Positions 1-64,000 of a stretch of 64,000 bases of DNA are shown here, piece by piece. Positions within the stretch are counted from its first letter, which is position 1. The number at the start of each line of letters is the position of its first letter. Location of the stretch: the NCBI RefSeq assembly GCF_030540765.1, contig NZ_JAUOEL010000010.1, forward strand, positions 62,001 to 126,000, written 5' to 3'. The notes beneath the pieces are model-generated. The model searched no databases, was not told the DNA's origin, and worked only from the letters and a program-made list of their open reading frames with translations. The translations under genes were made by a program, and so were the position numbers. This DNA comes from Flavivirga jejuensis. Its GTDB lineage: Bacteria; Bacteroidota; Bacteroidia; Flavobacteriales; Flavobacteriaceae.

Positions 1-3000
1 TCAATGAGTTGATCAGGAGTCTGAGTATTTCCAATTATTTATCTATAGAAGAAAATAAACTCGTAGTTTTTAAAGATACACTAAAGCTTTTTAAGTTAGA
101 AGAAACATTTAATTCTGCAAAAGAAGCGTATCCAGATTATACAGCTTATTTTAATTTATTAGAAGCTTGTTTAAAATCGTTTGAAGGTATTCTTAAAGGA
201 ACGATTCGATCTACTGATATTATTTTCCCAGAAGGGAGTATGGATTTAGTGGCTGGAATTTATAAAAAGAATGAGCACGTTGATTATTTTAATAGACTGC
301 TATGTCAATTAGTAAAAACAGCTGTAAAAAACAGCATTGCTAATCTTGAAGAAGGCGAAAAATTTACCCTATTAGAGGTAGGGGCAGGAACAGGAGGAAC
401 TAGTGAATTGTTATTCGAAGTTTTGAAAGAATTTAAGGATCATATCCGATATATCTATACTGACATATCAAAGAGTTTCCTCATTTATGCTGAAGATAAA
501 TATAGAGATGTTGCGACTTATCTTGAAACTACACTTTTCAATATTGAAAAGACTCCCGTTAATCAGGGGATAGATTTTGGTACTTGTGATATGGTAATAG
601 GAGCCAATGTTGTTCATGCTACAAAAGATATTAAGACAAGTATTAGTAATATTAAGAGTGTCTTGAAAAAAGAGGGTATATTATTACTTAATGAGCTCGC
701 AGAGACAGAAATGTTTTTTACTTTAACCTTTGGTCTTTTAGAAGGTTGGTGGTTATATCAAGATAGCGAACTAAGGCTTGAAGGAAGCCCCGGATTACCT
801 GAAGAGAATTGGAAAAAAGTATTTACTAATACAGGGTTTGATAACGTTGTTTTTTATCCTCAGAACGAAAAAAGTACTCAACAAATTATAGTAGCTAAAA
901 GCGATGGGGAAATTGAAATTTCTTCAGAATTAGAACAAGAAACAGAATCAAAACATACCAAAAAAATAGAAGATTCTAATTTTTCTTCAAATACTAAATT
1001 AGTTCAAAATGCAGAAAACTATTTGAAGGAGATTATTAGTAGGGTATTGAAACTGGATAAAGATAGAATCAATACAAAGGCTGATTTTGGGTCTATGGGG
1101 ATAGATTCTATTCTGATAGGAAGTATTACCAAAGAAATTTCTGAGGATTTTCCTGAACTATCCGCATCTGTTTTTTTCGAATACTTAACTATTAATGAAT
1201 TAGCAAGTTATTTTGTTGAGGAATATGAATCTTTTTTCAAGAAAGAAGATAATAATGGAGATCTATCAACTATAAATGATGGATTAAAAATGAAAGAATC
1301 CCAATCTCTTAAATTTTCCAAAAGAAAACGATTTTCTTCAAAAGCAATAAACTCTTCGGAAACCAATAAAAAAAATGTTGTAACAGTTGCTCCTAAAGAG
1401 CAAGAGGTCAAACAACAATATGAAACTGTCGATTCTGAAAAATTAGATGTCGCAATTATAGGTATGGGAGGGCGTTTTAGTTCAGCTTCAACAGAAGAGG
1501 AGCTTTGGGATAAAACAATTTCTAATTCACAATTAAAAGTCGACGGTTTAAATGCGGAAGTTTCTTATGGGAAATTAGCGGATTTAGAATATGAATCTGT
1601 ATGCGCTACACTAAACCTAAGTGAGTTCGATTTATCAATGATGTCGTTTCAAGAACGATTAATTTTTGAAGAGTTGACCAAATCAATGCTTAAATATGGG
1701 GTGAAAAAAGAAGATTTGTCTTCTAAACCGACCGGAGTGTTTTTAGCAGCACAACAACAAATTTATAAAGGTGGTACTGGAGATAGTTTTTCATTAGTTC
1801 ATCTTATTCCAAATAAAATCTCCTATCATTTAAATTTAAAAGGACCAAGCGAATTTGTTAATACTGCTTGTACGAGTAGTTATGTAGCTATTCACAGGGC
1901 AATACAAAGTATGGCATCGGGTGAGTGCGAACAAGCTATCATAGGCGGTATTAATGTTATTTCACCTGAAGAGATGTCGATAGAAATTTCGGAATTTAAC
2001 GAAGTGTTTAGTAAAAAAGGATATACCTTAAGTTTTGGTGATAATGCTGATGGTTATGTGCGAAGTGAAGGCGTAGGAGTTCTTATTATTAAGTTATTAG
2101 AACATGCTAAGAAAGAAAATAATCAAGTTTTAGGAGTGATAAAAGGAAGTTCGGTATTTCATGGAGGAAAAGGATTTTCTTTTGATGCCCCTAACCCTAA
2201 AGGGCTTAAGAATGTCATAGAAAAAAGCTTGATGAAATCTAGTATTCCAGTTGATACTATTGATTACGTGGAAGCCCATGGAATAGCGAATCGTATTGCG
2301 GATGCTATGGAATTAGAAGCTATAGATTCAGTATATAAAAAGTATTCTAAAAACCCGAAAAAGAAATGGCATATTGGAACAGTAAAACCTGTTATTGGTC
2401 ATACAGAACTAGTTTCGGGAATAGCTTCAATCATTAAGGTTTTAAAAGCTTTTGAGCACAAAATGATTCCTGGTATTGCAGGTTTAGAACAAATAAATAC
2501 GGAGCTAAATCCGAATCATTCTTTAGTTTTTAACAAACAATCCCAATATTGGGAAAATGGAAATCATCCCAGACGAGCTGCATTAAATAGTTATGCTGTT
2601 GGAGGAATGAATGCTCATATTGTATTGGAAGAATATTCGAAACCGGGAGTGGATAAAGAACCAAGAAATAGCACTTTTGAGGAAAGGAAAGGCGAAAATC
2701 GAACGAATCAAGAGGCAAATAATCGAGAAAGTTTACAAAATAAAATAAAGTCTATTGCGGAAGATACTTTTGAGATAAAAATGGAAGCTCTTGATTTAAG
2801 TTTATCTCCTATTGATTATGATTTTGATTCTGTAAAAGTGATCCAATTTGTTCGTAGAATTAATGAATATTTTGAAGTAGAGGTTAAAATGGGACAAATT
2901 TTAAGTGCTGATGATTTCGAATCGGCATTTAATATCATTGAAATGGCAATCACCAATTTAAATGGCAATGTAGATGAAAAAGAAAAGGAGAAAAAAACAC

Positions 3001-6000
3001 TTCCAGAAAAATATCCATTGTCTGAAGGACAGAAAGGGCTATGGCATATTCAATTATTTGATCCTAATTCAATTGTCTATAATGTTCCTGTTGGTTTATG
3101 TTTGAAAGGAGATATTGATGCGGATTTAATTTATAAGGTTGCAGAGCATATATTGGAAGCTTACCCCGCTCTTCGAGTTGTATTTGCTATGGATGCTGAG
3201 GGTGAATTATTTCAAGAATTACGACCTGCTAATGGACTATTGTTGCAAGATGTTCAAGAATTAAAAGACGATGAAAATAGTAACGATGTTTTCAAAAGAC
3301 TCTTACACACCCCTTTCGATTTGTCAAAAGAAGTCATTCGTTTGCATGTTCGAATAAATAAAAGGGAACAAAAAACGTATGCACTATTTGTTATTCATCA
3401 TGCTGTCTTTGACGGTACTTCATTCACACCGTTTATTTCGATGTTTACGAAATCATTAAAGCAATTAAGAATGGGGAATTCGCTCTCTAAGAATCGTGCT
3501 TCAGATAGGACTTATTTTGACTTTGTTGCCTGGGAAATTGATTATATCCAAAGTAAACAAGGTCTTGAAGATTTGTCTTATTGGCAGGAAAAATTAAGTG
3601 GTGATATAGAAAAACTAAGTTTACCATATGATCATGTGGATGAGGAGGCTCTAGAAGTATATGAAACCAATGGTATTGAAAAAATTGAATTAGATGGAGA
3701 ACTATTAAAGGTCTTAAAATCCAACGCCAAATCTTTAAAGGTAAATCTATCATTATACTTGTTAGTTGCTTTCAAAATCTTACTTAATCGGCTGACTAAT
3801 CAAGAAGATATTTTAGTTACGATGCCAACTAGCGGTCGTCCCAAAGAAGAATTTGAAAAAGGTATTGGGTATTATGTAAACATGATGCTTACTCGAACTG
3901 AAGTTTCTGGAGAGAAAGGTTTTTTGGATGTGCTAAAGGCATTAAAATCTGAGTTCATGGTTGCTATAGACCATCTTAAATATCCGTACCCGAAAATGCT
4001 AACAGAAATAGGGTTGGTAAAAGGAAGTGGTGATACGCTTTTTTCTACATCATTTATTTATCAAAATATTTTTGATGAGACTTTAAATTTAAATCCTGAG
4101 GCAGAAGTTCGTTTTATGGATAGTGTACAGCAGGAAATTATCAATGAATATTCAATGGAAATTCTTGATTTAGAGGAACAATTTACCATCCAAATAAAAT
4201 ATAAGAAAAAGTTGTTTTCTGATAGTTCTATCAAAAGACATCTTGAGTATTATAAAAGAATACTAGAAGCAACGATTACGAATCCTAACATAAAGGTGAC
4301 AAATGTTAAAATGTTATCTGAAAAAGAAGAAAGTCAACAGTTATATGTATGGAACGATACTAAAGTAACTTACCCTAAAGGAAAGAGTATTCATGAGTTA
4401 TTTGAAACGCAAGCGAAACAAACACCTAATAAAATTGCTTTAATGTTTGAAGGAACGGCATTAACGTATGAAGCATTAGAATTTAGAAGTAGAAAGCTTG
4501 CCATTTATTTACAAAACCGAGGTGTGAAGACCGAAACTTTGGTGGGTATCTTTATGGAACGATCAATTGAAGTTATTGTAACAATACTTGGTGTACTAAG
4601 ATCGGGAGGAGCATATGTTCCGATTGATTGCGATTACCCGAATGAGCGAATTAACTATATAGTAAATGATAGTATTGTAAATGGAAATGACGAAAACGCC
4701 ACAAAATTAATACTCACTCAAGATTACCTTAAAAAAGACCTTGTAAATACCATAGAAAATCAGAATATAGAGGTGTTTTCAATAGCATCGGATTGGAATG
4801 ATAATGAAATAATCCTGAATACGACGGAAAATTTAAAGTCGGTTGGTACACCTAATAATGTGGCATACATCATGTATACTTCGGGGTCTACTGGGCAACC
4901 GAAAGGTGTTGTAGTTGAACATAAAAATGTTGTTAGGTTAGTTAAAAACTCGAATTTTTATGCGTTTTGTTCTGAAGACGTTTTATTAACTACAGGTGCT
5001 CTTTCATTTGATGCCACAACAGTTGAATTTTTTGGACCTCTTTTAAACGGAGGAAAATTAGTAGTATCATCCCGCGAGGTTCTTTTAAACAATCAATTAT
5101 TATCTCAAATAATTATTAAAAATAATGTGAATATTATGTGGTTTACTTCTGGTTGGCTAAACCAGATAGTAGAAGCGGATTGCGATTTGTTCAAAAACTT
5201 AAAAACGGTTTTAGTTGGAGGAGAAAAATTATCTCCAAAACATATTCGCGAATTAAAAAATAATTGTCATGATTTAGAAATTATTAATGGCTATGGTCCA
5301 ACGGAGAATACGACATTTTCATTAACTTATAAAATAGAAGAAGTCGACGATAGTGATATACCAATAGGGAAACCAATTAACAATACTACAGCTTATATCC
5401 TAAACGATTCAAACAAACTTCAACCCGTAGGCGTTTCAGGAGAATTATGTCTTGGAGGAGATGGTGTTGCACGAGGGTATTTAAATAGACAAGATCTCAC
5501 TGATGAAAAATTTATTAGCAATTTTTTTGATAAAGGTAGGTTATACAAAACTGGAGATTTGGCTCGATGGTTGCCTGATGGAAATATTGAATTTATTGGA
5601 CGAATTGATAATCAGGTAAAAATTAGGGGATTTAGAATAGAGTTAGGAGAAATAGAAAATGCAATCAACAATCATGAGCATGTACAAAGTAGTGTTGTTA
5701 TAATTAAAGATTATAACGGCAGCAAGAATTTGATTGCTTTCTGTATTCTTGAAAGAACAGAATTGAACGTTCCAGGTCTTAAAGATTATTTATCGAAAAC
5801 TCTTCCAGACTATATGATTCCGGCATCTATAGTGCCTATTGAAGAGATTCCATTAACTGTTAATGGAAAGATAGATAGAAAGGCATTATTGAATAGAAAT
5901 ATTGAGGTTTCTAGAGAAGCTAAATTTATTTCACCAACAACAGAAACCGAAGAACGATTAGCCGAAATATGGCAAGAAATCTTGAGTATTGATCAAGTAA

Positions 6001-9000
6001 GCCTTAATGACAATTTTTTTGAACTTGGAGGACATTCTTTATTAGTTACTAAGTTACTTTCAAGAATTCATAAAAAATTCAATGTTGATTTAGAACTATC
6101 TAAGCTGTTTGATTTTCCTGATTTACAAGGGCTTGCTAAAGAGGTGGATAGTAGTCAACTTAAGTTGTTGCCTCCTATAACTATCGTAGAAAAAAGAGAG
6201 CAATTACCTTTATCTTCTGCGCAACAACGGTTATGGTTTTTGGCGGAAATAGGACAAGGAAATCGATATCATGTGCCTGCAAAATTTCGTATTAAAGGCG
6301 CATTAAATATTCATGCATTAGAGCAAAGTTTAGTTTATTTAATTAATCGGCATGAGAGCCTTCGTACTACTTTCCGTAAAAATGATAGTGAAAATGCTTT
6401 TCAGCATATTGATTCTAATGCAATGATTGATGTTGTAATTGTAGATTGTACTAAATTTTCACTACAGGAGAAAGAGAATGAAACTCAAAAGTTATTTAAA
6501 TCATTAGTATATAAGCCGTTTGACTTGTCTAAGGGACCGTTATTGAGATTTCTAATTATAACACTTGATAAAGATGAGTTTCTATTTGGTTTATGTATGC
6601 ATCATATTATTTCGGATGCTTGGTCAATAAATATAATGTTTAGAGAACTAAACGAAATTTATGCTGCTTATATAAAAGGAAATTCTCCAACACTTAAACC
6701 ACTTCCTGTTCAGTATATAGATTATACCATGTGGCAACATGACTTGTTTAAGAATGATTTGTTTTCTAAAGGGCTTGCGCATTGGGTATCACATTTAAAG
6801 AATTATACAAATCTTTCACTACCTCAAGATTTTGCTAGACCGCAAATTTCAAGTGGAAAAGGAAAAAGATTGACTATAGAATTTGAGGCATCTACTTTAA
6901 ATCAATTAAAACAGTTTAGTGTTCATTCAGGAGGAACATTATTTACTAGCTTAATGACTGGTGTTTATATTTTATTACATAAGTATAGCCATCAAGATGA
7001 TATCTGTGTTGGAGTTACTGCTGCTAACAGACCTCACTCGAACTTAGAAGATTTAATAGGGTTTTTTATTAATACACTGGTTAATCGAATACAATTTGAT
7101 CAAGATGATACATTGCTTGATATCTTTAAAAAAACACACCAAGAACTAATTCGTAGTCAAGAATATCAAAACATACCTTTTGATAGAATAGTTGATGCCA
7201 TTCAGCCTGAAAGAGATACAGCTCGAACACCAATATTTCAGGTCATGGTAAACTATGCAAGTATCGATGAACCGTTAGAATTAAAAGAGTCTACCGTTGT
7301 TTTTGAGCCTTTAGAATACAATGCTTCGAAGTTTGATTTGACATTTGACTTTTCAAACAACCCAAAAAATGATTCATTGATTTTATCGTTGGAATATAAT
7401 ACGGATATTTTTAGTGAAGACACTGTAAAACGATTCTTAATCGACATACAAAGCATATTAACATCCCTACCAAAACAGCAGGATAGTTTATTAAAAGAAT
7501 ATAGCTTTTTAACGAAGAAAGAACAATATAAGCTATTAGAGAATTTTAATGTCACAAACATAGCCTTTCCAAAAGATCAATGTATTCACAACATCTTTGA
7601 AACGCAAGCCAAACAAATTCCAAATAACATTGCTTTATCCTTCGAAGATGAAGAAATAACATATAAAGAATTAGAATACCGAAGTAAAAAACTAGCACTT
7701 TATTTACAAAAACAGGGCGTAAAACCAGATACATTAATAGGAATTTGTATTGGGCGATCTATAGAAATGGTCGTTGCTATTTTAGGTGTTTTAAGATCGG
7801 GTGGAACATATGTCCCAATTGATCCAGAATATCCGCAAGACCGAATTAACTATATGCTTAATGATAGTGTACTGTCTGGCAACGATGAAAATGCAGTGAA
7901 ATTTGTAATTACTAATTCCAATTTAAAGCAAAATATATTAGAGGGTTTTGAAGAACAAGGTGTTAAAGTAATTTCGTTGTTTGAAAATTGGAAAGAAAAT
8001 AAGTTCCTATTAAGTGTAAGGGGGAAATTAAAACATATGAGTAGCCCCAATAATGCGGCATATGTTATTTATACTTCCGGATCGACAGGAAAACCAAAGG
8101 GTGTCATTGTTGAGCATAGAAATGTAGTAAGTCTACTTAAAAATAAAGAAAGTCACTTTGACTTCAATGAACAGGATGTTTGGACCATGTTTCATTCTTT
8201 TTGTTTTGATTTTTCGGTATGGGAAATGTATGGAGCCTTATTGTATGGAGGTAAATTAATTGTGGTACCAGAAAAAACAACTAAAAACCCTAGTGCCTTT
8301 GCACAACTGTTATTTGAGAAAAAGGTTACTGTATTGAACCAAACTCCAGGAGCATTTTATTTACTTCAGGAATTATATCTTTCAACGTATTCCGCTACAG
8401 ATATTAGATATATCATTTTTGGAGGGGAAGCCTTAAGCCCGTTAAAACTTCAAGAGTGGTATAAAATACATCCTCAAAGTAAATTAATTAACATGTACGG
8501 TATTACAGAAACGACTGTTCATGTAACTTTTAAGAGGATTCAAGAGGCAGAAATAAACTCAGGTATTAGCAATATAGGAAAAGCCATACCAACATTAAGT
8601 TGCTATATATTGGATGCTGCGCAAAATGTATGTCCAATAGGCATACCAGGAGAATTGTATGTTAGTGGAGTAGGTGTGGCTAGAGGCTATTTGAATCGTC
8701 CAGAATTAACGCAAGATCGATTTATACAAAACCCATTCAAAGAAGCCTCAAGGTTGTATAGAACAGGAGACTTGGCCCGATGGCTCTCTAATGGAAATAT
8801 GGAGTATTTAGGAAGAATAGATAATCAGGTTAAAATAAGGGGCTTTAGGATAGAACTTGGGGAAATTGAAATGCAATTGCAATTCATGGAAGCGATTCGA
8901 GATGCTGTTGTTTTGGCAAAGTCGGTAGAAAATGGGAAAAAAGAATTGATCGCTTACATTGTATTCAAAGATGCGGAGCGCTCTACCGCAGAGATTCGTG

Positions 9001-12000
9001 ATTTTTTATCCAAGAGCTTACCAGATTATATGATTCCAAGCCATTATGTTCAATTGGAACATATTCCTTTGACTCGTAATGGTAAAGTGGATAGGAAAGC
9101 ACTGCCAGATATTGATGGTTCAGGAATTTCAAGTGGGGTGGATTATGTAGCTCCTAGAAATTCCATAGAAAAGGAAATTGCTCAAATTTGGCAAGCACAT
9201 TTTTCATTAGATCGTGTCGGAATAAAAGATGATTACTTTCAGTTAGGAGGAGACTCCATAAAAACGATTCGTCTTATAAGTATTCTAAATAAGTCGTTCA
9301 ATATAGGATTTCCAATAGTGTCGTTTTATGAGAACCCAACTATAGAAGGGATGGCCTATTTTATTTCTCAATCTTCAGATCAGGTAAAGGATATAAGGCA
9401 ATTAAAAGAAAACATAGACAAAACCATTGCCGATATAGAAACGTCTGTTAAGGATAATCATCCGCAACCGCATAATATAGCGAATGTATACCCTATGAGT
9501 GACATACAAACAGGTATGATATACACTAGTGAGTTGATGAGAGAAAATAATGAATTAGGGGTATATCATGATCAATTTGTATTTCAATTTAAAGCCTTAG
9601 ATATTCAATTGTTAACAAGAGCTATGGAGTTAATGGTTGAAAAACATGAGACTTTAAGAACTTCATATCACCTCTACGACTTTAAGAAACAGGTTCAGAT
9701 TATACACAAGAAAGCTCCTGTTAATATAGAAGTTGAAGATATTAGTAAATTGACTCAGGAGGAAATACAAATCCATATTCAAAAATTCTTAGAGCACGAA
9801 AGGATACAAAATCCGTTTGATGTCACTAAAGCGCCTAATTGGCGAATACACATTTTTCAAATTGCAGATTCAGATATTATTTTGACTTTCCAATTTCATC
9901 ATGCCATGTTCGATGGATGGTCGGAAAAGAATTTTAGGGTTGAATTATTTGAAACTTATAAAGCATTAAAGAAAAATAAAGCCTACCGTCCTGTCACATT
10001 AAAATCTAGCATGTATGACAGTATTGTTTCAGATTTTATAGAATCGAGAAATGAAGCTAATATTTCGTTCTGGAAAAATAAGATTTCTGATTATAAGCGC
10101 TTGGATATTTTTACTGACAATCAGACTAGTAATCGACTGTTTAAGAAGTATGACAAGCGTTTTACAAGTAAGGTGTTAAGTAAGTGTAAACAGGATAATA
10201 TTGAACCAAAAACATTATTCATTGCTGGTTATGTCTATATATTGAACTTACTGTCATCACAGGAAGATATAACGGCTGGGTTAGTATCACATAGACGTCC
10301 AATTATTGAAGATGGCGATAAATTATTGGGTTGCTTTTTAAATAGTATTCCTTTTAGATTCAACATGCTTCTTTCCAAAGGATGTACTTGGATAGAATAT
10401 ATAAGGCTCATTGCATCAGAATTACAAGAATTAAAAGGAAAAGATAGACTTTCATTAAATGAAATTTCGGTTATGGCGAATGAAAATTATTCGAGTAATC
10501 CGTTTTTTGATGTGTTGTTTAATTATGTAGATTTTCATGTACTTGATAAATTTCAAGATAATGAAGAGGTGCATTCAAGTCAATCGGAAAATCAAGAAGA
10601 AGATATTTCGTTACTGGGTTTTGAAAGAACGAATACACATTTGGATATTACCGTAAGCCTTACTGGAAAAGAAATAATGATTTTAATTAATCAAGAAAGA
10701 GACTTAAAATCGGGACATCAATTGAAAGATTTGGTCGCATATTTTGAGACCTTTTTTAATAATTACTTACTACATGATGGTAAACATGTTAACAGCTTAG
10801 ATATTATTTCAAAATCCGAAACCCAAAAATTGTTATATGATTTTAATAAAACAGAGATACTATTTCCTGAAGCTAATAAGTGTATCCATAAGCTATTTGA
10901 AGTACAGGCAAAGCAAACTCCTGATAACATAGCTTTATCATATGAAAATACTGAAATAACTTATAAAGAATTAGATGAACGCAGTAAAAAACTAGCGTTA
11001 TACTTACAGAAACATGGCGTAAAACCAAATACACTGGTAGGTATTTGCATGGATCGTTCTATTGAAATGATTATAGGGATATTGGGAATTTTAAAATCCG
11101 GAGGCGCCTATGTTCCAATTGATCCTGAATACCCAGAGCAACGTAAAAAGTTTATTGTTTCAGATAGTGTTACAGATAAAGAATACGGAGCTGGTATTAT
11201 AATTTCACAAGAACATTTAGGTGAATCAATTAGAGATATTACAAAAGAGTTTGGCGTTAGAGAAATAGTGTTATCACCTAATTGGGAGAAAAATCAATCC
11301 ATTCTTAAAGTAAAAGGAACCCTGAAAAACGAAACGACCTTTAATGCGTTGGCTTATGTTATATATACATCAGGATCAACAGGAAAACCTAAAGGGGTAC
11401 TAGTAAAACACGAAAATGTTACTAATCTTTTGAGATCTCAAAAGTTATATTTCCAAGTTGAAGAAAGTGATCAGTTTTTATTGTTTTCTAATTTTTCCTT
11501 CGATGCTAGTGTTGAACAAATGTATCTTGCTCTATTGAATGGGGGGACTTTACATTTAATTTCTTCAAAGGATATATTAGATATGGAGCGGTTCTCAAAT
11601 ATTCTTAAAAATAAGAAAATAACACACCTCCATACCACCCCATCTTTTATGAGGGAACTCCCATATATACCAGATTCATGTCTTAAGAGGTTGATTTCAG
11701 GTGGCGATGTTTTTGATGAAAAAATATTTGCTAGATGGGGAGACAAAGGCGTAAAAATAATCAATGAGTATGGTCCAACAGAGACGACCGTAACTTCAAT
11801 TCAAAGAGAGATAGCATCAGATGAGAAAAATATTGGAAAACCAATAGGAAATACTTTTTGCTATATCATTGACGCTAGTCATAATATTCAATCTGTAGGT
11901 GTTCCTGGCGAATTATGTATAGGAGGGAAAGGCGTTACAGCTGGATATTTAAATAGGCAAGAGCTAACACAAGAAAAATTCATCAAGAACCCCTTTAGAG

Positions 12001-13448
12001 ATGGCATGCTGTATAAAACAGGAGATCTGGCAAGATGGTTACCCGATGGTAATCTGGAGTTTTTAGGAAGAATAGATGATCAAGTTAAAATAAGAGGTTA
12101 TAGGATTGAGTTAGGAGAAATAGAATATACGCTAAACCAACATGGAAGTATTCAAAACAGTGTTGTTATTGCCAAAGAACATCTTGGGACTAAACAATTG
12201 GTAGCCTATAGCGTTCCCGCTATTGAAGGAGAAAAAATTGATCCTCATTTGATTAAAGAATTCTTGTCGAGAAGTCTTCCAGAATATATGATTCCTTCCT
12301 TTATCATTTCACTTGACATGATTCCGTTAACAACCAATGGTAAAATAGACAGAAAAGCATTAAATCGAAAAGAATTAGAAATAGCCAGTGTCCATGCGTA
12401 TGTCGCACCTACAACTAAAATGGAATTAAAATTGGTTGAGATATGGCAAAAGGTATTACATGTTGATCGAATAGGTATTCAAGATAATTTTTTCGAATTA
12501 GGCGGACATTCTCTACTCGCAATTCAGTTGATTCAACATATTCGAAATGATTTAAATAAGCCATCTTTTATGTTGAAGGATTTCATCTCTACGCCAACAA
12601 TTAAGAACCATGCGTTATTGTTGGATAATTCCAAAGATAAGAGGCTAGACCCGCATTTGATTGTATTTAATCAATTAGAGGATACAAGTTCTAATGCAAG
12701 CGGCACCTTTATTATACCAGGAATGCCAGGAATCGTTGATGGTTATGAAGCATTGGCGGAAAAATTTGCAGAAAACAACAACTCGGTTTATGGGATACAA
12801 ATGCAAGGCACATTGAATGGAGATGCTTTTTTGAAGACCCTTGAGGAGCAGGCGGCTCATAACACTAATATCATCAAGAAACTAAATGTTCGTAAAGTAA
12901 CCCTTGTAGCCCATAGTTATGGAGGATTAGTCGTTAATGAAATGGTTGTACAACTTGAAAAAGAAGCCATTGAGGTAGAAAAAATTGTTTTGCTAGATAG
13001 CTATATAGAACTTCCAAAAGTAACTGTTGAAGAAGAAGTAAAGTCATTATTTCTGATGTTATCTGGGAATCTAAACCTGTCTCTTGATACAGATGAAGTC
13101 ACTGCGTTTTCTGAAAAAATTAGTAATAAATCAGGGAAAGCCAAGCAACAATTAATGTATGATTTTCTTCTTGAAAAAGGAGTTAATGTTAATAAGGCAT
13201 TTTTCTTCAATATCATTAATATATATGATAATGCTATGAAGATGACCTATGAATTATCTTCGAATTTAACGCATAGCATTGATGTAATCAAAGCAAAAAA
13301 ATCCTACTCGGATGATCCTACACTAGGTTGGGCACCATATTACAAATCGGTGAATGTTATTGAAACAGAAAGCGATCATTTTGGATTGATAAAAGAGCCT
13401 TTTGTTAGTCGGTGGATCAATGAATTGGTATTGAATAATAAAAAATAA
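1..13448 (+). CDS. Hybrid trans-AT polyketide synthase / nonribosomal peptide synthetase, 5'-truncated by the window edge
   Basis: The reading frame is open to the left edge (codons AAT GAG precede the TTG at 9), so the N-terminus lies outside. Numbering residues from base 9, the domains are: C-methyltransferase (about 60-300, SAM motif LEVGAGTGG near 122); ACP (Ser367); ketosynthase (about 478-880, Cys621, His757, His798); ACP (Ser941); condensation (about 1000-1430, HHAVFDG from 1130); adenylation (about 1461-1952); carrier (LGGHS, Ser2010); condensation (HHIISDAW from 2198); adenylation (about 2525-3026); carrier (LGGDS, Ser3083); condensation (HHAMFDGWS from 3297); adenylation (about 3625-4111); carrier (Ser4168); thioesterase (HSYGG, Ser4303; His4457). 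No AT, KR, DH or epimerase domain is visible. By alignment to GrsA the three adenylation codes are DAVWLGGTFK (valine-like), DFWNIGMVHK (threonine, exact) and DAEHIGEVTK (unassigned). The expected product is a polyketide capped onto a tripeptide, released by the thioesterase. The product is not identified. Confidence 0.97.
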   Translation, partial: NELIRSLSISNYLSIEENKLVVFKDTLKLFKLEETFNSAKEAYPDYTAYFNLLEACLKSFEGILKGTIRSTDIIFPEGSMDLVAGIYKKNEHVDYFNRLLCQLVKTAVKNSIANLEEGEKFTLLEVGAGTGGTSELLFEVLKEFKDHIRYIYTDISKSFLIYAEDKYRDVATYLETTLFNIEKTPVNQGIDFGTCDMVIGANVVHATKDIKTSISNIKSVLKKEGILLLNELAETEMFFTLTFGLLEGWWLYQDSELRLEGSPGLPEENWKKVFTNTGFDNVVFYPQNEKSTQQIIVAKSDGEIEISSELEQETESKHTKKIEDSNFSSNTKLVQNAENYLKEIISRVLKLDKDRINTKADFGSMGIDSILIGSITKEISEDFPELSASVFFEYLTINELASYFVEEYESFFKKEDNNGDLSTINDGLKMKESQSLKFSKRKRFSSKAINSSETNKKNVVTVAPKEQEVKQQYETVDSEKLDVAIIGMGGRFSSASTEEELWDKTISNSQLKVDGLNAEVSYGKLADLEYESVCATLNLSEFDLSMMSFQERLIFEELTKSMLKYGVKKEDLSSKPTGVFLAAQQQIYKGGTGDSFSLVHLIPNKISYHLNLKGPSEFVNTACTSSYVAIHRAIQSMASGECEQAIIGGINVISPEEMSIEISEFNEVFSKKGYTLSFGDNADGYVRSEGVGVLIIKLLEHAKKENNQVLGVIKGSSVFHGGKGFSFDAPNPKGLKNVIEKSLMKSSIPVDTIDYVEAHGIANRIADAMELEAIDSVYKKYSKNPKKKWHIGTVKPVIGHTELVSGIASIIKVLKAFEHKMIPGIAGLEQINTELNPNHSLVFNKQSQYWENGNHPRRAALNSYAVGGMNAHIVLEEYSKPGVDKEPRNSTFEERKGENRTNQEANNRESLQNKIKSIAEDTFEIKMEALDLSLSPIDYDFDSVKVIQFVRRINEYFEVEVKMGQILSADDFESAFNIIEMAITNLNGNVDEKEKEKKTLPEKYPLSEGQKGLWHIQLFDPNSIVYNVPVGLCLKGDIDADLIYKVAEHILEAYPALRVVFAMDAEGELFQELRPANGLLLQDVQELKDDENSNDVFKRLLHTPFDLSKEVIRLHVRINKREQKTYALFVIHHAVFDGTSFTPFISMFTKSLKQLRMGNSLSKNRASDRTYFDFVAWEIDYIQSKQGLEDLSYWQEKLSGDIEKLSLPYDHVDEEALEVYETNGIEKIELDGELLKVLKSNAKSLKVNLSLYLLVAFKILLNRLTNQEDILVTMPTSGRPKEEFEKGIGYYVNMMLTRTEVSGEKGFLDVLKALKSEFMVAIDHLKYPYPKMLTEIGLVKGSGDTLFSTSFIYQNIFDETLNLNPEAEVRFMDSVQQEIINEYSMEILDLEEQFTIQIKYKKKLFSDSSIKRHLEYYKRILEATITNPNIKVTNVKMLSEKEESQQLYVWNDTKVTYPKGKSIHELFETQAKQTPNKIALMFEGTALTYEALEFRSRKLAIYLQNRGVKTETLVGIFMERSIEVIVTILGVLRSGGAYVPIDCDYPNERINYIVNDSIVNGNDENATKLILTQDYLKKDLVNTIENQNIEVFSIASDWNDNEIILNTTENLKSVGTPNNVAYIMYTSGSTGQPKGVVVEHKNVVRLVKNSNFYAFCSEDVLLTTGALSFDATTVEFFGPLLNGGKLVVSSREVLLNNQLLSQIIIKNNVNIMWFTSGWLNQIVEADCDLFKNLKTVLVGGEKLSPKHIRELKNNCHDLEIINGYGPTENTTFSLTYKIEEVDDSDIPIGKPINNTTAYILNDSNKLQPVGVSGELCLGGDGVARGYLNRQDLTDEKFISNFFDKGRLYKTGDLARWLPDGNIEFIGRIDNQVKIRGFRIELGEIENAINNHEHVQSSVVIIKDYNGSKNLIAFCILERTELNVPGLKDYLSKTLPDYMIPASIVPIEEIPLTVNGKIDRKALLNRNIEVSREAKFISPTTETEERLAEIWQEILSIDQVSLNDNFFELGGHSLLVTKLLSRIHKKFNVDLELSKLFDFPDLQGLAKEVDSSQLKLLPPITIVEKREQLPLSSAQQRLWFLAEIGQGNRYHVPAKFRIKGALNIHALEQSLVYLINRHESLRTTFRKNDSENAFQHIDSNAMIDVVIVDCTKFSLQEKENETQKLFKSLVYKPFDLSKGPLLRFLIITLDKDEFLFGLCMHHIISDAWSINIMFRELNEIYAAYIKGNSPTLKPLPVQYIDYTMWQHDLFKNDLFSKGLAHWVSHLKNYTNLSLPQDFARPQISSGKGKRLTIEFEASTLNQLKQFSVHSGGTLFTSLMTGVYILLHKYSHQDDICVGVTAANRPHSNLEDLIGFFINTLVNRIQFDQDDTLLDIFKKTHQELIRSQEYQNIPFDRIVDAIQPERDTARTPIFQVMVNYASIDEPLELKESTVVFEPLEYNASKFDLTFDFSNNPKNDSLILSLEYNTDIFSEDTVKRFLIDIQSILTSLPKQQDSLLKEYSFLTKKEQYKLLENFNVTNIAFPKDQCIHNIFETQAKQIPNNIALSFEDEEITYKELEYRSKKLALYLQKQGVKPDTLIGICIGRSIEMVVAILGVLRSGGTYVPIDPEYPQDRINYMLNDSVLSGNDENAVKFVITNSNLKQNILEGFEEQGVKVISLFENWKENKFLLSVRGKLKHMSSPNNAAYVIYTSGSTGKPKGVIVEHRNVVSLLKNKESHFDFNEQDVWTMFHSFCFDFSVWEMYGALLYGGKLIVVPEKTTKNPSAFAQLLFEKKVTVLNQTPGAFYLLQELYLSTYSATDIRYIIFGGEALSPLKLQEWYKIHPQSKLINMYGITETTVHVTFKRIQEAEINSGISNIGKAIPTLSCYILDAAQNVCPIGIPGELYVSGVGVARGYLNRPELTQDRFIQNPFKEASRLYRTGDLARWLSNGNMEYLGRIDNQVKIRGFRIELGEIEMQLQFMEAIRDAVVLAKSVENGKKELIAYIVFKDAERSTAEIRDFLSKSLPDYMIPSHYVQLEHIPLTRNGKVDRKALPDIDGSGISSGVDYVAPRNSIEKEIAQIWQAHFSLDRVGIKDDYFQLGGDSIKTIRLISILNKSFNIGFPIVSFYENPTIEGMAYFISQSSDQVKDIRQLKENIDKTIADIETSVKDNHPQPHNIANVYPMSDIQTGMIYTSELMRENNELGVYHDQFVFQFKALDIQLLTRAMELMVEKHETLRTSYHLYDFKKQVQIIHKKAPVNIEVEDISKLTQEEIQIHIQKFLEHERIQNPFDVTKAPNWRIHIFQIADSDIILTFQFHHAMFDGWSEKNFRVELFETYKALKKNKAYRPVTLKSSMYDSIVSDFIESRNEANISFWKNKISDYKRLDIFTDNQTSNRLFKKYDKRFTSKVLSKCKQDNIEPKTLFIAGYVYILNLLSSQEDITAGLVSHRRPIIEDGDKLLGCFLNSIPFRFNMLLSKGCTWIEYIRLIASELQELKGKDRLSLNEISVMANENYSSNPFFDVLFNYVDFHVLDKFQDNEEVHSSQSENQEEDISLLGFERTNTHLDITVSLTGKEIMILINQERDLKSGHQLKDLVAYFETFFNNYLLHDGKHVNSLDIISKSETQKLLYDFNKTEILFPEANKCIHKLFEVQAKQTPDNIALSYENTEITYKELDERSKKLALYLQKHGVKPNTLVGICMDRSIEMIIGILGILKSGGAYVPIDPEYPEQRKKFIVSDSVTDKEYGAGIIISQEHLGESIRDITKEFGVREIVLSPNWEKNQSILKVKGTLKNETTFNALAYVIYTSGSTGKPKGVLVKHENVTNLLRSQKLYFQVEESDQFLLFSNFSFDASVEQMYLALLNGGTLHLISSKDILDMERFSNILKNKKITHLHTTPSFMRELPYIPDSCLKRLISGGDVFDEKIFARWGDKGVKIINEYGPTETTVTSIQREIASDEKNIGKPIGNTFCYIIDASHNIQSVGVPGELCIGGKGVTAGYLNRQELTQEKFIKNPFRDGMLYKTGDLARWLPDGNLEFLGRIDDQVKIRGYRIELGEIEYTLNQHGSIQNSVVIAKEHLGTKQLVAYSVPAIEGEKIDPHLIKEFLSRSLPEYMIPSFIISLDMIPLTTNGKIDRKALNRKELEIASVHAYVAPTTKMELKLVEIWQKVLHVDRIGIQDNFFELGGHSLLAIQLIQHIRNDLNKPSFMLKDFISTPTIKNHALLLDNSKDKRLDPHLIVFNQLEDTSSNASGTFIIPGMPGIVDGYEALAEKFAENNNSVYGIQMQGTLNGDAFLKTLEEQAAHNTNIIKKLNVRKVTLVAHSYGGLVVNEMVVQLEKEAIEVEKIVLLDSYIELPKVTVEEEVKSLFLMLSGNLNLSLDTDEVTAFSEKISNKSGKAKQQLMYDFLLEKGVNVNKAFFFNIINIYDNAMKMTYELSSNLTHSIDVIKAKKSYSDDPTLGWAPYYKSVNVIETESDHFGLIKEPFVSRWINELVLNNKK

Positions 13449-13477
13449 AAGCAAATGTTTAACTTAAATCTAGTCAT

Positions 13478-14335
13478 GTGAAAAAAGTCATTATGTTTCC
13501 TGGTCAGGGATCTCAGTATAAAGGAATGGGTAAAGATCTGTTTGGAAAGTACCCATATGAAACCAAATTAGCCTCAGACATTCTAGGTTATGATATCGAA
13601 GAACTTTGTGTTAATGATCCTAATCGTCAGTTGGTAAAAACGCAGTATACACAACCAGCCATCTATGTGGTAAATAGTTTTTTGTATAGAGAACACAACC
13701 AAGTTCCAGATTATCTTATAGGTCATAGTTTGGGTGAGTATAATGCGTTGTTGGAATCGGGAGCCTTTGATTTTGAAACAGGCTTAAGACTGGTACAAAA
13801 AAGAGGCGAACTCATGAGTGAGGTTTCTGGTGGCGGTATGGCCGCTGTATTAGGGGTGGATATAAAAGATGTCAAACGGAAATTAGCAGCGGATGTATAT
13901 GAACACTTGAGTATAGCAAATTATAATACGCCTACGCAAACCGTAATTTCTGGTACGGAAGCAGATATTAAAGCAGTTGTAAAAGATTTTACTGCACAGG
14001 GCATAACCATAATTCCATTATTTGTGAGCGCGGCTTTTCACTCTCCGTATATGGAGCTAGCGGAAAAGGAATTTTCACACTTCATATCAAACTTTAACTT
14101 TAATGAACTTAAAATTCCAGTTATAGCCAATGTTACTGGACGCCCTTATGAAAACCATTTGATAGTAGATTTGCTTAGTAACCAGATTTCCCGTTCTGTA
14201 TGTTGGAGTGATTCAATTCGTTACTTAATGGGACAAGATGTAAGTGAATTTCAAGAGGTCGGAAAAGTTATGTTAACCAAAATGACTACCGAAATTTGTA
14301 ATAGCTGTAGCCCTATTAAGGAGGGGATTAGGTAG
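13478..14335 (+). CDS. Free-standing malonyl-CoA:ACP acyltransferase (trans-AT)
   Basis: This 285-residue protein is the FabD-type transferase that loads malonyl units onto carrier proteins. It shows the N-terminal FPGQGSQ motif (7-13), the nucleophile in GHSLGEY (Ser84), an Arg in QKRGELM (Arg109) matching the carboxylate-binding Arg of malonyl transferases, and the second catalytic residue in AFHSPYM (His188). It starts with GTG 29 bases after the synthetase stop; an ATG two bases earlier is in another frame and stops at once. Because the neighbouring ketosynthase module has no built-in acyltransferase, this enzyme most likely serves it in trans. Housekeeping FabD is the alternative, but the position directly behind the synthetase argues against it. 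Confidence 0.93.
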   Translation: MKKVIMFPGQGSQYKGMGKDLFGKYPYETKLASDILGYDIEELCVNDPNRQLVKTQYTQPAIYVVNSFLYREHNQVPDYLIGHSLGEYNALLESGAFDFETGLRLVQKRGELMSEVSGGGMAAVLGVDIKDVKRKLAADVYEHLSIANYNTPTQTVISGTEADIKAVVKDFTAQGITIIPLFVSAAFHSPYMELAEKEFSHFISNFNFNELKIPVIANVTGRPYENHLIVDLLSNQISRSVCWSDSIRYLMGQDVSEFQEVGKVMLTKMTTEICNSCSPIKEGIR

Positions 14336-14478
14336 CATAAAGGAAAATACGTGGTGCTACAATTCAATTTATTTATAAATGAAGGGACTATTACGTTTAA
14401 TGTAATTAAAATAATAAAATCAGATATGAGTGAAAAAATGAATTTAAAATCAATTTATACATATGATTTTTGAAAAAT

Positions 14479-16884
14479 ATGGATAAAAAAAGATGTTTAT
14501 TTAAACACATAGCGGTATTAGTTTTTTTCAATTTTTACTTTTTGGGTTTAATGGCTCAAAATGGAGAACTTCAAATACAGTCGGAGGTATCAAAAATTGG
14601 AGTTGTACAAGGCACTATAATTGATAAAAGCGGTAAAGAGCCAGTTGTATTTGCTACGGTTATTATCAAGAATAAAAAAGATAAAAAAATATTAACAGGC
14701 GGAATGACTGATAGTAAAGGGAACTTTAAGGTAAGAGATTTGCCTGAGGGAGAATTTATTTTAGAGATTCAATTTATTGGATATAAGACTGAAACTAAAG
14801 AGTTTTTGATTTCTAGTGGAAATAAAAGATTAAATTTTGGAATAATAAGTATAGAAGAATCAATTCAAGAACTAGATACGGTTAAGATTGTTTTGGAAAA
14901 ATCTACGATCGAACAACGTGTAGATAGAAAAGTAATTAATGTTGGTAAAGATCTGATGACAGCTGGAGCAAGTGCATCCGAAATAATGAACAATATACCA
15001 TCGGTTACTGTTGACAGTCAAAGTGGTAATTTGAGTTTTCGAGGTAATGATAATGTTAGGGTTATGATTGATGGAAAACCGTCAAATTTAAATACCGCTC
15101 AATTGTTAAAACAAATACCTTCCACAGCCATTAAGAAAATAGAATTAATTACGAGCCCATCGGCGAAGTACAATCCAGAAGGAATGAGTGGTATTATCAA
15201 TATTGTGCTTCATAAAAATAATAAATCAGGTCTTAACGGAAAGTTCAATTCAGGCTTAATAAAGAGAGCAAATACTATATTTAATAATTTTGCAGCTCTT
15301 AATTATCGAGGAGAGAAAATAAATGTTTATGGTAATTATTCTAATAATATTGGAAAAAACCTCTTTAGTTCTGTTATAAGCAAAGAAATAGACAATTCGA
15401 CGCAATTTTCTGCATTAAGTTTTGGTAATAATAATCATTTATACAAAATCGGTTTGGACTATTATATTAATGACAAAAAAGCAGTTTCGATTTATACGAA
15501 TCAAACGGTTGCTTCAAGGGAAAATACCATGTTGGCTGATATCATATACAATCTAAATGATCAACCAAATTCTGAATTAGATTTTAATAATAACATAACG
15601 AGCTTTATTGGATCTTATAATTTTATATATAAACAAGAGTTTGATAAAGAAGGACATACTCTAGATATAGAAGCGGATTATAATGCTCTTGATAATGAGG
15701 AAGATGCTGCTAATATTTTTAGTCTGAAAGAAGACTTTAACGAGTTTATTAAAGATAAACGTACAACTACAATAATAAATTTGGATTATTCTAATCCATT
15801 ATCGAAGACTTCCAAATTGGAGCTTGGCGCTGAGTATCGAATGCGTCGAACAACAAATAAGTATTTAAATGATAATGTGCTTTTAAACTCGGAGTATAAC
15901 AATGATCGAGATATTTTATCCGCATATGGAATATATTCTAAAGATTTGGATAAATGGTTTTATCAATTAGGTATAAGAATAGAGCAATATGAAGAAGACA
16001 CATATTTAAACAAAGAAAACCAACCTCATATTGATTTTTCAAACGAAATATTTAACCTCTTCCCTTCGGGGGCATTAAGATATAATCCAAATGATAAAAA
16101 TTCATATCGATTAAATGTAAGCCGAAGAGTAGATCGTCCTAGATTAGATCAATTAAACCCTATTCGCCAATTTGCAAACCTTAGATTTAGACTTATTGGA
16201 AATCCATACTTAAAACTTCAATTTACTAATTCCATAGAATTAAACTATATAAAGCAAATTAAAAAAGGAAGTATAAACACAAATGTTTTTTATAGAAAGA
16301 CTAAAAATGAAATTGCCAGAAATGTATTTCTAGACCCTAATGATTCTAGTGGAGATGAATATATTATAAGTTATCTTAATTATGATGCTAATAATTCCTT
16401 TGGATTAGAGATGTCTTTAAATTATAAACCTGTTTCATGGTGGAATTTCAATGCTGGTTTTGATTTGTATTCAACAAAAATCCAAGGTACTATTGACGAT
16501 GAATTATTTGAAGGAGATAGAACCGTTTTTAATTTTAGATTTAATTCCAACGTTAACATAACCAAAAGTCTAACGCTTTCTGCTTTTATGCTGTATCAAG
16601 GCCCAGACCAGCGATTACAATCAAAAAAAGGGGAGGTATATTTTGTTAACTTAGGACTAAGCCAGACTTTTTTGAATAAAAATGCAACTGCCAATCTCAA
16701 TTTTAACAATCTATTCAGGTCTCTAAATTTCGATTTAGAAACTCATGAAGCTTTAGGAGTATATGGTCGATTTAAGGGAGAATCCAACTTTGTTTCTATG
16801 AACTTTTCTTATCGTTTTGGGAACAGAAAGAATAAGGGGGTATCTCGTAAAAAAAGAGATAAAAAGGAATCTGATAGTAGGTAA
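14479..16884 (+). CDS. Outer-membrane beta-barrel receptor-like protein with carboxypeptidase-like domain
   Basis: The protein has about 801 residues. It has an N-terminal signal peptide ending near LGLMAQ, a carboxypeptidase-regulatory-like beta-sandwich (VVQGTIIDKSGKEPVVFATV onward), a plug-like segment (SEIMNNIPSVTVDSQSGNLSFRG, written here only in part as a landmark) and a long barrel-like C-terminal region ending in a basic tail (KKRDKKESDSR). This order is known from the Bacteroidota outer-membrane beta-barrel family related to TonB-dependent receptors. ATG at 14479 was chosen; a TTG nine bases upstream is in frame but less likely. Its place between the acyltransferase and the MATE exporter suggests a role in moving the natural product or its metal complex across the outer membrane. 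That role is inference. Confidence 0.85.
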   Translation: MDKKRCLFKHIAVLVFFNFYFLGLMAQNGELQIQSEVSKIGVVQGTIIDKSGKEPVVFATVIIKNKKDKKILTGGMTDSKGNFKVRDLPEGEFILEIQFIGYKTETKEFLISSGNKRLNFGIISIEESIQELDTVKIVLEKSTIEQRVDRKVINVGKDLMTAGASASEIMNNIPSVTVDSQSGNLSFRGNDNVRVMIDGKPSNLNTAQLLKQIPSTAIKKIELITSPSAKYNPEGMSGIINIVLHKNNKSGLNGKFNSGLIKRANTIFNNFAALNYRGEKINVYGNYSNNIGKNLFSSVISKEIDNSTQFSALSFGNNNHLYKIGLDYYINDKKAVSIYTNQTVASRENTMLADIIYNLNDQPNSELDFNNNITSFIGSYNFIYKQEFDKEGHTLDIEADYNALDNEEDAANIFSLKEDFNEFIKDKRTTTIINLDYSNPLSKTSKLELGAEYRMRRTTNKYLNDNVLLNSEYNNDRDILSAYGIYSKDLDKWFYQLGIRIEQYEEDTYLNKENQPHIDFSNEIFNLFPSGALRYNPNDKNSYRLNVSRRVDRPRLDQLNPIRQFANLRFRLIGNPYLKLQFTNSIELNYIKQIKKGSINTNVFYRKTKNEIARNVFLDPNDSSGDEYIISYLNYDANNSFGLEMSLNYKPVSWWNFNAGFDLYSTKIQGTIDDELFEGDRTVFNFRFNSNVNITKSLTLSAFMLYQGPDQRLQSKKGEVYFVNLGLSQTFLNKNATANLNFNNLFRSLNFDLETHEALGVYGRFKGESNFVSMNFSYRFGNRKNKGVSRKKRDKKESDSR

Positions 16885-16965
16885 CGATCAAAATATTTGA
16901 ATTTCCACAAAGATGGTAACTATTTGCTTCTAATGGGAACAGAAATTGATTGAATTTTAAAAGAG

Positions 16966-18318
16966 ATGAAGATTAAAGCAAATTATAGAAATATATTAGT
17001 TATTGCATTCCCATTAATTTTGGCCAATTTAGCAGTAGGTATAAGCCAAATAATAGATACTGCATTTGTAAATAGGTTAGGTGAAAGCGAGTTGAATGGA
17101 ACAATGTTGGCATCCATGGCTTTAATATTTTATTCTTTTATATGGGGTGGGTTTTCAGAGTATAGTCAAATGTTGGTAGCTCGTAAAACTGGAGAAAAAA
17201 AATATAAAGAAGTTGGAAAGATATTAGATCACATATTACTGTTAGGCATAGTACTGTTACTATTTATTCTTGGTCTGTTTTTTTTAACTAAAAACGGTGG
17301 GTTACAATGGATGGTAGAGAGTGAAGAGATTATTGAAAACACCATAATATATTTGGATGTTATTGCCGTTGGCTTACCTTTTTTTATTCTCAATAGTTTT
17401 TTTGTTGCTTTTTTTTCCGGTCTTGGGCGCACCTATATTGTTACTTATGGGGTTTTAATTACCATAGTAGTAAACCTGGTTTTGGACTATATATTAATAT
17501 TTGGAAATTTCGGATTTCCTGAGTTAGGGGTCTTTGGTGCAGCTTTAGCATTAATAATAGCCCAGATGTGTACCTCGATACTATATATATGCTTCATATT
17601 TAAATTGGGATTGATAAAAAAGTATGCGCTTTTTAAATTTAAAAGCATTGATGTAGTGTTTGTTAAAAGTATCACTTCAAAAACGTTTCCATTAATTGTA
17701 CAAAACTTGTTTTATATCACTGCTACTTGGATTTTTTTCATAATGATTGAAAAAAAGGGAGGGAGCGATTTAAGAACTTCCTATGTCGTACGATCATTAT
17801 ACTTATTTATTAGCATTCCAGCTATGGCAGTAGGTAAGGCGGTGAATACTATAGTAAGTAATTTATTGGGACAAGGCAGGAAAGACCATGTTTTAATCGC
17901 GATTTTTAAGTCGCATCAAATTGGATTAGGAATTAGCTTGCTGCTTTGCGTACTTCTTTATATTTTTCCTGAACTCTTTTTAAATATTTATACGAATGAT
18001 ACTGAGGAAATTGCCAAAGCAATTCCAATACTGCAAACAATCTTAGTGTCAACGCTTTTATTTTCTGTTAGTATGATTAATATGTACGCCATAATAGGAA
18101 TTGGAGAGACTAAAATAATATCCTATGTTGCTGTAATTAGTTTTAGCTGTTATCTGTTATTTGCTTATTATTCCATATTCGAATGGAAGTCAAGTATTAC
18201 AATAGTATGGCTAAGCGAATGGATTAATTGGGGATTATTTACGATACTATCCGCTTCCTATTTTTTATTTTGGAAAATTAGAGTACAAAAAACTAAAGCA
18301 ACATTAATTGAGAAATAG
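16966..18318 (+). CDS. MATE-family multidrug/metabolite exporter
   Basis: The 450-residue protein has about twelve hydrophobic segments and the MATE opening pattern: a first helix with FPLILANLAVGISQIIDTAF, then a charged loop and a repeat of the fold in the second half. MATE proteins expel organic compounds using a sodium or proton gradient. It lies directly upstream of the phosphopantetheinyl transferase with only three bases between them, so the two are almost certainly co-transcribed. The best guess is export of the product made by the upstream assembly line, or self-protection from it. The substrate cannot be read from sequence. Confidence 0.92.
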   Translation: MKIKANYRNILVIAFPLILANLAVGISQIIDTAFVNRLGESELNGTMLASMALIFYSFIWGGFSEYSQMLVARKTGEKKYKEVGKILDHILLLGIVLLLFILGLFFLTKNGGLQWMVESEEIIENTIIYLDVIAVGLPFFILNSFFVAFFSGLGRTYIVTYGVLITIVVNLVLDYILIFGNFGFPELGVFGAALALIIAQMCTSILYICFIFKLGLIKKYALFKFKSIDVVFVKSITSKTFPLIVQNLFYITATWIFFIMIEKKGGSDLRTSYVVRSLYLFISIPAMAVGKAVNTIVSNLLGQGRKDHVLIAIFKSHQIGLGISLLLCVLLYIFPELFLNIYTNDTEEIAKAIPILQTILVSTLLFSVSMINMYAIIGIGETKIISYVAVISFSCYLLFAYYSIFEWKSSITIVWLSEWINWGLFTILSASYFLFWKIRVQKTKATLIEK

Positions 18319-18321
18319 TGT

Positions 18322-19062
18322 ATGGAAAAAAGTTTTGTTCAAAATATAACTATGATGAGGGAGAACGATATACATATTGTTGCCGTTGCTTTTGTTCAAA
18401 GCAAGCTAGACGAAGTTTTTCTACATGTAGAAAAACTTCACCATGAAGAAAAAAAACGTTACTATATGCTTATACACGATCGTAGAAAAATAAGTTATTT
18501 ACTAGGGAGGTTAGCTGCAAAACAGGCACTTATGAGTTTAACTAAGGTGGCTATTGAAAATTCGATATGGATAGATTCTGGTATTTTTGGATTTCCAGTA
18601 GTACGATGCAAAGCGATGCAAAATAAACAAGTAAGTATTAGCCACAGTAATATTATGGGAATAAGTATTGCTTTTGAAGAAAACCACCCCATGGGAATCG
18701 ATCTAGAAAAAATTAGTACCAATCAAGAAAATGTTATTTTAAATTATATTACAGATGAAGAGAAAGTGTTATTGAAAAATATTAACATGAATACTATCGC
18801 TGGATACACTGTTATTTGGAGTATTAAAGAATCTTTGTCAAAAGTGATTAAAACGGGAATGATGTTAGATTTCTCTTTACTAACAATATCTAGCATTACT
18901 CTTGAAAATTCTACATTTGAATGCTCATTTCACCATTTTGGACAGTATAAAGCAATAGCACATATTAATGACAATTATGCTATTTCTATTGCTCTTCCTA
19001 GAAAAACAAAAGCTAATTTTAACGAAGTATGGGGAATGTTTGCTTCTTTAAGTCATGAATAA
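18322..19062 (+). CDS. Sfp-type 4'-phosphopantetheinyl transferase
   Basis: This 246-residue enzyme moves the phosphopantetheine arm from CoA to the serine of carrier domains, making the synthetase active. The two family motifs are clear: GIDLE (Asp127, Glu129, magnesium ligands) and WSIKESLSK (Trp166, Lys169, Glu170). The length fits the Sfp group rather than the short AcpS group. It starts three bases after the MATE stop and ends two bases before the hydrolase start, so the three genes form one unit. The five carrier domains of the synthetase visible here are its likely targets. Confidence 0.95.
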   Translation: MEKSFVQNITMMRENDIHIVAVAFVQSKLDEVFLHVEKLHHEEKKRYYMLIHDRRKISYLLGRLAAKQALMSLTKVAIENSIWIDSGIFGFPVVRCKAMQNKQVSISHSNIMGISIAFEENHPMGIDLEKISTNQENVILNYITDEEKVLLKNINMNTIAGYTVIWSIKESLSKVIKTGMMLDFSLLTISSITLENSTFECSFHHFGQYKAIAHINDNYAISIALPRKTKANFNEVWGMFASLSHE

Positions 19063-19064
19063 TT

Positions 19065-19718
19065 ATGAATGTAAAAGTTTTTAAAGTGTCCCACTCTAAT
19101 TTTAAAAATCAATGCTATTTAGCTCACTTTAATGGAAAAGGCGTATTAATCGATCCAGCTTGGGATTTTCATACCATTGATACTTTTATGAAGGACAATA
19201 ACATTGTACTTTTAGCAGTATTGCTAACACATTCACATCATGATCATACCAATTTAGCGAAGCAATTTGCCGAAACATATGGCTGTCCAATTTTTATGTC
19301 AAAAGTTGAAATTGATAATTCCAGTTTCCAATGTATAAACTTGATTCCTATTGATCATTTAAAAACTATTGATTTTAACGAGTTTCGAGTAACTCCCATT
19401 TTAACCCCAGGTCATACAGAAGGAGGAATATGTTACTTAATAGAAAATCATTTATTCACAGGAGATACTTTTTTTATTGAAGGTGTTGGTATATGTGATG
19501 AGAAAGGAGCAAATGATTTGTTTGATTCTGTACAATTTATCAAAAAATATATAAAACTCGATACGAAGTTTTGGCCTGGGCATTCTTTTGGAAAACAACC
19601 AGGTAAGAGTTTAAATTTTTTGTTACATAATAATATTTATTTCCAGTTTAATAATAGAACTCATTTTGTGAAATTTAGAATTCGAAAGAATGCTCCTGAC
19701 CCTTTTTTATTTAAGTGA
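19065..19718 (+). CDS. Metallo-beta-lactamase-fold hydrolase of the glyoxalase II / BaeB type
   Basis: The 217-residue protein carries the di-zinc signature HxHxDH (His56, His58, Asp60, His61), then GHTEGG (His117), FTGDTFF near 135 and a C-terminal GHSFG. It has no signal peptide, so it should be cytoplasmic. ATG lies two bases after the transferase stop. Hydrolases of this fold are recurrent neighbours of trans-AT assembly lines (PksB of bacillaene is the known example), where they are thought to act on thioesters. That comparison is from family knowledge and the specific substrate is unknown. It is the last intact gene of the cluster; decayed DNA begins right after it. Confidence 0.9.
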   Translation: MNVKVFKVSHSNFKNQCYLAHFNGKGVLIDPAWDFHTIDTFMKDNNIVLLAVLLTHSHHDHTNLAKQFAETYGCPIFMSKVEIDNSSFQCINLIPIDHLKTIDFNEFRVTPILTPGHTEGGICYLIENHLFTGDTFFIEGVGICDEKGANDLFDSVQFIKKYIKLDTKFWPGHSFGKQPGKSLNFLLHNNIYFQFNNRTHFVKFRIRKNAPDPFLFK

Positions 19719-20171
19719 AAATGATAGAAACTTAAAGAAATTGTTGTTCGATTTCAATAAATTTTTGATTGGAATGATTTTACAAAACTTACTCAGAAAT
19801 AAAGCTAGAAAAAGAACACTATAAAATTCTAGATGCCTTATTATAAGACTTGATGTTACGTTATATTAAACAATGAAACTTCTGAAAGGAATAATGTTAC
19901 TGACAAAGAATTTATTGAAGAACTATTAAAGCAATTTTAGATAATATAGTGAGTCTATTTTTAGACCCTTCAATACGTACTTCATTCCAAAATTCATCTT
20001 TTCTAGATTCATAAAAAACATTCTAAATTGACGAAACTAAATGGAAGAATTTGTATCTTATTAATAAATAATATCACTAAAAATTTAAAATTTATTTTAT
20101 AGCACTATTATCTGTTGCTACTTTAGTGTTTTCTTGTTCTTTAGAAAACAATAATAACGAACCCATAACAA
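19719..20171 (+). pseudogene. Gene remnants, including a broken copy of the lipoprotein gene at 47407
   Basis: Two remnants can be read. A reading frame ending with TAG at 19938-19940 (tail VTDKEFIEELLKQF) looks like the 3' end of a lost gene. From about 20010 to 20168 the sequence matches, base for base over long stretches, the region at 47331-47493: the leader, then the codons for the lipobox region (FSCSLEN) and NNEP. In this copy the ATG is gone (ATTTAAAATT where the intact copy has CATGAAATTT), and the similarity stops abruptly near 20170. It is therefore a 5' fragment left by duplication and deletion. Confidence 0.8.
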
Positions 20172-20224
20172 GGATCAATCCCAAAAGTTGTGTGTGGATT
20201 GAAATAATAGTTTGGGATTGATCC
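20172..20224. repeat. Perfect 14-bp inverted repeat
   Basis: The arms are GGATCAATCCCAAA (20172-20185) and its exact reverse complement (20211-20224), with 25 bases between. The left arm starts exactly where similarity to the lipoprotein gene ends. There is no T-tract after it, so it does not look like a standard terminator. It could be the ends of a small deleted element or a recombination product. Confidence 0.75.
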
Positions 20225-20496
20225 GTTACTCTTGATGCTTCATTATAAAGTGTAGCAAAGTAATCTTTGGCAGTTTTAGAATGTGTTTGTAGACATTACA
20301 GATGAAAAGGATTTTTATTAATACAATTTTACGAATATGTCTCACAAGATTTCAGAAAATACCAACATATATAAATACATATTACTAGTAAGTTTACAAC
20401 TGAGAGCAGGAAAGTGATTTGCTTTAAAATTAAATAGGATTTTAACTTCTAAGCTATTTAAATAAAGCAGTTTCTTTTTAATTAATATAATATAAC
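20225..20496. other. Intergenic stretch with no recognisable gene
   Basis: About 270 bases of AT-rich DNA with stops in all frames. The end (about 20465-20480) holds GCAGTTTCTTTTTAATTAA, which resembles the right end of the repeat family at 52712 and 53828, but the match is too short to be sure. Confidence 0.5.
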
Positions 20497-20868
20497 ATGA
20501 TGAAAAATTACAAGTTAACAGTGTTTATTTTGGTTTATACTGTATTTGCTACTGCCTATGGGCAAAGTGTAACCTTTAATGTAGATTTAAATAGAGCAGC
20601 ATATCCTGAAACAGGAAAAGAACTGCGAATAGGCGGAAACGCAAATGGTACAGGTTGGACTTCTAGTCTTGTGCTGTTGTCTGACCTTGATAATGATGGG
20701 ATTTATAGTGGTTCGGCAGATTTTCCTGTAGGAGATTTTCTTTTTATCGAATTACAAGCATAAAGCTTTTACGATCTTAATAATCAGTTTGTAGGCTTCA
20801 GTTTTGAAGTTGTATAAGTATGATTTGAAAAGGGAGGTATTCAATATGTTGAGTCAGATTTAGAGTAA
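20497..20868 (+). pseudogene. Broken secreted protein sharing the C-terminal domain of the GH20 enzyme
   Basis: The frame opens with a signal peptide (ending ATAYGQ) and a domain beginning VTFNVDLNRAAYP and containing DLDNDGIYSG. This matches the C-terminal domain of the hexosaminidase at 31955 (VVFNVDMNGSPYF and DYDYDGIYTG). It stops after 88 codons at 20763, but the same frame keeps coding-like sequence after the stop (SFYDLNNQFVGFSFEVV, then FEKGGIQYVESDLE) interrupted by two more stops, ending at 20868. I read it as a formerly longer protein broken by nonsense changes. A genuine 88-residue secreted protein is possible. Confidence 0.65.
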
Positions 20869-20951
20869 AGACATTAAAAATTGATTTAAACAAAAAGTAT
20901 TACTAGATAAGATAATGTCTATGTAAGTTGAAAAAAATAGAATAATAAGAA

Positions 20952-22397
20952 ATGAATAAAAGTATATATAGTTGTATCATCCTTACTCTTGTATTGTTTT
21001 GCTTTTTTGCATGTAAAAAAGAAAATAAGTGGGAAGGAGAATGCGTAAACTCTCATGACATCGAGAAGGTGTCTATAGCTCCAGTTAAAAATAATGTTCT
21101 AAAATATAATGTTCTTGTAAAAACAGGAAAAGCATTGGATGTTTATGTTAAATATTGGGTTGATAAAGAAAGTTCTCTAGATAGTATAAATGGAAAACAT
21201 TTTTATTACACACAACTTTCAAAAAACAAAAAAACACATCAAATTACTTTAACAAACCTTAAGCAAAATACGTCATATAAATATAGTGTAGTTGTTCAAG
21301 ATAATACTTGTAAAAGTTATAGTGAAGAAAAAACATTTACAACTAATTCAATTCCTTATTGGCTTCCCTTTAACCACCCAAAATCTGATAGTACTGTTGT
21401 GAAAAACTTATTTAAAGGTTATGTACTCAGTCACTCTTTAGATATTCCAGGGTATTTACTTCTTCTAGATAACGAAATGAAAATTGTATGGTATCATGAA
21501 GTACCTAGAAGTATTAAAGTAGCACATTGGACAAAGCACCATACTTTTTTAACCATATTAAGTATAAACCCTACTAAGTTTACGAGGGGAGAAGAAATTG
21601 CCGAATTTGATTTAAAGGGGGATATTCTTTTTAGAATTCAAACAGGTAAAAAAGGTTTAGATAAGGTTATTCACCATGAAGTTAGATATGATAACCATGA
21701 TAATATCATGGCGTTAAGCTATGTAGAAGGTAAATATGATATGACCTCTTTAGGAGGTAGTGCCCAAGAAAATGTAATAGGTGATGGTATTATTATTATA
21801 GACAAAAAGGGAAATAAGGTCTGGGAATGGTCTGCATTAGATGTTCTTGATCCAGTGAGTTATCCAGGTATAATGGATAAAAAAGAAGATTGGCTACACG
21901 CCAATTCTTTATGGCAGGATAAAGAAGGACATTTTTTAATCTCTTTTAGAAACCTGAATCAAATATGGAAAATACATGGAGAATCTGGAAAGCTTATATG
22001 GAAATTAGGAGGTGACGATGGCGATTTCAATTTGCCCGATAATTTGAAATTTTACGGACAACATGCTGCTCATATAAATAGTAGAGGAGAGCTTATGCTC
22101 TTAGATAATGGCCTTAACGATTCTATTCCTAAGGTTAAATCATTCATTATAGATGAAGAGAAAATGACAGCAACCCCAAAGATTAATTTTGCTATGCCTA
22201 AAGAATTTTATTCTGCTTCAAAAGGGAGTGCATATCTTATAGATAATAAATATGTTATGTTTTGCTCATCTGATAAAAAAAGGGTTTACTATTTTGATAT
22301 ATCTGGAAATTATATTGGACAGTTAGAAGCTAGTTATAAATCTTATAGAACGGAGTATGTTGACAAAATGTATAAAATTAATGATTTTATAAAATAG
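20952..22397 (+). CDS. Arylsulfotransferase (ASST)-like lipoprotein
   Basis: The 481-residue protein has a lipoprotein signal (FCFFACKK, Cys21), so it should be anchored in an outer or inner membrane leaflet outside the cytoplasm. A fibronectin-like N-terminal part (about 40-130, ending EKTFTTNS) is followed by a beta-propeller with repeated W-x-W and GD/GN blades: WYHEVPR, HHEVRYDNHDN, KVWEWSALDV, DWLHANS, QHAAHINSRGE. These His-rich blades resemble the bacterial PAPS-independent arylsulfate sulfotransferase fold, which moves sulfate between phenolic esters. The family match is by pattern and activity is uncertain. It sits at the left border of the glycan locus, upstream of the sigma factor. 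Confidence 0.75.
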   Translation: MNKSIYSCIILTLVLFCFFACKKENKWEGECVNSHDIEKVSIAPVKNNVLKYNVLVKTGKALDVYVKYWVDKESSLDSINGKHFYYTQLSKNKKTHQITLTNLKQNTSYKYSVVVQDNTCKSYSEEKTFTTNSIPYWLPFNHPKSDSTVVKNLFKGYVLSHSLDIPGYLLLLDNEMKIVWYHEVPRSIKVAHWTKHHTFLTILSINPTKFTRGEEIAEFDLKGDILFRIQTGKKGLDKVIHHEVRYDNHDNIMALSYVEGKYDMTSLGGSAQENVIGDGIIIIDKKGNKVWEWSALDVLDPVSYPGIMDKKEDWLHANSLWQDKEGHFLISFRNLNQIWKIHGESGKLIWKLGGDDGDFNLPDNLKFYGQHAAHINSRGELMLLDNGLNDSIPKVKSFIIDEEKMTATPKINFAMPKEFYSASKGSAYLIDNKYVMFCSSDKKRVYYFDISGNYIGQLEASYKSYRTEYVDKMYKINDFIK

Positions 22398-22803
22398 AAA
22401 TAAATACAATCTGATGAATGATAAATTAGTGTAAATATTGATTAACACTTATTTATGAGTAATAAAACATAAAGAAACCTCAAGCCCCCTTTTAATCGAA
22501 AAAAATTCGCTTAGACTTTGTCTCTGGATTACCGTTGAAATTATTAGTCCCGTTAAAACGGGACTTTAAACACAGAATTTTGGTTTTTGACCTTTCTAGA
22601 CCAAAACCTGTGCTCAACTTGATTGGGTATGGAACCAGAGAAATACTTCTATGGTTGCCTCGGGGGTAGTTGATTTCAAGAAATTCTTTATTTCTCTTAA
22701 AATATCATTATCACTGTATAATTATGTTTGAATTCGTTAATGATGAATTATAAAATGAAAATTTTAGATATAAAGTAAATATAAGTTGAGAAACATTAAA
22801 AAA
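22398..22803. other. Intergenic region with hairpins upstream of the sigma-factor gene
   Basis: No gene is visible. A perfect hairpin AGTCCCGTTAAAACGGGACT lies at 22546-22565 (9-bp arms, 2-base loop). Immediately after it, CACAGAATTTTGG (from about 22571) pairs imperfectly with CCAAAACCTGTG (ending near 22614). Together they form a structured block that could end transcription of the sulfotransferase-like gene, although there is no long T-run. Confidence 0.5.
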
Positions 22804-23412
22804 ATGAATTTTAATAAAAATAACAATGGTTTGCCAATTTCTAATTTTGATAAAGAAATAAAATTTGGGTCTTCAAAAATTGATGATAATTTGTTATGGA
22901 ATTCTTTTAAAGAAGGTAGTAGAAAAGCATTCTGTTATATTTATAATGAAAATTTTGATAAACTTCTTTTATATGGGATCAAGATAACCCAGAATCAAGA
23001 TTTAGTTGAGGATCAGTTACAAGATTTTTTTATTTACCTCTGGAATAAAAAAGAAAATCTTACTATAAAATATTCTATAACTAACTACTTACTTTTTGCA
23101 TTTCGTTATAGACTTGTACACACAATAAAAAAGGAAAATAAAAATAAAGATTTATCAGATTGGGAGTCAAATGAGATAGAAGAAATAGGAATGCCAGATC
23201 AAGATCATCTTAGTCGTGTTAATAATGTTGTAGATGTGTTACCTATTAAGCAGCGCGAAATTATTTATTTAAAATACTTTGAATCATTAGACGGATCCGA
23301 AATAGCCGATATTATGGGTATTAGTAAAGGAGGTGTTTATAATCTTTTGTCTCGTGCAATTTCCAACTTAAAGAGAAAGTTGAGTGATGAGAAACTTAAT
23401 GCGAGAGTTTAG
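22804..23412 (+). CDS. ECF RNA polymerase sigma factor, FecI-like
   Basis: About 202 residues. Region 2 is seen in DLVEDQLQDFFIYLW (the usual V-x-D-x-Q-x-x-F-x-x-x-W pattern) and region 4 in LPIKQREIIYLKYFE followed by the helix-turn-helix SEIADIMGISKGGVYNLLSRA. Start ATG at 22804 was preferred; an in-frame TTG lies 18 bases upstream. With the FecR protein at 25061 and the STN-bearing SusC at 26387 it should form a trans-envelope signalling chain that switches on the glycan genes when ligand binds outside. A GH18 gene lies between this gene and fecR, which is not the usual direct adjacency. Confidence 0.92.
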   Translation: MNFNKNNNGLPISNFDKEIKFGSSKIDDNLLWNSFKEGSRKAFCYIYNENFDKLLLYGIKITQNQDLVEDQLQDFFIYLWNKKENLTIKYSITNYLLFAFRYRLVHTIKKENKNKDLSDWESNEIEEIGMPDQDHLSRVNNVVDVLPIKQREIIYLKYFESLDGSEIADIMGISKGGVYNLLSRAISNLKRKLSDEKLNARV

Positions 23413-23443
23413 TTCCATTTTTGCTTATTAATTTCTAAGAGTA

Positions 23444-23459
23444 GAGGTATTAAACCTAA
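23444..23459 (-). repeat. Copy of a short intergenic repeat motif (TTAGGTTTAATACCTC)
   Basis: On the minus strand this reads TTAGGTTTAATACCTC. The same core AGGTTTAATAC occurs in other intergenic regions at 31478 and 40874, there on the plus strand and next to a CCGn-T-run-AGCGG hairpin. It probably belongs to a dispersed repeat family. Confidence 0.55.
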
Positions 23460-23531
23460 ACCTTGCTAAAAATAGGGATTAGTTCGATTTAGAATTTTGA
23501 ATGTGTCTTATAGACTCCCAAAATTGAGTTT

Positions 23532-23680
23532 CACTAATAAAAATAATTGAATTTTACCTATTAGATTTTAAGAAACGATACTCTTAATAATAAACAATGA
23601 CGATAAATAATTACTCTAATATTTAATTAAAAAATGACCAAGAATAGTATAGATAAAGTAAAATTAAGGTTTAAAAATGA
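23532..23680 (+). repeat. Duplicated leader, copy A (upstream of GH18)
   Basis: This segment is nearly the same as 24953-25110, with a few substitutions and small indels. Shared blocks include AATAAAAATAATTGAATTTT, TATTAGATTTTAAGAAA, ATACTCTTAATAATAAACAA and the first codons around AGTATAGA-AAAGTAAAATTA. The duplication covers the untranslated leader and the first dozen codons of the anti-sigma gene. Confidence 0.85.
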
Positions 23681-24815
23681 GTCTTCTGGCTTATTGGATA
23701 TTATAAGCAAGATTATTTTTCTGATTTTTTTCAAAATAAATGCATTGAAAAAAGTGATCATAACGACTACTTCAATATTTTGTCTATTATCAAGTTATGG
23801 TCAGGAACGTACTTTTTCTCCATGGTTAGTGCCAAAAGAAGGAAAGCCTTTGTTGAGCTATATAGAGCCTATAATAGCATCAGGATCTGGAGATCACATT
23901 AGTATGTTTGTAAAACCAGAAAATTATGATAGAAAAGAATGGGATGAGTTTATTAGCGCATCTCATGAAGGAGGAATTCGTATCGTATATTTAGCAGTAG
24001 GGGGTAGTGAAAAGAGTTTTGATACACCAGAAGCAAGAAAAAAAACGGTAGATAAATGGATTTTAAAAGCAAAGAAGTATGCTTTTGATGGTATTGATAT
24101 GGATATAGAGCATATTACACCCGAAGTAAAAAACGAACATATCAAGTTCGTAAAATACGCAGCAGAACGTTTGCATAAGGAAGGTCTAAAATTAGCAATG
24201 GCTGTAGGTTATTATCCTGCAATGCTTCAAAAACCATTTGTTTGGTGGTATGATCCAGTGACTATTGGTAATTATTGTGATAATATTAGAATCATGCTTT
24301 ATGATCAGAATTTTGGAGGTGGGAAAATGGATGATGAACTAAAAAAACGATTAGATTGTTACGGAATGGGACCCACATGTTCGTACCCATATGCAGAGCA
24401 AGCGTTGAATTTTTGGATGGAATTTGTACCTACTGAAAAACTAACGATTAATATACCTGCATATAGTAATATTTATTATTTAGACCCACAGTATAATGTT
24501 GGTGTTAAAGATCTCTATGCTAAAAATGGACAAAGCTATTATCCAAGCCCGCAAGACATTAATAAGGATAAGCCAGTACATAAATATTGGTCTTGGTTAG
24601 ATAGAATATGGGTTTATATATACACTAGTAGTATTGACGGTAGATTAAAGAAATTTTATGCAGCAGATAAAGATAGCACAAGTCATTTATTGAGTCTATT
24701 TCAAGAAAAAGGTATTTCAAGTGTGGGGATGTGGATTTATGATGGAAATTCAGCTAAAAAACAATGGCAAGAAATGAATAAAATAGTATTGGATTGGGCA
24801 AGCTCAGAGAAGTAA
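23634..24815 (+). CDS. Glycoside hydrolase family 18 (chitinase / endo-beta-N-acetylglucosaminidase-like), secreted
   Basis: 393 residues from the ATG. The GH18 signature reads FDGIDMDIEHI with Asp152, Asp155, Asp157 and the acid Glu159; the later barrel strands show IMLYDQNFGG and VGMWIYDGN. The family hydrolyses beta-1,4 GlcNAc linkages using the substrate acetamido group. The first 37 residues are odd: they copy the start of the neighbouring anti-sigma protein (NSIDKVKL versus GSIEKVKL), and the real signal peptide (KKVIITTTSIFCLLSSYGQ) begins only at Leu38, whose codon is TTG (23745). The native start may therefore be that TTG, with the upstream ATG created by duplication of the leader. 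Chitin and N-glycan cores are both possible substrates. Confidence 0.85.
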   Translation: MTKNSIDKVKLRFKNESSGLLDIISKIIFLIFFKINALKKVIITTTSIFCLLSSYGQERTFSPWLVPKEGKPLLSYIEPIIASGSGDHISMFVKPENYDRKEWDEFISASHEGGIRIVYLAVGGSEKSFDTPEARKKTVDKWILKAKKYAFDGIDMDIEHITPEVKNEHIKFVKYAAERLHKEGLKLAMAVGYYPAMLQKPFVWWYDPVTIGNYCDNIRIMLYDQNFGGGKMDDELKKRLDCYGMGPTCSYPYAEQALNFWMEFVPTEKLTINIPAYSNIYYLDPQYNVGVKDLYAKNGQSYYPSPQDINKDKPVHKYWSWLDRIWVYIYTSSIDGRLKKFYAADKDSTSHLLSLFQEKGISSVGMWIYDGNSAKKQWQEMNKIVLDWASSEK

Positions 24816-24952
24816 ATAAATAACTGTGATTCCCAGATACTTGAAGCGAGATAAAAAGTAGTCTCTTCTTTGTATCCCTTAAAATTACTGAAGAGTAGTT
24901 CTTTTTAAGAATAGTAATTGGGGAATAATGATTCTAGTTTGGATATTTTATA

Positions 24953-25110
24953 ACTACAAATAAAAATAATTGAATTTTACTTATTAGATTTTAAGAAATT
25001 ATACTCTTAATAATAAACAATGGTGATAAATCAGGGCTCTAATATTTATTAAATATTAAATTGAAAAAAGACCAAGGTAGTATAGAAAAGGTAAAATTAT
25101 TAATAAACAA
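24953..25110 (+). repeat. Duplicated leader, copy B (upstream of fecR-like gene)
   Basis: Second copy of the segment at 23532-23680. Here it sits in front of and into the anti-sigma gene, which looks like its original place because the protein similarity (start of FecR) continues naturally only in this copy. Confidence 0.85.
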
Positions 25111-26284
25111 CCCGCTTTTTGTTCGTATGGTAACGGAAAAAGGAAAAGAAAAGATGAGGTTTGTTATTAGAAAAAAATTTTCTGAATATAATGAAGAAGA
25201 TATTATTGTGGCTTGCCATATAGTGAATTCAATGAAGGATGCAGAGAAAATGTTGAGCTTACGAAAGCATAAGATTTGGGAAAATATTGAAAAAGAGTCT
25301 TTTAGTGAGGAGAAAGTTGCGTTTTCTAGTTCTGTAATTGGAGATTGTTTTAGGGCTATAGGAAAAATAAAACATGCCATTGTTGTCGTTTTAGCAGGAA
25401 TATTAATAGGTGGTTATTTCTTTAAAGATGATATACTTATTACTCTTAATAATAATACACCCGTAGTAGTAAATAATATTGAGGTTGGTAAAAACAAAGC
25501 CACTTTAACCTTAGGGAACGGTTTAGAAGTAATCCTAGAAAATGGTGCAAATTTTCAAGCAGAAAATTTGAGTAGCAATGGAAAGGAAATTGTTTATAAT
25601 ACGAGGGGTCAAGAAAATGCAACGGAAATAGAATTTAACTATTTAACCGTTCCAAGAGGTGGTCAATATTTCGTTAAATTATCTGATGGCACCCAAGTTC
25701 GGTTAAATTCTGAAAGCCAATTAAAATACCCTGTTAGTTTTATTAATGGAGAAACTCGTGAGGTAGAGCTTGTATATGGAGAAGCTTATTTTGACGTATC
25801 ACCTGGTAATGTGCATAATGGGGCGAAATTTAAAGTATATAATAAATCTCAAGAAGTAGAAGTGTTAGGTACAAAATTTAATATTAAAGCTTATAAAGAT
25901 GAGCCGAATGTCTATACCACTTTAATTGAAGGTAAAATTATAATCAACACGTTAGCAAACAAGCAAGTATTGGCTCCAAATGAGCAGTCAATTTTAAATG
26001 TATTCAATAGTGAAATGGAAATTGTTGAGGTTGATATAAAAGGTGAAATAGCTTGGGTTAATGGAGATTTTGTTTTTCAAGGAAAAACATTAAAAGACAT
26101 CATGAAAGTATTATCGCGATGGTATAACGTAAGTATAGAATTTCAAAATAAAGAAATTGAAAAGTATAAGTTTAATGGAGAGTTAAGTAAATCTCAAGAT
26201 TTAGAAGAGATACTATTATTGATAAAAAATACAAACTTTATAAGTAATTATGAAATAAAAGAAAAAACAATAATATTAAAATAA
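25061..26284 (+). CDS. FecR-type anti-sigma factor
   Basis: 407 residues starting at TTG (no in-frame ATG nearby with the conserved N-terminus). It has a cytoplasmic N-terminal part of about 100 residues, one membrane helix (AIVVVLAGILIGGYFF, about 106-122), then the periplasmic FecR domain starting TVPRGGQYFVKLSDGTQVRL and containing GEAYFDVS and VLGTKFNIKAY, and a C-terminal STN-like segment (LKDIMKVLSRWYNVSIEF). It should hold the sigma factor at 22804 until the SusC partner signals. It is followed 102 bases later by the SusC gene. Confidence 0.93.
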   Translation: MKKDQGSIEKVKLLINNPLFVRMVTEKGKEKMRFVIRKKFSEYNEEDIIVACHIVNSMKDAEKMLSLRKHKIWENIEKESFSEEKVAFSSSVIGDCFRAIGKIKHAIVVVLAGILIGGYFFKDDILITLNNNTPVVVNNIEVGKNKATLTLGNGLEVILENGANFQAENLSSNGKEIVYNTRGQENATEIEFNYLTVPRGGQYFVKLSDGTQVRLNSESQLKYPVSFINGETREVELVYGEAYFDVSPGNVHNGAKFKVYNKSQEVEVLGTKFNIKAYKDEPNVYTTLIEGKIIINTLANKQVLAPNEQSILNVFNSEMEIVEVDIKGEIAWVNGDFVFQGKTLKDIMKVLSRWYNVSIEFQNKEIEKYKFNGELSKSQDLEEILLLIKNTNFISNYEIKEKTIILK

Positions 26285-26386
26285 AAAGAGGAATAGAAAT
26301 ATTAACATCTCAACGAAAATAAACCTTCCTCTCTTTGTTACGCACAATTAATTAAATGTTTTAACTAACTAATACAATGTAAATTT

Positions 26387-29300
26387 ATGGAAATTAAATC
26401 AATTAAAAATTGTTTTCTATTTAGAAAACAGTTTTTTAAACTTATTATGAGAACATTCATTTTTGTATGTTGCTTTTCGATGTTTAGTATGACACCGAAC
26501 AACTTAATGTCGCAAAACGCAAAAATTATAGTTGATACTGATAAAGTAGTAACTGTAGATGAAATTTTTAAAATGATTAGTAGCCAAACGGATTATAAGT
26601 TTATCTACCAAGAAGATTTATTTAAAAAACATCCAAAAGTAGTATTAAAAAAAGGAGAAATTAAGGTTAGTAAATTATTGAATGAAAGTATTTCTTCTTT
26701 CAATGTTAATTTCGATGTTAATAAAAATAATACTGTAATTATTAAAAAAGAAACGTTACCGACTACTTCTAGCCAATTAGAAGAGTCTAACCAAAGTATT
26801 CGAATTACTGGAATTATTAGAGATGTTGATGGACGCTTGCTGCCAGGAACTAATATTCTTGAAAAAGGTACTGAAAATGGTACGCAAACCGATTTTGACG
26901 GAAAATTTTCTTTATATGTTGAAGACAAAAATGCGGTATTGGTAGTTTCATTTATTGGTTATAATACTCAAGAGATTTTAGTAGATGAAAGTGTAGAAAT
27001 GAATATTACTCTTATTCAAAATGCAACAAGTTTAAACGAAGTTGTGGTTGTTGGGTATGGAGGATCTCAAAAGAAATCTGATCTTACAGGTGCCGTTTCT
27101 CAAATTTCTGCTGAAGATTTTGAAGATCAACCAATGATATCTGTAGATCAGGCATTACAAGGTAGACTATCTGGTGTACAAGTAACTCAAAATAATGGGG
27201 TTCCAGGTAGTGGATTTAAGATACGAGTTAGAGGTTCTGGGTCATTTGGTAATAACGATCCTCTTTATGTTGTAGATGGGTTTATTGGAGCAAGTACAGC
27301 TAATTTTGCTCCCGAAGATATAGAAACTATTAGTGTTCTAAAAGATGCTAGTGCTACAGCTATTTATGGTAATAGAGCTTCTGGTGGTGTTGTAATTATA
27401 ACAACTAAAAAAGGAAAAGAAGGAAAGAATAAAATTGAGTTTAATTCTTTTATCTCGGTTGGAGATCCAATTGGTGAATTTAATTTGTTAAGCGGAGCGG
27501 ATTTTGCAGAATTGGCAAATAGAAAAAGTCTTGAACAAGGTGGTGTGGACATTTATACAGACCAACAAATAAGTGAATTAAGAGCTAATGGAGGAACAGA
27601 TTGGCAAGATGAAATATTTCAAACAGCTATTACAAATAGTTATCAGTTAGCATTTAGTGGAGGTGGACCTGGTATTTCATATTATGTGTCTGCTAATCAT
27701 TCTAAACAAGAAGGGTTAATAAAGCGCACAAATTATGAGAGATTTGGTTTTAGAGCTAATCTTGGTGCCGAAATTAGCGAAAAAATAAAGATGGATTTTA
27801 ATGTGTTTGCGACTAGCGATACTCGTAAAAATGGAGCTAGTAACACCTCTGCTTTTGGAGACCAAAACCTTATGGCAGCAGCTCTAACATTCGATCCAAC
27901 AACTCCTGTTTATGATAGTGATGGAGAATTTAATTTATTTTCAGTAAATAATGTTGCTAATCAATGGCAAAACCCTCTTTTTTTAGCAACTGTAGCAGAT
28001 CGTACAACTTATGGAAAGTATTTACAATCAAGAATTGCTTTAAATTATGAAATTACAAATAATTTAAGCTTTAATATTGCTTTAGGAGCAAATTCTAGTT
28101 ATAGTAATTTTAGAGAGTATGTTGATCCTAGAGTTCTTCAGACAGGAAATAGTGCTACAAGTAATGTAAGTGATGGACTTTCGTATCAAAATACGAACAG
28201 ACTTACCTATACAAATATATTTAACGAAAAGCATAACATCTCTGCCGATCTTATATTTGAACAGTCAGAATACAATAGTCGTTTTACAGAAGCATCATCT
28301 GAAAACTTTCCTAATTCTAATTTAGGAGCAGATAATTTAGGTTTAGGAACTAACCAAGAAGTTAGGTCTGGATCAAGTAGAAATAGTTTGGAATCTTATA
28401 TAAGTAGGGTAACTTATGGTTTTGATGATAGATATTTACTAACAGGGTCTATTAGAGCAGATAAATCCAGTAAATTTTTAAATGATCAAACAGGAATATT
28501 TCCTTCCTTTTCATTAGGTTGGAACATTTCAAACGAAGATTTTTTTGGAGATGATTCTGTTATAAGCAACCTTAAATTAAGAGGAGGTTGGGGTGTAACA
28601 GGAAGTGATAAAGTTGATACACAAGCAGCTCATGCTTTTCTAACAACAAATGGTAACAATTATGTTTTTGGAGGAAATCTTGATTCTAGCTTATCAATTG
28701 GTATAGGACCTTCCGAAACAGCAGCTAACCCAAATTTAACATGGGAGGAAACTAAACAAACCAATGTAGGTTTCGATTTTGCTGTATTAAATGGAAAGAT
28801 TAGTGGTGCTTTTGACTACTATAGTAAAAAAACAGAAGGTTTGCTTATGAGAAGAAATTTGCCAAATTATACAGGATCAAATTACCAATGGGTAAATGCT
28901 GCTGCGGTAGAAAATAAAGGTTATGAATTTTCGGTTAATGCATACCTGGTTACTACCAAAGATTTTTCTTGGGAAATGGGAGCAAATTTTTCAACAAACA
29001 AGAATAAGGTATTAGCATTAGTTGACGATTTAGAGCAAATTGAGTTAGGTGGTGATTATAATTCGTTTTCTGGTGCTGTTACCATTGTTAAAGTTGGAGA
29101 ATCATTGGGATCATTCTATGGTTATGAATACACTGGGCCAGATCCTACTACAGGTGATGCTACCTATAAAGACCTTAATGATGATGGAGTGATAGATTCT
29201 GAAAATGATAGAACTATTTTAGGTAATGGTAATCCAGATTTTGTTTTCGGTATTAATAATAGATTAACATATAAAGGATTAGAGTTAAATCTATTTGTGC

Positions 29301-29728
29301 AATCCTTACAAGGAAATGAGATTTATAATGCTATAGGTACTAGTACGTATGGATGGGGAGCTATATCTAGGAATGCTCTTAACCCTGGAAGTTTAGACTC
29401 TTGGACACCAACCAATACCGATACCAATATTCCTAGTTTGAATAGTGCAGTCAGACCAATTTCTTCATTTTCTATAGAAGATGGCTCTTTCATTAGGTTG
29501 AAAAACATAAGCTTAGGTTATAATTTACCATCTAGTACATTAAACACCATTGGTATAACTTCAACTAAAGTCTACCTAAGTGCTCAAAATTTAATTACAT
29601 GGACCAAATATTCTGGCTTTGATCCAGAGGTATCTAGTGGTGGAGGTAGCGATATCGACCCTGGAGTAGATAATGGAGTATTTCCAAATACAAAAACAGT
29701 AACTCTTGGGCTTAATGTTAACTTTTAA
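26387..29728 (+). CDS. SusC/RagA TonB-linked outer-membrane transporter with STN signalling domain
   Basis: 1113 residues. Order: signal peptide (to about 44), secretin/TonB N-terminal (STN) domain (about 46-125), carboxypeptidase-like domain (ITGIIRDVDGRLLPGTN), the SusC plug with NEVVVVGYG and IRVRGSGSFGNNDPLYVVDG, then the barrel ending LGLNVNF. It imports oligosaccharides together with SusD. The STN domain is the part that contacts FecR, so this receptor both transports and reports ligand. It shares a short gap with the SusD gene. The glycosidase set predicts GlcNAc-containing oligosaccharides. Confidence 0.96.
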   Translation: MEIKSIKNCFLFRKQFFKLIMRTFIFVCCFSMFSMTPNNLMSQNAKIIVDTDKVVTVDEIFKMISSQTDYKFIYQEDLFKKHPKVVLKKGEIKVSKLLNESISSFNVNFDVNKNNTVIIKKETLPTTSSQLEESNQSIRITGIIRDVDGRLLPGTNILEKGTENGTQTDFDGKFSLYVEDKNAVLVVSFIGYNTQEILVDESVEMNITLIQNATSLNEVVVVGYGGSQKKSDLTGAVSQISAEDFEDQPMISVDQALQGRLSGVQVTQNNGVPGSGFKIRVRGSGSFGNNDPLYVVDGFIGASTANFAPEDIETISVLKDASATAIYGNRASGGVVIITTKKGKEGKNKIEFNSFISVGDPIGEFNLLSGADFAELANRKSLEQGGVDIYTDQQISELRANGGTDWQDEIFQTAITNSYQLAFSGGGPGISYYVSANHSKQEGLIKRTNYERFGFRANLGAEISEKIKMDFNVFATSDTRKNGASNTSAFGDQNLMAAALTFDPTTPVYDSDGEFNLFSVNNVANQWQNPLFLATVADRTTYGKYLQSRIALNYEITNNLSFNIALGANSSYSNFREYVDPRVLQTGNSATSNVSDGLSYQNTNRLTYTNIFNEKHNISADLIFEQSEYNSRFTEASSENFPNSNLGADNLGLGTNQEVRSGSSRNSLESYISRVTYGFDDRYLLTGSIRADKSSKFLNDQTGIFPSFSLGWNISNEDFFGDDSVISNLKLRGGWGVTGSDKVDTQAAHAFLTTNGNNYVFGGNLDSSLSIGIGPSETAANPNLTWEETKQTNVGFDFAVLNGKISGAFDYYSKKTEGLLMRRNLPNYTGSNYQWVNAAAVENKGYEFSVNAYLVTTKDFSWEMGANFSTNKNKVLALVDDLEQIELGGDYNSFSGAVTIVKVGESLGSFYGYEYTGPDPTTGDATYKDLNDDGVIDSENDRTILGNGNPDFVFGINNRLTYKGLELNLFVQSLQGNEIYNAIGTSTYGWGAISRNALNPGSLDSWTPTNTDTNIPSLNSAVRPISSFSIEDGSFIRLKNISLGYNLPSSTLNTIGITSTKVYLSAQNLITWTKYSGFDPEVSSGGGSDIDPGVDNGVFPNTKTVTLGLNVNF

Positions 29729-29741
29729 AAAAAAACATATT

Positions 29742-31229
29742 ATGAAAAAAAATATATTATTTAAGATTAGTTTTTTTATGTTGGTTGTTACCAGTCTTTT
29801 TATTTTCAGCTGTCAGGAACTTGAGCCTGACATAGAAGGAACTTTAACGGCTGGTAATTTTTTCCAAACAGAGGGAGATTTAGATGCTGCTGTGACAGCT
29901 CAATACAATTCTCTATTATCATTTGCGACTTATGTACATGGTCAAATACCTTATTTTGGAGGTGATGATCTTACCACTTGGGGAGCTGGTAATAAAGATA
30001 ATTTCAGACAGTATGATCAATTTTATCCAGATGCGGATAATGGTAATGTAAAGGCTCAAAATTGGAATCCATGGTGGAAAATGGTATTAACAACAAATAC
30101 TGTACTTGATTATTACCAAGAGGTAGATGCCTCTCAAGAATATTTAGACCAAGCGGCAGGTCAGGCACATTTTCTTCGTGGATTGGCTTATTTCTTTTTG
30201 GTAAGAACATATGGAGAAGTGCCTTTATTAAGTTCTACTGAAGTTTCTGGAGAAGAGGAAAAAGCTTCTTTTGAAGCTATTTATGCTCAGATTATATCAG
30301 ACTTTACTCAAGCTAAAGGTTTGCTTCCAGCAACATGGGGAGATGAGCAAGGAAGACCTACTAAATGGGCGGCTCAATCTTATCTTGCTCATGTTTATTT
30401 AACATCGGCAGGATTTCCTTTAAAAAATACTGCTAATTATGCATTGGCAGCGGCTGAGGCAAAAAATGTAATTGATAATGGTCCGTATGCTTTAGTGGCT
30501 AATTTTGCTGATCTATGGAATGACCCTACTACACAAAACAATTCTGAAAGTATTTTTGCAATAAATTTCTGTTATAGTTGTGGTGGTTGGACTTTTGGAA
30601 ATTGGAAATCTGTTGGTTCTGTTAGTCCAGAAGAATCAGGATGGCAAGATTTCTTTACAGAAGTAGGTTTTTTTAATGGGTTTCCAGAAGGACCACGAAA
30701 AGAAGCCACTTTTACTACAGAATTTCCTGCAGCTGGAGGAGGAGTTATTACATGGCAAAATAGTTTACATAAGCATCCATACTTTGCAAAATGGAGAGGC
30801 ACACTTAAAGATGATAAATTTGATTATAACGGTGGAGGTCCAGACTTAAATGCATATTTAATGCGTTATTCTGAGCTATTGTTAACATATGCTGAAGCGA
30901 GAGTTATGTCGACAAGTTCGACTGATACAGAAGCGTTGGCTAGTTTAAATAAAGTAAAAAGAAGAGCTGCAGGTAAGCCTGTAAACGTTCCAGACCCATC
31001 AGTAGATGTTACAAGTGCTACTCAAGCAGAAATTGTTCAAGAGCGTGCATGGGAATTAGCAGGAGAGTATTCTAGATGGTTCGATATGGTAAGAACTGAA
31101 ATTATTGAAGAAGTAGCAGCAAATAAAGATGCTTTAGATTTACCAGTGATCGGCACTATAAATGAAGCGAATCCTTGGGCTTTGATTCCTTCTTCTGAAG
31201 TTGAATTGAATCCAAACCTTGGAAATTAA
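29742..31229 (+). CDS. SusD/RagB glycan-binding outer-membrane lipoprotein
   Basis: About 495 residues from ATG 29742, 13 bases after the SusC stop; the frame is open upstream but that part overlaps SusC. The lipobox is FIFSCQEL (Cys24). SusD features include the N-terminal NFFQTEGDLDAAVTAQYNSL, the helical TPR-like core (AHFLRGLAYFFLVRTYGEVPLL) and the C-terminal LMRYSELLLTYAEARV and ERAWELAGEYSRWFDMVRT. It forms the lid over the SusC channel. Confidence 0.96.
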   Translation: MKKNILFKISFFMLVVTSLFIFSCQELEPDIEGTLTAGNFFQTEGDLDAAVTAQYNSLLSFATYVHGQIPYFGGDDLTTWGAGNKDNFRQYDQFYPDADNGNVKAQNWNPWWKMVLTTNTVLDYYQEVDASQEYLDQAAGQAHFLRGLAYFFLVRTYGEVPLLSSTEVSGEEEKASFEAIYAQIISDFTQAKGLLPATWGDEQGRPTKWAAQSYLAHVYLTSAGFPLKNTANYALAAAEAKNVIDNGPYALVANFADLWNDPTTQNNSESIFAINFCYSCGGWTFGNWKSVGSVSPEESGWQDFFTEVGFFNGFPEGPRKEATFTTEFPAAGGGVITWQNSLHKHPYFAKWRGTLKDDKFDYNGGGPDLNAYLMRYSELLLTYAEARVMSTSSTDTEALASLNKVKRRAAGKPVNVPDPSVDVTSATQAEIVQERAWELAGEYSRWFDMVRTEIIEEVAANKDALDLPVIGTINEANPWALIPSSEVELNPNLGN

Positions 31230-31295
31230 TTATTATTAATAATGTTTAGTCCTAAATAACCGATGCAGATTATAAAGGATTAAAAATAAATATTT

Positions 31296-31336
31296 AAACC
31301 TAAACAATGATATTGATATCGTTGTTTAGGTTTTTT
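31296..31336. terminator. Intrinsic terminator after SusD
   Basis: AAACCTAAACAATGATAT pairs with ATATCGTTGTTTAGGTTT across a 2-base loop, with a single mispair, and a T-run follows. It ends the sigma/FecR/SusCD transcript. Confidence 0.85.
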
Positions 31337-31455
31337 GATTAATATCGTTTGGTTTTAAAGTATTTTATTGATCCATTGTATTAGGGTTAGCATATTGTTG
31401 GATAAATGTAGTCTTTAATTGTTAAATCCAGATTGTGTTTTGCTATATCAAACTC

Positions 31456-31488
31456 CCGCTTTTTTAGCGGAACCTTTAGGTTTAATAC
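31456..31488 (+). repeat. Dispersed hairpin plus AGGTTTAATAC motif
   Basis: CCGCTTTTTTAGCGG (31456-31470) forms a short hairpin, followed at 31478 by AGGTTTAATAC. The pair recurs at 40794-40885 with a longer spacer. Confidence 0.55.
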
Positions 31489-31648
31489 TCGGATCTTTAA
31501 AAAATATTTCCTATTGAATACCTCGTATGCTAGTATTGAAGTAGCTTATAAAGCTTTCTTTTAATGTTTTTTGGTAGACATGAGAAAAATGTCTCGGCCT
31601 AAATGAAATAGCGCCTAGTGTAATGGAAAGAAACAAAACAAATCAAAA

Positions 31649-31829
31649 AAGAGGTCTCTAAAAAGTGTCATTCTGAATATTACCGAGAAACAAAATATAT
31701 TTTGTTTTGAAAGTAGCAGCAAAGCAATGAAACATCCCTAAAAATTTTAATGTTTCATTTTTAAATAAATAAGATTCTTTATTTTACTTTGCTAAGAATG
31801 AAAGTTTATCACTTTTTAGACAGCCTCTT
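31649..31829. mobile_element. MITE-like element, family 2
   Basis: The 181-bp segment has near-perfect terminal inverted repeats: AAGAGGTCTCTAAAAAGTG at the left and CACTTTTTAGACAGCCTCTT at the right. Internally it has the 16-base palindrome ACAAAATATATTTTGT (31690-31705) and the block TTGCTAAGAATGAAAGTTTA. It encodes nothing. A larger, eroded relative is at 61492. It lies between two convergent operons and may act as a terminator. Confidence 0.75.
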
Positions 31830-31954
31830 TGAATATGTTATTTTAATCCTTTATAACCTGTATTGGTTATTTAGGAATTAGTCAACTTTATGTTTATTGT
31901 ATGTATTGATTGGCTCTAATGTAAATATATAATTCGTTATTGCCTATGGTTTAG

Positions 31955-33943
31955 TTAATTTAAGCATTGACCTACTTTAAAATTAACCTTTAAATTTTCC
32001 TCTTTAATTTCAATTTTATAATTGTTCTCTGATGTTATATTTTTACAAGATTTATCTCCTAAAATTTTTATATGATTATCCCAACTACCATCTGGTGATT
32101 TTAAAAGAATGAATTGTAAAGCACTGTTTTTTTGTAGTAGTCTGGTGCCTGTGTAAATACCATCATAATCATAATCAGTTAATGTTACTCCATTTGAGTG
32201 CCAGTATTCTTTTGCTCCTGAGTTTGAGTTTGTAAATGTGCCAGAAATCATAAGAAATTCACGACCTCCTTCAATATCCTTAAAATAAGGAGAACCATTC
32301 ATGTCTACATTAAATACAACATTTACATAATCTGGATTCTTTGAGCCTTGTGTAAAATAAGGGGAGTTTTCCCAATTGGCCTTTACTGTTTTTAGACTTT
32401 TCTGAAATCTTGTAAAATTTTTATACTCATTTTGTGTCCAACCCACTTCCGCATACGCAGCTATTCTTGGGAAAACCTGTCTATAAAGGTCTTCTATATT
32501 GGGAATCCATTCTCCCCACATTTGGCAACCGAGTCCTAAAATTTTATTTTCTAAAGATTTGTCGATGTCTTTTGGAATAGGACTAAACCCATAGGCTTTT
32601 TCAAGAGATATAGAATTAAAATCATAATCAAGATACGTATAATTGTGTTGGGAATTTACAACTTCATGACCTTTAGAAATAGCGGATAGCATAAGTTCAC
32701 GACTTCCTTTCCAAAAGTGAACAATAGCGCTTTCTGCAAGTTTTTGGTTGTTTTCTTGCTTTTCTTCACCTGCTCTCCATTGGTGTAAATTTTCACCTAA
32801 AATATCATTCCACCCCATCATTCTATGTCCCTTACTTTCTATAAAATTTGATACTTTATTTGTAAATAAAATTTGAATGTCTGAAAATGTATTCAAATTA
32901 TTATTAGCCATATAATCATTAATCTCCTTATTATTTTTCCATTGACCAAATTTTACTTCATCCCCTCCTATATGAACAATTTTACTAGGAAATAAATCGA
33001 TAACTTCTTGTAAAACATCTTCTATGAATGTATATACACTGTTATTGGCAACGTTGTAAATATTAGGTAAAATCCCAAATGTAACAGGTACTTCTATGGG
33101 TTTGTCTAATGTGCCTAGCCAGGGGTATGACGCAATCGCTGCAGATGCATGTCCAGGCATTTCAATTTCAGGAATAATGGTTATGTGCTTTTTTTGAGCA
33201 TAATCAATAATGTCTTTAATGTCTTCTTGCCTATAAAAACCAGAATGGGGTTTTCCTGTTCTTTTATCACTTTTAACACCGTTTATCTGCGTGTTATTTC
33301 TTAAACTTCCTATTTCTGTTAATAAGGGGTACTTTTTTATTTCAATACGCCAACCTTGATCGTCTGTTAAATGCCAATGAAATACATTCATTTTTAATTT
33401 TGACATTTGATCTAGCATATCAAAAACAACTTTTTTACCTTTAAAATGTCTCGATTCATCCAACATAAATGCACGCCATTTAAAAGCAGGTTTATCTTGT
33501 ATAGAAACACAAGGAAAGGATATTTTACTGTTTTTAGTTTTAGTTTGTAATTGCAGTAATGTTTGCAAGCTATAAAAGATACCTGCTGGTTTTGCAGCTA
33601 TAATTTGAATTTTTTTATTATTAATTTCTAGATTATAGCCTTCATCCCCTAGGTTTTTAAGTTTATTTTCAACTATTAATAATTCAATATTAGCATTTTT
33701 TGATTCAACTACTTTTACATGCAATTCACTCATTAGCTTTTGTAGTGTTTCAAACTCGTTTTTTAAGCCTGTATCGTAACTTACTTTAAGCTTTTTAAGC
33801 TCTAAAGTATCACCATGAATTTTAATAGTATTAGGGTGTGGAATTAAATTTAATTGAGCCGAAGCTTGGATGCTTAATAAGCAAACAATACAACTTACAA
33901 TCAATATTTTTTTTGTGTTTTTATAAGTTAACATAAACATCAT
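31955..33943 (-). CDS. Beta-N-acetylhexosaminidase, glycoside hydrolase family 20, secreted
   Basis: 662 residues (or 659 if the third Met is used). A signal peptide ends ASAQ; a GH20 N-terminal beta/alpha domain (about 30-150) is followed by the barrel with HWHLTDDQGWRIEIKKYP, PEIEMPGHASAA and the catalytic pair in HIGGDEVKFGQW near residue 325. It removes terminal GlcNAc (or GalNAc) residues by substrate-assisted catalysis. A separate C-terminal domain (about 541-662, VNVVFNVDMNGSPYF onward) is the domain also found broken at 20497. Its start overlaps the end of the sulfotransferase gene, so the two are translated from one message. Confidence 0.94.
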   Translation of the reverse strand: MMFMLTYKNTKKILIVSCIVCLLSIQASAQLNLIPHPNTIKIHGDTLELKKLKVSYDTGLKNEFETLQKLMSELHVKVVESKNANIELLIVENKLKNLGDEGYNLEINNKKIQIIAAKPAGIFYSLQTLLQLQTKTKNSKISFPCVSIQDKPAFKWRAFMLDESRHFKGKKVVFDMLDQMSKLKMNVFHWHLTDDQGWRIEIKKYPLLTEIGSLRNNTQINGVKSDKRTGKPHSGFYRQEDIKDIIDYAQKKHITIIPEIEMPGHASAAIASYPWLGTLDKPIEVPVTFGILPNIYNVANNSVYTFIEDVLQEVIDLFPSKIVHIGGDEVKFGQWKNNKEINDYMANNNLNTFSDIQILFTNKVSNFIESKGHRMMGWNDILGENLHQWRAGEEKQENNQKLAESAIVHFWKGSRELMLSAISKGHEVVNSQHNYTYLDYDFNSISLEKAYGFSPIPKDIDKSLENKILGLGCQMWGEWIPNIEDLYRQVFPRIAAYAEVGWTQNEYKNFTRFQKSLKTVKANWENSPYFTQGSKNPDYVNVVFNVDMNGSPYFKDIEGGREFLMISGTFTNSNSGAKEYWHSNGVTLTDYDYDGIYTGTRLLQKNSALQFILLKSPDGSWDNHIKILGDKSCKNITSENNYKIEIKEENLKVNFKVGQCLN

Positions 33944-34943
33944 TTCTATTTGTAATTTCTTTTAATAAATTTAATTGTGCTTGCTTTTTGTTTAAATCTT
34001 CCTTGCATGCATTTAATGTGATTTTTTGTTTTAACAATTCATTTTCAATATTGAAATTTTCAATTTCTTCTTTTGAAAATGATTTTTCTTGTTTGTTTAA
34101 ATCCACTTTATAATTAAGTTTTAATAGTGTAGAACCAGCTATATTTTCAAATAATGTTCTATCTGAATAACTCATGTCTTTTAAAAATTTATTAAAATTA
34201 TCTTTAAGAACAGGCTTAGATAAATTTTGCCACATTTTTCCAGAACTAGCGGTTTTTAAAGATTCGTTTGAGATATGATAGTCTAACATTGAACTGCTGA
34301 AGCTAATATTTAGAAAAACACAGAGTTCTCTAAGTATTTTTTCAGGGTTTGCTAATAGATCTTCGTAACAAATTGAAAAAAAACGGTTGCTACTTATATT
34401 TTTTCCTAATTGAATACACTTTTCTTGGTTCTCTTTCCATTGCTTGGCAATGTGAAATATGTGTTTTGGTCCCACAATAGCTTTTTTAAAAGAAAGCGCT
34501 ACATCTCTTCCGTCTCTATATAAATAAATATACAAAGGGTTTATGCCAGATGTTTCTATTTCTTCAGCGTATTGTACATTAAACATGCTTTTACAGCACC
34601 AATATGTAGAGTTGGTAGCGGTTGCTTTTAAGCTATATATAGCATTAAAAATGGCTATTAACGAATTTGATGTACATAGCAACCTGATCTTTTCTCTATC
34701 AGGGGTGAAACCTTCCCACGGTACAGGGTTGAGTTCTATTAATTTACAAACATCATCTATTAATGTTTTAAAATTATGCGTATCGTTTAAGTTTCCATAT
34801 TTAGGTAATAACGGAAAGAATCTTTTTAAAATGTGGGGTGGGTGAGGTGCATCAATGTCTTGAATTTGATTTAGCATGACTCTTAAGAGATTTGACCCCG
34901 AGCGTTGAGTGCCAATAATTTGTATGGCTTTTGTTTTATTCAT
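33921..34943 (-). CDS. PAPS-dependent sulfotransferase
   Basis: 340 residues, no signal peptide, so cytoplasmic. The PAPS 5'-phosphosulfate loop is GTQRSGSNLL (11-20) and the 3'-phosphate site is YRDGRDVALS near 145-153, both standard for the sulfotransferase fold. The C-terminal 60 residues are a charged coiled coil (EEIENFNIENELLKQK). It would transfer sulfate from PAPS to a hydroxyl or amino acceptor that cannot be named. It is in an operon with a ChrA-type carrier upstream (gap of 5 bases) and GH20 downstream (overlap). CysC at 45959 could supply its donor. Confidence 0.88.
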   Translation of the reverse strand: MNKTKAIQIIGTQRSGSNLLRVMLNQIQDIDAPHPPHILKRFFPLLPKYGNLNDTHNFKTLIDDVCKLIELNPVPWEGFTPDREKIRLLCTSNSLIAIFNAIYSLKATATNSTYWCCKSMFNVQYAEEIETSGINPLYIYLYRDGRDVALSFKKAIVGPKHIFHIAKQWKENQEKCIQLGKNISSNRFFSICYEDLLANPEKILRELCVFLNISFSSSMLDYHISNESLKTASSGKMWQNLSKPVLKDNFNKFLKDMSYSDRTLFENIAGSTLLKLNYKVDLNKQEKSFSKEEIENFNIENELLKQKITLNACKEDLNKKQAQLNLLKEITNRNDVYVNL

Positions 34944-34948
34944 AAGTT

Positions 34949-36184
34949 TTAGTAAAAATTAAAAAAAAGGATTCCAGCTATTCCAGAAAGTGGAATTAAA
35001 TAAACAACATCGATCTTATATTTTATAGATGCCAATAAAACAGCTAAAAAAATAAATCCTGCAAACCAGTTTATTGAAATACTTTTACCAATGGTAAAAG
35101 CGGCAGAGAAAATCATACCAATAACAGCAGGTCTAATGCCTTTAAAAGTTGCTTTTACAACGCTTGAGTTTTTTATTTTATTTAAAAACTCAGAAAAGAA
35201 AATCATAATTAATCCAGGAGGAATAAAAATTGACAACGTTGCAGTAATAGCCCCTAAAAGACCTCCTAGTTTGTAACCAATAAAAGTAGCACTTATAAAA
35301 ATGGGGCCAGGCGTTATTTGTCCCATTGCAATGGCTTCAATAAATTCAGTTTTAGTTACCCATTGGAGTTGTGATACTATTATTTCCTGCATTGCAGGGA
35401 TAATAACATAGCCACCACCAAATAATGTAACACTAATACTAGAAAAGGTTAACATTAATTGTTTTTGAATAAATGCATTTTTATAAGATTCACCAGTAAG
35501 CAGATATGGTATAATAGTAACTATTATACCTATTGAAGTTGCAATTAGTAAAGTGTTTACTAATTGCTTTTTTATTTTAAAAGGCTTTTTTTGAGGGTTA
35601 AGTTCGGGCTTAACGTAATTTTTATAAATTACATAACCTAAAAACCCGCCACCAATTATGATAATAATAGTGTTGAAAACTGATTTTATAAAAAATAATG
35701 CTGAAATTGAAGCTATGCATATTAAAACTTGCTTGTAATCTTTAATATGTTTTTTTGCCATATTAATTGCTACCGATATTATAATAGCTATAACAGCAGG
35801 CAATACACCTTTAAAAAAATTTGCTAAAAGAGGAAATTGCCCATATTCAATATAAATAATTGAAAGTAATAACATAAAAAGAAATGATGGCAGTAAAATT
35901 CCTAGCATACTAACTATGGCGCCTTTAATTCCCTTAAGTGAATAGCCTATATAAACAATTACATTAACTGCCATAGGACCAGGTAAAATTGATGCTAATG
36001 AAGTGGCATCTAAAATTGTTTGATCCTTTATAAGTTGTTTTTTTTCTACCAATTCTTTTTGAACAACAGATATTAATGCCATAAACCCACCAAAAGAGGT
36101 TGCTCCAATCTTTAAAAAAGACCAAAATAAAAATGGCAGTGTTACTTTTGTTGATGGGATATTGGTTTTATCTGTTTGTGTCAT
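34949..36184 (-). CDS. chrA: ChrA-type chromate/anion transporter, two-domain form
   Basis: 411 residues with two homologous CHR halves: the first has FWSFLKIGATSFGGFMALI and LPGPMAVNVIVYIGY, the second FSSISVTLFGGGYVIIPAMQ and TPGPIFISATFIGYKLGG. The paired FGG and PGP motifs define the family, whose known members export chromate, a sulfate analogue. It is the first gene of an operon with a sulfotransferase and GH20, which makes a link to sulfate rather than chromate worth considering. No direct evidence decides this. Confidence 0.9.
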   Translation of the reverse strand: MTQTDKTNIPSTKVTLPFLFWSFLKIGATSFGGFMALISVVQKELVEKKQLIKDQTILDATSLASILPGPMAVNVIVYIGYSLKGIKGAIVSMLGILLPSFLFMLLLSIIYIEYGQFPLLANFFKGVLPAVIAIIISVAINMAKKHIKDYKQVLICIASISALFFIKSVFNTIIIIIGGGFLGYVIYKNYVKPELNPQKKPFKIKKQLVNTLLIATSIGIIVTIIPYLLTGESYKNAFIQKQLMLTFSSISVTLFGGGYVIIPAMQEIIVSQLQWVTKTEFIEAIAMGQITPGPIFISATFIGYKLGGLLGAITATLSIFIPPGLIMIFFSEFLNKIKNSSVVKATFKGIRPAVIGMIFSAAFTIGKSISINWFAGFIFLAVLLASIKYKIDVVYLIPLSGIAGILFFNFY

Positions 36185-36579
36185 TATATGGAAAGATTTT
36201 CTACTTTTCTTTTAAGAATCTTTTTGTCTTTTAGGATCCATTACATCAAAAAAAAGAGACCATTGCAAAACCTTCCTTTTTATGATTTAATTCCATTTCC
36301 CTTTTGTAGTTGTAGTATCATTTTTTTTGCCCACCAAAATAGAAGATATCTTAAAGATTTGGTGTAAAAGTAATTTAAAGGACAATCGCAAAGGGGTAAT
36401 TATTATGCAAAAAGGTTAGGTGTATTAGCATTTTTTTGTTTCAATCCCTTTCTGTTACTGGTATAGGTGGGTTTTGTAAGTATAAATTACTAAAATAACT
36501 GTTTGTATTTAATAAACTTTATATTTGCTCTCTGTCATTGATAATTTATAAGAAGACCCAAATTCGTATAAAAATTTAC
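36185..36579. promoter_or_regulatory. Divergent intergenic region between chrA and the hybrid regulator
   Basis: 395 bases separate two divergent operons. TATATTTG at 36520-36527 on the plus strand fits the Bacteroidota -7 element, about 53 bases before the regulator ATG. A TTTG at 36502 is too close (14 bases) for the usual spacing, so the -33 box is unclear. No matching box was found for the minus strand. Confidence 0.45.
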
Positions 36580-39500
36580 ATGAAGAACCTATATTTATTT
36601 GCTTACTTAACCTTAACTTTAAATAGCCTATTTAGTCAAAATCAACTCTCGTTTTTTCATATTTCTCCTGAAATAGATAACGGATATCGCACTATTAAAC
36701 ATACCGTTCAAGATTCTTTAGGCTATATATGGATGTCTCAAAGCAAAGGGGTTTTAAAATATGATGGCTATGAGTTTTGGTTTCATCCAATAGATTCTGT
36801 TTTTAATAGTACTAGTATTGATGATGAGATAGAAAAGATTTTTTTAGATACTAATGGTAATCTTTTAGTGCTTTCCAAAAACGGATTATTATCGAGAAAG
36901 GAAAGAAATGGAAGTTATTCTCAATTAAATAATTCCTTCTCAAAAACTAATAAGAATATTTTAATAAATAAGGTCTTTGTAAAAAAGAAACAAATATATG
37001 TTACCGATTTTTTTAACACACTTTATTTATTGGACAACAAAACCTTGGAGCTTAAAGATATTTTATCTGTTCCTAAATCCCAATTTAATGGAGCCGAAAT
37101 AGTCGATTTAGAGGTTGTTGATAGTAATAGGTTATATATAAGTACGAATAATGGAAATCTATTGCAATATACCAACCATGAGTTAAGTGAATTAAAAGAG
37201 CCTTTTAATATACACCCAGGAATAATGTATTTAACCCTTGATAAAAACAATGATTTATGGGTTGGGACAAGATTTATGGGGTTATTTAAGTATGATTTAG
37301 TTAAAAACAAATTTGAACAACTGTCCTATTTTAGGAATGGTATAGATGTTTTGAAAAAGGATATGATTTTATCTCTTTTTTGTGACGATGATGGGATTAT
37401 TTGGGCTGGGTCTGATGGAGAAGGCTTGTATAAAATTAACCCTAAAAATGGCGATATAATGCTCTATCGACATGTGCCTCTCAACAAATCTTCTCTAAGT
37501 ACTAATTCTATAATAAATATAAATCAGGATTTATATAAAAACTTATGGGTCATTTCAAATTATGGAGATATAAATATACTTGTTAATAGCCATAATAAAG
37601 TTTTTCATCATAATGGATTAATAGGAAATACATCCGCACGTATATTATCTGTTTTGAAAGATTCTAATGATAACATTTGGATTGGAACTGATGGTAAAGG
37701 ATTAACAAAAAAAAATCTCAAAACAGGTAAAGAAAGACAGTTTTTAGTTAATAATAAAGATTTAGGAGGAGCTTACATACAAACAATAACAGAAGATGAA
37801 AATGGTAATGTTTGGATTGGGACATATAAAAATGGGTTGTGGTTTTATGATTCCCAAAAAGATGAAATTTCAAAAATTCTTGTTTTAGATTCTAAAGGAA
37901 AACATGCTATAGATATTTTAACAACGTTTACAGATTCTAAAGGCAGAATTTGGGTAGGTTCCGATCTTTCTTTAGTTGTTTATAATTCAAAAAAAGAAAA
38001 AATTGGATCATTTGCCTTTAGAGAAAATGGATTAAATGGTGAATTGATTAGATGCATTGTAGAAGATGATAATAAGAACTTATGGATTGGAGTTGATAGA
38101 GGAGGGCTTTTTAGGTTAGATGAAAATATAATACTAAGTAATTCGACATTTCATAACGTTTCATATACCGATAATGAAAGAGACTTTTATTCAATTGTTT
38201 CAATGGTTTCAGATACTAAAGGCAATCTTTGGTTAGTAGATTTATATGGGGAAATCCATATAATTAATACTAACAACAAATCATATAAGAAAATTGGTAA
38301 TTCTCAATTAATTAATGATATCTCATTTCATACTATTTTAATGGAAAATCCAGAAAGTTTGTGGTTAGGTTCTAATAACGGCTTATGGAATTTAAACATA
38401 AAAGATTCTAGTCTTGTGAAATATACAAAAGCAGATGGCTTTTTTAGTGACTATTATGCTCAAGGATGCGCTTATAAAGATAAATCATCAGGCTTTTTAT
38501 ATTTTGGAGGACTAAATGGGGTTGATGGCTTTGATCCTAAAAATATTTCAAAAGTTTCAATAAAATCTCAATTATATATAAACGCTATAGAAATACTCAA
38601 TAAGCCTGCTTTATCTATAATACCAGAGCAGGTAAGTAAAGGCATTGAAAACACAAAATTGATTGAGTTGAAAAATAATCAATCATCATTTTCATTTAAG
38701 TTTTCTGTAGTGGGAACCGTATTAAATACAAACTATTTGTATAAATACAGGTTAAAAGGATTTGATGATGAATGGAAATTTACTAAGAATAATCGTATGG
38801 CTGCGTATACCAATATTCCTTGGGGGGAATATGATTTCGAGGTAAAAGCATCAACAGTGAATGAAAATATTCCATTAAAATCTATTAAAATAGTTATTAA
38901 ACCACCACTCTGGATGCACCCGTGGGCATTTTTATTATACGTTGTTATTTTTTGTGCCTTAGTCTTTAGTATTTACAAATGGATTCTTTTAAGAAAAAAA
39001 CTTTTTAGCCAAAAAATTAAAAATGAACAAGAATCTAAAATTTATTATGAGAAAATGAATTTTTTCTCTAAAATGTCTCATGAAATACAAACCCCATTAG
39101 CACTTATAATGGGACCAGTAGGGGATATCTTAAAAAAATCGCAAGTAGAAAAAGATTTAGTATTAAACCAACGGCTTAGGGTTATTTTTAATAATGCAAA
39201 AAGATTATCTAGAATTGCCAATTTACTTACAACTGTGAGAAATAAAGAAATAGGGCAATTAAAATTGAGAGTCTTAAAAAAAGATATTATTAAAGAAATT
39301 AAAGAAATATCAGATTCATTTCATGAACAAGCACGTTTTAAAAGAATCGATTTTAAAATAAATAATTTTGCAGAAGAGTATATGTTGTGGTTTGATAATG
39401 AATTGTTAGAACACATGATTTATAATTTGCTGTCAAATGCTTTTAAGTATACACCATCAGAAGGACGAATTGTAATTACAACACGTTTGAATCATGAAAA

Positions 39501-40665
39501 AGACATGTTTGAAATTTCTATTAATGACACTGGGTATGGGATTTCAAAAAAGGAATATGATGATATCTTTCAATTGTTCTATAGATCCAATAAAACAAGT
39601 AATAATATTGGTATGGGAATAGGACTAGCATTTGTAAAAGAGTTAGTTCGTTTACATAAAGGAGAAATAAATGTAAATTCAAAAAAGAATAAAGGCTCTA
39701 CTTTTACTATAGTGTTGCCATTAAATGAAGATAAATATTCTGACGACGAAAAGATTGAAAGTCTAGATGAAGCAGTTGTTAACCCAACCTCAAATGTTGT
39801 TAATTCAACTTCAAATGTAGAGCTTTTGGAAATTAACACTAAAAAGATTAATTCAAAAAAAGACTCCATACTAATTATTGAAGATAATTATGAAATGCAA
39901 CATTTTTTATGTGAAGTTTTTAATGAAAACTACAATGTTTATTCTGGTTACAATGGGAAAGAAGGAGTAGAAATCGTAAAACAAAAATTGCCAGATATCA
40001 TAATTTCAGATATTTCTATGCCCGTTATGAATGGTTTAGAAATGTGTAAAATTATACAAAAAGATAATGATGTTTCACATATCCCTATCATATTTTTAAC
40101 AGCAAAAAATTCGACCAGACACAAATTAAAAGGCTTAAAATATGGTGCGATAGAGTTTATGTGTAAGCCGTTTGATATAAATGAGCTACACTTAAAAGTG
40201 AATAGTATTTTAGTTCAAAATAAAAGAATATCTTCAAAAGTAAGTTTGCAATATTTAAGTACTCCAGAAAATATTCCAAAAAAATCTAAAGATTCTATTT
40301 TTTTAGAAAGCTTGATATCTATCTTAAATTCAAAATTAGAAGATCCCGATTTCAAACTAGAAAATCTTGCTCTTATTATGAGTATGAGTTATTCAAATAT
40401 ATATAGAAATTGTCAAAAACTAACAGGAAAAACAATTACTGAATTATTTAGATTATTACGTTTAAAAAGGGCTGCAGTTTTAATAGTTCAAAATAAATAT
40501 AATGTTTCTGAAGCTTGTTTTGCTGTAGGTTTTAATGATACAAGGTACTTCTCGAAGTGTTTTAAAGAACAATTTAAAATGACTCCAACGGTTTTTAAAA
40601 ATGAATCCGGAAGTATAGATTTAGAGTCGTTTTTAGCAAAATATGAATTGTCTAAAACTAAATAA
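36580..40665 (+). CDS. Hybrid two-component system regulator (HTCS)
   Basis: About 1361 residues from ATG 36580 (an in-frame TTG lies 42 bases upstream). Order: signal peptide (ending NSLFSQ), periplasmic two-component propeller with repeated WIG/WVG blades (for example DNIWIGTDGKG, GNVWIGTYKNG), Y_Y_Y domain, one membrane helix (WAFLLYVVIFCALVFSIY), histidine kinase with SHEIQTPL (His834), ATPase motifs (NLLSNAFKYTP, DTGYGIS, GMGIGLAFV), receiver with Asp1144 in ISDISMP, and an AraC-type DNA-binding domain ending near 1350. These proteins sense oligosaccharide in the periplasm and activate glycan-use genes. Divergent from the GH20 operon and just upstream of nagP-nagB, it likely controls one or both. 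Confidence 0.96.
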   Translation: MKNLYLFAYLTLTLNSLFSQNQLSFFHISPEIDNGYRTIKHTVQDSLGYIWMSQSKGVLKYDGYEFWFHPIDSVFNSTSIDDEIEKIFLDTNGNLLVLSKNGLLSRKERNGSYSQLNNSFSKTNKNILINKVFVKKKQIYVTDFFNTLYLLDNKTLELKDILSVPKSQFNGAEIVDLEVVDSNRLYISTNNGNLLQYTNHELSELKEPFNIHPGIMYLTLDKNNDLWVGTRFMGLFKYDLVKNKFEQLSYFRNGIDVLKKDMILSLFCDDDGIIWAGSDGEGLYKINPKNGDIMLYRHVPLNKSSLSTNSIININQDLYKNLWVISNYGDINILVNSHNKVFHHNGLIGNTSARILSVLKDSNDNIWIGTDGKGLTKKNLKTGKERQFLVNNKDLGGAYIQTITEDENGNVWIGTYKNGLWFYDSQKDEISKILVLDSKGKHAIDILTTFTDSKGRIWVGSDLSLVVYNSKKEKIGSFAFRENGLNGELIRCIVEDDNKNLWIGVDRGGLFRLDENIILSNSTFHNVSYTDNERDFYSIVSMVSDTKGNLWLVDLYGEIHIINTNNKSYKKIGNSQLINDISFHTILMENPESLWLGSNNGLWNLNIKDSSLVKYTKADGFFSDYYAQGCAYKDKSSGFLYFGGLNGVDGFDPKNISKVSIKSQLYINAIEILNKPALSIIPEQVSKGIENTKLIELKNNQSSFSFKFSVVGTVLNTNYLYKYRLKGFDDEWKFTKNNRMAAYTNIPWGEYDFEVKASTVNENIPLKSIKIVIKPPLWMHPWAFLLYVVIFCALVFSIYKWILLRKKLFSQKIKNEQESKIYYEKMNFFSKMSHEIQTPLALIMGPVGDILKKSQVEKDLVLNQRLRVIFNNAKRLSRIANLLTTVRNKEIGQLKLRVLKKDIIKEIKEISDSFHEQARFKRIDFKINNFAEEYMLWFDNELLEHMIYNLLSNAFKYTPSEGRIVITTRLNHEKDMFEISINDTGYGISKKEYDDIFQLFYRSNKTSNNIGMGIGLAFVKELVRLHKGEINVNSKKNKGSTFTIVLPLNEDKYSDDEKIESLDEAVVNPTSNVVNSTSNVELLEINTKKINSKKDSILIIEDNYEMQHFLCEVFNENYNVYSGYNGKEGVEIVKQKLPDIIISDISMPVMNGLEMCKIIQKDNDVSHIPIIFLTAKNSTRHKLKGLKYGAIEFMCKPFDINELHLKVNSILVQNKRISSKVSLQYLSTPENIPKKSKDSIFLESLISILNSKLEDPDFKLENLALIMSMSYSNIYRNCQKLTGKTITELFRLLRLKRAAVLIVQNKYNVSEACFAVGFNDTRYFSKCFKEQFKMTPTVFKNESGSIDLESFLAKYELSKTK

Positions 40666-41142
40666 ATTACAATTTTCACTACAAGTTTTTTGATATGTAA
40701 AGTTTTAAAGGTTCAAAATAATCGTTAATACAGCCTATAGAGCAAATCCAGAGCCTTCCCTTCGTAAGAGGACTAGTAGTAGGCAGGTAAATTCCGTTTT
40801 TTAGCGGGATCAATAATTTAATATATTGGCTCTTGGATCGATTCCTATTATTGGGGTTAGAGTTCCCCCTGAGGTTTAATACCTTTTATTGAATTTTCAA
40901 TTAATTTGTTGAAATACGTTTATAAAAAATCTTCCATTACTGCTGTATTTTATATAATAAAACAGTCTGGTATATTTCATCCAAAATTTTTAAAATTTAC
41001 GAATATGTCGGCATATTTTGAAAAATATTTGCACTCAATTTTTTTTCTCATTTAATACATTTGGAGTGTTTGATTTACTGTCCAGTATTTATACTGTAAA
41101 CAGAAATTAATTAGCTGAATAAAGAAATATATTAAAAAAAAT
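40666..41142. other. Intergenic region upstream of the GlcNAc transporter operon
   Basis: No gene. It holds a second copy of the dispersed hairpin (CCGTTTTTTAGCGG, 40794-40807) with AGGTTTAATACC at 40874-40885. Nearer the gene are a candidate -7 element TACATTTG (41056-41063) and, downstream of it, a short palindrome CAGTAT-TT-ATACTG (41083-41096) that could bind a regulator. The nearest upstream TTTG (41028) is 24 bases away, longer than usual. Confidence 0.5.
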
Positions 41143-42516
41143 ATGGCACACTCTAATAATAGTAGTAATAAAATACCCATCATAATTATAGCGAGTTTAT
41201 TTTTCATTTTCGGTTTTGTTACCTGGATAAATGGGGCACTAATTCCCTTTATGAAAACCATTAATGAGTTAACCGATGCCCAATCATATTTGGTAGCCTC
41301 GGCTTCCTATATCTCATTTGTAGTGATGGCCCTGCCAGCTTCCTATATTTTAAATAAAATAGGCTATAAAAAAGGCATGTCTTTAGGCTTAATAATTATG
41401 GCTATTGGAGCTTTAGTTTTTATCCCTGCAGCCGAAGCAAGAACCTACTGGGTGTTTTTATCTGGTATTTTTATTCAAGGCATCGGTATGACCATATTAC
41501 AATCAGCAGCAAACCCATACATTACCATTTTAGGACCCATAGAAAGTGGCGCCAAACGTATTGCCATTATGGGCATAGCAAACAAAGTAGCAGGAGCTTT
41601 AGGCTCTTTAATATTTGGAGCCTTATTATTATCAGGAATAGACGAAGTAAAAGATAAGCTAGCCAGTAGCTCAACAGAAGAAAAAGGCCTGCTTTTAGAT
41701 ACCATGGCAGATAGTGTTTTTACACCTTATCTAGTGATGGCTATCGTTTTATTTATATTGGGAGTATTAATTAGAAAAGCCCCATTACCTCATGTAGAAG
41801 CCGCCGAAATAGAAGACACAAAAGATGGCACGACTACAAAAACCAGTATTTTTCAATTCCCTCATTTATGGTTGGGCGTACTAACCCTATTCGTTTATGT
41901 AGGAGCAGAAGTTATAGCAGGCGATACTATTATCGCATACGGTATTTCATTAGGTTTTCCTGCTACAGATGCTAAGTTTTTTACAACCTTTACATTATTA
42001 GCCATGGTATGCACCTATGGGCTAGGTGTTATTTTAATACCCAAATACTTAACGCAAAGCACCGCACTTAAAATCAGTGCCACCTTAGGGGTCATTTATA
42101 GTATTTGCATCCTATGTACCACAGGATTTACCTCCATTTTATTTGTGGCAGCACTGGGAATTTCCAACGCTTTGGTTTGGCCAGCAGTATGGCCATTAAC
42201 CCTGAAAGGATTAGGCAAGTTCACAAAAACAGGATCCGCCTTATTAATTATGGCTATCTCAGGAGGCGCGATAATCCCACCACTATATGGTAGAATGGTA
42301 GATGCCAATAAAGAAGCCCTTATAACTAGCGGTATTAACGAAGTAGATGCCTTAGCAACAGCCTCTACCCATAGTTATTGGCTATTAATTCCTTGCTATG
42401 CATTGATCTTGTTTTTTTCTATGCGAGGGCATAAATACAAAAATTGGTCAGGCAATAAGTTGCAAAAAGAAAGATTTACAATAAAGAAACACATAAAACA
42501 GCATGTTACAGAGTAA
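41143..42516 (+). CDS. nagP: Sugar MFS transporter, FHS family (N-acetylglucosamine permease NagP type)
   Basis: 457 residues, about twelve membrane helices. The N-terminus (FFIFGFVTWINGALIPFMK) and ILQSAANPYITILGP are characteristic of the fucose/GlcNAc:H+ symporter group; in GlcNAc operons of Bacteroidota this member is usually the NagP-type permease. The last 14 bases overlap the nagB start, so the two are coupled. The assignment to GlcNAc rests on that neighbour. This gene and nagB are richer in C-ending codons and CCC/GCC runs than the genes around them. Confidence 0.85.
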   Translation: MAHSNNSSNKIPIIIIASLFFIFGFVTWINGALIPFMKTINELTDAQSYLVASASYISFVVMALPASYILNKIGYKKGMSLGLIIMAIGALVFIPAAEARTYWVFLSGIFIQGIGMTILQSAANPYITILGPIESGAKRIAIMGIANKVAGALGSLIFGALLLSGIDEVKDKLASSSTEEKGLLLDTMADSVFTPYLVMAIVLFILGVLIRKAPLPHVEAAEIEDTKDGTTTKTSIFQFPHLWLGVLTLFVYVGAEVIAGDTIIAYGISLGFPATDAKFFTTFTLLAMVCTYGLGVILIPKYLTQSTALKISATLGVIYSICILCTTGFTSILFVAALGISNALVWPAVWPLTLKGLGKFTKTGSALLIMAISGGAIIPPLYGRMVDANKEALITSGINEVDALATASTHSYWLLIPCYALILFFSMRGHKYKNWSGNKLQKERFTIKKHIKQHVTE

Positions 42517-44431
42517 TATAGACAAATCTACAGATTTTGAAAAAAGGTTTGAAAATGTAGGAACCATCGTTTTTGAAAACTCGACTAGAGCCTCAAAAGC
42601 GGTAGCTAAAGAAATAGCAGATTTAATAAAGGTAAAACAAGCCCAAAAACAACCCTGTATATTAGGTTTAGCCACAGGCTCCTCCCCTAAAGGTTTATAT
42701 GCCGAATTAGTACGTTTACATAAAGAAGAAGGATTGAGCTTTAAAAATGTGATAGCCTTCAATCTAGATGAATACTACCCTATGGAACCCGATTCTATAA
42801 ATAGTTATGTGCGTTTTATGAAAGAATTACTCTTTAACCACGTAGATATATTACCAGAGAACTACCATATTCCAGATGGCACCTTATCCAAAGATGCTAT
42901 TTCAGAATATTGCAGCCAATACGAATCAAAAATAGAAGCTTACGGCGGTATCGATTTACAAATATTAGGTATTGGAGGCAATGGTCATATAGGATTTAAC
43001 GAATCAGGCTCCTTACAAAACTCAAAAACCCGATTAGTAGCGTTAGACCATATAACCAGAGTTGCCGCCAGTGGTGATTTTTCAGGCTTAAACAACACCC
43101 CAAGAACAGCCATTACTTTAGGAGTCAAAAAGATTATGGAAGCCAAAAGAGTAATCCTTATGGCTTGGGGCGAAAGCAAATCCCATATAACAAAAGAATC
43201 CGTTGAAGGTACAGTAACCAATCTGGTACCCGCCTCGTTTTTACAAGAACATAATAACGCCACCTTTGTATTAGACAAAGAAGCAGCCTCTAAACTAACC
43301 CGTATAAATACACCTTGGTTAGTCGAAAAAATTACCTGGACAGACAAGCTTGTAAGAAAAGCAGTATTAGGCTTAGCACTTCATTTAAAAAAACCTATTC
43401 TAATGCTCACCGATGCCGATTATATAGAAAACGGTATGAGTGATTTATTGGCAGATTCAGGTCCAGCTTACGATATAAACATTAAAATATTCAACAAACT
43501 ACAAAATACGATTACAGGATGGCCAGGAGGTAAGCCCAATGCCGATGATGCTAAACGCCCAGAGCGTGCCGAACCCGCAAAAAAACGCGTGCTTATTTTT
43601 AGTCCGCACCCAGATGATGATATCATAAGTATGGGAGGTACATTTAAACGCTTACATGAACAAGGACACGAAGTACACATAGGATACCAAACCTCAGGAA
43701 ACATAGCCGTAGCAGATGATGAAGCCTTGCGTTTCGCTAGTTTTGTATGTGATTATAATGCCAAATTTGGAATTGAAAGAGCAGAGGCAGAAACGATCTA
43801 CAAAAAAGCAGAAACATTTCTTAAAAACAAAAAAGCAAGTGAAATAGATATTCCTGAGGTTCGTTATATCAAAGGACTAATTAGAAAAGGAGAAGCCCAA
43901 TCTACCTCCTATTTTATAGGTATTCCAGATGCCCAGATTCATTTTATGGAACTGCCATTTTATGAAACAGGAGCTATAGAGAAAAAACCTTTAGGTGAAG
44001 AAGATATCGAAATAACGATGAATCTTATTGAGCAAATCAAACCACATCAAATATATGCAGCTGGTGATTTGGCAGACCCCCATGGAACACACAAAGTATG
44101 CTTAGATGCCGTTTTTGAAGCCGTAAAACTACTAAAACCTAAAAAGTTTATGAAAGACTGTTGGGTTTGGTTGTACAGAGGTGCATGGCAAGAATGGGGC
44201 ATTGATGAGATAGAAATGGCTGTTCCTATGGGGCCTGACCAAGTATTAGAAAAACGAAAAGGTATTTTCAAGCATCAATCTCAAAAAGATGGTGTGGTAT
44301 TTCAGGGAACAGATAGCAGAGAGTTTTGGCAGCGAGCAGAAGACAGAAACAGAGAAACAGCCCATTTATACCATGAATTAGGCTTGTCTCACTACGCCGC
44401 TATGGAAGCCTTTGTGAGGTGGGAATACTAA
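42503..44431 (+). CDS. nagB: Glucosamine-6-phosphate deaminase fused to a PIG-L/LmbE deacetylase-like domain
   Basis: 642 residues. The first half (about 1-300) is NagB: LGLATGSSPKGLY, FNLDEYYP, and LGIGGNGHIGFNE are the phosphate-binding and catalytic signatures. The second half (about 365-600) begins KRVLIFSPHPDDDIISMGG, the zinc-binding start of the PIG-L/LmbE fold, with LADPHGTH later. NagB turns glucosamine-6-phosphate into fructose-6-phosphate and ammonia. The second domain could remove the acetyl group first, so the fusion would run both steps; that is inference, although such fusions are common in this phylum. No separate nagA is present in the window. Confidence 0.93.
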   Translation: MLQSNIDKSTDFEKRFENVGTIVFENSTRASKAVAKEIADLIKVKQAQKQPCILGLATGSSPKGLYAELVRLHKEEGLSFKNVIAFNLDEYYPMEPDSINSYVRFMKELLFNHVDILPENYHIPDGTLSKDAISEYCSQYESKIEAYGGIDLQILGIGGNGHIGFNESGSLQNSKTRLVALDHITRVAASGDFSGLNNTPRTAITLGVKKIMEAKRVILMAWGESKSHITKESVEGTVTNLVPASFLQEHNNATFVLDKEAASKLTRINTPWLVEKITWTDKLVRKAVLGLALHLKKPILMLTDADYIENGMSDLLADSGPAYDINIKIFNKLQNTITGWPGGKPNADDAKRPERAEPAKKRVLIFSPHPDDDIISMGGTFKRLHEQGHEVHIGYQTSGNIAVADDEALRFASFVCDYNAKFGIERAEAETIYKKAETFLKNKKASEIDIPEVRYIKGLIRKGEAQSTSYFIGIPDAQIHFMELPFYETGAIEKKPLGEEDIEITMNLIEQIKPHQIYAAGDLADPHGTHKVCLDAVFEAVKLLKPKKFMKDCWVWLYRGAWQEWGIDEIEMAVPMGPDQVLEKRKGIFKHQSQKDGVVFQGTDSREFWQRAEDRNRETAHLYHELGLSHYAAMEAFVRWEY

Positions 44432-44582
44432 CCTGTTTTTGTTTTATAGACAACAAACTAATGAATTCAGAATAATATGAAACCGCTGTAGTAGCTGTAA
44501 AAACTAAATAAAGGGGGGTAAAATATGTAATCAAATAGAACATAATACCTAATATTTTATAATTAACATTAAAAACAAAACC

Positions 44583-45767
44583 ATGAAGAAAACTTTATTT
44601 TTTACTTGTCTAATATTATTAACATTAAATTTCAAAGCAAACGCAGACACACTTCGTTCTATGTACGTTGACGGTTTTTCATCTATTTTGGGAAATGAAT
44701 CCGCTGAAAACACTCTGTTATCTTATGCACAATCCAATGGAATAGAAAAATTATTATTATATGAACTTCATATAGTTAATGCCAATCATAATTTATCAAG
44801 TACTTCTACCAATTTCATTTTAGCGGACTTCATATCTAAAGCTAAAACAAACTATGGGATACTTTTTGTTGGTGCTGTGGCAGAAAATGCATGGTTCTTT
44901 ACAAATGTTATAGATACTTATAATAATAGTAGAACTAATGCTAACGAAAAATTTGATGTTTATAATTTAGAATTTGAATTTTGGATCGATACTCATACAA
45001 ATTCTGGGGGATATTATTGTAATACGTATTTAACACCTAATAATTTACCTTGTACTAATGCTGGAGCCTTCGATTACTTTATTTCAATTTTACAAGACAT
45101 GAGAACTCTGGCAAATAATAATTCTCACCCTATTACTACAGAAGCATATGTAGGTTGGCCAACAGCGGCTCAAGCAGCAACTATAGGAGCTAATTTAGAT
45201 AAGTTACTTTTGCATGCTTATGTAGCTAATCCATCTACAAGTTTCACTTATGCAGATGATAGGATTATTGATTTCGCTAATGGTACACCAGGATTAGATG
45301 TGTCGATCATTTTTTCATCAGAAACAAATTTTATGGGAAATTGGTTAATTAGTAACTCTATGAGTGAAGCAGAAGATACGTTCACTACAGATTGGACGAG
45401 TGGATCATCTGGATGGACTAATAATATCAATTTAGAGGGGTTTACGTATTTTACTTATAGTTATCAAGCAAATATTACTCTTTTTTCTTCTTCTTCTTCT
45501 TCTTCTGTTGCTGCTGTTCAAAGTCTTTCTACTGGTACTCAAGACACCTTAGAGAAGGTGGCAGTTTATCCTAACCCAGTCGAAAAGACCCTTTACATCG
45601 AAAATCTTGATGATGTAAAAAATATTATGATTTATAATAGTATTGGTCAATTGATTGAGGAAACGACAGAAAAAGAAATTGATTTTACTACGAAGGCTAA
45701 AGGAATTTATTTTTTAAAAATCTATACCGAAAATGGTATAAAGACAAAAAAAATAATAAAAGATTAA
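44583..45767 (+). CDS. T9SS-exported GH18-like barrel protein
   Basis: 394 residues: signal peptide (ending NFKANA), a catalytic-like domain to about 300, a serine run (SSSSSSS, encoded by TCT repeats near 45487-45508) as linker, and a C-terminal sorting domain (VYPNPVEKTLYIEN ... GIYFLKIYTENGIKTKKIIK, written in part) for type IX secretion. DVYNLEFEFW fits the GH18 strand DGxDxDxE with Asp125, Asn128, Glu130 and Glu132, so the acid residue is kept but the first aspartates are changed. It could be an active divergent endo-hexosaminidase or a binding protein. Family membership is tentative. Confidence 0.6.
   Translation: MKKTLFFTCLILLTLNFKANADTLRSMYVDGFSSILGNESAENTLLSYAQSNGIEKLLLYELHIVNANHNLSSTSTNFILADFISKAKTNYGILFVGAVAENAWFFTNVIDTYNNSRTNANEKFDVYNLEFEFWIDTHTNSGGYYCNTYLTPNNLPCTNAGAFDYFISILQDMRTLANNNSHPITTEAYVGWPTAAQAATIGANLDKLLLHAYVANPSTSFTYADDRIIDFANGTPGLDVSIIFSSETNFMGNWLISNSMSEAEDTFTTDWTSGSSGWTNNINLEGFTYFTYSYQANITLFSSSSSSSVAAVQSLSTGTQDTLEKVAVYPNPVEKTLYIENLDDVKNIMIYNSIGQLIEETTEKEIDFTTKAKGIYFLKIYTENGIKTKKIIKD
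45487..45508 (+). repeat. TCT trinucleotide run coding for the Ser linker
   Basis: Consecutive TTC/TCT triplets encode the serine run before the sorting domain. Changes in copy number would alter linker length but not the frame. Confidence 0.7.
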
Positions 45768-45775
45768 ACTTGAAT

Positions 45776-45833
45776 AAAATATGTCAGTATCTCATAAGCT
45801 GTATAAGTTTATGAGATACTGACATATTTTTTT
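45776..45833. terminator. Strong intrinsic terminator
   Basis: Perfect 22-bp arms (45776-45797 and 45809-45830; core ATGTCAGTATCTCATAA) with an 11-base loop and a T-run on the right. The left arm is preceded by A-rich sequence, so it could work in both directions. Confidence 0.92.
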
Positions 45834-45958
45834 GAAAATCTTTTTGTTGAAGAAAACAAATGTTGAACCACCAGAATTAATGATGTTTTAAGGTTGATCT
45901 TGTAGATATACAATGATTTAAATGATTAAAAGTAGTCAAGTTACTAAACACTAAAAAA

Positions 45959-46555
45959 ATGTTTAAAAATATACATCCAATTACTAATACAATATCAAAG
46001 AATGACCGTAACGTATTAAATAAACATAATTCTTTTTTGGTTTTTTTTACTGGATTATCTGGGGCAGGAAAGTCGACTATTGCTAATAACTTGGAAGAGC
46101 TCCTATATAAAGAAAAAATACATACTTATATTCTAGATGGAGATAATGTAAGAACTGGAATAAATGAGGATTTAGGATTTTCACCAGAAGATCGTTCTGA
46201 AAACAATCGACGTATTGGTGAAATTTCTAAATTATTTATAGATGCTGGTTTTGTTGTTTTTGCTACTTTTATTTCTCCTTATAAATCTGATAGAGATCGT
46301 ATAAAGCAAACTGTAAAGCCTGAAAATTTTATCGAAATTTTTGTAAATACAAGTCTTGAAGTATGTGAGCAAAGAGATACAAAAGGTCTTTATAGAAAAG
46401 CTAGGGCTGGGGAAATTAAAAATATGACAGGAGTATCTGCACCTTATGAAGCTCCAGAAAATCCAGATATAGAAGTTTCACATCTAAATACTATTGATGA
46501 GTCTGTAAATTTAATTTATGCTAAAATAGTAGATAAGTTAAAATTAAATATATAA
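45959..46555 (+). CDS. cysC: Adenylylsulfate (APS) kinase
   Basis: 198 residues. The P-loop is GLSGAGKST (32-40), followed by LDGDNVRTGINEDLGFSPEDR and FISPYKSDRD, KGLYRKARAGEIKNMTGVSAPYE: all hallmark APS-kinase blocks. It phosphorylates APS to PAPS, the donor for sulfotransferases. No cysD, cysN or cysH is next to it, so its role here is more likely sulfation than cysteine synthesis. The PAPS-type sulfotransferase at 33921 is the obvious user. Confidence 0.96.
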   Translation: MFKNIHPITNTISKNDRNVLNKHNSFLVFFTGLSGAGKSTIANNLEELLYKEKIHTYILDGDNVRTGINEDLGFSPEDRSENNRRIGEISKLFIDAGFVVFATFISPYKSDRDRIKQTVKPENFIEIFVNTSLEVCEQRDTKGLYRKARAGEIKNMTGVSAPYEAPENPDIEVSHLNTIDESVNLIYAKIVDKLKLNI

Positions 46556-46721
46556 AATAAGACCCAAATAATTCGTGTTATTTTAAGTGGTTACCAAATT
46601 GGTCTCGATTTAACAAACTTTTAGATTTATCATTTACTCCCGTAGATCGAATACCTTAAGCCTATAGAAAGCAAAACTATATACAAAAATTGTTATTTTT
46701 TGTTTGTATAATGGTAATGTT

Positions 46722-46961
46722 ATGGATATTCAATTAGAAAAATATAAATTAATGGAATGGCTAGTTGGTCTTAAAGATGAAACTATTATTTCTAAATTAA
46801 AAACTATAAAAAACAACATTTCCGCATCTTCAGATTGGTCGGATGATATTTCTGATACTGAAAAATTATTGATAGAATCTGGATTAAAAGATATAGAAAA
46901 AGGGAACACGTTTACCCATGAGCAAGTCATGAAAGAAATTAACGAAGCTTACGGTATATAA
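46722..46961 (+). CDS. Putative antitoxin of a RelE/ParE-type module
   Basis: 79 residues from ATG 46722 (the frame runs 18 bases further to a TTG). Acidic, helical, ending THEQVMKEINEAYGI, like the short antitoxins that precede RelE/ParE toxins in Bacteroidota. It is directly upstream of the toxin-like frame at 46981. Confidence 0.65.
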   Translation: MDIQLEKYKLMEWLVGLKDETIISKLKTIKNNISASSDWSDDISDTEKLLIESGLKDIEKGNTFTHEQVMKEINEAYGI

Positions 46962-46980
46962 GTAAATAAAAATAGTTTAG

Positions 46981-47274
46981 ACGAAACTATCGAAGATCAC
47001 TTATATTGAAGTTCTTGAAAATCTTAAAATAAAGTGGACGAAAAAAGAAATGAAAAGCTTTAATGACCTTACCAATACATTGCTGGAAAAGGTGAAAAAA
47101 GAACAAGTTGTCCACCCATTTGTGAATGAAAAGTTAAGAATTCGAAAAGGCGTAGTTCATAAAAATGTTTCTCTCTTTTATAAAGAAGACAGGAAAAACG
47201 ATAAGATATATTTGATTACATTTTTTAATAATCAAATGAATCCAAAGACATTAAAAAAATTATTAAAGCAATAA
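46981..47274 (+). pseudogene. RelE/ParE-type toxin whose start codon reads ACG
   Basis: The frame opens after TAG 46978-46980 and encodes TKLSKITYIEVLENLKIKW, then WTKKEMKSF ... RKGVVHKNVSLFYK ... IYLITFFNNQMNPKTLKKLL, the typical shape of a ParE/RelE toxin of about 97 residues. The first codon, where ATG is expected 19 bases after the antitoxin, is ACG. The first in-frame ATG is at 47050, which would remove the first 23 residues. A single T-to-C change would explain this, and the toxin is probably silenced or poorly translated. Confidence 0.65.
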
Positions 47275-47300
47275 AGTGATATTAGAATATCGCTTTTTTT
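47275..47300 (+). terminator. Terminator after the toxin frame
   Basis: GTGATAT pairs with ATATCGC (one G-T pair) around a 4-base loop, followed by eight T. Confidence 0.75.
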
Positions 47301-47406
47301 CGTTTATATTCCCTCTATTAGCCATTAAATAACCTAAAAACACTCTAAATCGACGCAACTAAATAGGAAAATTCGTGTCTTATTAATAAATACAATTACT
47401 AAAAAC

Positions 47407-47850
47407 ATGAAATTTAAAATTTATTTTATAGCACTATTATCTCTTATTACTTTAATGTTTTCTTGTTCTTTAGAAAACACTAATAACGAACCCATAGCAA
47501 TAACCGAAATTGCAACATACGCTCATTTAACAAAATGGAAAGAGATAGAACTAAATAGTGGGGCAACAAATTGGGAATCTATTTCCTCTGGAGATACTCT
47601 TTCACTATTTTCAGATACTGCTGATGATGTAAATCCAAGAAGTGGGGCGTACATATATAATCTTACTAAATTGAAAATAGATGAAGAACAAGATGGTTTC
47701 TTCTTACAAGAAGATAATCAATTGTCATTTTTCCAAAATATAAACACTACGAAAAAAACTGTAGAATTTGAAGAGGAAGAGAATACCCTTATTATCAGTA
47801 ACACATCGGTGGTTCCTCAGATACAGATTAAATACGAAAAAATAGATTAA
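47407..47850 (+). CDS. Small lipoprotein of unknown function
   Basis: 147 residues with a lipoprotein signal (LITLMFSCSLEN, Cys20). The mature part is acidic, without recognisable motifs. Its 5' end and leader are duplicated in broken form at 20010-20168. I do not recognise the family. It may belong with the surrounding accessory genes. Confidence 0.8.
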   Translation: MKFKIYFIALLSLITLMFSCSLENTNNEPIAITEIATYAHLTKWKEIELNSGATNWESISSGDTLSLFSDTADDVNPRSGAYIYNLTKLKIDEEQDGFFLQEDNQLSFFQNINTTKKTVEFEEEENTLIISNTSVVPQIQIKYEKID

Positions 47851-48563
47851 TGAGCCTTATAATTGTTCCGATGTCTATGCAGAATTAGCTCTAGAGTTCT
47901 ATACAGGTCTGATTATACTGTTATACCACGGCTGAAAGACTTGCTTATTAAGTGTATCTAATAGACCTTTGCAGAACTTGGTTCAGAAGTAATTTCCACC
48001 TTTTGCCGTGAACCTGAAATAATTGTTGCGTAGCTTGAAAGAAATAGCACAACCGAAAGTAGGATAGATTTAAAAATATTTTCCGTTTGATGCCTCGTTA
48101 GCCTGTTGCGGGGTCATTCATTACCTAAATTAATAAACGCCAGTAAAATAAATATTTACTGGCGTTTTTTGTTTCCATTTGGGAGCATATTCTTTAGTGT
48201 CCTAATTTCCTGCCTAAAAAATCGGAACCTCTTAAAGGTTTTCATCCAACTTTTCACCCTGAAAATTTAACTTCTGTTTGGGAATCTGCAAAAAAAAAGT
48301 CGCTTAAAAAATAAGACTCAAAATTACTGTATTCCCGTAAAAAACATATCGATAAAACATAATGCTTTGTTTTATAACTAAATGTTAACCTTTTATGACA
48401 TTTATATTAACCTTTTGCTAACCTATAACTTATAAATAAAAACTATAAGAATATTCAATTTTACAAAACGAAATGAACGAAATAAAATTTAAAAAAAAAC
48501 AGAGGTTTCTAAAGAATAGAATGATTCAATTACTTGAAAAGTATAAAAATAAAAATTAAAACT
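47851..48563. other. Long intergenic region with a terminator and a decayed stretch
   Basis: No gene is visible. From 47851 to about 48120 the base composition is less AT-biased than the flanks and all frames are closed, suggesting a decayed insert. A terminator lies at 48135. The last 200 bases before the beta-helix gene are very AT-rich and presumably hold its promoter. Confidence 0.5.
48135..48170 (+). terminator. Intrinsic terminator
   Basis: AAACGCCAGTAAA (48135-48147) pairs perfectly with 48155-48167 around a 7-base loop and is followed by T residues. Confidence 0.88.
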
Positions 48564-51500
48564 ATGAAAAATCAATCACCCGAAAAATCAAAACGCAAAC
48601 AGTCTGGTTTGCCAAAAAAACTAATACCACTTCTCATTTTGATGCTATTATTTAACTATGCAGCTTCTTACGCACAAGTTCGAACTACAAAAGATATCTA
48701 TGTCGATTTACAGGCAGATTATCCTAACACGTTTATTACTATTGAAGATCATGGTGATGGAACCTCAGGTCACCCTTATGATAGTTTAGGCACAGCTGTT
48801 TATTTTGCAAATCAGTACAATAACGATGATAATGTAGATATTACCATTCATGTAAGAGGTACAGCAGATACTGTACAGTATCTAACATTTGATGAAGGAA
48901 AATCGACTTCAACAATAACAGTTAAAGCTTGGTCTGGGTTTAATTTTATAATTAATCATAGTAACGCTGGTGGTGTTGGTTTAAGCATAACACTTGGTAC
49001 ACTACAAGCCTTTACTTTGGGAGCCGTTACGGTAACTGGAGGGTATTATGAAAATTATGGGATTTTAATAAATGTTATAAATCGTAACCAACCTACTGTT
49101 ACTGTCGAAAATTGCGAATTTAATAATATATCATGGACAGCAGATGCAAGCATAGCAGATTCACCACCAGACTATAATAGTTATTTATACCCAATTTACC
49201 TTATAGCAGATAATGCCCAAGTTTTTGGTCTCAACAATAATACTTTCACAAATGTAGCTGTTGGGTATGGCCATTTAATAGGGCTGTCTAGCCGTGATGG
49301 CTTAGGGTTATCAAACCTATATGCCTCTTTGGAAACTACAGGATCTTATAACAGTAATACAGCAACAGGTACTATTTTACCTTTCAGTGCAGCTACTGCT
49401 ACAGAGTTTTATGTAGATGCTAGTGTACCTGCTGGAACTTCTGGATATGGAGGTAATGGCTCTGAATCTGACCCATGGAAATACCTAACTTCTGCTAATT
49501 TTGGTGCTATTTTCAACGATTGGTCAACGGTTCCTGCAACTAAAGTAGATAAAGATGTAACGGTATACTTTAGAGAAGGGACACATACATTAACCAGTAT
49601 TATGTATTTAGAAGGCGTGACACAAGAGAGTTCTTTAACTCTACAAGCCTATCCAGGTGAAATAGCTGTCTTAGATGGAAGTAATCTCACTGGTCAATTT
49701 ACATCAATGATTGCCTGCCATGATTGTTACAATACAACCGTAAAGGGCTTAAAGCTTACTGGACTTACTACAGATGTCGTTTCTGCAGGAGAATTTGATA
49801 CACGATTCGGTATTATTTTTAATGGATTTGGTGACAACATAAATATTCTTAATAATGAAATATATGAGATGCACTGGACTAATGATGCAATCAAAAAATT
49901 AAACCCTCTTGCTAGTAATAACTTAGGTGCTATACAAGTTGTTGGTACAGATAGTACTCCAATATCAAATGTAACTATTAGTGGAAACAATATACACGAC
50001 ATAACCCCTGGATATACAGAAGCTTTAACTGTAAATGGGAACGTAGATGGATTTACAATAAGTGATAATACAATTACTGATATTGCTAATATAGGTATCG
50101 TTGCTGCTGGTAACTACGAATGGGTATTAAGTCTTAGTGGAGCGACGTTAAGTAGTTCTCAAAACTATTCTAGGAATGGTATTATCTCTGGTAATGCAGT
50201 AAGAAGATGTATTTCTCCAGTAGCAGTTTCTGCAGGTATATATCTGGATGGCTCTCGAAACATAGAGGTGGCTAATAATAGTTCTAGCCATAATGGTGTA
50301 GGGATGTCTGTTGGTAATGAAGTAGAAAATTCATCGAGTGGAGGACATCGTATACATGACAACACATTTTCCAATAATTTGCTGGCAGGTATGTATATTG
50401 GTAGTACGTCTAATTATTCAAATGTTGACGATGTAGAGGTATATAATAATTTAACCTATAGCAATTTTAACCAGGATCCTACATATCTTGCATTGACTAA
50501 TGGTAATTATGGTGGAGATATCTGGTTCGATGTAGAGATGACTCAGGTTACAAATCTGAAATTTCATGGCAATCAAATCAATCCAAATAGTAATTATATA
50601 CTAAACAAGAGGTATGCTGAGACACATTCTGGTCATGACTACTATAATAACACTTATACGATACCAGTTTCTCATGCAGATTTGCAGCCTACCTTTAGAG
50701 ATGAAACTAGTACAAATGAAGTAACCTTATATGATTGGGAGGGTCATAAAAATCGTAATTTAGATGATGTAGGATCTACCTTAGATGGTTCTTATTGGGT
50801 AACAGGAGGTTATGATACTTCTGAGATAACAATAACAGAACTAAGCCCTTTGACTACTCATGAAATCATAGCATTATCAACGAATACCTCTGAAGTTGAA
50901 ATTGATGCATATCATAAAATAACCAATTTACATTCAGATTTAACTAATAAAGGATATTCAATAGTCCATGCATTAGATGATTACTCGGTTGAGTCTTCAG
51001 AAAATCAGATTCATTTCTTAGCACCAGCTTCTTATGGTACTGATGGTTTTCCGTCTACCCATCCTATGCATGGTTTTACTAATGTGGAGAGAGTATTACA
51101 AAGTGCGGCAAGCCTTAATGTATATGATGGTAATACAACTGAAGTACTGGTTTATGATCTTTATAAGCGAGGAGGTGTTACAGAAGTCCTGCAAGTGCCT
51201 ACCAATCCAAATGATTCTGATGAAGCGGTTCACGATCACAACGATTTTATTCTATTATCGCATAAAGTAAGTAGAGCTTTCTGGGATTTTACTTCTAGTG
51301 CTAAGGTCTATGTTGATGAAGCATTTAGTTTAACAGAACATGCAATAAAATTTTATGAAGATGCTGCCCATGGATGGACATGTTCTAGAAGAGCACTTAA
51401 TAACGTGGATCTATTAGTACTTTCAGAATGTATTTTAGACCAAAATATTCAAAACCCTTTAGCAAACATTGTATTAGAAGCAGGGGGTAAAGTAATATTA

Positions 51501-52700
51501 ACTATGACCGAAGATGCGGCAGAATTGTTAAGATCGGCCTTGCCTTATTACACTACTTTTAAAAAATTTAAAGATTATAAATTTTGTGTTCAAGATTTCG
51601 TGGAATACAATGCGGGAGGTAACTGTTATTCTCTGTCAGATCTTGTTTTAGTTGCAGTTGGGGTTTATACAAGATCAGAACTAAATGCAGCTGGCGAACC
51701 TGTGGATACAACGGTGAATATAGATTTAAATTTTCCTGCTGATTCTCAAGTTGCAGGGATTCTTGGAGAAGGAATGACTGTTTATGTGAAAAGAAGTGAT
51801 GATGATGGAACGTGTAGTGCTACAGTAGAAAATATAGAAATCGCTTCTCCAGTATTCGTTGGAGCTTCTGAATATGTAGCACCTGAGGTTTATAAGTTTG
51901 AATCTGATCCAATTTCTGGTGAACTAAAAGATATATTAAGTGCACGTCCATACATTGTTTCAGTTTTTAGTAAGGAATCTTCCTATGTTTTACCTTGGCT
52001 ATCAACAGGTTTAAACGCTACAACTAATATTGAATGGGAATATGACACAACGAGTGAGACGTGTGCCCTACAAGAAAAAATATCTAAAACATCCAATACC
52101 AATAGTGCACTACCTATGATAATTGGAGTTCCAGAAGCTGATGTAGCGACGTATTTAGCTAGGGGGTGGAGTTTACTCAAAAATAATACCCAACAAAGTA
52201 TTTCAATTGAAAGTCCATTTTTTAATAATAGTTCTACACTTGTTTTAATGAAGCTTACTACAGGAATAACCAATCCTTTTATTGATGGTATTGAGGGAGG
52301 TGTACATGTCTGGGGTTCAGAAAATCTTAGAACATATATGAATATAACAGATGTAACTACAGATCCATGGACTGGAAGTTCAGGTTCAGGGAATAAGAAT
52401 TCAGGAGAAAAACAAGACATTATTAATGAAGACAGTCTAAAAGATGAGACTATTAGCGATTCTAATGTATTAATATATCCAAACCCAGTAGATAATAAAA
52501 TGATTATCAAACTCAAAAATAATGAATCTGCTCTTATACAGGTTTATAATAGCAATGGGGTTAAAATAAAGCAATTACCATATAACCAAGAGCACATTAA
52601 TGGTCTAGAGGTTGATCTTAGCACGTATCAAACGGGTCTCTATTATGTTAGAGTAGTAACAGATAGTAACACGTATACAAAAAAAATAGTAAAACAATAA
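48564..52700 (+). CDS. Large T9SS-exported protein with right-handed beta-helix repeats
   Basis: About 1378 residues from ATG 48564 (TTG 30 bases upstream is also in frame). A long basic N-terminus precedes the signal helix (LIPLLILMLLFNYAASYAQ). Two parallel beta-helix-like stretches (about 50-290 and 300-680) show short repeats such as GNNIHDITPG, GFTISDNTITDI and NNSSSHNGVGMSVGNEV. The middle (about 700-1280) is unassigned and has several Cys. The C-terminus (VLIYPNPVDNKMIIKL onward) is a type IX sorting domain. Such helices occur in polysaccharide lyases and adhesins, but I see no catalytic motif. Location: cell surface or secreted. Confidence 0.82.
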   Translation: MKNQSPEKSKRKQSGLPKKLIPLLILMLLFNYAASYAQVRTTKDIYVDLQADYPNTFITIEDHGDGTSGHPYDSLGTAVYFANQYNNDDNVDITIHVRGTADTVQYLTFDEGKSTSTITVKAWSGFNFIINHSNAGGVGLSITLGTLQAFTLGAVTVTGGYYENYGILINVINRNQPTVTVENCEFNNISWTADASIADSPPDYNSYLYPIYLIADNAQVFGLNNNTFTNVAVGYGHLIGLSSRDGLGLSNLYASLETTGSYNSNTATGTILPFSAATATEFYVDASVPAGTSGYGGNGSESDPWKYLTSANFGAIFNDWSTVPATKVDKDVTVYFREGTHTLTSIMYLEGVTQESSLTLQAYPGEIAVLDGSNLTGQFTSMIACHDCYNTTVKGLKLTGLTTDVVSAGEFDTRFGIIFNGFGDNINILNNEIYEMHWTNDAIKKLNPLASNNLGAIQVVGTDSTPISNVTISGNNIHDITPGYTEALTVNGNVDGFTISDNTITDIANIGIVAAGNYEWVLSLSGATLSSSQNYSRNGIISGNAVRRCISPVAVSAGIYLDGSRNIEVANNSSSHNGVGMSVGNEVENSSSGGHRIHDNTFSNNLLAGMYIGSTSNYSNVDDVEVYNNLTYSNFNQDPTYLALTNGNYGGDIWFDVEMTQVTNLKFHGNQINPNSNYILNKRYAETHSGHDYYNNTYTIPVSHADLQPTFRDETSTNEVTLYDWEGHKNRNLDDVGSTLDGSYWVTGGYDTSEITITELSPLTTHEIIALSTNTSEVEIDAYHKITNLHSDLTNKGYSIVHALDDYSVESSENQIHFLAPASYGTDGFPSTHPMHGFTNVERVLQSAASLNVYDGNTTEVLVYDLYKRGGVTEVLQVPTNPNDSDEAVHDHNDFILLSHKVSRAFWDFTSSAKVYVDEAFSLTEHAIKFYEDAAHGWTCSRRALNNVDLLVLSECILDQNIQNPLANIVLEAGGKVILTMTEDAAELLRSALPYYTTFKKFKDYKFCVQDFVEYNAGGNCYSLSDLVLVAVGVYTRSELNAAGEPVDTTVNIDLNFPADSQVAGILGEGMTVYVKRSDDDGTCSATVENIEIASPVFVGASEYVAPEVYKFESDPISGELKDILSARPYIVSVFSKESSYVLPWLSTGLNATTNIEWEYDTTSETCALQEKISKTSNTNSALPMIIGVPEADVATYLARGWSLLKNNTQQSISIESPFFNNSSTLVLMKLTTGITNPFIDGIEGGVHVWGSENLRTYMNITDVTTDPWTGSSGSGNKNSGEKQDIINEDSLKDETISDSNVLIYPNPVDNKMIIKLKNNESALIQVYNSNGVKIKQLPYNQEHINGLEVDLSTYQTGLYYVRVVTDSNTYTKKIVKQ

Positions 52701-52711
52701 GAGACTAACTT

Positions 52712-52872
52712 AGAAACTGTTTAAGTTTTGTTTTTGGAATTAGTTTGGGAGGATTACGTTTTCAGCCAAGGCAAAATAAATGCGAATAGTATCGCTATTA
52801 AAAGACATTTTGCTTTAGAATGAGAGATTAAGACGGCAAAATAAACTAAAGGATAAAATTTAAACAGTTTCT
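52712..52872. mobile_element. MITE-like repeat, family 1, copy 1
   Basis: 161 bp with terminal inverted repeats AGAAACTGTTTAAGTTTT (left) and AAAATTTAAACAGTTTCT (right). The interior includes GCGAATAGTATCGCTATT, a small hairpin. Copy 2 at 53828 has the same orientation and differs at scattered positions. It starts 12 bases after the beta-helix stop and ends 37 bases before the deaminase-like gene. Confidence 0.85.
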
Positions 52873-52909
52873 TAATAATAAATCACTTTTTAATTTAAAC
52901 AATAATAAC

Positions 52910-53746
52910 ATGAAAAATTATATAAAAAATATTGCTTTTTTAGTTTTATTTTTAATCACAAGTTTATCAAGAAGCCAAATACAGAAGCCTCAATATAACA
53001 ATTTAGAACAGAGGACTGCTATTTTTACGGCCATGACTGAATATCTTCAACATATTGGAAATAATAGAATTACCGTTGCTGCTATGCAAGTTCCTAATAC
53101 TAATGATTTTATAATAGCATCTAGTAGCAGCATTTCAGAAGTTTATCGAAACACTAACTACATAAAGAGTTTATTATATGATGTTGGTTTCGCAGACCCA
53201 TGGTTATATAATGGAGCATATCACGATATGCGAATATATTTTGTTTCTGGTTCTACTGGAATAGGTATAGGATTTGTTGATTATGACGGTAATTATTTTA
53301 TAAAACTACCCTCAAGAGAAGGCGCCTATGTTCATGCAGAAATGGCCATTTTAGCTGCTTTACAGCCGTATTATACCGATCAATCCAAAACTTATGCGAC
53401 AGAAATCGCTAATTATAAAAATCACTATGTAATACAATCTCAAAGAGAGTTTTGTCCACGTTGTTACGGGTATTTAAATATCAACGGATTTCCTGTACCT
53501 ACGCTTAATACCGTATGGGTACAAGGTGATAATTTTAGTTCAACAACTAGATGGTCTCCTCCTAATTTTAATGGTAATACATTAAGTTCTAAAAACATAC
53601 AGGGTAATTGGGACGCAGTGATAAGAGGGTGGACTTTAAATTATGTAACTTCCTTTCCTACTGTTCAATCAGGTGATGGTAATTATATTCACACCATGGG
53701 ACATGAACCATGTCCAGTAAACCATGGTACTGACCCCCTTTATTAA
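52910..53746 (+). CDS. Secreted protein with a cytidine-deaminase-fold zinc signature
   Basis: 278 residues: a signal peptide (ending LITSLSRSQ), no lipobox, no T9SS domain. VHAEMAILAAL (His142, Glu144) and FCPRCYGYL (Cys182, Cys185) are the HAE and CPxxC elements of the zinc deaminase superfamily, at a usual spacing. The preceding strands (IGIGFVDYDGNYFIK) and the alpha/beta order agree. Deaminase domains of this kind occur in exported polymorphic toxins acting on nucleic acids, but free secreted nucleoside deaminases are another possibility. No immunity gene is obvious next to it. The gene sits alone between two copies of one repeat. Confidence 0.6.
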   Translation: MKNYIKNIAFLVLFLITSLSRSQIQKPQYNNLEQRTAIFTAMTEYLQHIGNNRITVAAMQVPNTNDFIIASSSSISEVYRNTNYIKSLLYDVGFADPWLYNGAYHDMRIYFVSGSTGIGIGFVDYDGNYFIKLPSREGAYVHAEMAILAALQPYYTDQSKTYATEIANYKNHYVIQSQREFCPRCYGYLNINGFPVPTLNTVWVQGDNFSSTTRWSPPNFNGNTLSSKNIQGNWDAVIRGWTLNYVTSFPTVQSGDGNYIHTMGHEPCPVNHGTDPLY

Positions 53747-53827
53747 TTAAAAAATGAGAGTTATTAAATAGCTATTAGCACTGTTATGAGTTTTATAACT
53801 AAATAAGTTTACTTAAAGATCTATAAT

Positions 53828-53988
53828 AAACTGTTTAAGTTTTGTTTTTGGAATTAGTTTGTGTGTGGATTATGTTCTCAGTCAAGGTAAAATAAATGCG
53901 AATAGCATCGCTATTAAAAAATATTTTGCTTCAGAATGAGGACTTAAGACGACAAAATAAACTACAAGGATAAAATTTAAGCAGTTTC
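53828..53988. mobile_element. MITE-like repeat, family 1, copy 2
   Basis: Second copy, same orientation: AAACTGTTTAAGTTTTG at the left, AAATTTAAGCAGTTTCT at the right, with the shared blocks GGAATTAGTTTG, AAATAAATGCGAATAG and CAAAATAAACTA. It lies between two convergent genes and its ends can pair, so it may also stop transcription. Confidence 0.85.
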
Positions 53989-54000
53989 TCAGTTTGAGTC

Positions 54001-55758
54001 TTACTTCACCGACTCTGAATGCGTAACGTCTAGGGGCAAATTATAGATTTGGTCTAAATAGGATTTAAACGATAGATTAGTGGGGATATTCATTTTCTTT
54101 TTTAGCCTGCTTCTTGTTACTTTTACCGTATTCGGAGTTACATTGAGCATGGAAGCAGTTTCTTTAAGAGACAAATTCAATTTAGTAAGTAAACAGTATT
54201 TAATCTCTGTATCAGAAAGTTCTGGATGCTTAATTTTAAGTTCAATCGTTAGCGTTGGATATTGAGATTCAATTCTATCGGTCACCACAGATATATCTGA
54301 TGAGGATGCGATAAGGTTTTTAACCGTCTTATTAACTCGAGTTAACTCAGGGTTATTATCTTTTACGGCTTCTAGCGTGGTCTTTATAGTATTTAGCAAC
54401 TCTATTTTTTGAGAAATAGCCATAGCAGAAGCGTCTAATTCATTATCTCGTAATCGGATCTGCTCTTCCAATAATTTTTTTTCACTGGATTTCAATTCAG
54501 AAATGGTCTGTTTATTTTTCTTGTGTTTGTATAATAAATAGATGCATAATAAGCTTATTATTAAAATAATAAACAATCCAATAATCACTATTTTTTGTTT
54601 GGCATTCTTTTCTACAATCCATTTGTTTTCTGCAACCAATTCCTTGTTCTTATATTCCTGCTCTATTAATTCCCTTTGTTTGTCTACAGTCTGGATATAA
54701 TACTTATCTTTTTCAAGTACAACACTATCTAATAATGACACATAAGCCTTATAACTATTAACTTCTTTTTTGATTTTATTTTGTTGATGATAGAGCGCTA
54801 TAAAATTAGTATATATCTCTTTTAAAGATTCAAAATTGGAATTCCCGTTAATTCCTTTAGTTAGATATTCTTCAGCTTTTTCATAATTTTTCAAACCCAA
54901 ATAGTAACTTCCTATATTCCCATATCTCAGATTTGTACGTCGGTAATTACCCATACTATCTGATAATTTTTTACCTTTAAAACCATATTTTAAGGCTTTT
55001 TTGTATTCCTTTCTTCCAGAATAATAAAGCCCCAAATTGGAGTATAATGTAGAAAGTACCGCAGGGTTATCCAATTCTTTACCAATAGCAATACCTTTAT
55101 TAGCCCAACGTATAGCTTCATCATGGTTTTTCCTGGCATTATAGGATAATGATAATGCATTATAACTTCCAATCTTAATCATAGGATCTTTAGTAAAGGA
55201 ATCGACCAAAACTTCCTTCATCAAAACTATGCTTTTATCAAAATCTTTGAGCTCCATATAGCAGGCTGCCAAATTCATTTTACAAGAAATAGCTTTTTTA
55301 TAATTACCAGAAGTCAGAAATAATTCGTAGGCTTTATTAAAATATTTTATACCCATATTAATAAGCCCTAAATCCATTAATAGTATAGCTTTATCACGAT
55401 ATACATCTTCAATTATTTTATATTCTAGTCTATGTCTATTGGTCTTATATATATACTCTGCAGTATTAAAATAATATAGAGAGCTATCCTTTTTGGCCTT
55501 TATAAAATAGTATAACCCTAGTTTGTATGAAATATCGTATTGTGCCGAAAAACTCTTAAGTGTTTTAGAACGATTAAAAAGTTGTAATAATAATGTTGAA
55601 CTTTTCCCTCTAAAACCTGTAGAATCTATAATACTGTTTAATTGTTCTTTATTAAGAGAGGAAATATGTAATTGTTGACTATACAATGTAAAATTATACA
55701 GTAAAATAATAACAACACTTAGTTGCATAACTAAACGTTTAGTAGCTATTAAAATCAT
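54001..55758 (-). CDS. TPR-membrane regulator with C-terminal LuxR-type helix-turn-helix
   Basis: 585 residues: N-terminal signal/membrane segment, about seven TPR repeats (60-340, for example YKKAISCKMNLAACYMELKD), a membrane helix (IVIIGLFIILIISLLCIYLLY, near 400), a coiled coil, then a C-terminal domain with LSDTEIKYCLLTKLNLSLKE and the helix-turn-helix ETASMLNVTPNTVKVTRSRLKKKM. This is a common Bacteroidota one-component architecture that senses outside or in the periplasm. Its target genes are unknown. Confidence 0.88.
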   Translation of the reverse strand: MILIATKRLVMQLSVVIILLYNFTLYSQQLHISSLNKEQLNSIIDSTGFRGKSSTLLLQLFNRSKTLKSFSAQYDISYKLGLYYFIKAKKDSSLYYFNTAEYIYKTNRHRLEYKIIEDVYRDKAILLMDLGLINMGIKYFNKAYELFLTSGNYKKAISCKMNLAACYMELKDFDKSIVLMKEVLVDSFTKDPMIKIGSYNALSLSYNARKNHDEAIRWANKGIAIGKELDNPAVLSTLYSNLGLYYSGRKEYKKALKYGFKGKKLSDSMGNYRRTNLRYGNIGSYYLGLKNYEKAEEYLTKGINGNSNFESLKEIYTNFIALYHQQNKIKKEVNSYKAYVSLLDSVVLEKDKYYIQTVDKQRELIEQEYKNKELVAENKWIVEKNAKQKIVIIGLFIILIISLLCIYLLYKHKKNKQTISELKSSEKKLLEEQIRLRDNELDASAMAISQKIELLNTIKTTLEAVKDNNPELTRVNKTVKNLIASSSDISVVTDRIESQYPTLTIELKIKHPELSDTEIKYCLLTKLNLSLKETASMLNVTPNTVKVTRSRLKKKMNIPTNLSFKSYLDQIYNLPLDVTHSESVK

Positions 55759-56339
55759 GGTTGTATGGCGTTTTTTGATATGGAGTAGAAAAGGTGTGTT
55801 TTTATTAGAATATTCAAGGTAGATCTATTAAAAAGAGTTATCTGTATGAATTTTTAAACCTCGCTTGTGCACGTTAATTCCAATAAATAACTATAATTTG
55901 TTGTATCCTTTGTTTTCATAATAAATTAGTTTTGAATTGAAATAGTAACATATGATAAATTAATATTAGTTGGTGTTTCATTCAGTGCGTATGTTAATAT
56001 GAAAACATTGTTATAATTTAATTATAAGTATATAACCTAAACCTAATAATTCATGAATATTACTAGCTGCTTTTAGTATTGAAAAATCTTTATTTAATTT
56101 TTTTTTTAAATTTTTCTATAGTTTTATTTACGCAAAAAATGGAATTAAGGTTTATATTTATTGAGTTATTTTTTTCTAACACTATTGAAACAAAGGGAAT
56201 AGAAAATAAACTAAAGGATAAAATTTAAGCAGTTTTTCAATAAAGCAATAGAGAATAAATGTTTATTTTTAAATAAAGATTCCGAAAACGACTCAGGAAA
56301 AATTCAAAGTATTTTAAGAGAATAAATATTAAATAGTTA
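55759..56339. other. Intergenic region with a truncated family 1 repeat
   Basis: No gene. At about 56203-56237 it carries AAATAAACTAAAGGATAAAA followed by TTTAAGCAGTTTT, the right end of the family 1 repeat, without the left end. The rest is AT-rich. Confidence 0.6.
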
Positions 56340-56936
56340 TTATTTATTCAACTCCTCAAGCAACTCATCATAAGTTATAGGATTAGTAAATAATTTACCT
56401 CCTAAATTGATAATGGGTGTTTTGATAGAATCTATTTCGAACAAGTAGTTTTTTAATTGATTTTTAATTTTAGGTTTTTCACTAAGTATATAAACAGTAT
56501 ACTTGTAATTACTTTTTTCTAAAGCTTGTATAATACTATCATAGTTAATACATTTCTCAGTGATATATACAGTAATTGATTTTTTAGGTTTGATTTTAAT
56601 GCGTTCAAACTCTTTTTTTAAGGCTCGTTTTGAAAGACTATCATTTACTTTTAAATCATAAGTATAATTAGGTTTTTTCCCTCGTATTAAAAAAATGGAT
56701 TTCAAATGTACTTTTGAGGCTCCTGGTATGCGAATCCACCGTGGTCGGCTTTGACTTTGTCTAAAGTTTGTACCTGAAATAGTAATTTGTACATCAAAAT
56801 CTTGTTTATTTTCATTTATGACATAAAAGGCTAACCTATTCGGAATATCTTTGGTTACCACACGAAGAGGTGTTTCTTGTGCATTAATTTGAAATGTAAT
56901 ACATAAAAGTATAATTAGTATTTTAATTTTAGGCAT
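56340..56936 (-). CDS. Secreted protein with glutaredoxin-like C-terminal domain
   Basis: 198 residues with a signal peptide ending QINAQ. The N-terminal half (about 20-115) looks like a beta-sandwich. The C-terminal half has ITVYITEKCINYDSIIQALE, KTPIINLGGKLFTNP and YDELLEEL, which follow the glutaredoxin fold (thiol motif, cis-Pro loop, final helix). The usual CxxC is CINY, so only one cysteine is kept. It is possibly a monothiol or non-catalytic form. Function unknown. Confidence 0.6.
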   Translation of the reverse strand: MPKIKILIILLCITFQINAQETPLRVVTKDIPNRLAFYVINENKQDFDVQITISGTNFRQSQSRPRWIRIPGASKVHLKSIFLIRGKKPNYTYDLKVNDSLSKRALKKEFERIKIKPKKSITVYITEKCINYDSIIQALEKSNYKYTVYILSEKPKIKNQLKNYLFEIDSIKTPIINLGGKLFTNPITYDELLEELNK

Positions 56937-57271
56937 AAGGTAATCTGTTTTGTTTTTACAATAAAGGTGAATTCTTTACACAAATTATCCTATAAAAAGT
57001 GCTAGAATCAATTAAAAAAGGGATTTAAAAAGGAATTGTTGGGATATGGTAAATGGTTAATTACTTTTCATTCTACCACTCTCAGACGCTCTATAGCAGG
57101 AGGATTATAAATCTGTGCTATCGGGTTGCAGATCAGCCCAATATTTTTATCTTTTGTTAATGATTTTTATTCATCGAAATATTCAATTCCATTTTCGATA
57201 TCAATACTCCTTAACTTAAAGATATTGAGCCCGACCCGAGGATCTGAGAGTTTTTAGATTAAATAATTATT
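56937..57271. other. Intergenic region with long-range inverted ends
   Basis: 335 bases without a gene. CTCTCAGA (57079-57086) and TCTGAGAG (57243-57250) are inverted copies bounding about 170 bases of less AT-rich DNA, which may be an eroded insertion. Confidence 0.4.
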
Positions 57272-57898
57272 TTATTGAATAGTATCATCTTGATTTTTGT
57301 AAAAAGATTTAAGATAATTGCGATGCACGTCTAAATCATATAAATCAAAACGAAGTAATCGTCGCTCTATTTTCTTTTTAGCAAAATAACTAAACCAGTT
57401 TACTAATGGTATAAAATCTCTATGACCAAGTCCATCAATATGTATGAGTTCAATGGTCTTGTTTTTTAAAATTTTACAGCAGATGTTTTTTGCCCTGATA
57501 TCGTTGGCAATGATTTTGTATTTTGCCATTAGTTGAATTAGTCTTTCAAACGCGATCTTTAATGTTTGGTCGCTAATTGCAGGATTTGGATTTAATAAAT
57601 AATATTCTAAAGTTTTAGAAATTTCTTGGTTTGTTTCATCTTTTATTAAATCAAAAACATAGCCTTTACCTAAGTTTGTTTCCACAGTGCCATGAAAAAT
57701 TGAAAAAAATTGATAATCCTTTTTCTTTATTTTTTTTTTACTAATCTTTTCACAATATTTAATCTCATAAGCTAGACGTGAGATTTCAATATTTTGTTTA
57801 CTAATTTTTATACACAAATTTTGATTGGATGGATGTCTGTAACATTTTTGATATGTGCCTTCTGCAATAAAGTGTTCATCTAGTATTTTAATCATCAA
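57272..57898 (-). CDS. YrbL-family kinase-fold protein
   Basis: 208 residues, no signal peptide. GTYQKCYRHPSNQNLCIKI, YEIKYCEKI and the later IIANDIRAKNI and IELIHIDGLG match the PhoP-network protein YrbL family, which has a protein-kinase-like fold. The known members have no settled activity. It stands alone, reading left. Confidence 0.82.
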   Translation of the reverse strand: MMIKILDEHFIAEGTYQKCYRHPSNQNLCIKISKQNIEISRLAYEIKYCEKISKKKIKKKDYQFFSIFHGTVETNLGKGYVFDLIKDETNQEISKTLEYYLLNPNPAISDQTLKIAFERLIQLMAKYKIIANDIRAKNICCKILKNKTIELIHIDGLGHRDFIPLVNWFSYFAKKKIERRLLRFDLYDLDVHRNYLKSFYKNQDDTIQ

Positions 57899-58177
57899 AT
57901 TAAGAGTTATTTTTAATAGTGTATTGTTTTTAATCTGGTAACGTTTATGTATGGGGTTTGTTGCGTAGTTTAAGTAACAAATTTAGCAAGTAAAAACCGA
58001 ATAGAAAACGAACAGCTCCCAAAAAATTAACTAGCAATAAATTATATACGATGTGGCTGTTGTACAAGTCAAAAAATATTTAAAAAAAACAAGTTTTTTT
58101 TACGTTTAATTACTATAAAAAACTGTTTGTTATATACTTTTCTATGTAAATTAGCAATATGTAAATAATGTACATTT
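57899..58177. other. Intergenic region; candidate -7 box on the minus strand
   Basis: No gene. On the minus strand TAAATTTG (57985-57978) fits a -7 element for the YrbL-type gene; no -33 box was found at the right distance. Confidence 0.35.
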
Positions 58178-58339
58178 ATGGAGGTTTTAGGAATTACAGA
58201 ACTTATAAAAAATATTAAATTTACTTTAGATAAAATGGTTTATAATACTTCAGGAATTATTGCACATCTATCTAAGCAAGAAAACGTTTTTATGGTTTCA
58301 TCGAATGATTATAATTCATTAACAGACACTTCTCTTTAA
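58178..58339 (+). pseudogene. Truncated Phd/YefM-type antitoxin remnant
   Basis: The 53-codon frame begins MEVLGITELIKNIKFTLDKM and ends NVFMVSSNDYNSLTDTSL. This follows the Phd/YefM antitoxin pattern (ITEFR.NLK..LDKV, then V.MS..DYNSL.ET) but stops right after DYNSL, where the toxin-binding tail should start. No toxin gene follows; a TonB receptor starts 22 bases later. Confidence 0.6.
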
Positions 58340-58360
58340 AAAAGTTTAGTTTAATCCAAA

Positions 58361-60631
58361 ATGAGCCACCCAAAATATTTATTATACTTTTTCGTTAGTT
58401 TTATTTCTTTTGCAAAAATTTCAGCTCAGAATTCAATAGCTTCGAAAATATTTGATTTTAACTCAAACATACCTGTTCAAGACGTTTCTGTATTAGTTAA
58501 AGGCACCCAAAAAGGAACTTATACAGACAAAAATGGGGTCTTTCACTTAGATAATATTGATAATAACGCTATAATAATTTTATCTAAAATAGGTTATAAT
58601 TCTTTAAGCATAGCTATTAAAGATGTAGACGATATTATTTATCTAGAGCCCGAAATTAGTTTGCTAAAAGAAGTAACGATAAGAACGTTTTCTAGTAGTC
58701 AATTAAAAAAGGTGGTTCCAGGCCAAATTCATTTTTCTCAAAAAGATATAGAACGCCTTCCTTTTATTTTGGGAGAAAAGGACGTAATTAAATTAATTCA
58801 ATATACACCAGGTGTTCAACAAGCAACCGAAGGTCAATCGGGGCTATTGGTAAGAGGGGGGAACGGAAGCATGAATTTAACGCTTTTGGATGATATGTAT
58901 TTGCATAATACATCACACTTAGGCGGTTTGTTTTCTGCTATAAATTCTGATTTTGTCCATTCTTTAGAATTCTCAAAAGCTGGTTTCGATGCTAGTTTTG
59001 GAGGCCGATTATCTTCTGTTACAGATATAAAAACCTTAAAAGCTGCCGATAGCACCTATTTTAATGGAAGTTTAGGCCTATTATCAACAAAATTAACTGG
59101 TAATATAAAAATTAACGAGAAACATAGTTTATTAATATCAGGCAGGAGAACATACTTAGAAGTTTTTAAACCTTTTATTAAAGATGAGAATTCTGTACTG
59201 GGTAAAAATAACAACTATTATTTATACGATTTTTATGCTAAGCACAGTTTTCTAGTATCAAAAAAAGGTAAAATTGAGACTAAAGTTTATTTAACAAGAG
59301 ATGATTTTATAGATAAAACGAATGGAAGGAATAGAAAATTAAATTGGGGTAATTTTTTATTAGGGACAACTTATAGCCATCAATTCTCTAAAAGTTTCAG
59401 TTCTAAAACAACCATTAGTAACAGTTTCTACGAGTTTTCTTTGAGTAGCGATGATTTTATTTATGATTATTATGCGAATAGTACGTTTAATGTTTTTAGT
59501 TTAAATCACCAATTTCTATGGGATAAACCTAACTATCTATTTAAAGTGGGAGCTAGTTATAATAAAAACAAAATACTTCCTAAAGATGTTCAAGCAAGTA
59601 TTGATGAATCGCCCATTGAAATTTTAAATCAAGAAACTTTTAAATATGACGATATTAATATATTTGGAGATTTAGAATTTTCAATTTCTGAAAAACTAAA
59701 GGTTAAATCTGGATTAAGGCTCTCAGCCTATTTAACGGAGTCTAACGGATTGGTTGATCGTGATAAAAGATACAATTTAGAACCTAGATTAAGTATTCGG
59801 TATAAATCTTCAGATAATCAAGCGTATAAATTTAGCTACCAAAGACTGAATCAGTTTATACACCAAGCCTCTATTAGCTCATTTAGTTTGCCTGCAGATT
59901 TCTTTTTAATAAGTACTAAAAATATAAAACCTCAAGTAGTAAATCAAGTAAGTTTAGGGTATATTTATGAAGAAAACGGGTTGCAATTTAATAGTGCATT
60001 ATTTTTTAAAAATGTTTCTAATTATACTGAATTTACCAACGGATCTATTAATAATTTATTTTCGAACAATATTTATGAAGATATAGTTGTAGGTCAGTTT
60101 AATGCTTATGGGCTAGAATTAAGTGTTAATAGAAAAATAAATAAACTTACCATGCAAGGTGCGCTCACACTATCCAAAACTATCGCCAAATTTGACGATA
60201 TAAATCAAGGGAATTACTTTGCAACTAGTTTCGACAGACCCATAAACGTTAACACTATAGTAAACTACAAATTAAATAATAGAATAGAACTAGGAGCCAT
60301 ATTTTTGTTTACTAGTGGTCAAAATTATACGAAACCTCAAGATATAAGAATTATAAACGAACGCCCCATAATTAATTTTGAAGCTAAAAACGCGTCTCGT
60401 TTCCCTAATTATCACCGTTTAGATTTATCTTGCACTTACTCTTTTAAAAAGAAAGGAAACTGGAGTTCAAAATTAAATTTAACGCTATACAATGCTTACA
60501 ATAATAAAAACCCGTTTCAGATCTATTACTCAACAGCTGGAGATACAGATGATTCCTTTGTAGAGATTATTGAAAACAGAGATGACCTCTTTCCTTTTTT
60601 ACCGACATTAAATTGGTTATTTTCTTTTTAA
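58361..60631 (+). CDS. TonB-dependent receptor with carboxypeptidase-like domain
   Basis: 756 residues: signal peptide (ending AKISAQ), carboxypeptidase-regulatory-like domain (DVSVLVKGTQKGTYTDKNG), plug (LPFILGEKDVIKLIQYTPGV and GLLVRGGNGSMNLTLLDD), and a barrel ending in a short aromatic tail (LNWLFSF). It is not SusC-like in length. A DUF4249 lipoprotein follows 12 bases later; this pair is a recurring unit in Bacteroidota and may import a metal complex or other small ligand. Ligand unknown. Confidence 0.92.
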   Translation: MSHPKYLLYFFVSFISFAKISAQNSIASKIFDFNSNIPVQDVSVLVKGTQKGTYTDKNGVFHLDNIDNNAIIILSKIGYNSLSIAIKDVDDIIYLEPEISLLKEVTIRTFSSSQLKKVVPGQIHFSQKDIERLPFILGEKDVIKLIQYTPGVQQATEGQSGLLVRGGNGSMNLTLLDDMYLHNTSHLGGLFSAINSDFVHSLEFSKAGFDASFGGRLSSVTDIKTLKAADSTYFNGSLGLLSTKLTGNIKINEKHSLLISGRRTYLEVFKPFIKDENSVLGKNNNYYLYDFYAKHSFLVSKKGKIETKVYLTRDDFIDKTNGRNRKLNWGNFLLGTTYSHQFSKSFSSKTTISNSFYEFSLSSDDFIYDYYANSTFNVFSLNHQFLWDKPNYLFKVGASYNKNKILPKDVQASIDESPIEILNQETFKYDDINIFGDLEFSISEKLKVKSGLRLSAYLTESNGLVDRDKRYNLEPRLSIRYKSSDNQAYKFSYQRLNQFIHQASISSFSLPADFFLISTKNIKPQVVNQVSLGYIYEENGLQFNSALFFKNVSNYTEFTNGSINNLFSNNIYEDIVVGQFNAYGLELSVNRKINKLTMQGALTLSKTIAKFDDINQGNYFATSFDRPINVNTIVNYKLNNRIELGAIFLFTSGQNYTKPQDIRIINERPIINFEAKNASRFPNYHRLDLSCTYSFKKKGNWSSKLNLTLYNAYNNKNPFQIYYSTAGDTDDSFVEIIENRDDLFPFLPTLNWLFSF

Positions 60632-60643
60632 ATTAAATTTATT

Positions 60644-61492
60644 ATGAATAAAATCCTTTTTTCATTAGTAGTATTGGTTACGTATAGTTGTGTAGATACA
60701 GATGCAGATATTTTATCATCCGATCCACTTACTGTTGAGGGAGAGATTAAAGAAAATGCATTTGCTGAAATACGTTTAACCAATAGCTTATTTTTTGAAG
60801 GCATTATTGATTCCTTAGAGATTGCTAAATCAATTGAAACGAAGGCTCTTGTTGAAATTTCTAATGGAGAAACATCAGAAATATTAACTTTAAAAAGAGA
60901 AGATTCTAAATTCCCCTTTCTATATTATAGAAGCAATATTATAAAAGGTGAATTAGGGAAAAATTATGATTTATCAATTACCATTAGGGGGAAAACCTTT
61001 ATTTCAAGTACAGAACTTCCTGAAAAGTCTGAAATATTAGATATTAATTTTTTAGAGTATATTGAAGATGGTGTATCTGATCCAGATTATAGAGATGTTA
61101 AATTAACTGTTAGTAACGATGTTTCGTCAACTAAATACTTTAAAGTGCTAATTAGAAATGAAAATGAAGATAAGTTTGGTTTAGGCAGTCCCTTTATTTT
61201 TAATACAGAAAATATTTCTACCGATAGCTTTCCTCTTGTAGTTAGATATCTAAAATTTGACGATGGACATAAAGAGAATCAATTTAAAGTTAATCAGGCT
61301 ATGGTGTTGCAGCTTGTAGCTATAACAAAAGAGCAATTTGACTTTTGGAAATCGGTTAAGGGAGACGAGTCTACTTTTGTGGAAAACTCCTCGTTTACTA
61401 ACGAGGTTGTTACTAATATTAGCAATGGAGCTTTTGGGTATTGGTCTGGAGAAAATGTTGAATCTATCAGGTTTAAGATTCTTGAAGAATAA
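60644..61492 (+). CDS. DUF4249-type lipoprotein, partner of the TonB receptor
   Basis: 282 residues with lipobox VTYSCVDT (Cys16). A beta-rich body starts with LTVEGEIKENAFAEIRLTNS and ends with AFGYWSGENVESIRFKI, matching the DUF4249 family in length and pattern. It is co-transcribed with the receptor at 58361 and probably sits on it at the cell surface, in the manner of SusD. That role is inference. Confidence 0.82.
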   Translation: MNKILFSLVVLVTYSCVDTDADILSSDPLTVEGEIKENAFAEIRLTNSLFFEGIIDSLEIAKSIETKALVEISNGETSEILTLKREDSKFPFLYYRSNIIKGELGKNYDLSITIRGKTFISSTELPEKSEILDINFLEYIEDGVSDPDYRDVKLTVSNDVSSTKYFKVLIRNENEDKFGLGSPFIFNTENISTDSFPLVVRYLKFDDGHKENQFKVNQAMVLQLVAITKEQFDFWKSVKGDESTFVENSSFTNEVVTNISNGAFGYWSGENVESIRFKILEE

Positions 61493-61820
61493 AGAGGTTG
61501 TCTAAAAGTGACATTTTGAATGCAATGAAGCATCTTTGAAAGCTTTAATGTTTTTATTTTTTAGACAAATAAGATGCTTCGATTTGCTACCATTGACGTG
61601 TTTTTATAAATACTTAATTTATAATTGTTTGTTCATTCTGAGCAAAGCGAAGAATCTTTATAATTAATCTCTAAGATTCTTCAGTCGTAAGCTTCGCTTA
61701 TATCTTCAAACAAAATATATTTTGTTTTCGATAGCCTTCTGAATGACACTAACTTTTTTGCAAACATAGGATGACAAGCACTTTGTTTTGCTAAGAATAA
61801 CAAAGTTTATCAAATTTAAG
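61492..61820. mobile_element. Eroded, longer relative of the family 2 MITE
   Basis: It starts AAGAGGTTGTCTAAAAGTG exactly at the last base of the preceding stop codon. It shares the 16-base palindrome ACAAAATATATTTTGT (61710-61725) and, near the right end, TTTGCTAAGAAT and AAGTTTATCA with the element at 31649. Inside are AAGAATCTTTA and TAAGATTCTT, an inverted pair. The right terminal repeat is lost. No coding capacity. Confidence 0.6.
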
Positions 61821-61830
61821 ATTCTTAAAA

Positions 61831-61863
61831 AATAAAGGCTACCTTTTTTAGGTAGCCTTTATT
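61831..61863. terminator. Bidirectional terminator between convergent genes
   Basis: AATAAAGGCTACCT and AGGTAGCCTTTATT pair perfectly around TTTTT. It serves the DUF4249 gene on the left and the lipoprotein gene on the right. Confidence 0.9.
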
Positions 61864-61894
61864 CGATAATTGTATTTTTTTGTGTCTTTTAAAC

Positions 61895-63115
61895 TTACAA
61901 TTCTATACCTTCAAAAAGATCTTCGTAAGCTTCAAAAACAGCATCAAACTTGTCTTCTAGTTCTGTAAATGAACCTTCAATATAGGTGTCAAAATCGTTA
62001 GACGTACCATCTTCAAATAAGAATCTTATATTAATGATGTCTTCAGTGATTTCTACATATTCACCTGACTGAGTATCTGGGTTATATACATAACTCGTTT
62101 GAGTTTCCTCATCTTTATAAAATTCTGTTTTAGCAATAGATTTAGTATCGATACTCAACTCTCCAATAATATTACTATTTAATAAAGCAATTTGTTCGTC
62201 TATAGAAAGTTCGCTGTCAGTATTAAAGTTATCATCTGTAGCTGTTATAGTTAACTTGGCATCTAAAAATTGAAATGATATAGCTACATTATCAATGATA
62301 TCATCAATGTTAGCATTTTCATTGTTGAAATCTCCATTTGTAGTAAAGTTATAGCTAGTAATAACAGTGTCGCCAATTTTAAATTCAAAAGATTGCGTAA
62401 TTGATGTGTTATTATTATTAGAATAAGATGTAGTAAATACAAACCCACCAATAGTAGTGATGTTGTTAATACTCAATGGAATTAATTGATCATCTTGAAA
62501 AGATGCCGTAAAATCTTGAGAAAATACTGTGGTCGTATTGATTTTTAGATTTGCTTTAATCAAAGTAGGTAATTCTTCAGTGTCATCGCCACCAGCAATT
62601 GTCGTGTTGAAGTCTGTAAAGCTAAATACAGCCACTTTATCATTGTAGCTTATATTATAAATAATATCGTCGCTCTCACCTGTTTTGTCAAACTCTTCAG
62701 TGGTTGCATTCCATTCATATACTCCTGTTTCTTCATTAAAATCATCAACAAGAGAATTTTCTGCTATAATGGCTGTTGATTGTTTTGCATTAAATAAAAC
62801 AATATCAGTATTTTCAGTTTTCATTGAAGATACATTATTTATTGTATTGAATGCTATTTCTTTAAATCCAGAAGACTTAGTCGTTGTAGAACCATTTATG
62901 TACTCTGCCAATTCAATGATTTCGTTTAATGCGTCATCATTTTTAAAGTCTTCTATTTTATTTAGTAATTCAATACTATTATTTTCTAATTGTTCTTTAC
63001 CTTCTTCTACAGTTAAAGAACCTGTTATTCCAGAAGATACATCATCATCACTTTTACATGAGATATTAGAAGCTAATATTAAACTTAAAAGGGCGAAGCT
63101 AATTTTTTTTTTCAT
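61895..63115 (-). CDS. Acidic lipoprotein of unknown function
   Basis: 406 residues, lipobox LASNISCKSDDD (Cys20). The mature protein is strongly acidic and rich in Asn, Thr and Asp, with several beta-strand-like blocks (ANLKINTTTVF, SFEFKIGDTVITSYNF). No motif is recognised. It is a stand-alone gene with its own promoter and terminator. Confidence 0.85.
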   Translation of the reverse strand: MKKKISFALLSLILASNISCKSDDDVSSGITGSLTVEEGKEQLENNSIELLNKIEDFKNDDALNEIIELAEYINGSTTTKSSGFKEIAFNTINNVSSMKTENTDIVLFNAKQSTAIIAENSLVDDFNEETGVYEWNATTEEFDKTGESDDIIYNISYNDKVAVFSFTDFNTTIAGGDDTEELPTLIKANLKINTTTVFSQDFTASFQDDQLIPLSINNITTIGGFVFTTSYSNNNNTSITQSFEFKIGDTVITSYNFTTNGDFNNENANIDDIIDNVAISFQFLDAKLTITATDDNFNTDSELSIDEQIALLNSNIIGELSIDTKSIAKTEFYKDEETQTSYVYNPDTQSGEYVEITEDIINIRFLFEDGTSNDFDTYIEGSFTELEDKFDAVFEAYEDLFEGIEL

Positions 63116-63141
63116 TGTTAACGTTTTTTAGATTGTAGGCG

Positions 63142-63149
63142 CAAATATA
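63142..63149 (-). promoter_or_regulatory. Candidate -7 box for the acidic lipoprotein gene
   Basis: On the minus strand TATATTTG followed by CG, 27 bases before the ATG, fits the TAnnTTTG element. No clear TTTG lies 19-21 bases further upstream. Confidence 0.5.
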
Positions 63150-63422
63150 CATTTTACCTTATAAATGGGTTGTTTTTTTTTTTAATAAAAAATATATCTT
63201 GACTAATGTCGATATTTATGTGCTATATGTCGGAATATTTATTTATTGTGTTAATATTTTAAATTGTTACTATATAATTGGTATGTTTAAATCGATGAAA
63301 AGCAATTAAAAATTGATTTATAAATAGCTCTTTTTCAACTATGAAACATAATTAGGTTAATATGTTGAAAATAAAATAAATAACTGCGTTTTAAATATGT
63401 AAAGTATTGATTTTTAATATTT

Positions 63423-63487
63423 TATTTAGACTGATTAAAAATAATATTATTTTTTATTTGTATTTAGTCTAAATAAACATAATTTTG
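63423..63487 (+). promoter_or_regulatory. Bacteroidota-type promoter with a palindromic operator in its spacer
   Basis: TTTG at 63457-63460 and TAATTTTG at 63480-63487 are 19 bases apart, the standard -33/-7 arrangement. The spacer is filled by TATTTAGTCTAAATA (63461-63475), a palindrome around its central T. A half-site, TATTTAGACT (63423-63432), lies 28 bases upstream. A protein bound there would block RNA polymerase. Confidence 0.7.
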
Positions 63488-63506
63488 CGTTTTAATAAAA
63501 CTTAAA

Positions 63507-64000
63507 ATGCGATTAGTTATATTATTTTTTATGCTTACAACAAGCATATTTTATTCTCAAACAACTATAGATTCAATAACAGTTAACGCTATTAAAGAAG
63601 CCTTAAAAGAAGAGATTAAGGAAGAGCTGAAAGCAGCATTAAATTCAAAAGCAACTTCAAAAAACAGATGGGACAAGCTTAGCTTAAGAGGTTACGGCGT
63701 AATAAATTATTATAGTAATAATTACGATACCGATCCTACATTAACAGATAAATTTGATGCTGAGCGCTTAAATTTATATCTAGAATACCAATTTTCGGAT
63801 AGAATAAGTTTAAAAACTGAAATTGAATACGAACATGGAGGTACAGCATCTTCCGTAGATTTAGATACTCAAGAAGAATTTGGCGAGTTTGAACAAGAAA
63901 TAGAAACTGGTGGAGGTGTTAAGTTGGAACAGGTTCATATTAATTTTAAGATAAAACCATACTTTAATATTCGGGCTGGAAAAATAAAAATGTATTTTGG
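63507..64000 (+). CDS. Porin-like outer-membrane protein, 3'-truncated by the window edge
   Basis: ATG at 63507 opens a frame that runs off the window, giving 164 codons. It has a signal peptide (MRLVILFFMLTTSIFYSQ), a charged helix (AIKEALKEEIKEELKAAL) and beta-barrel strands starting LRGYGVINYY, then YLEYQFSDRISLKTEIEYEHGG and VHINFKIKPYFNIRAGKIKM. This resembles the OprO/OprP-type porins of Bacteroidota. Too little is present to name the substrate. The promoter just upstream looks repressible. Confidence 0.75.
   Translation, partial: MRLVILFFMLTTSIFYSQTTIDSITVNAIKEALKEEIKEELKAALNSKATSKNRWDKLSLRGYGVINYYSNNYDTDPTLTDKFDAERLNLYLEYQFSDRISLKTEIEYEHGGTASSVDLDTQEEFGEFEQEIETGGGVKLEQVHINFKIKPYFNIRAGKIKMYF

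Follow-up and report, generated by a model that had tools for sequence, protein, structure and literature searches.

A predicted trans-AT PKS-NRPS assembly line and its HxN cupin in Flavivirga jejuensis

We describe here an assembly line of Flavivirga jejuensis that combines, to judge from its domains, a trans-AT polyketide synthase (PKS) with three NRPS modules, and that is accompanied by a Cupin_8 protein with an HxN iron motif conserved in all five orthologues found. The DNA analyzed, called the window throughout, is 64,000 nucleotides long and corresponds to positions 62001–126000 of contig C2 in a 6.0-Mb draft genome of 33 contigs (G000). We judge that its main feature is quite probably the last part of a complete trans-AT PKS-NRPS line, the product of which would be a polyketide joined to Val-like, Thr, and Arg-like residues. 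No described product for this assembly line was found in the open-access literature; as far as that search reaches, the cluster thus points to an undescribed product family of marine Flavobacteriaceae, the peptide part of which can be read from the sequence. Furthermore, the conserved HxN cupin is a natural case in which to probe the difference between iron halogenases and hydroxylases.

Gene organization and trans-AT character

An open frame on the + strand (3–13448) encodes 4481 residues and runs off the left edge of the window. In the contig, these residues turn out to be the C-terminal 56% of a protein of 7963 residues, PKS2, the gene for which starts at C2:51557, 10.4 kb left of the window. 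Upstream of PKS2 are the genes of PKS1 (C2:42648–49010, 2120 residues), a DUF3237 protein (49059–49559), and the Cupin_8 protein (49871–51070); the last of these hence sits between PKS1 and PKS2, directly before PKS2. The domain order is KS1-U-ACP1-KS2-KR in PKS1, in which KS2 lacks the catalytic His, and KS3-DH-ACP2-KS4-DH-KR-ACP3-KS5-DH-cMT-ACP4-KS6-ACP5-(C-A-T)x3-TE in PKS2. In the frame 3–13448, Pfam detected a methyltransferase, five carrier stretches, one KS, three Condensation and three AMP-binding domains, and a C-terminal alpha/beta-hydrolase match. The AT gene downstream is followed by those for a TonB-dependent receptor, a MATE exporter, a phosphopantetheinyl transferase, and an MBL-fold hydrolase, in that order. 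The features of the window are as follows (coordinates in the window, strand, description, and basis in parentheses).

1–13448, +: C-terminal 4481 residues of PKS2, trans-AT PKS-NRPS (open reading frame and contig context)
372–683, +: cMT domain, core match (Methyltransf_12)
1020–1211, +: ACP4 (PP-binding; serine in GIDS)
1446–2483, +: KS6, divergent ketosynthase, Cys and both His kept, HGIANR (Pfam, motif reading)
2709–2984, +: ACP5 (ACP match; serine in DFDS)
3015–4350 (end approximate), +: C1 condensation domain, HHAVFDG (Pfam, motif)
4398–5890 (limits approximate), +: A1 adenylation domain, DAVWLGGTFK, read as Val-like (Pfam, code)
5952–6140, +: T1 carrier (Pfam)
6195–7538, +: C2 condensation domain, HHIISDA (Pfam, motif)
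7596–9086, +: A2 adenylation domain, DFWNIGMVHK, read as Thr (Pfam, code)
9170–9360 (limits approximate), +: T2 carrier, GGDS at 9246 (Pfam, motif)
9492–10830 (end approximate), +: C3 condensation domain, HHAMFDG (Pfam, motif)
10890–12380 (limits approximate), +: A3 adenylation domain, DAEHIGEVTK, read as Arg-like (Pfam, code)
10848–12016, +: block exchanged between the window and the MAG described below, the MAG code being DLTKIGEVGK (DNA comparison)
12425–12615 (limits approximate), +: T3 carrier, GGHS at 12501 (Pfam, motif)
12705–13445, +: thioesterase/alpha-beta hydrolase domain, AHSYGG at 12909 (Pfam, motif)
13478–14335, +: free malonyl-type acyltransferase, putatively acting in trans (TIGR00128, GHSLG, AFHS)
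14470–16884, +: TonB-dependent receptor (Pfam; related gene in G396 and G804)
16966–18318, +: MATE exporter (Pfam, NCBIfam; relative in the MAG and G396)
18322–19062, +: 4'-phosphopantetheinyl transferase, PPTase (Pfam, NCBIfam; relative in the MAG and G396)
19065–19718, +: MBL-fold hydrolase, SolJ-like under the cut-off, accessory (Pfam, NCBIfam)

No AT domain was detected by Pfam (E up to 0.001) in PKS1 or PKS2, including the 3482 residues of PKS2 ahead of the window. Also, when the whole genome was searched for AT, six places were hit, and the sole one in the cluster was the free gene at 13478–14335. An AT hidden upstream in PKS2 is ruled out by these Pfam scans and the whole-genome search. 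The free AT is a FabD-family malonyltransferase, which scored 287.9 bits against the cut-off of 260.9 in TIGR00128 and possesses the GHSLG and AFHS motifs. Irregular modules are present as well: namely, KS2 has lost the His of HGTG (EAEANG) in all of the four clusters examined (G000, MAG, G229, and G396), and the KR and the DH-ACP of one unit are split over two proteins. On this evidence, the line is a real trans-AT PKS-NRPS, a type of assembly line that is already known. A hybrid of this kind had been proposed in a sequence-only reading of the window, and the proposal is borne out by the megasynthases with no AT match and the free malonyl-type AT in the cluster. Pfam and the motifs likewise agree with the domain order given there (cMT-ACP-KS-ACP, three C-A-T modules, and TE, then a separate malonyltransferase), and the upstream part of the same protein, which had been pointed out as a place where an AT might lie, gave no AT match.

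Related clusters

A pattern search with KS6 over 84,980 species, made with one genome per species, reporting close relatives only and possibly omitting records near the own genome, gave one locus, which is in the octocoral MAG EG16N_Bin3. In excerpts of PMC9502895, EG16N_Bin3 is listed as Aquimarina sp., and an Aquimarina MAG is placed in necrotic tissue of Eunicella gazella. The flavobacterial source assumed from the letters of the window is supported by this relative, a MAG titled uncultured Flavobacteriaceae. Between the MAG and the window cluster, amino acid identity is 81–93% in PKS1, the cupin, residues 28–1088 and 3817–7962 of PKS2, the AT, the MATE exporter, and the PPTase. PKS2 between residues 1088 and 3817 (KS4 and KS5) is on neither MAG contig, one of which ends and the other begins there. 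The order PKS1-cupin-PKS2-AT-MATE-PPTase is common to the window genome and the MAG, with the KS4-KS5 part missing from the MAG contigs. Neither the DUF3237 gene nor the MBL gene was matched on the two fetched MAG contigs that carry the cluster, where the TonB receptor is reduced to its last 77 residues (78% identity). The MBL-fold gene resembles SolJ with 189.3 bits against a cut-off of 350, and its best match elsewhere in the MAG is at 30%; because it is absent beside the MAG cluster and its SolJ score is under the cut-off, we treat this gene as accessory.

A cupin with 74% identity was found in two of the 396 other genomes of the family and in all three genomes of their genus, g214 (G229, G396, and G804). 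Around the cupin, these three genomes have the order PKS1'-cupin-PKS2'-PKS3'/NRPS, the contig of G229 ending within the NRPS. Behind the NRPS-TE, G396 and G804 have an AT domain (66% identity) and, ~7.6 kb further on, a TonB receptor; MATE and PPTase genes come after the receptor in G396, and the fetched stretch of G804 ends within the receptor. In G396, the AT forms a fusion with an NMO-like domain, and the space before the receptor is taken up by five further genes: three with NHL repeats, one of the PQQ-dehydrogenase type, and a YceI gene. Open reading frames of the same lengths are found there in G804. Because of these extra genes and the AT-NMO fusion in the second genus, the backbone order is shared, but the whole gene set is not. 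In place of KS1 and U, PKS1' of G396 begins with an LnmK-type domain (TIGR04098, 177.9 bits with a cut-off of 100) and an ACP, and no DH was found in the scanned piece of the KS3 unit of G396.

In terms of distribution, the cupin was hit at E 1e-15 in one of 395 genomes of the phylum, the own genome, and at 1e-5 in six of 397 genomes of the family: namely, the own genome, the two at 74% identity, and three with weak matches. KS6 was hit at E 1e-80 only in the own genome among 12 genomes of the genus. All of the 60 relatives searched with KS6 have some KS, the best one outside the own genome being at 34% identity. A plasmid search with the cupin gave one distant cyanobacterial match.

Polyketide part

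The catalytic Cys-His-His residues are intact in KS1, KS4, and KS5 by motif reading. KS3 and KS6 also keep the catalytic Cys and both His residues; in KS3, these occur with an unusual HASSS motif, and KS6 has HGIANR in place of HGTGT, the HA motif and the KS6 signature each recurring in all four clusters (G000, MAG, G229, and G396). KS domains that have lost the His of HGTG generally do not elongate the chain, and modules of trans-AT lines often share or skip reduction-type steps. The module of KS6 has no KR, as the sequence-only reading had noted and the domain scan confirmed, and that of KS5, with DH and cMT, likewise has none. KS6 is, however, a distinct type of KS that may or may not extend the chain, and the retained beta-keto group inferred in that reading is possible. 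Because the KS5 unit has DH and cMT without KR and extension by KS6 is ambiguous, the structure does not follow straightforwardly from the module order. In its account of the polyketide part, the earlier reading was right on the hybrid nature of the line but incomplete, as it missed, outside the window, that six KS domains are spread over two proteins, that KS2 lacks the catalytic His, and that a halogenase-like cupin is present.

KS1 carries in PKS1 an insert of ~330 residues, called U. Matches of U were at chance level in Pfam (E 0.25, and 0.0095 with the MAG copy, neither reaching the cut-off) and in NCBIfam (E 0.18 and 0.23 only), and those in PDB were limited to the flanking KS end, linker, and ACP in addition to chance matches. 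Relatives of U were confined to the own genome in 397 genomes of the family and in 395 of the phylum (overlapping draws), together with the MAG copy (82%). We also considered U as a degenerate AT or LnmK domain and rejected this, given no match to the AT of the cluster, to the LnmK-type frames of the second genus, or to other proteins of the cluster.

These features might be the remains of a decaying cluster that makes no product: KS2, KS3, and KS6 are non-canonical, a DH stands without KR in the KS5 module, and U has no convincing relative in Pfam, NCBIfam, or PDB. The frames of 2120 and 7963 residues are, nonetheless, intact, and the signatures of KS2, KS3, and KS6 recur in all four clusters. 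Furthermore, dN/dS between the window and the MAG ranges from 0.06 to 0.26 in the 11 measured pieces, with 0.25 for U and 0.15 for KS2. We hence regard decay as highly improbable.

Peptide part and release

The peptide part has three HHxxxD motifs, the carrier serines in GGHS, GGDS, and GGHS, three readable A codes, and AHSYGG in the TE. The codes were obtained by alignment to GrsA, the GrsA piece being checked against 1AMU, and read DAVWLGGTFK (A1), DFWNIGMVHK (A2), and DAEHIGEVTK (A3). The Val reading of A1 is based on DAFWIGGTFK, which we take to be a Val code. PMC12283262 lists DFWNIGMVHK under Thr and DALWIGGTFK under Leu/Ile/Val; in addition, A3 agrees with the Arg profile given in that paper at eight of 10 positions and differs at 278 and 322. 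The three A domains are therefore predicted to be Val-like, Thr, and Arg-like in their specificity.

The terminal domain scored 22.5 as Thioesterase, which is below the Pfam cut-off of 26.4, and we hence call it a TE also from its final position in PKS2 and from AHSYGG. Both ends of the earlier proposal on this part hold: the tripeptide is matched by three complete C-A-T modules, and the thioesterase by a terminal alpha/beta hydrolase with AHSYGG at the end position, with the Thioesterase score under the cut-off. The start of C3 resembles that of DCL domains, although the domain scan of PKS2 found no E domain ahead of C3.

The A codes of the MAG are DAFWLGGTFK, DFWNIGMVHK, and DLTKIGEVGK, the last of which is presumably Asn-like. 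Those of G396 and G804 are DAFWLGGTFK, DAEHIGKVSK, DLFTILLTYK, and DLYTILLTYK, and the NRPS part of G229 has DAEHIGKVSK and DAFFLGCTFK up to the contig end. Because the codes differ between G229 and G396/G804, the peptide parts differ even within one genus.

The HxN cupin

The best solved relative of the cupin is 8a82_A, also a Cupin_8 protein, with E 3.8e-87, full-length homology, and 143 identical residues out of 363 aligned (39%). We take 8A82 to be the structure of OocP/OocQ and 8a82_A to be the oocydin halogenase OocP. As iron motif, the cupins of the window genome and the MAG have H-L-N-N-D...H and those of G229, G396, and G804 have H-I-N-N-D...H; 8a82_A has H-Q-G-N-D. Both His residues are kept in the cupin, and the third iron position is occupied not by Asp or Glu but by Asn (HxN) in all five orthologues; Gly or Ala occurs at this position in none of the five (HLN or HIN), whereas 8a82_A has HQG. 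The Asp two residues on does not look like a shifted ligand because it is present in both the cupin and 8a82_A. Furthermore, dN/dS of the cupin (0.06) is the lowest of the 11 pieces measured between the window and the MAG. From this low value and the conserved Asn without Asp/Glu, therefore, the cupin looks functional and carboxylate-free, and it is probably a relative of OocP that depends on Fe(II) and 2-oxoglutarate.

As for its reaction, we lean, short of an even chance, toward a halogenase-like one on the carrier-bound chain rather than hydroxylation. The nearest solved homologue, which we take to be the halogenase OocP, has HxG, and two of the four distant cupin homologues read by eye have HxA (G401 and Planktothrix). 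The assignment of 8a82_A to OocP is consistent with excerpts of PMC4552970, which report a cupin-like domain for OocP, and with those of PMC11260071, which present OocP as an Fe/alpha-KG halogenase that acts in trans on the oocydin PKS and cite a structure. The latter also state that oocQ is directly upstream of the PKS gene oocR and that deletion of oocQ and oocR together abolished chlorination; the cupin gene directly precedes a PKS gene in the same way as oocQ precedes oocR. Because Gly or Ala is absent from the third position, however, we do not class the cupin as an OocP-type halogenase, and it may still work like one.

A lesser but substantial possibility is that the cupin is a 2OG hydroxylase (or desaturase) with Asn or water at the third iron position and that the product is hydroxylated, not chlorinated. 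The Asn is neither Gly nor Ala, unlike in characterized halogenases, and the other two of the four distant homologues have HxD (G095 and G130). Also, excerpts of PMC10947486 describe AspH as a natural 2OG hydroxylase with two His ligands only and no carboxylate and mention some activity retained in the Asp-to-Gly variant of FIH. In the hydroxylase P4H, replacement of the Asp by Ala or Gly gave no halogenase, according to PMC2767507. An HxN or 2-His-1-Asn iron site was not mentioned among the listed matches in the open-access literature, and a precedent in print is possible. Among the matches listed (in one case the best 60 of 70), 8a82 was matched by neither U nor KS6, a comparison made without an OocQ query sequence. 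Returning to the halogenase-like reading, we consider it possible, but rather speculative, that HxN is a natural active-site type, fixed in a clade of marine Flavobacteriaceae, of a halogenase that depends on a carrier (or of an iron enzyme that transfers another anion), and that the cupin needs no OocQ and chlorinates at the split KS2-KR/KS3 unit; the clusters would then make a family of chlorinated acyl-tripeptides/acyl-tetrapeptides, with A-core exchange adding variety and mobile elements moving the clusters.

Proposed pathway and product

In the pathway we propose, PKS1 would start the chain, and PKS2 would extend it, with the free AT loading the malonyl units. The KR and DH domains would give double bonds, and one carbon would be C-methylated. 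KS2, with no catalytic His, would only pass the chain on, and the terminal KR of PKS1 would form one split unit with the KS3-DH-ACP that opens PKS2; this is most likely where the cupin would modify the carrier-bound polyketide, with chlorination favored and hydroxylation possible. KS6-ACP would then hand the acyl chain to the three C-A-T modules, which would add Val-like, Thr, and Arg-like residues, and the TE would set the product free, perhaps as a lactone closed through Thr. Activation of the carriers would fall to the PPTase, and export of the product to the MATE protein.

Alternatively, the product might be a metallophore: the PKS-NRPS would make a chelator, the MATE protein would export it, and the TonB receptor would take up the metal complex. 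The receptor and MATE genes indeed adjoin the AT gene in the window, and the G396 cluster has relatives of both (47% and 53% identity) ~7.6 kb beyond the AT, the TonB gene of G804 being at the same distance. No catechol, hydroxamate, or heterocyclization genes were present among the cluster genes scanned, however, and the receptor at the MAG cluster is reduced to its last 77 residues; we consider this function unlikely.

Among known systems, Aquimarina clusters are described in excerpts of PMC9323603, which give cuniculene as a trans-AT polyketide and the aquimarins as belonging to a PKS-NRPS hybrid cluster of strain Aq135. Compared by description only, these resemble the present cluster in being large trans-AT or hybrid lines of marine Flavobacteriaceae; the aquimarins have amino-modified C-termini (title of a work cited in PMC9860996), whereas the line here ends with a TE. 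The trans-AT PKS of oocydin A with OocP/OocQ is similar in that a cupin-type Fe/2OG protein is encoded beside trans-AT PKS genes (excerpts of PMC4552970 and PMC11260071). It differs in the iron motif (HxG in 8a82_A but HxN here), and the line here continues into three C-A-T modules and a TE. Also in contrast to the oocydin halogenation pair, no OocQ was identified here in searches without an OocQ query sequence.

Proposed recombination and mobility

Within PKS2, KS4-DH and KS5-DH share a tract of 905 bp with 16 mismatches (98.2% identity); identity is 81.8% over 1436 columns upstream, the first 451 less-alike columns being left out. This tract covers the LPVYPFx5W motif and most of the DH, and the motif is a proposed site of trans-AT recombination in excerpts of PMC11260071. 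In the MAG, an IS240-type transposase gene is present on each of the two cluster contigs, outside the cluster and in the same orientation relative to it, and the two copies are 99.7% identical over 793 bp. Contig C2 of the window genome gave no IS240-type transposase; a phage-type integrase and an RteC gene are located left of the cluster in this genome. The alignment between the MAG and the window genome begins at C2:42625, 23 bases before PKS1, and ends at C2:81063, just past the PPTase. We infer from these features that the cluster is mobile.

Between window positions 1350 and 14352, the DNA identity to the MAG is 89.6% outside the block 10848–12016 (11,837 columns) but 53.9% inside it. This block spans the core of A3 including the specificity positions 235 to 331, and the code is changed. 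The A3 cores of the window and the MAG are 29% identical, and the nearest relatives of the window core are the DAEHIGKVSK domains of the second genus (56%; 11 other A domains compared, with G804 left out). In addition, dS is 2.0 in the block and 0.29–0.59 in the ten other pieces. The A3 core thus appears to have been exchanged between the lineages of the window and the MAG. Misassembly of the MAG is a possible explanation of the difference, but the MAG frame runs through the block, and the MAG A3 core is at most 32% identical to any other A domain compared. A cores are the main target of NRPS recombination according to excerpts of PMC8097286, and the case here is similar in that strong divergence within the compared stretch is confined to the A core of module 3; apart from its occurrence in a trans-AT hybrid of marine flavobacteria, it is of the kind described there. 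With one A core swapped in an otherwise 90% identical gene part, the window and the MAG provide a natural template for changing one residue of the peptide.

Internal repeat and insert of the assembly line

The KS4-DH and KS5-DH units of PKS2 share a near-repeat, which lies left of the window in the Flavivirga jejuensis genome (G000).

G000:C2:56324-57228 and 60659-61563, 905-bp near-repeat

This tract, which takes in the LPVYPFx5W motif together with the greater part of the DH, is 98.2% identical between the two units, whereas upstream of it the identity is only about 82%; judging from the sequence, it is a product of recent conversion or exchange. PKS1, in turn, carries an insert, U, between KS1 and the LPGYPF linker of KS1.

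L023:6148-7437 (L023, stretch around PKS1), insert U, about 330 aa, PKS1 residues about 515-860

The dN/dS of insert U is 0.25, and no convincing relative was found in Pfam, NCBIfam, PDB and the sampled genomes except for the copy in EG16N_Bin3, an octocoral Aquimarina MAG with a related cluster on two contigs.

Surroundings of the clusters

Each of these MAG contigs bears one cluster end and one copy of an IS240-type transposase gene.

L048:1907-2575, - strand, IS240-type transposase gene
L050:976-1644, - strand, IS240-type transposase gene

The copies are 99.7% identical over 793 bp and equally oriented, a candidate arrangement that would, by its sequence, be composite-transposon-like. In the window genome, the following genes lie upstream of the cluster, left of PKS1, or beyond it.

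L023:1989-2819, + strand, RteC gene
L023:3533-4114, - strand, phage-type integrase gene, 193 aa
window 20952-22397, Arylsulfotransferase-family protein, shortly past the cluster end
window 26387-31229, TonB receptor and SusD-like pair, close to the hybrid regulator
window 36538-40665, hybrid two-component regulator, 1375 aa (propeller, kinase, receiver, AraC-type HTH)

Nothing was seen that ties the Arylsulfotransferase-family gene to the cluster.

Related genes elsewhere

The related cluster of a second genus (G396) has its own right end.

L072:8621-19462, right end of the G396 cluster

Its AT is fused to an NMO-like domain, and three NHL-repeat genes, a PQQ-dehydrogenase-type gene and a YceI gene precede a TonB receptor; the window cluster, in contrast, has no member of this set. 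Of the 26 KS matches in the window genome, many are further places on contigs C7, C9, C10, C16, C17 and C33; C33 encodes one protein with two tandem ATs, and C7 has an AT inside a long KS-bearing frame. Perhaps these places belong to another trans-AT line besides the present one, and to a line of the cis-AT type. A distant relative of the halogenase-like cupin is found on a Planktothrix agardhii plasmid.

L062:3713-4816, cupin-like protein

This protein has HxA, not HxD, and P450, squalene-oxidase-repeat and phytoene/squalene synthase genes are nearby; it is possibly of halogenase type in a terpene setting.
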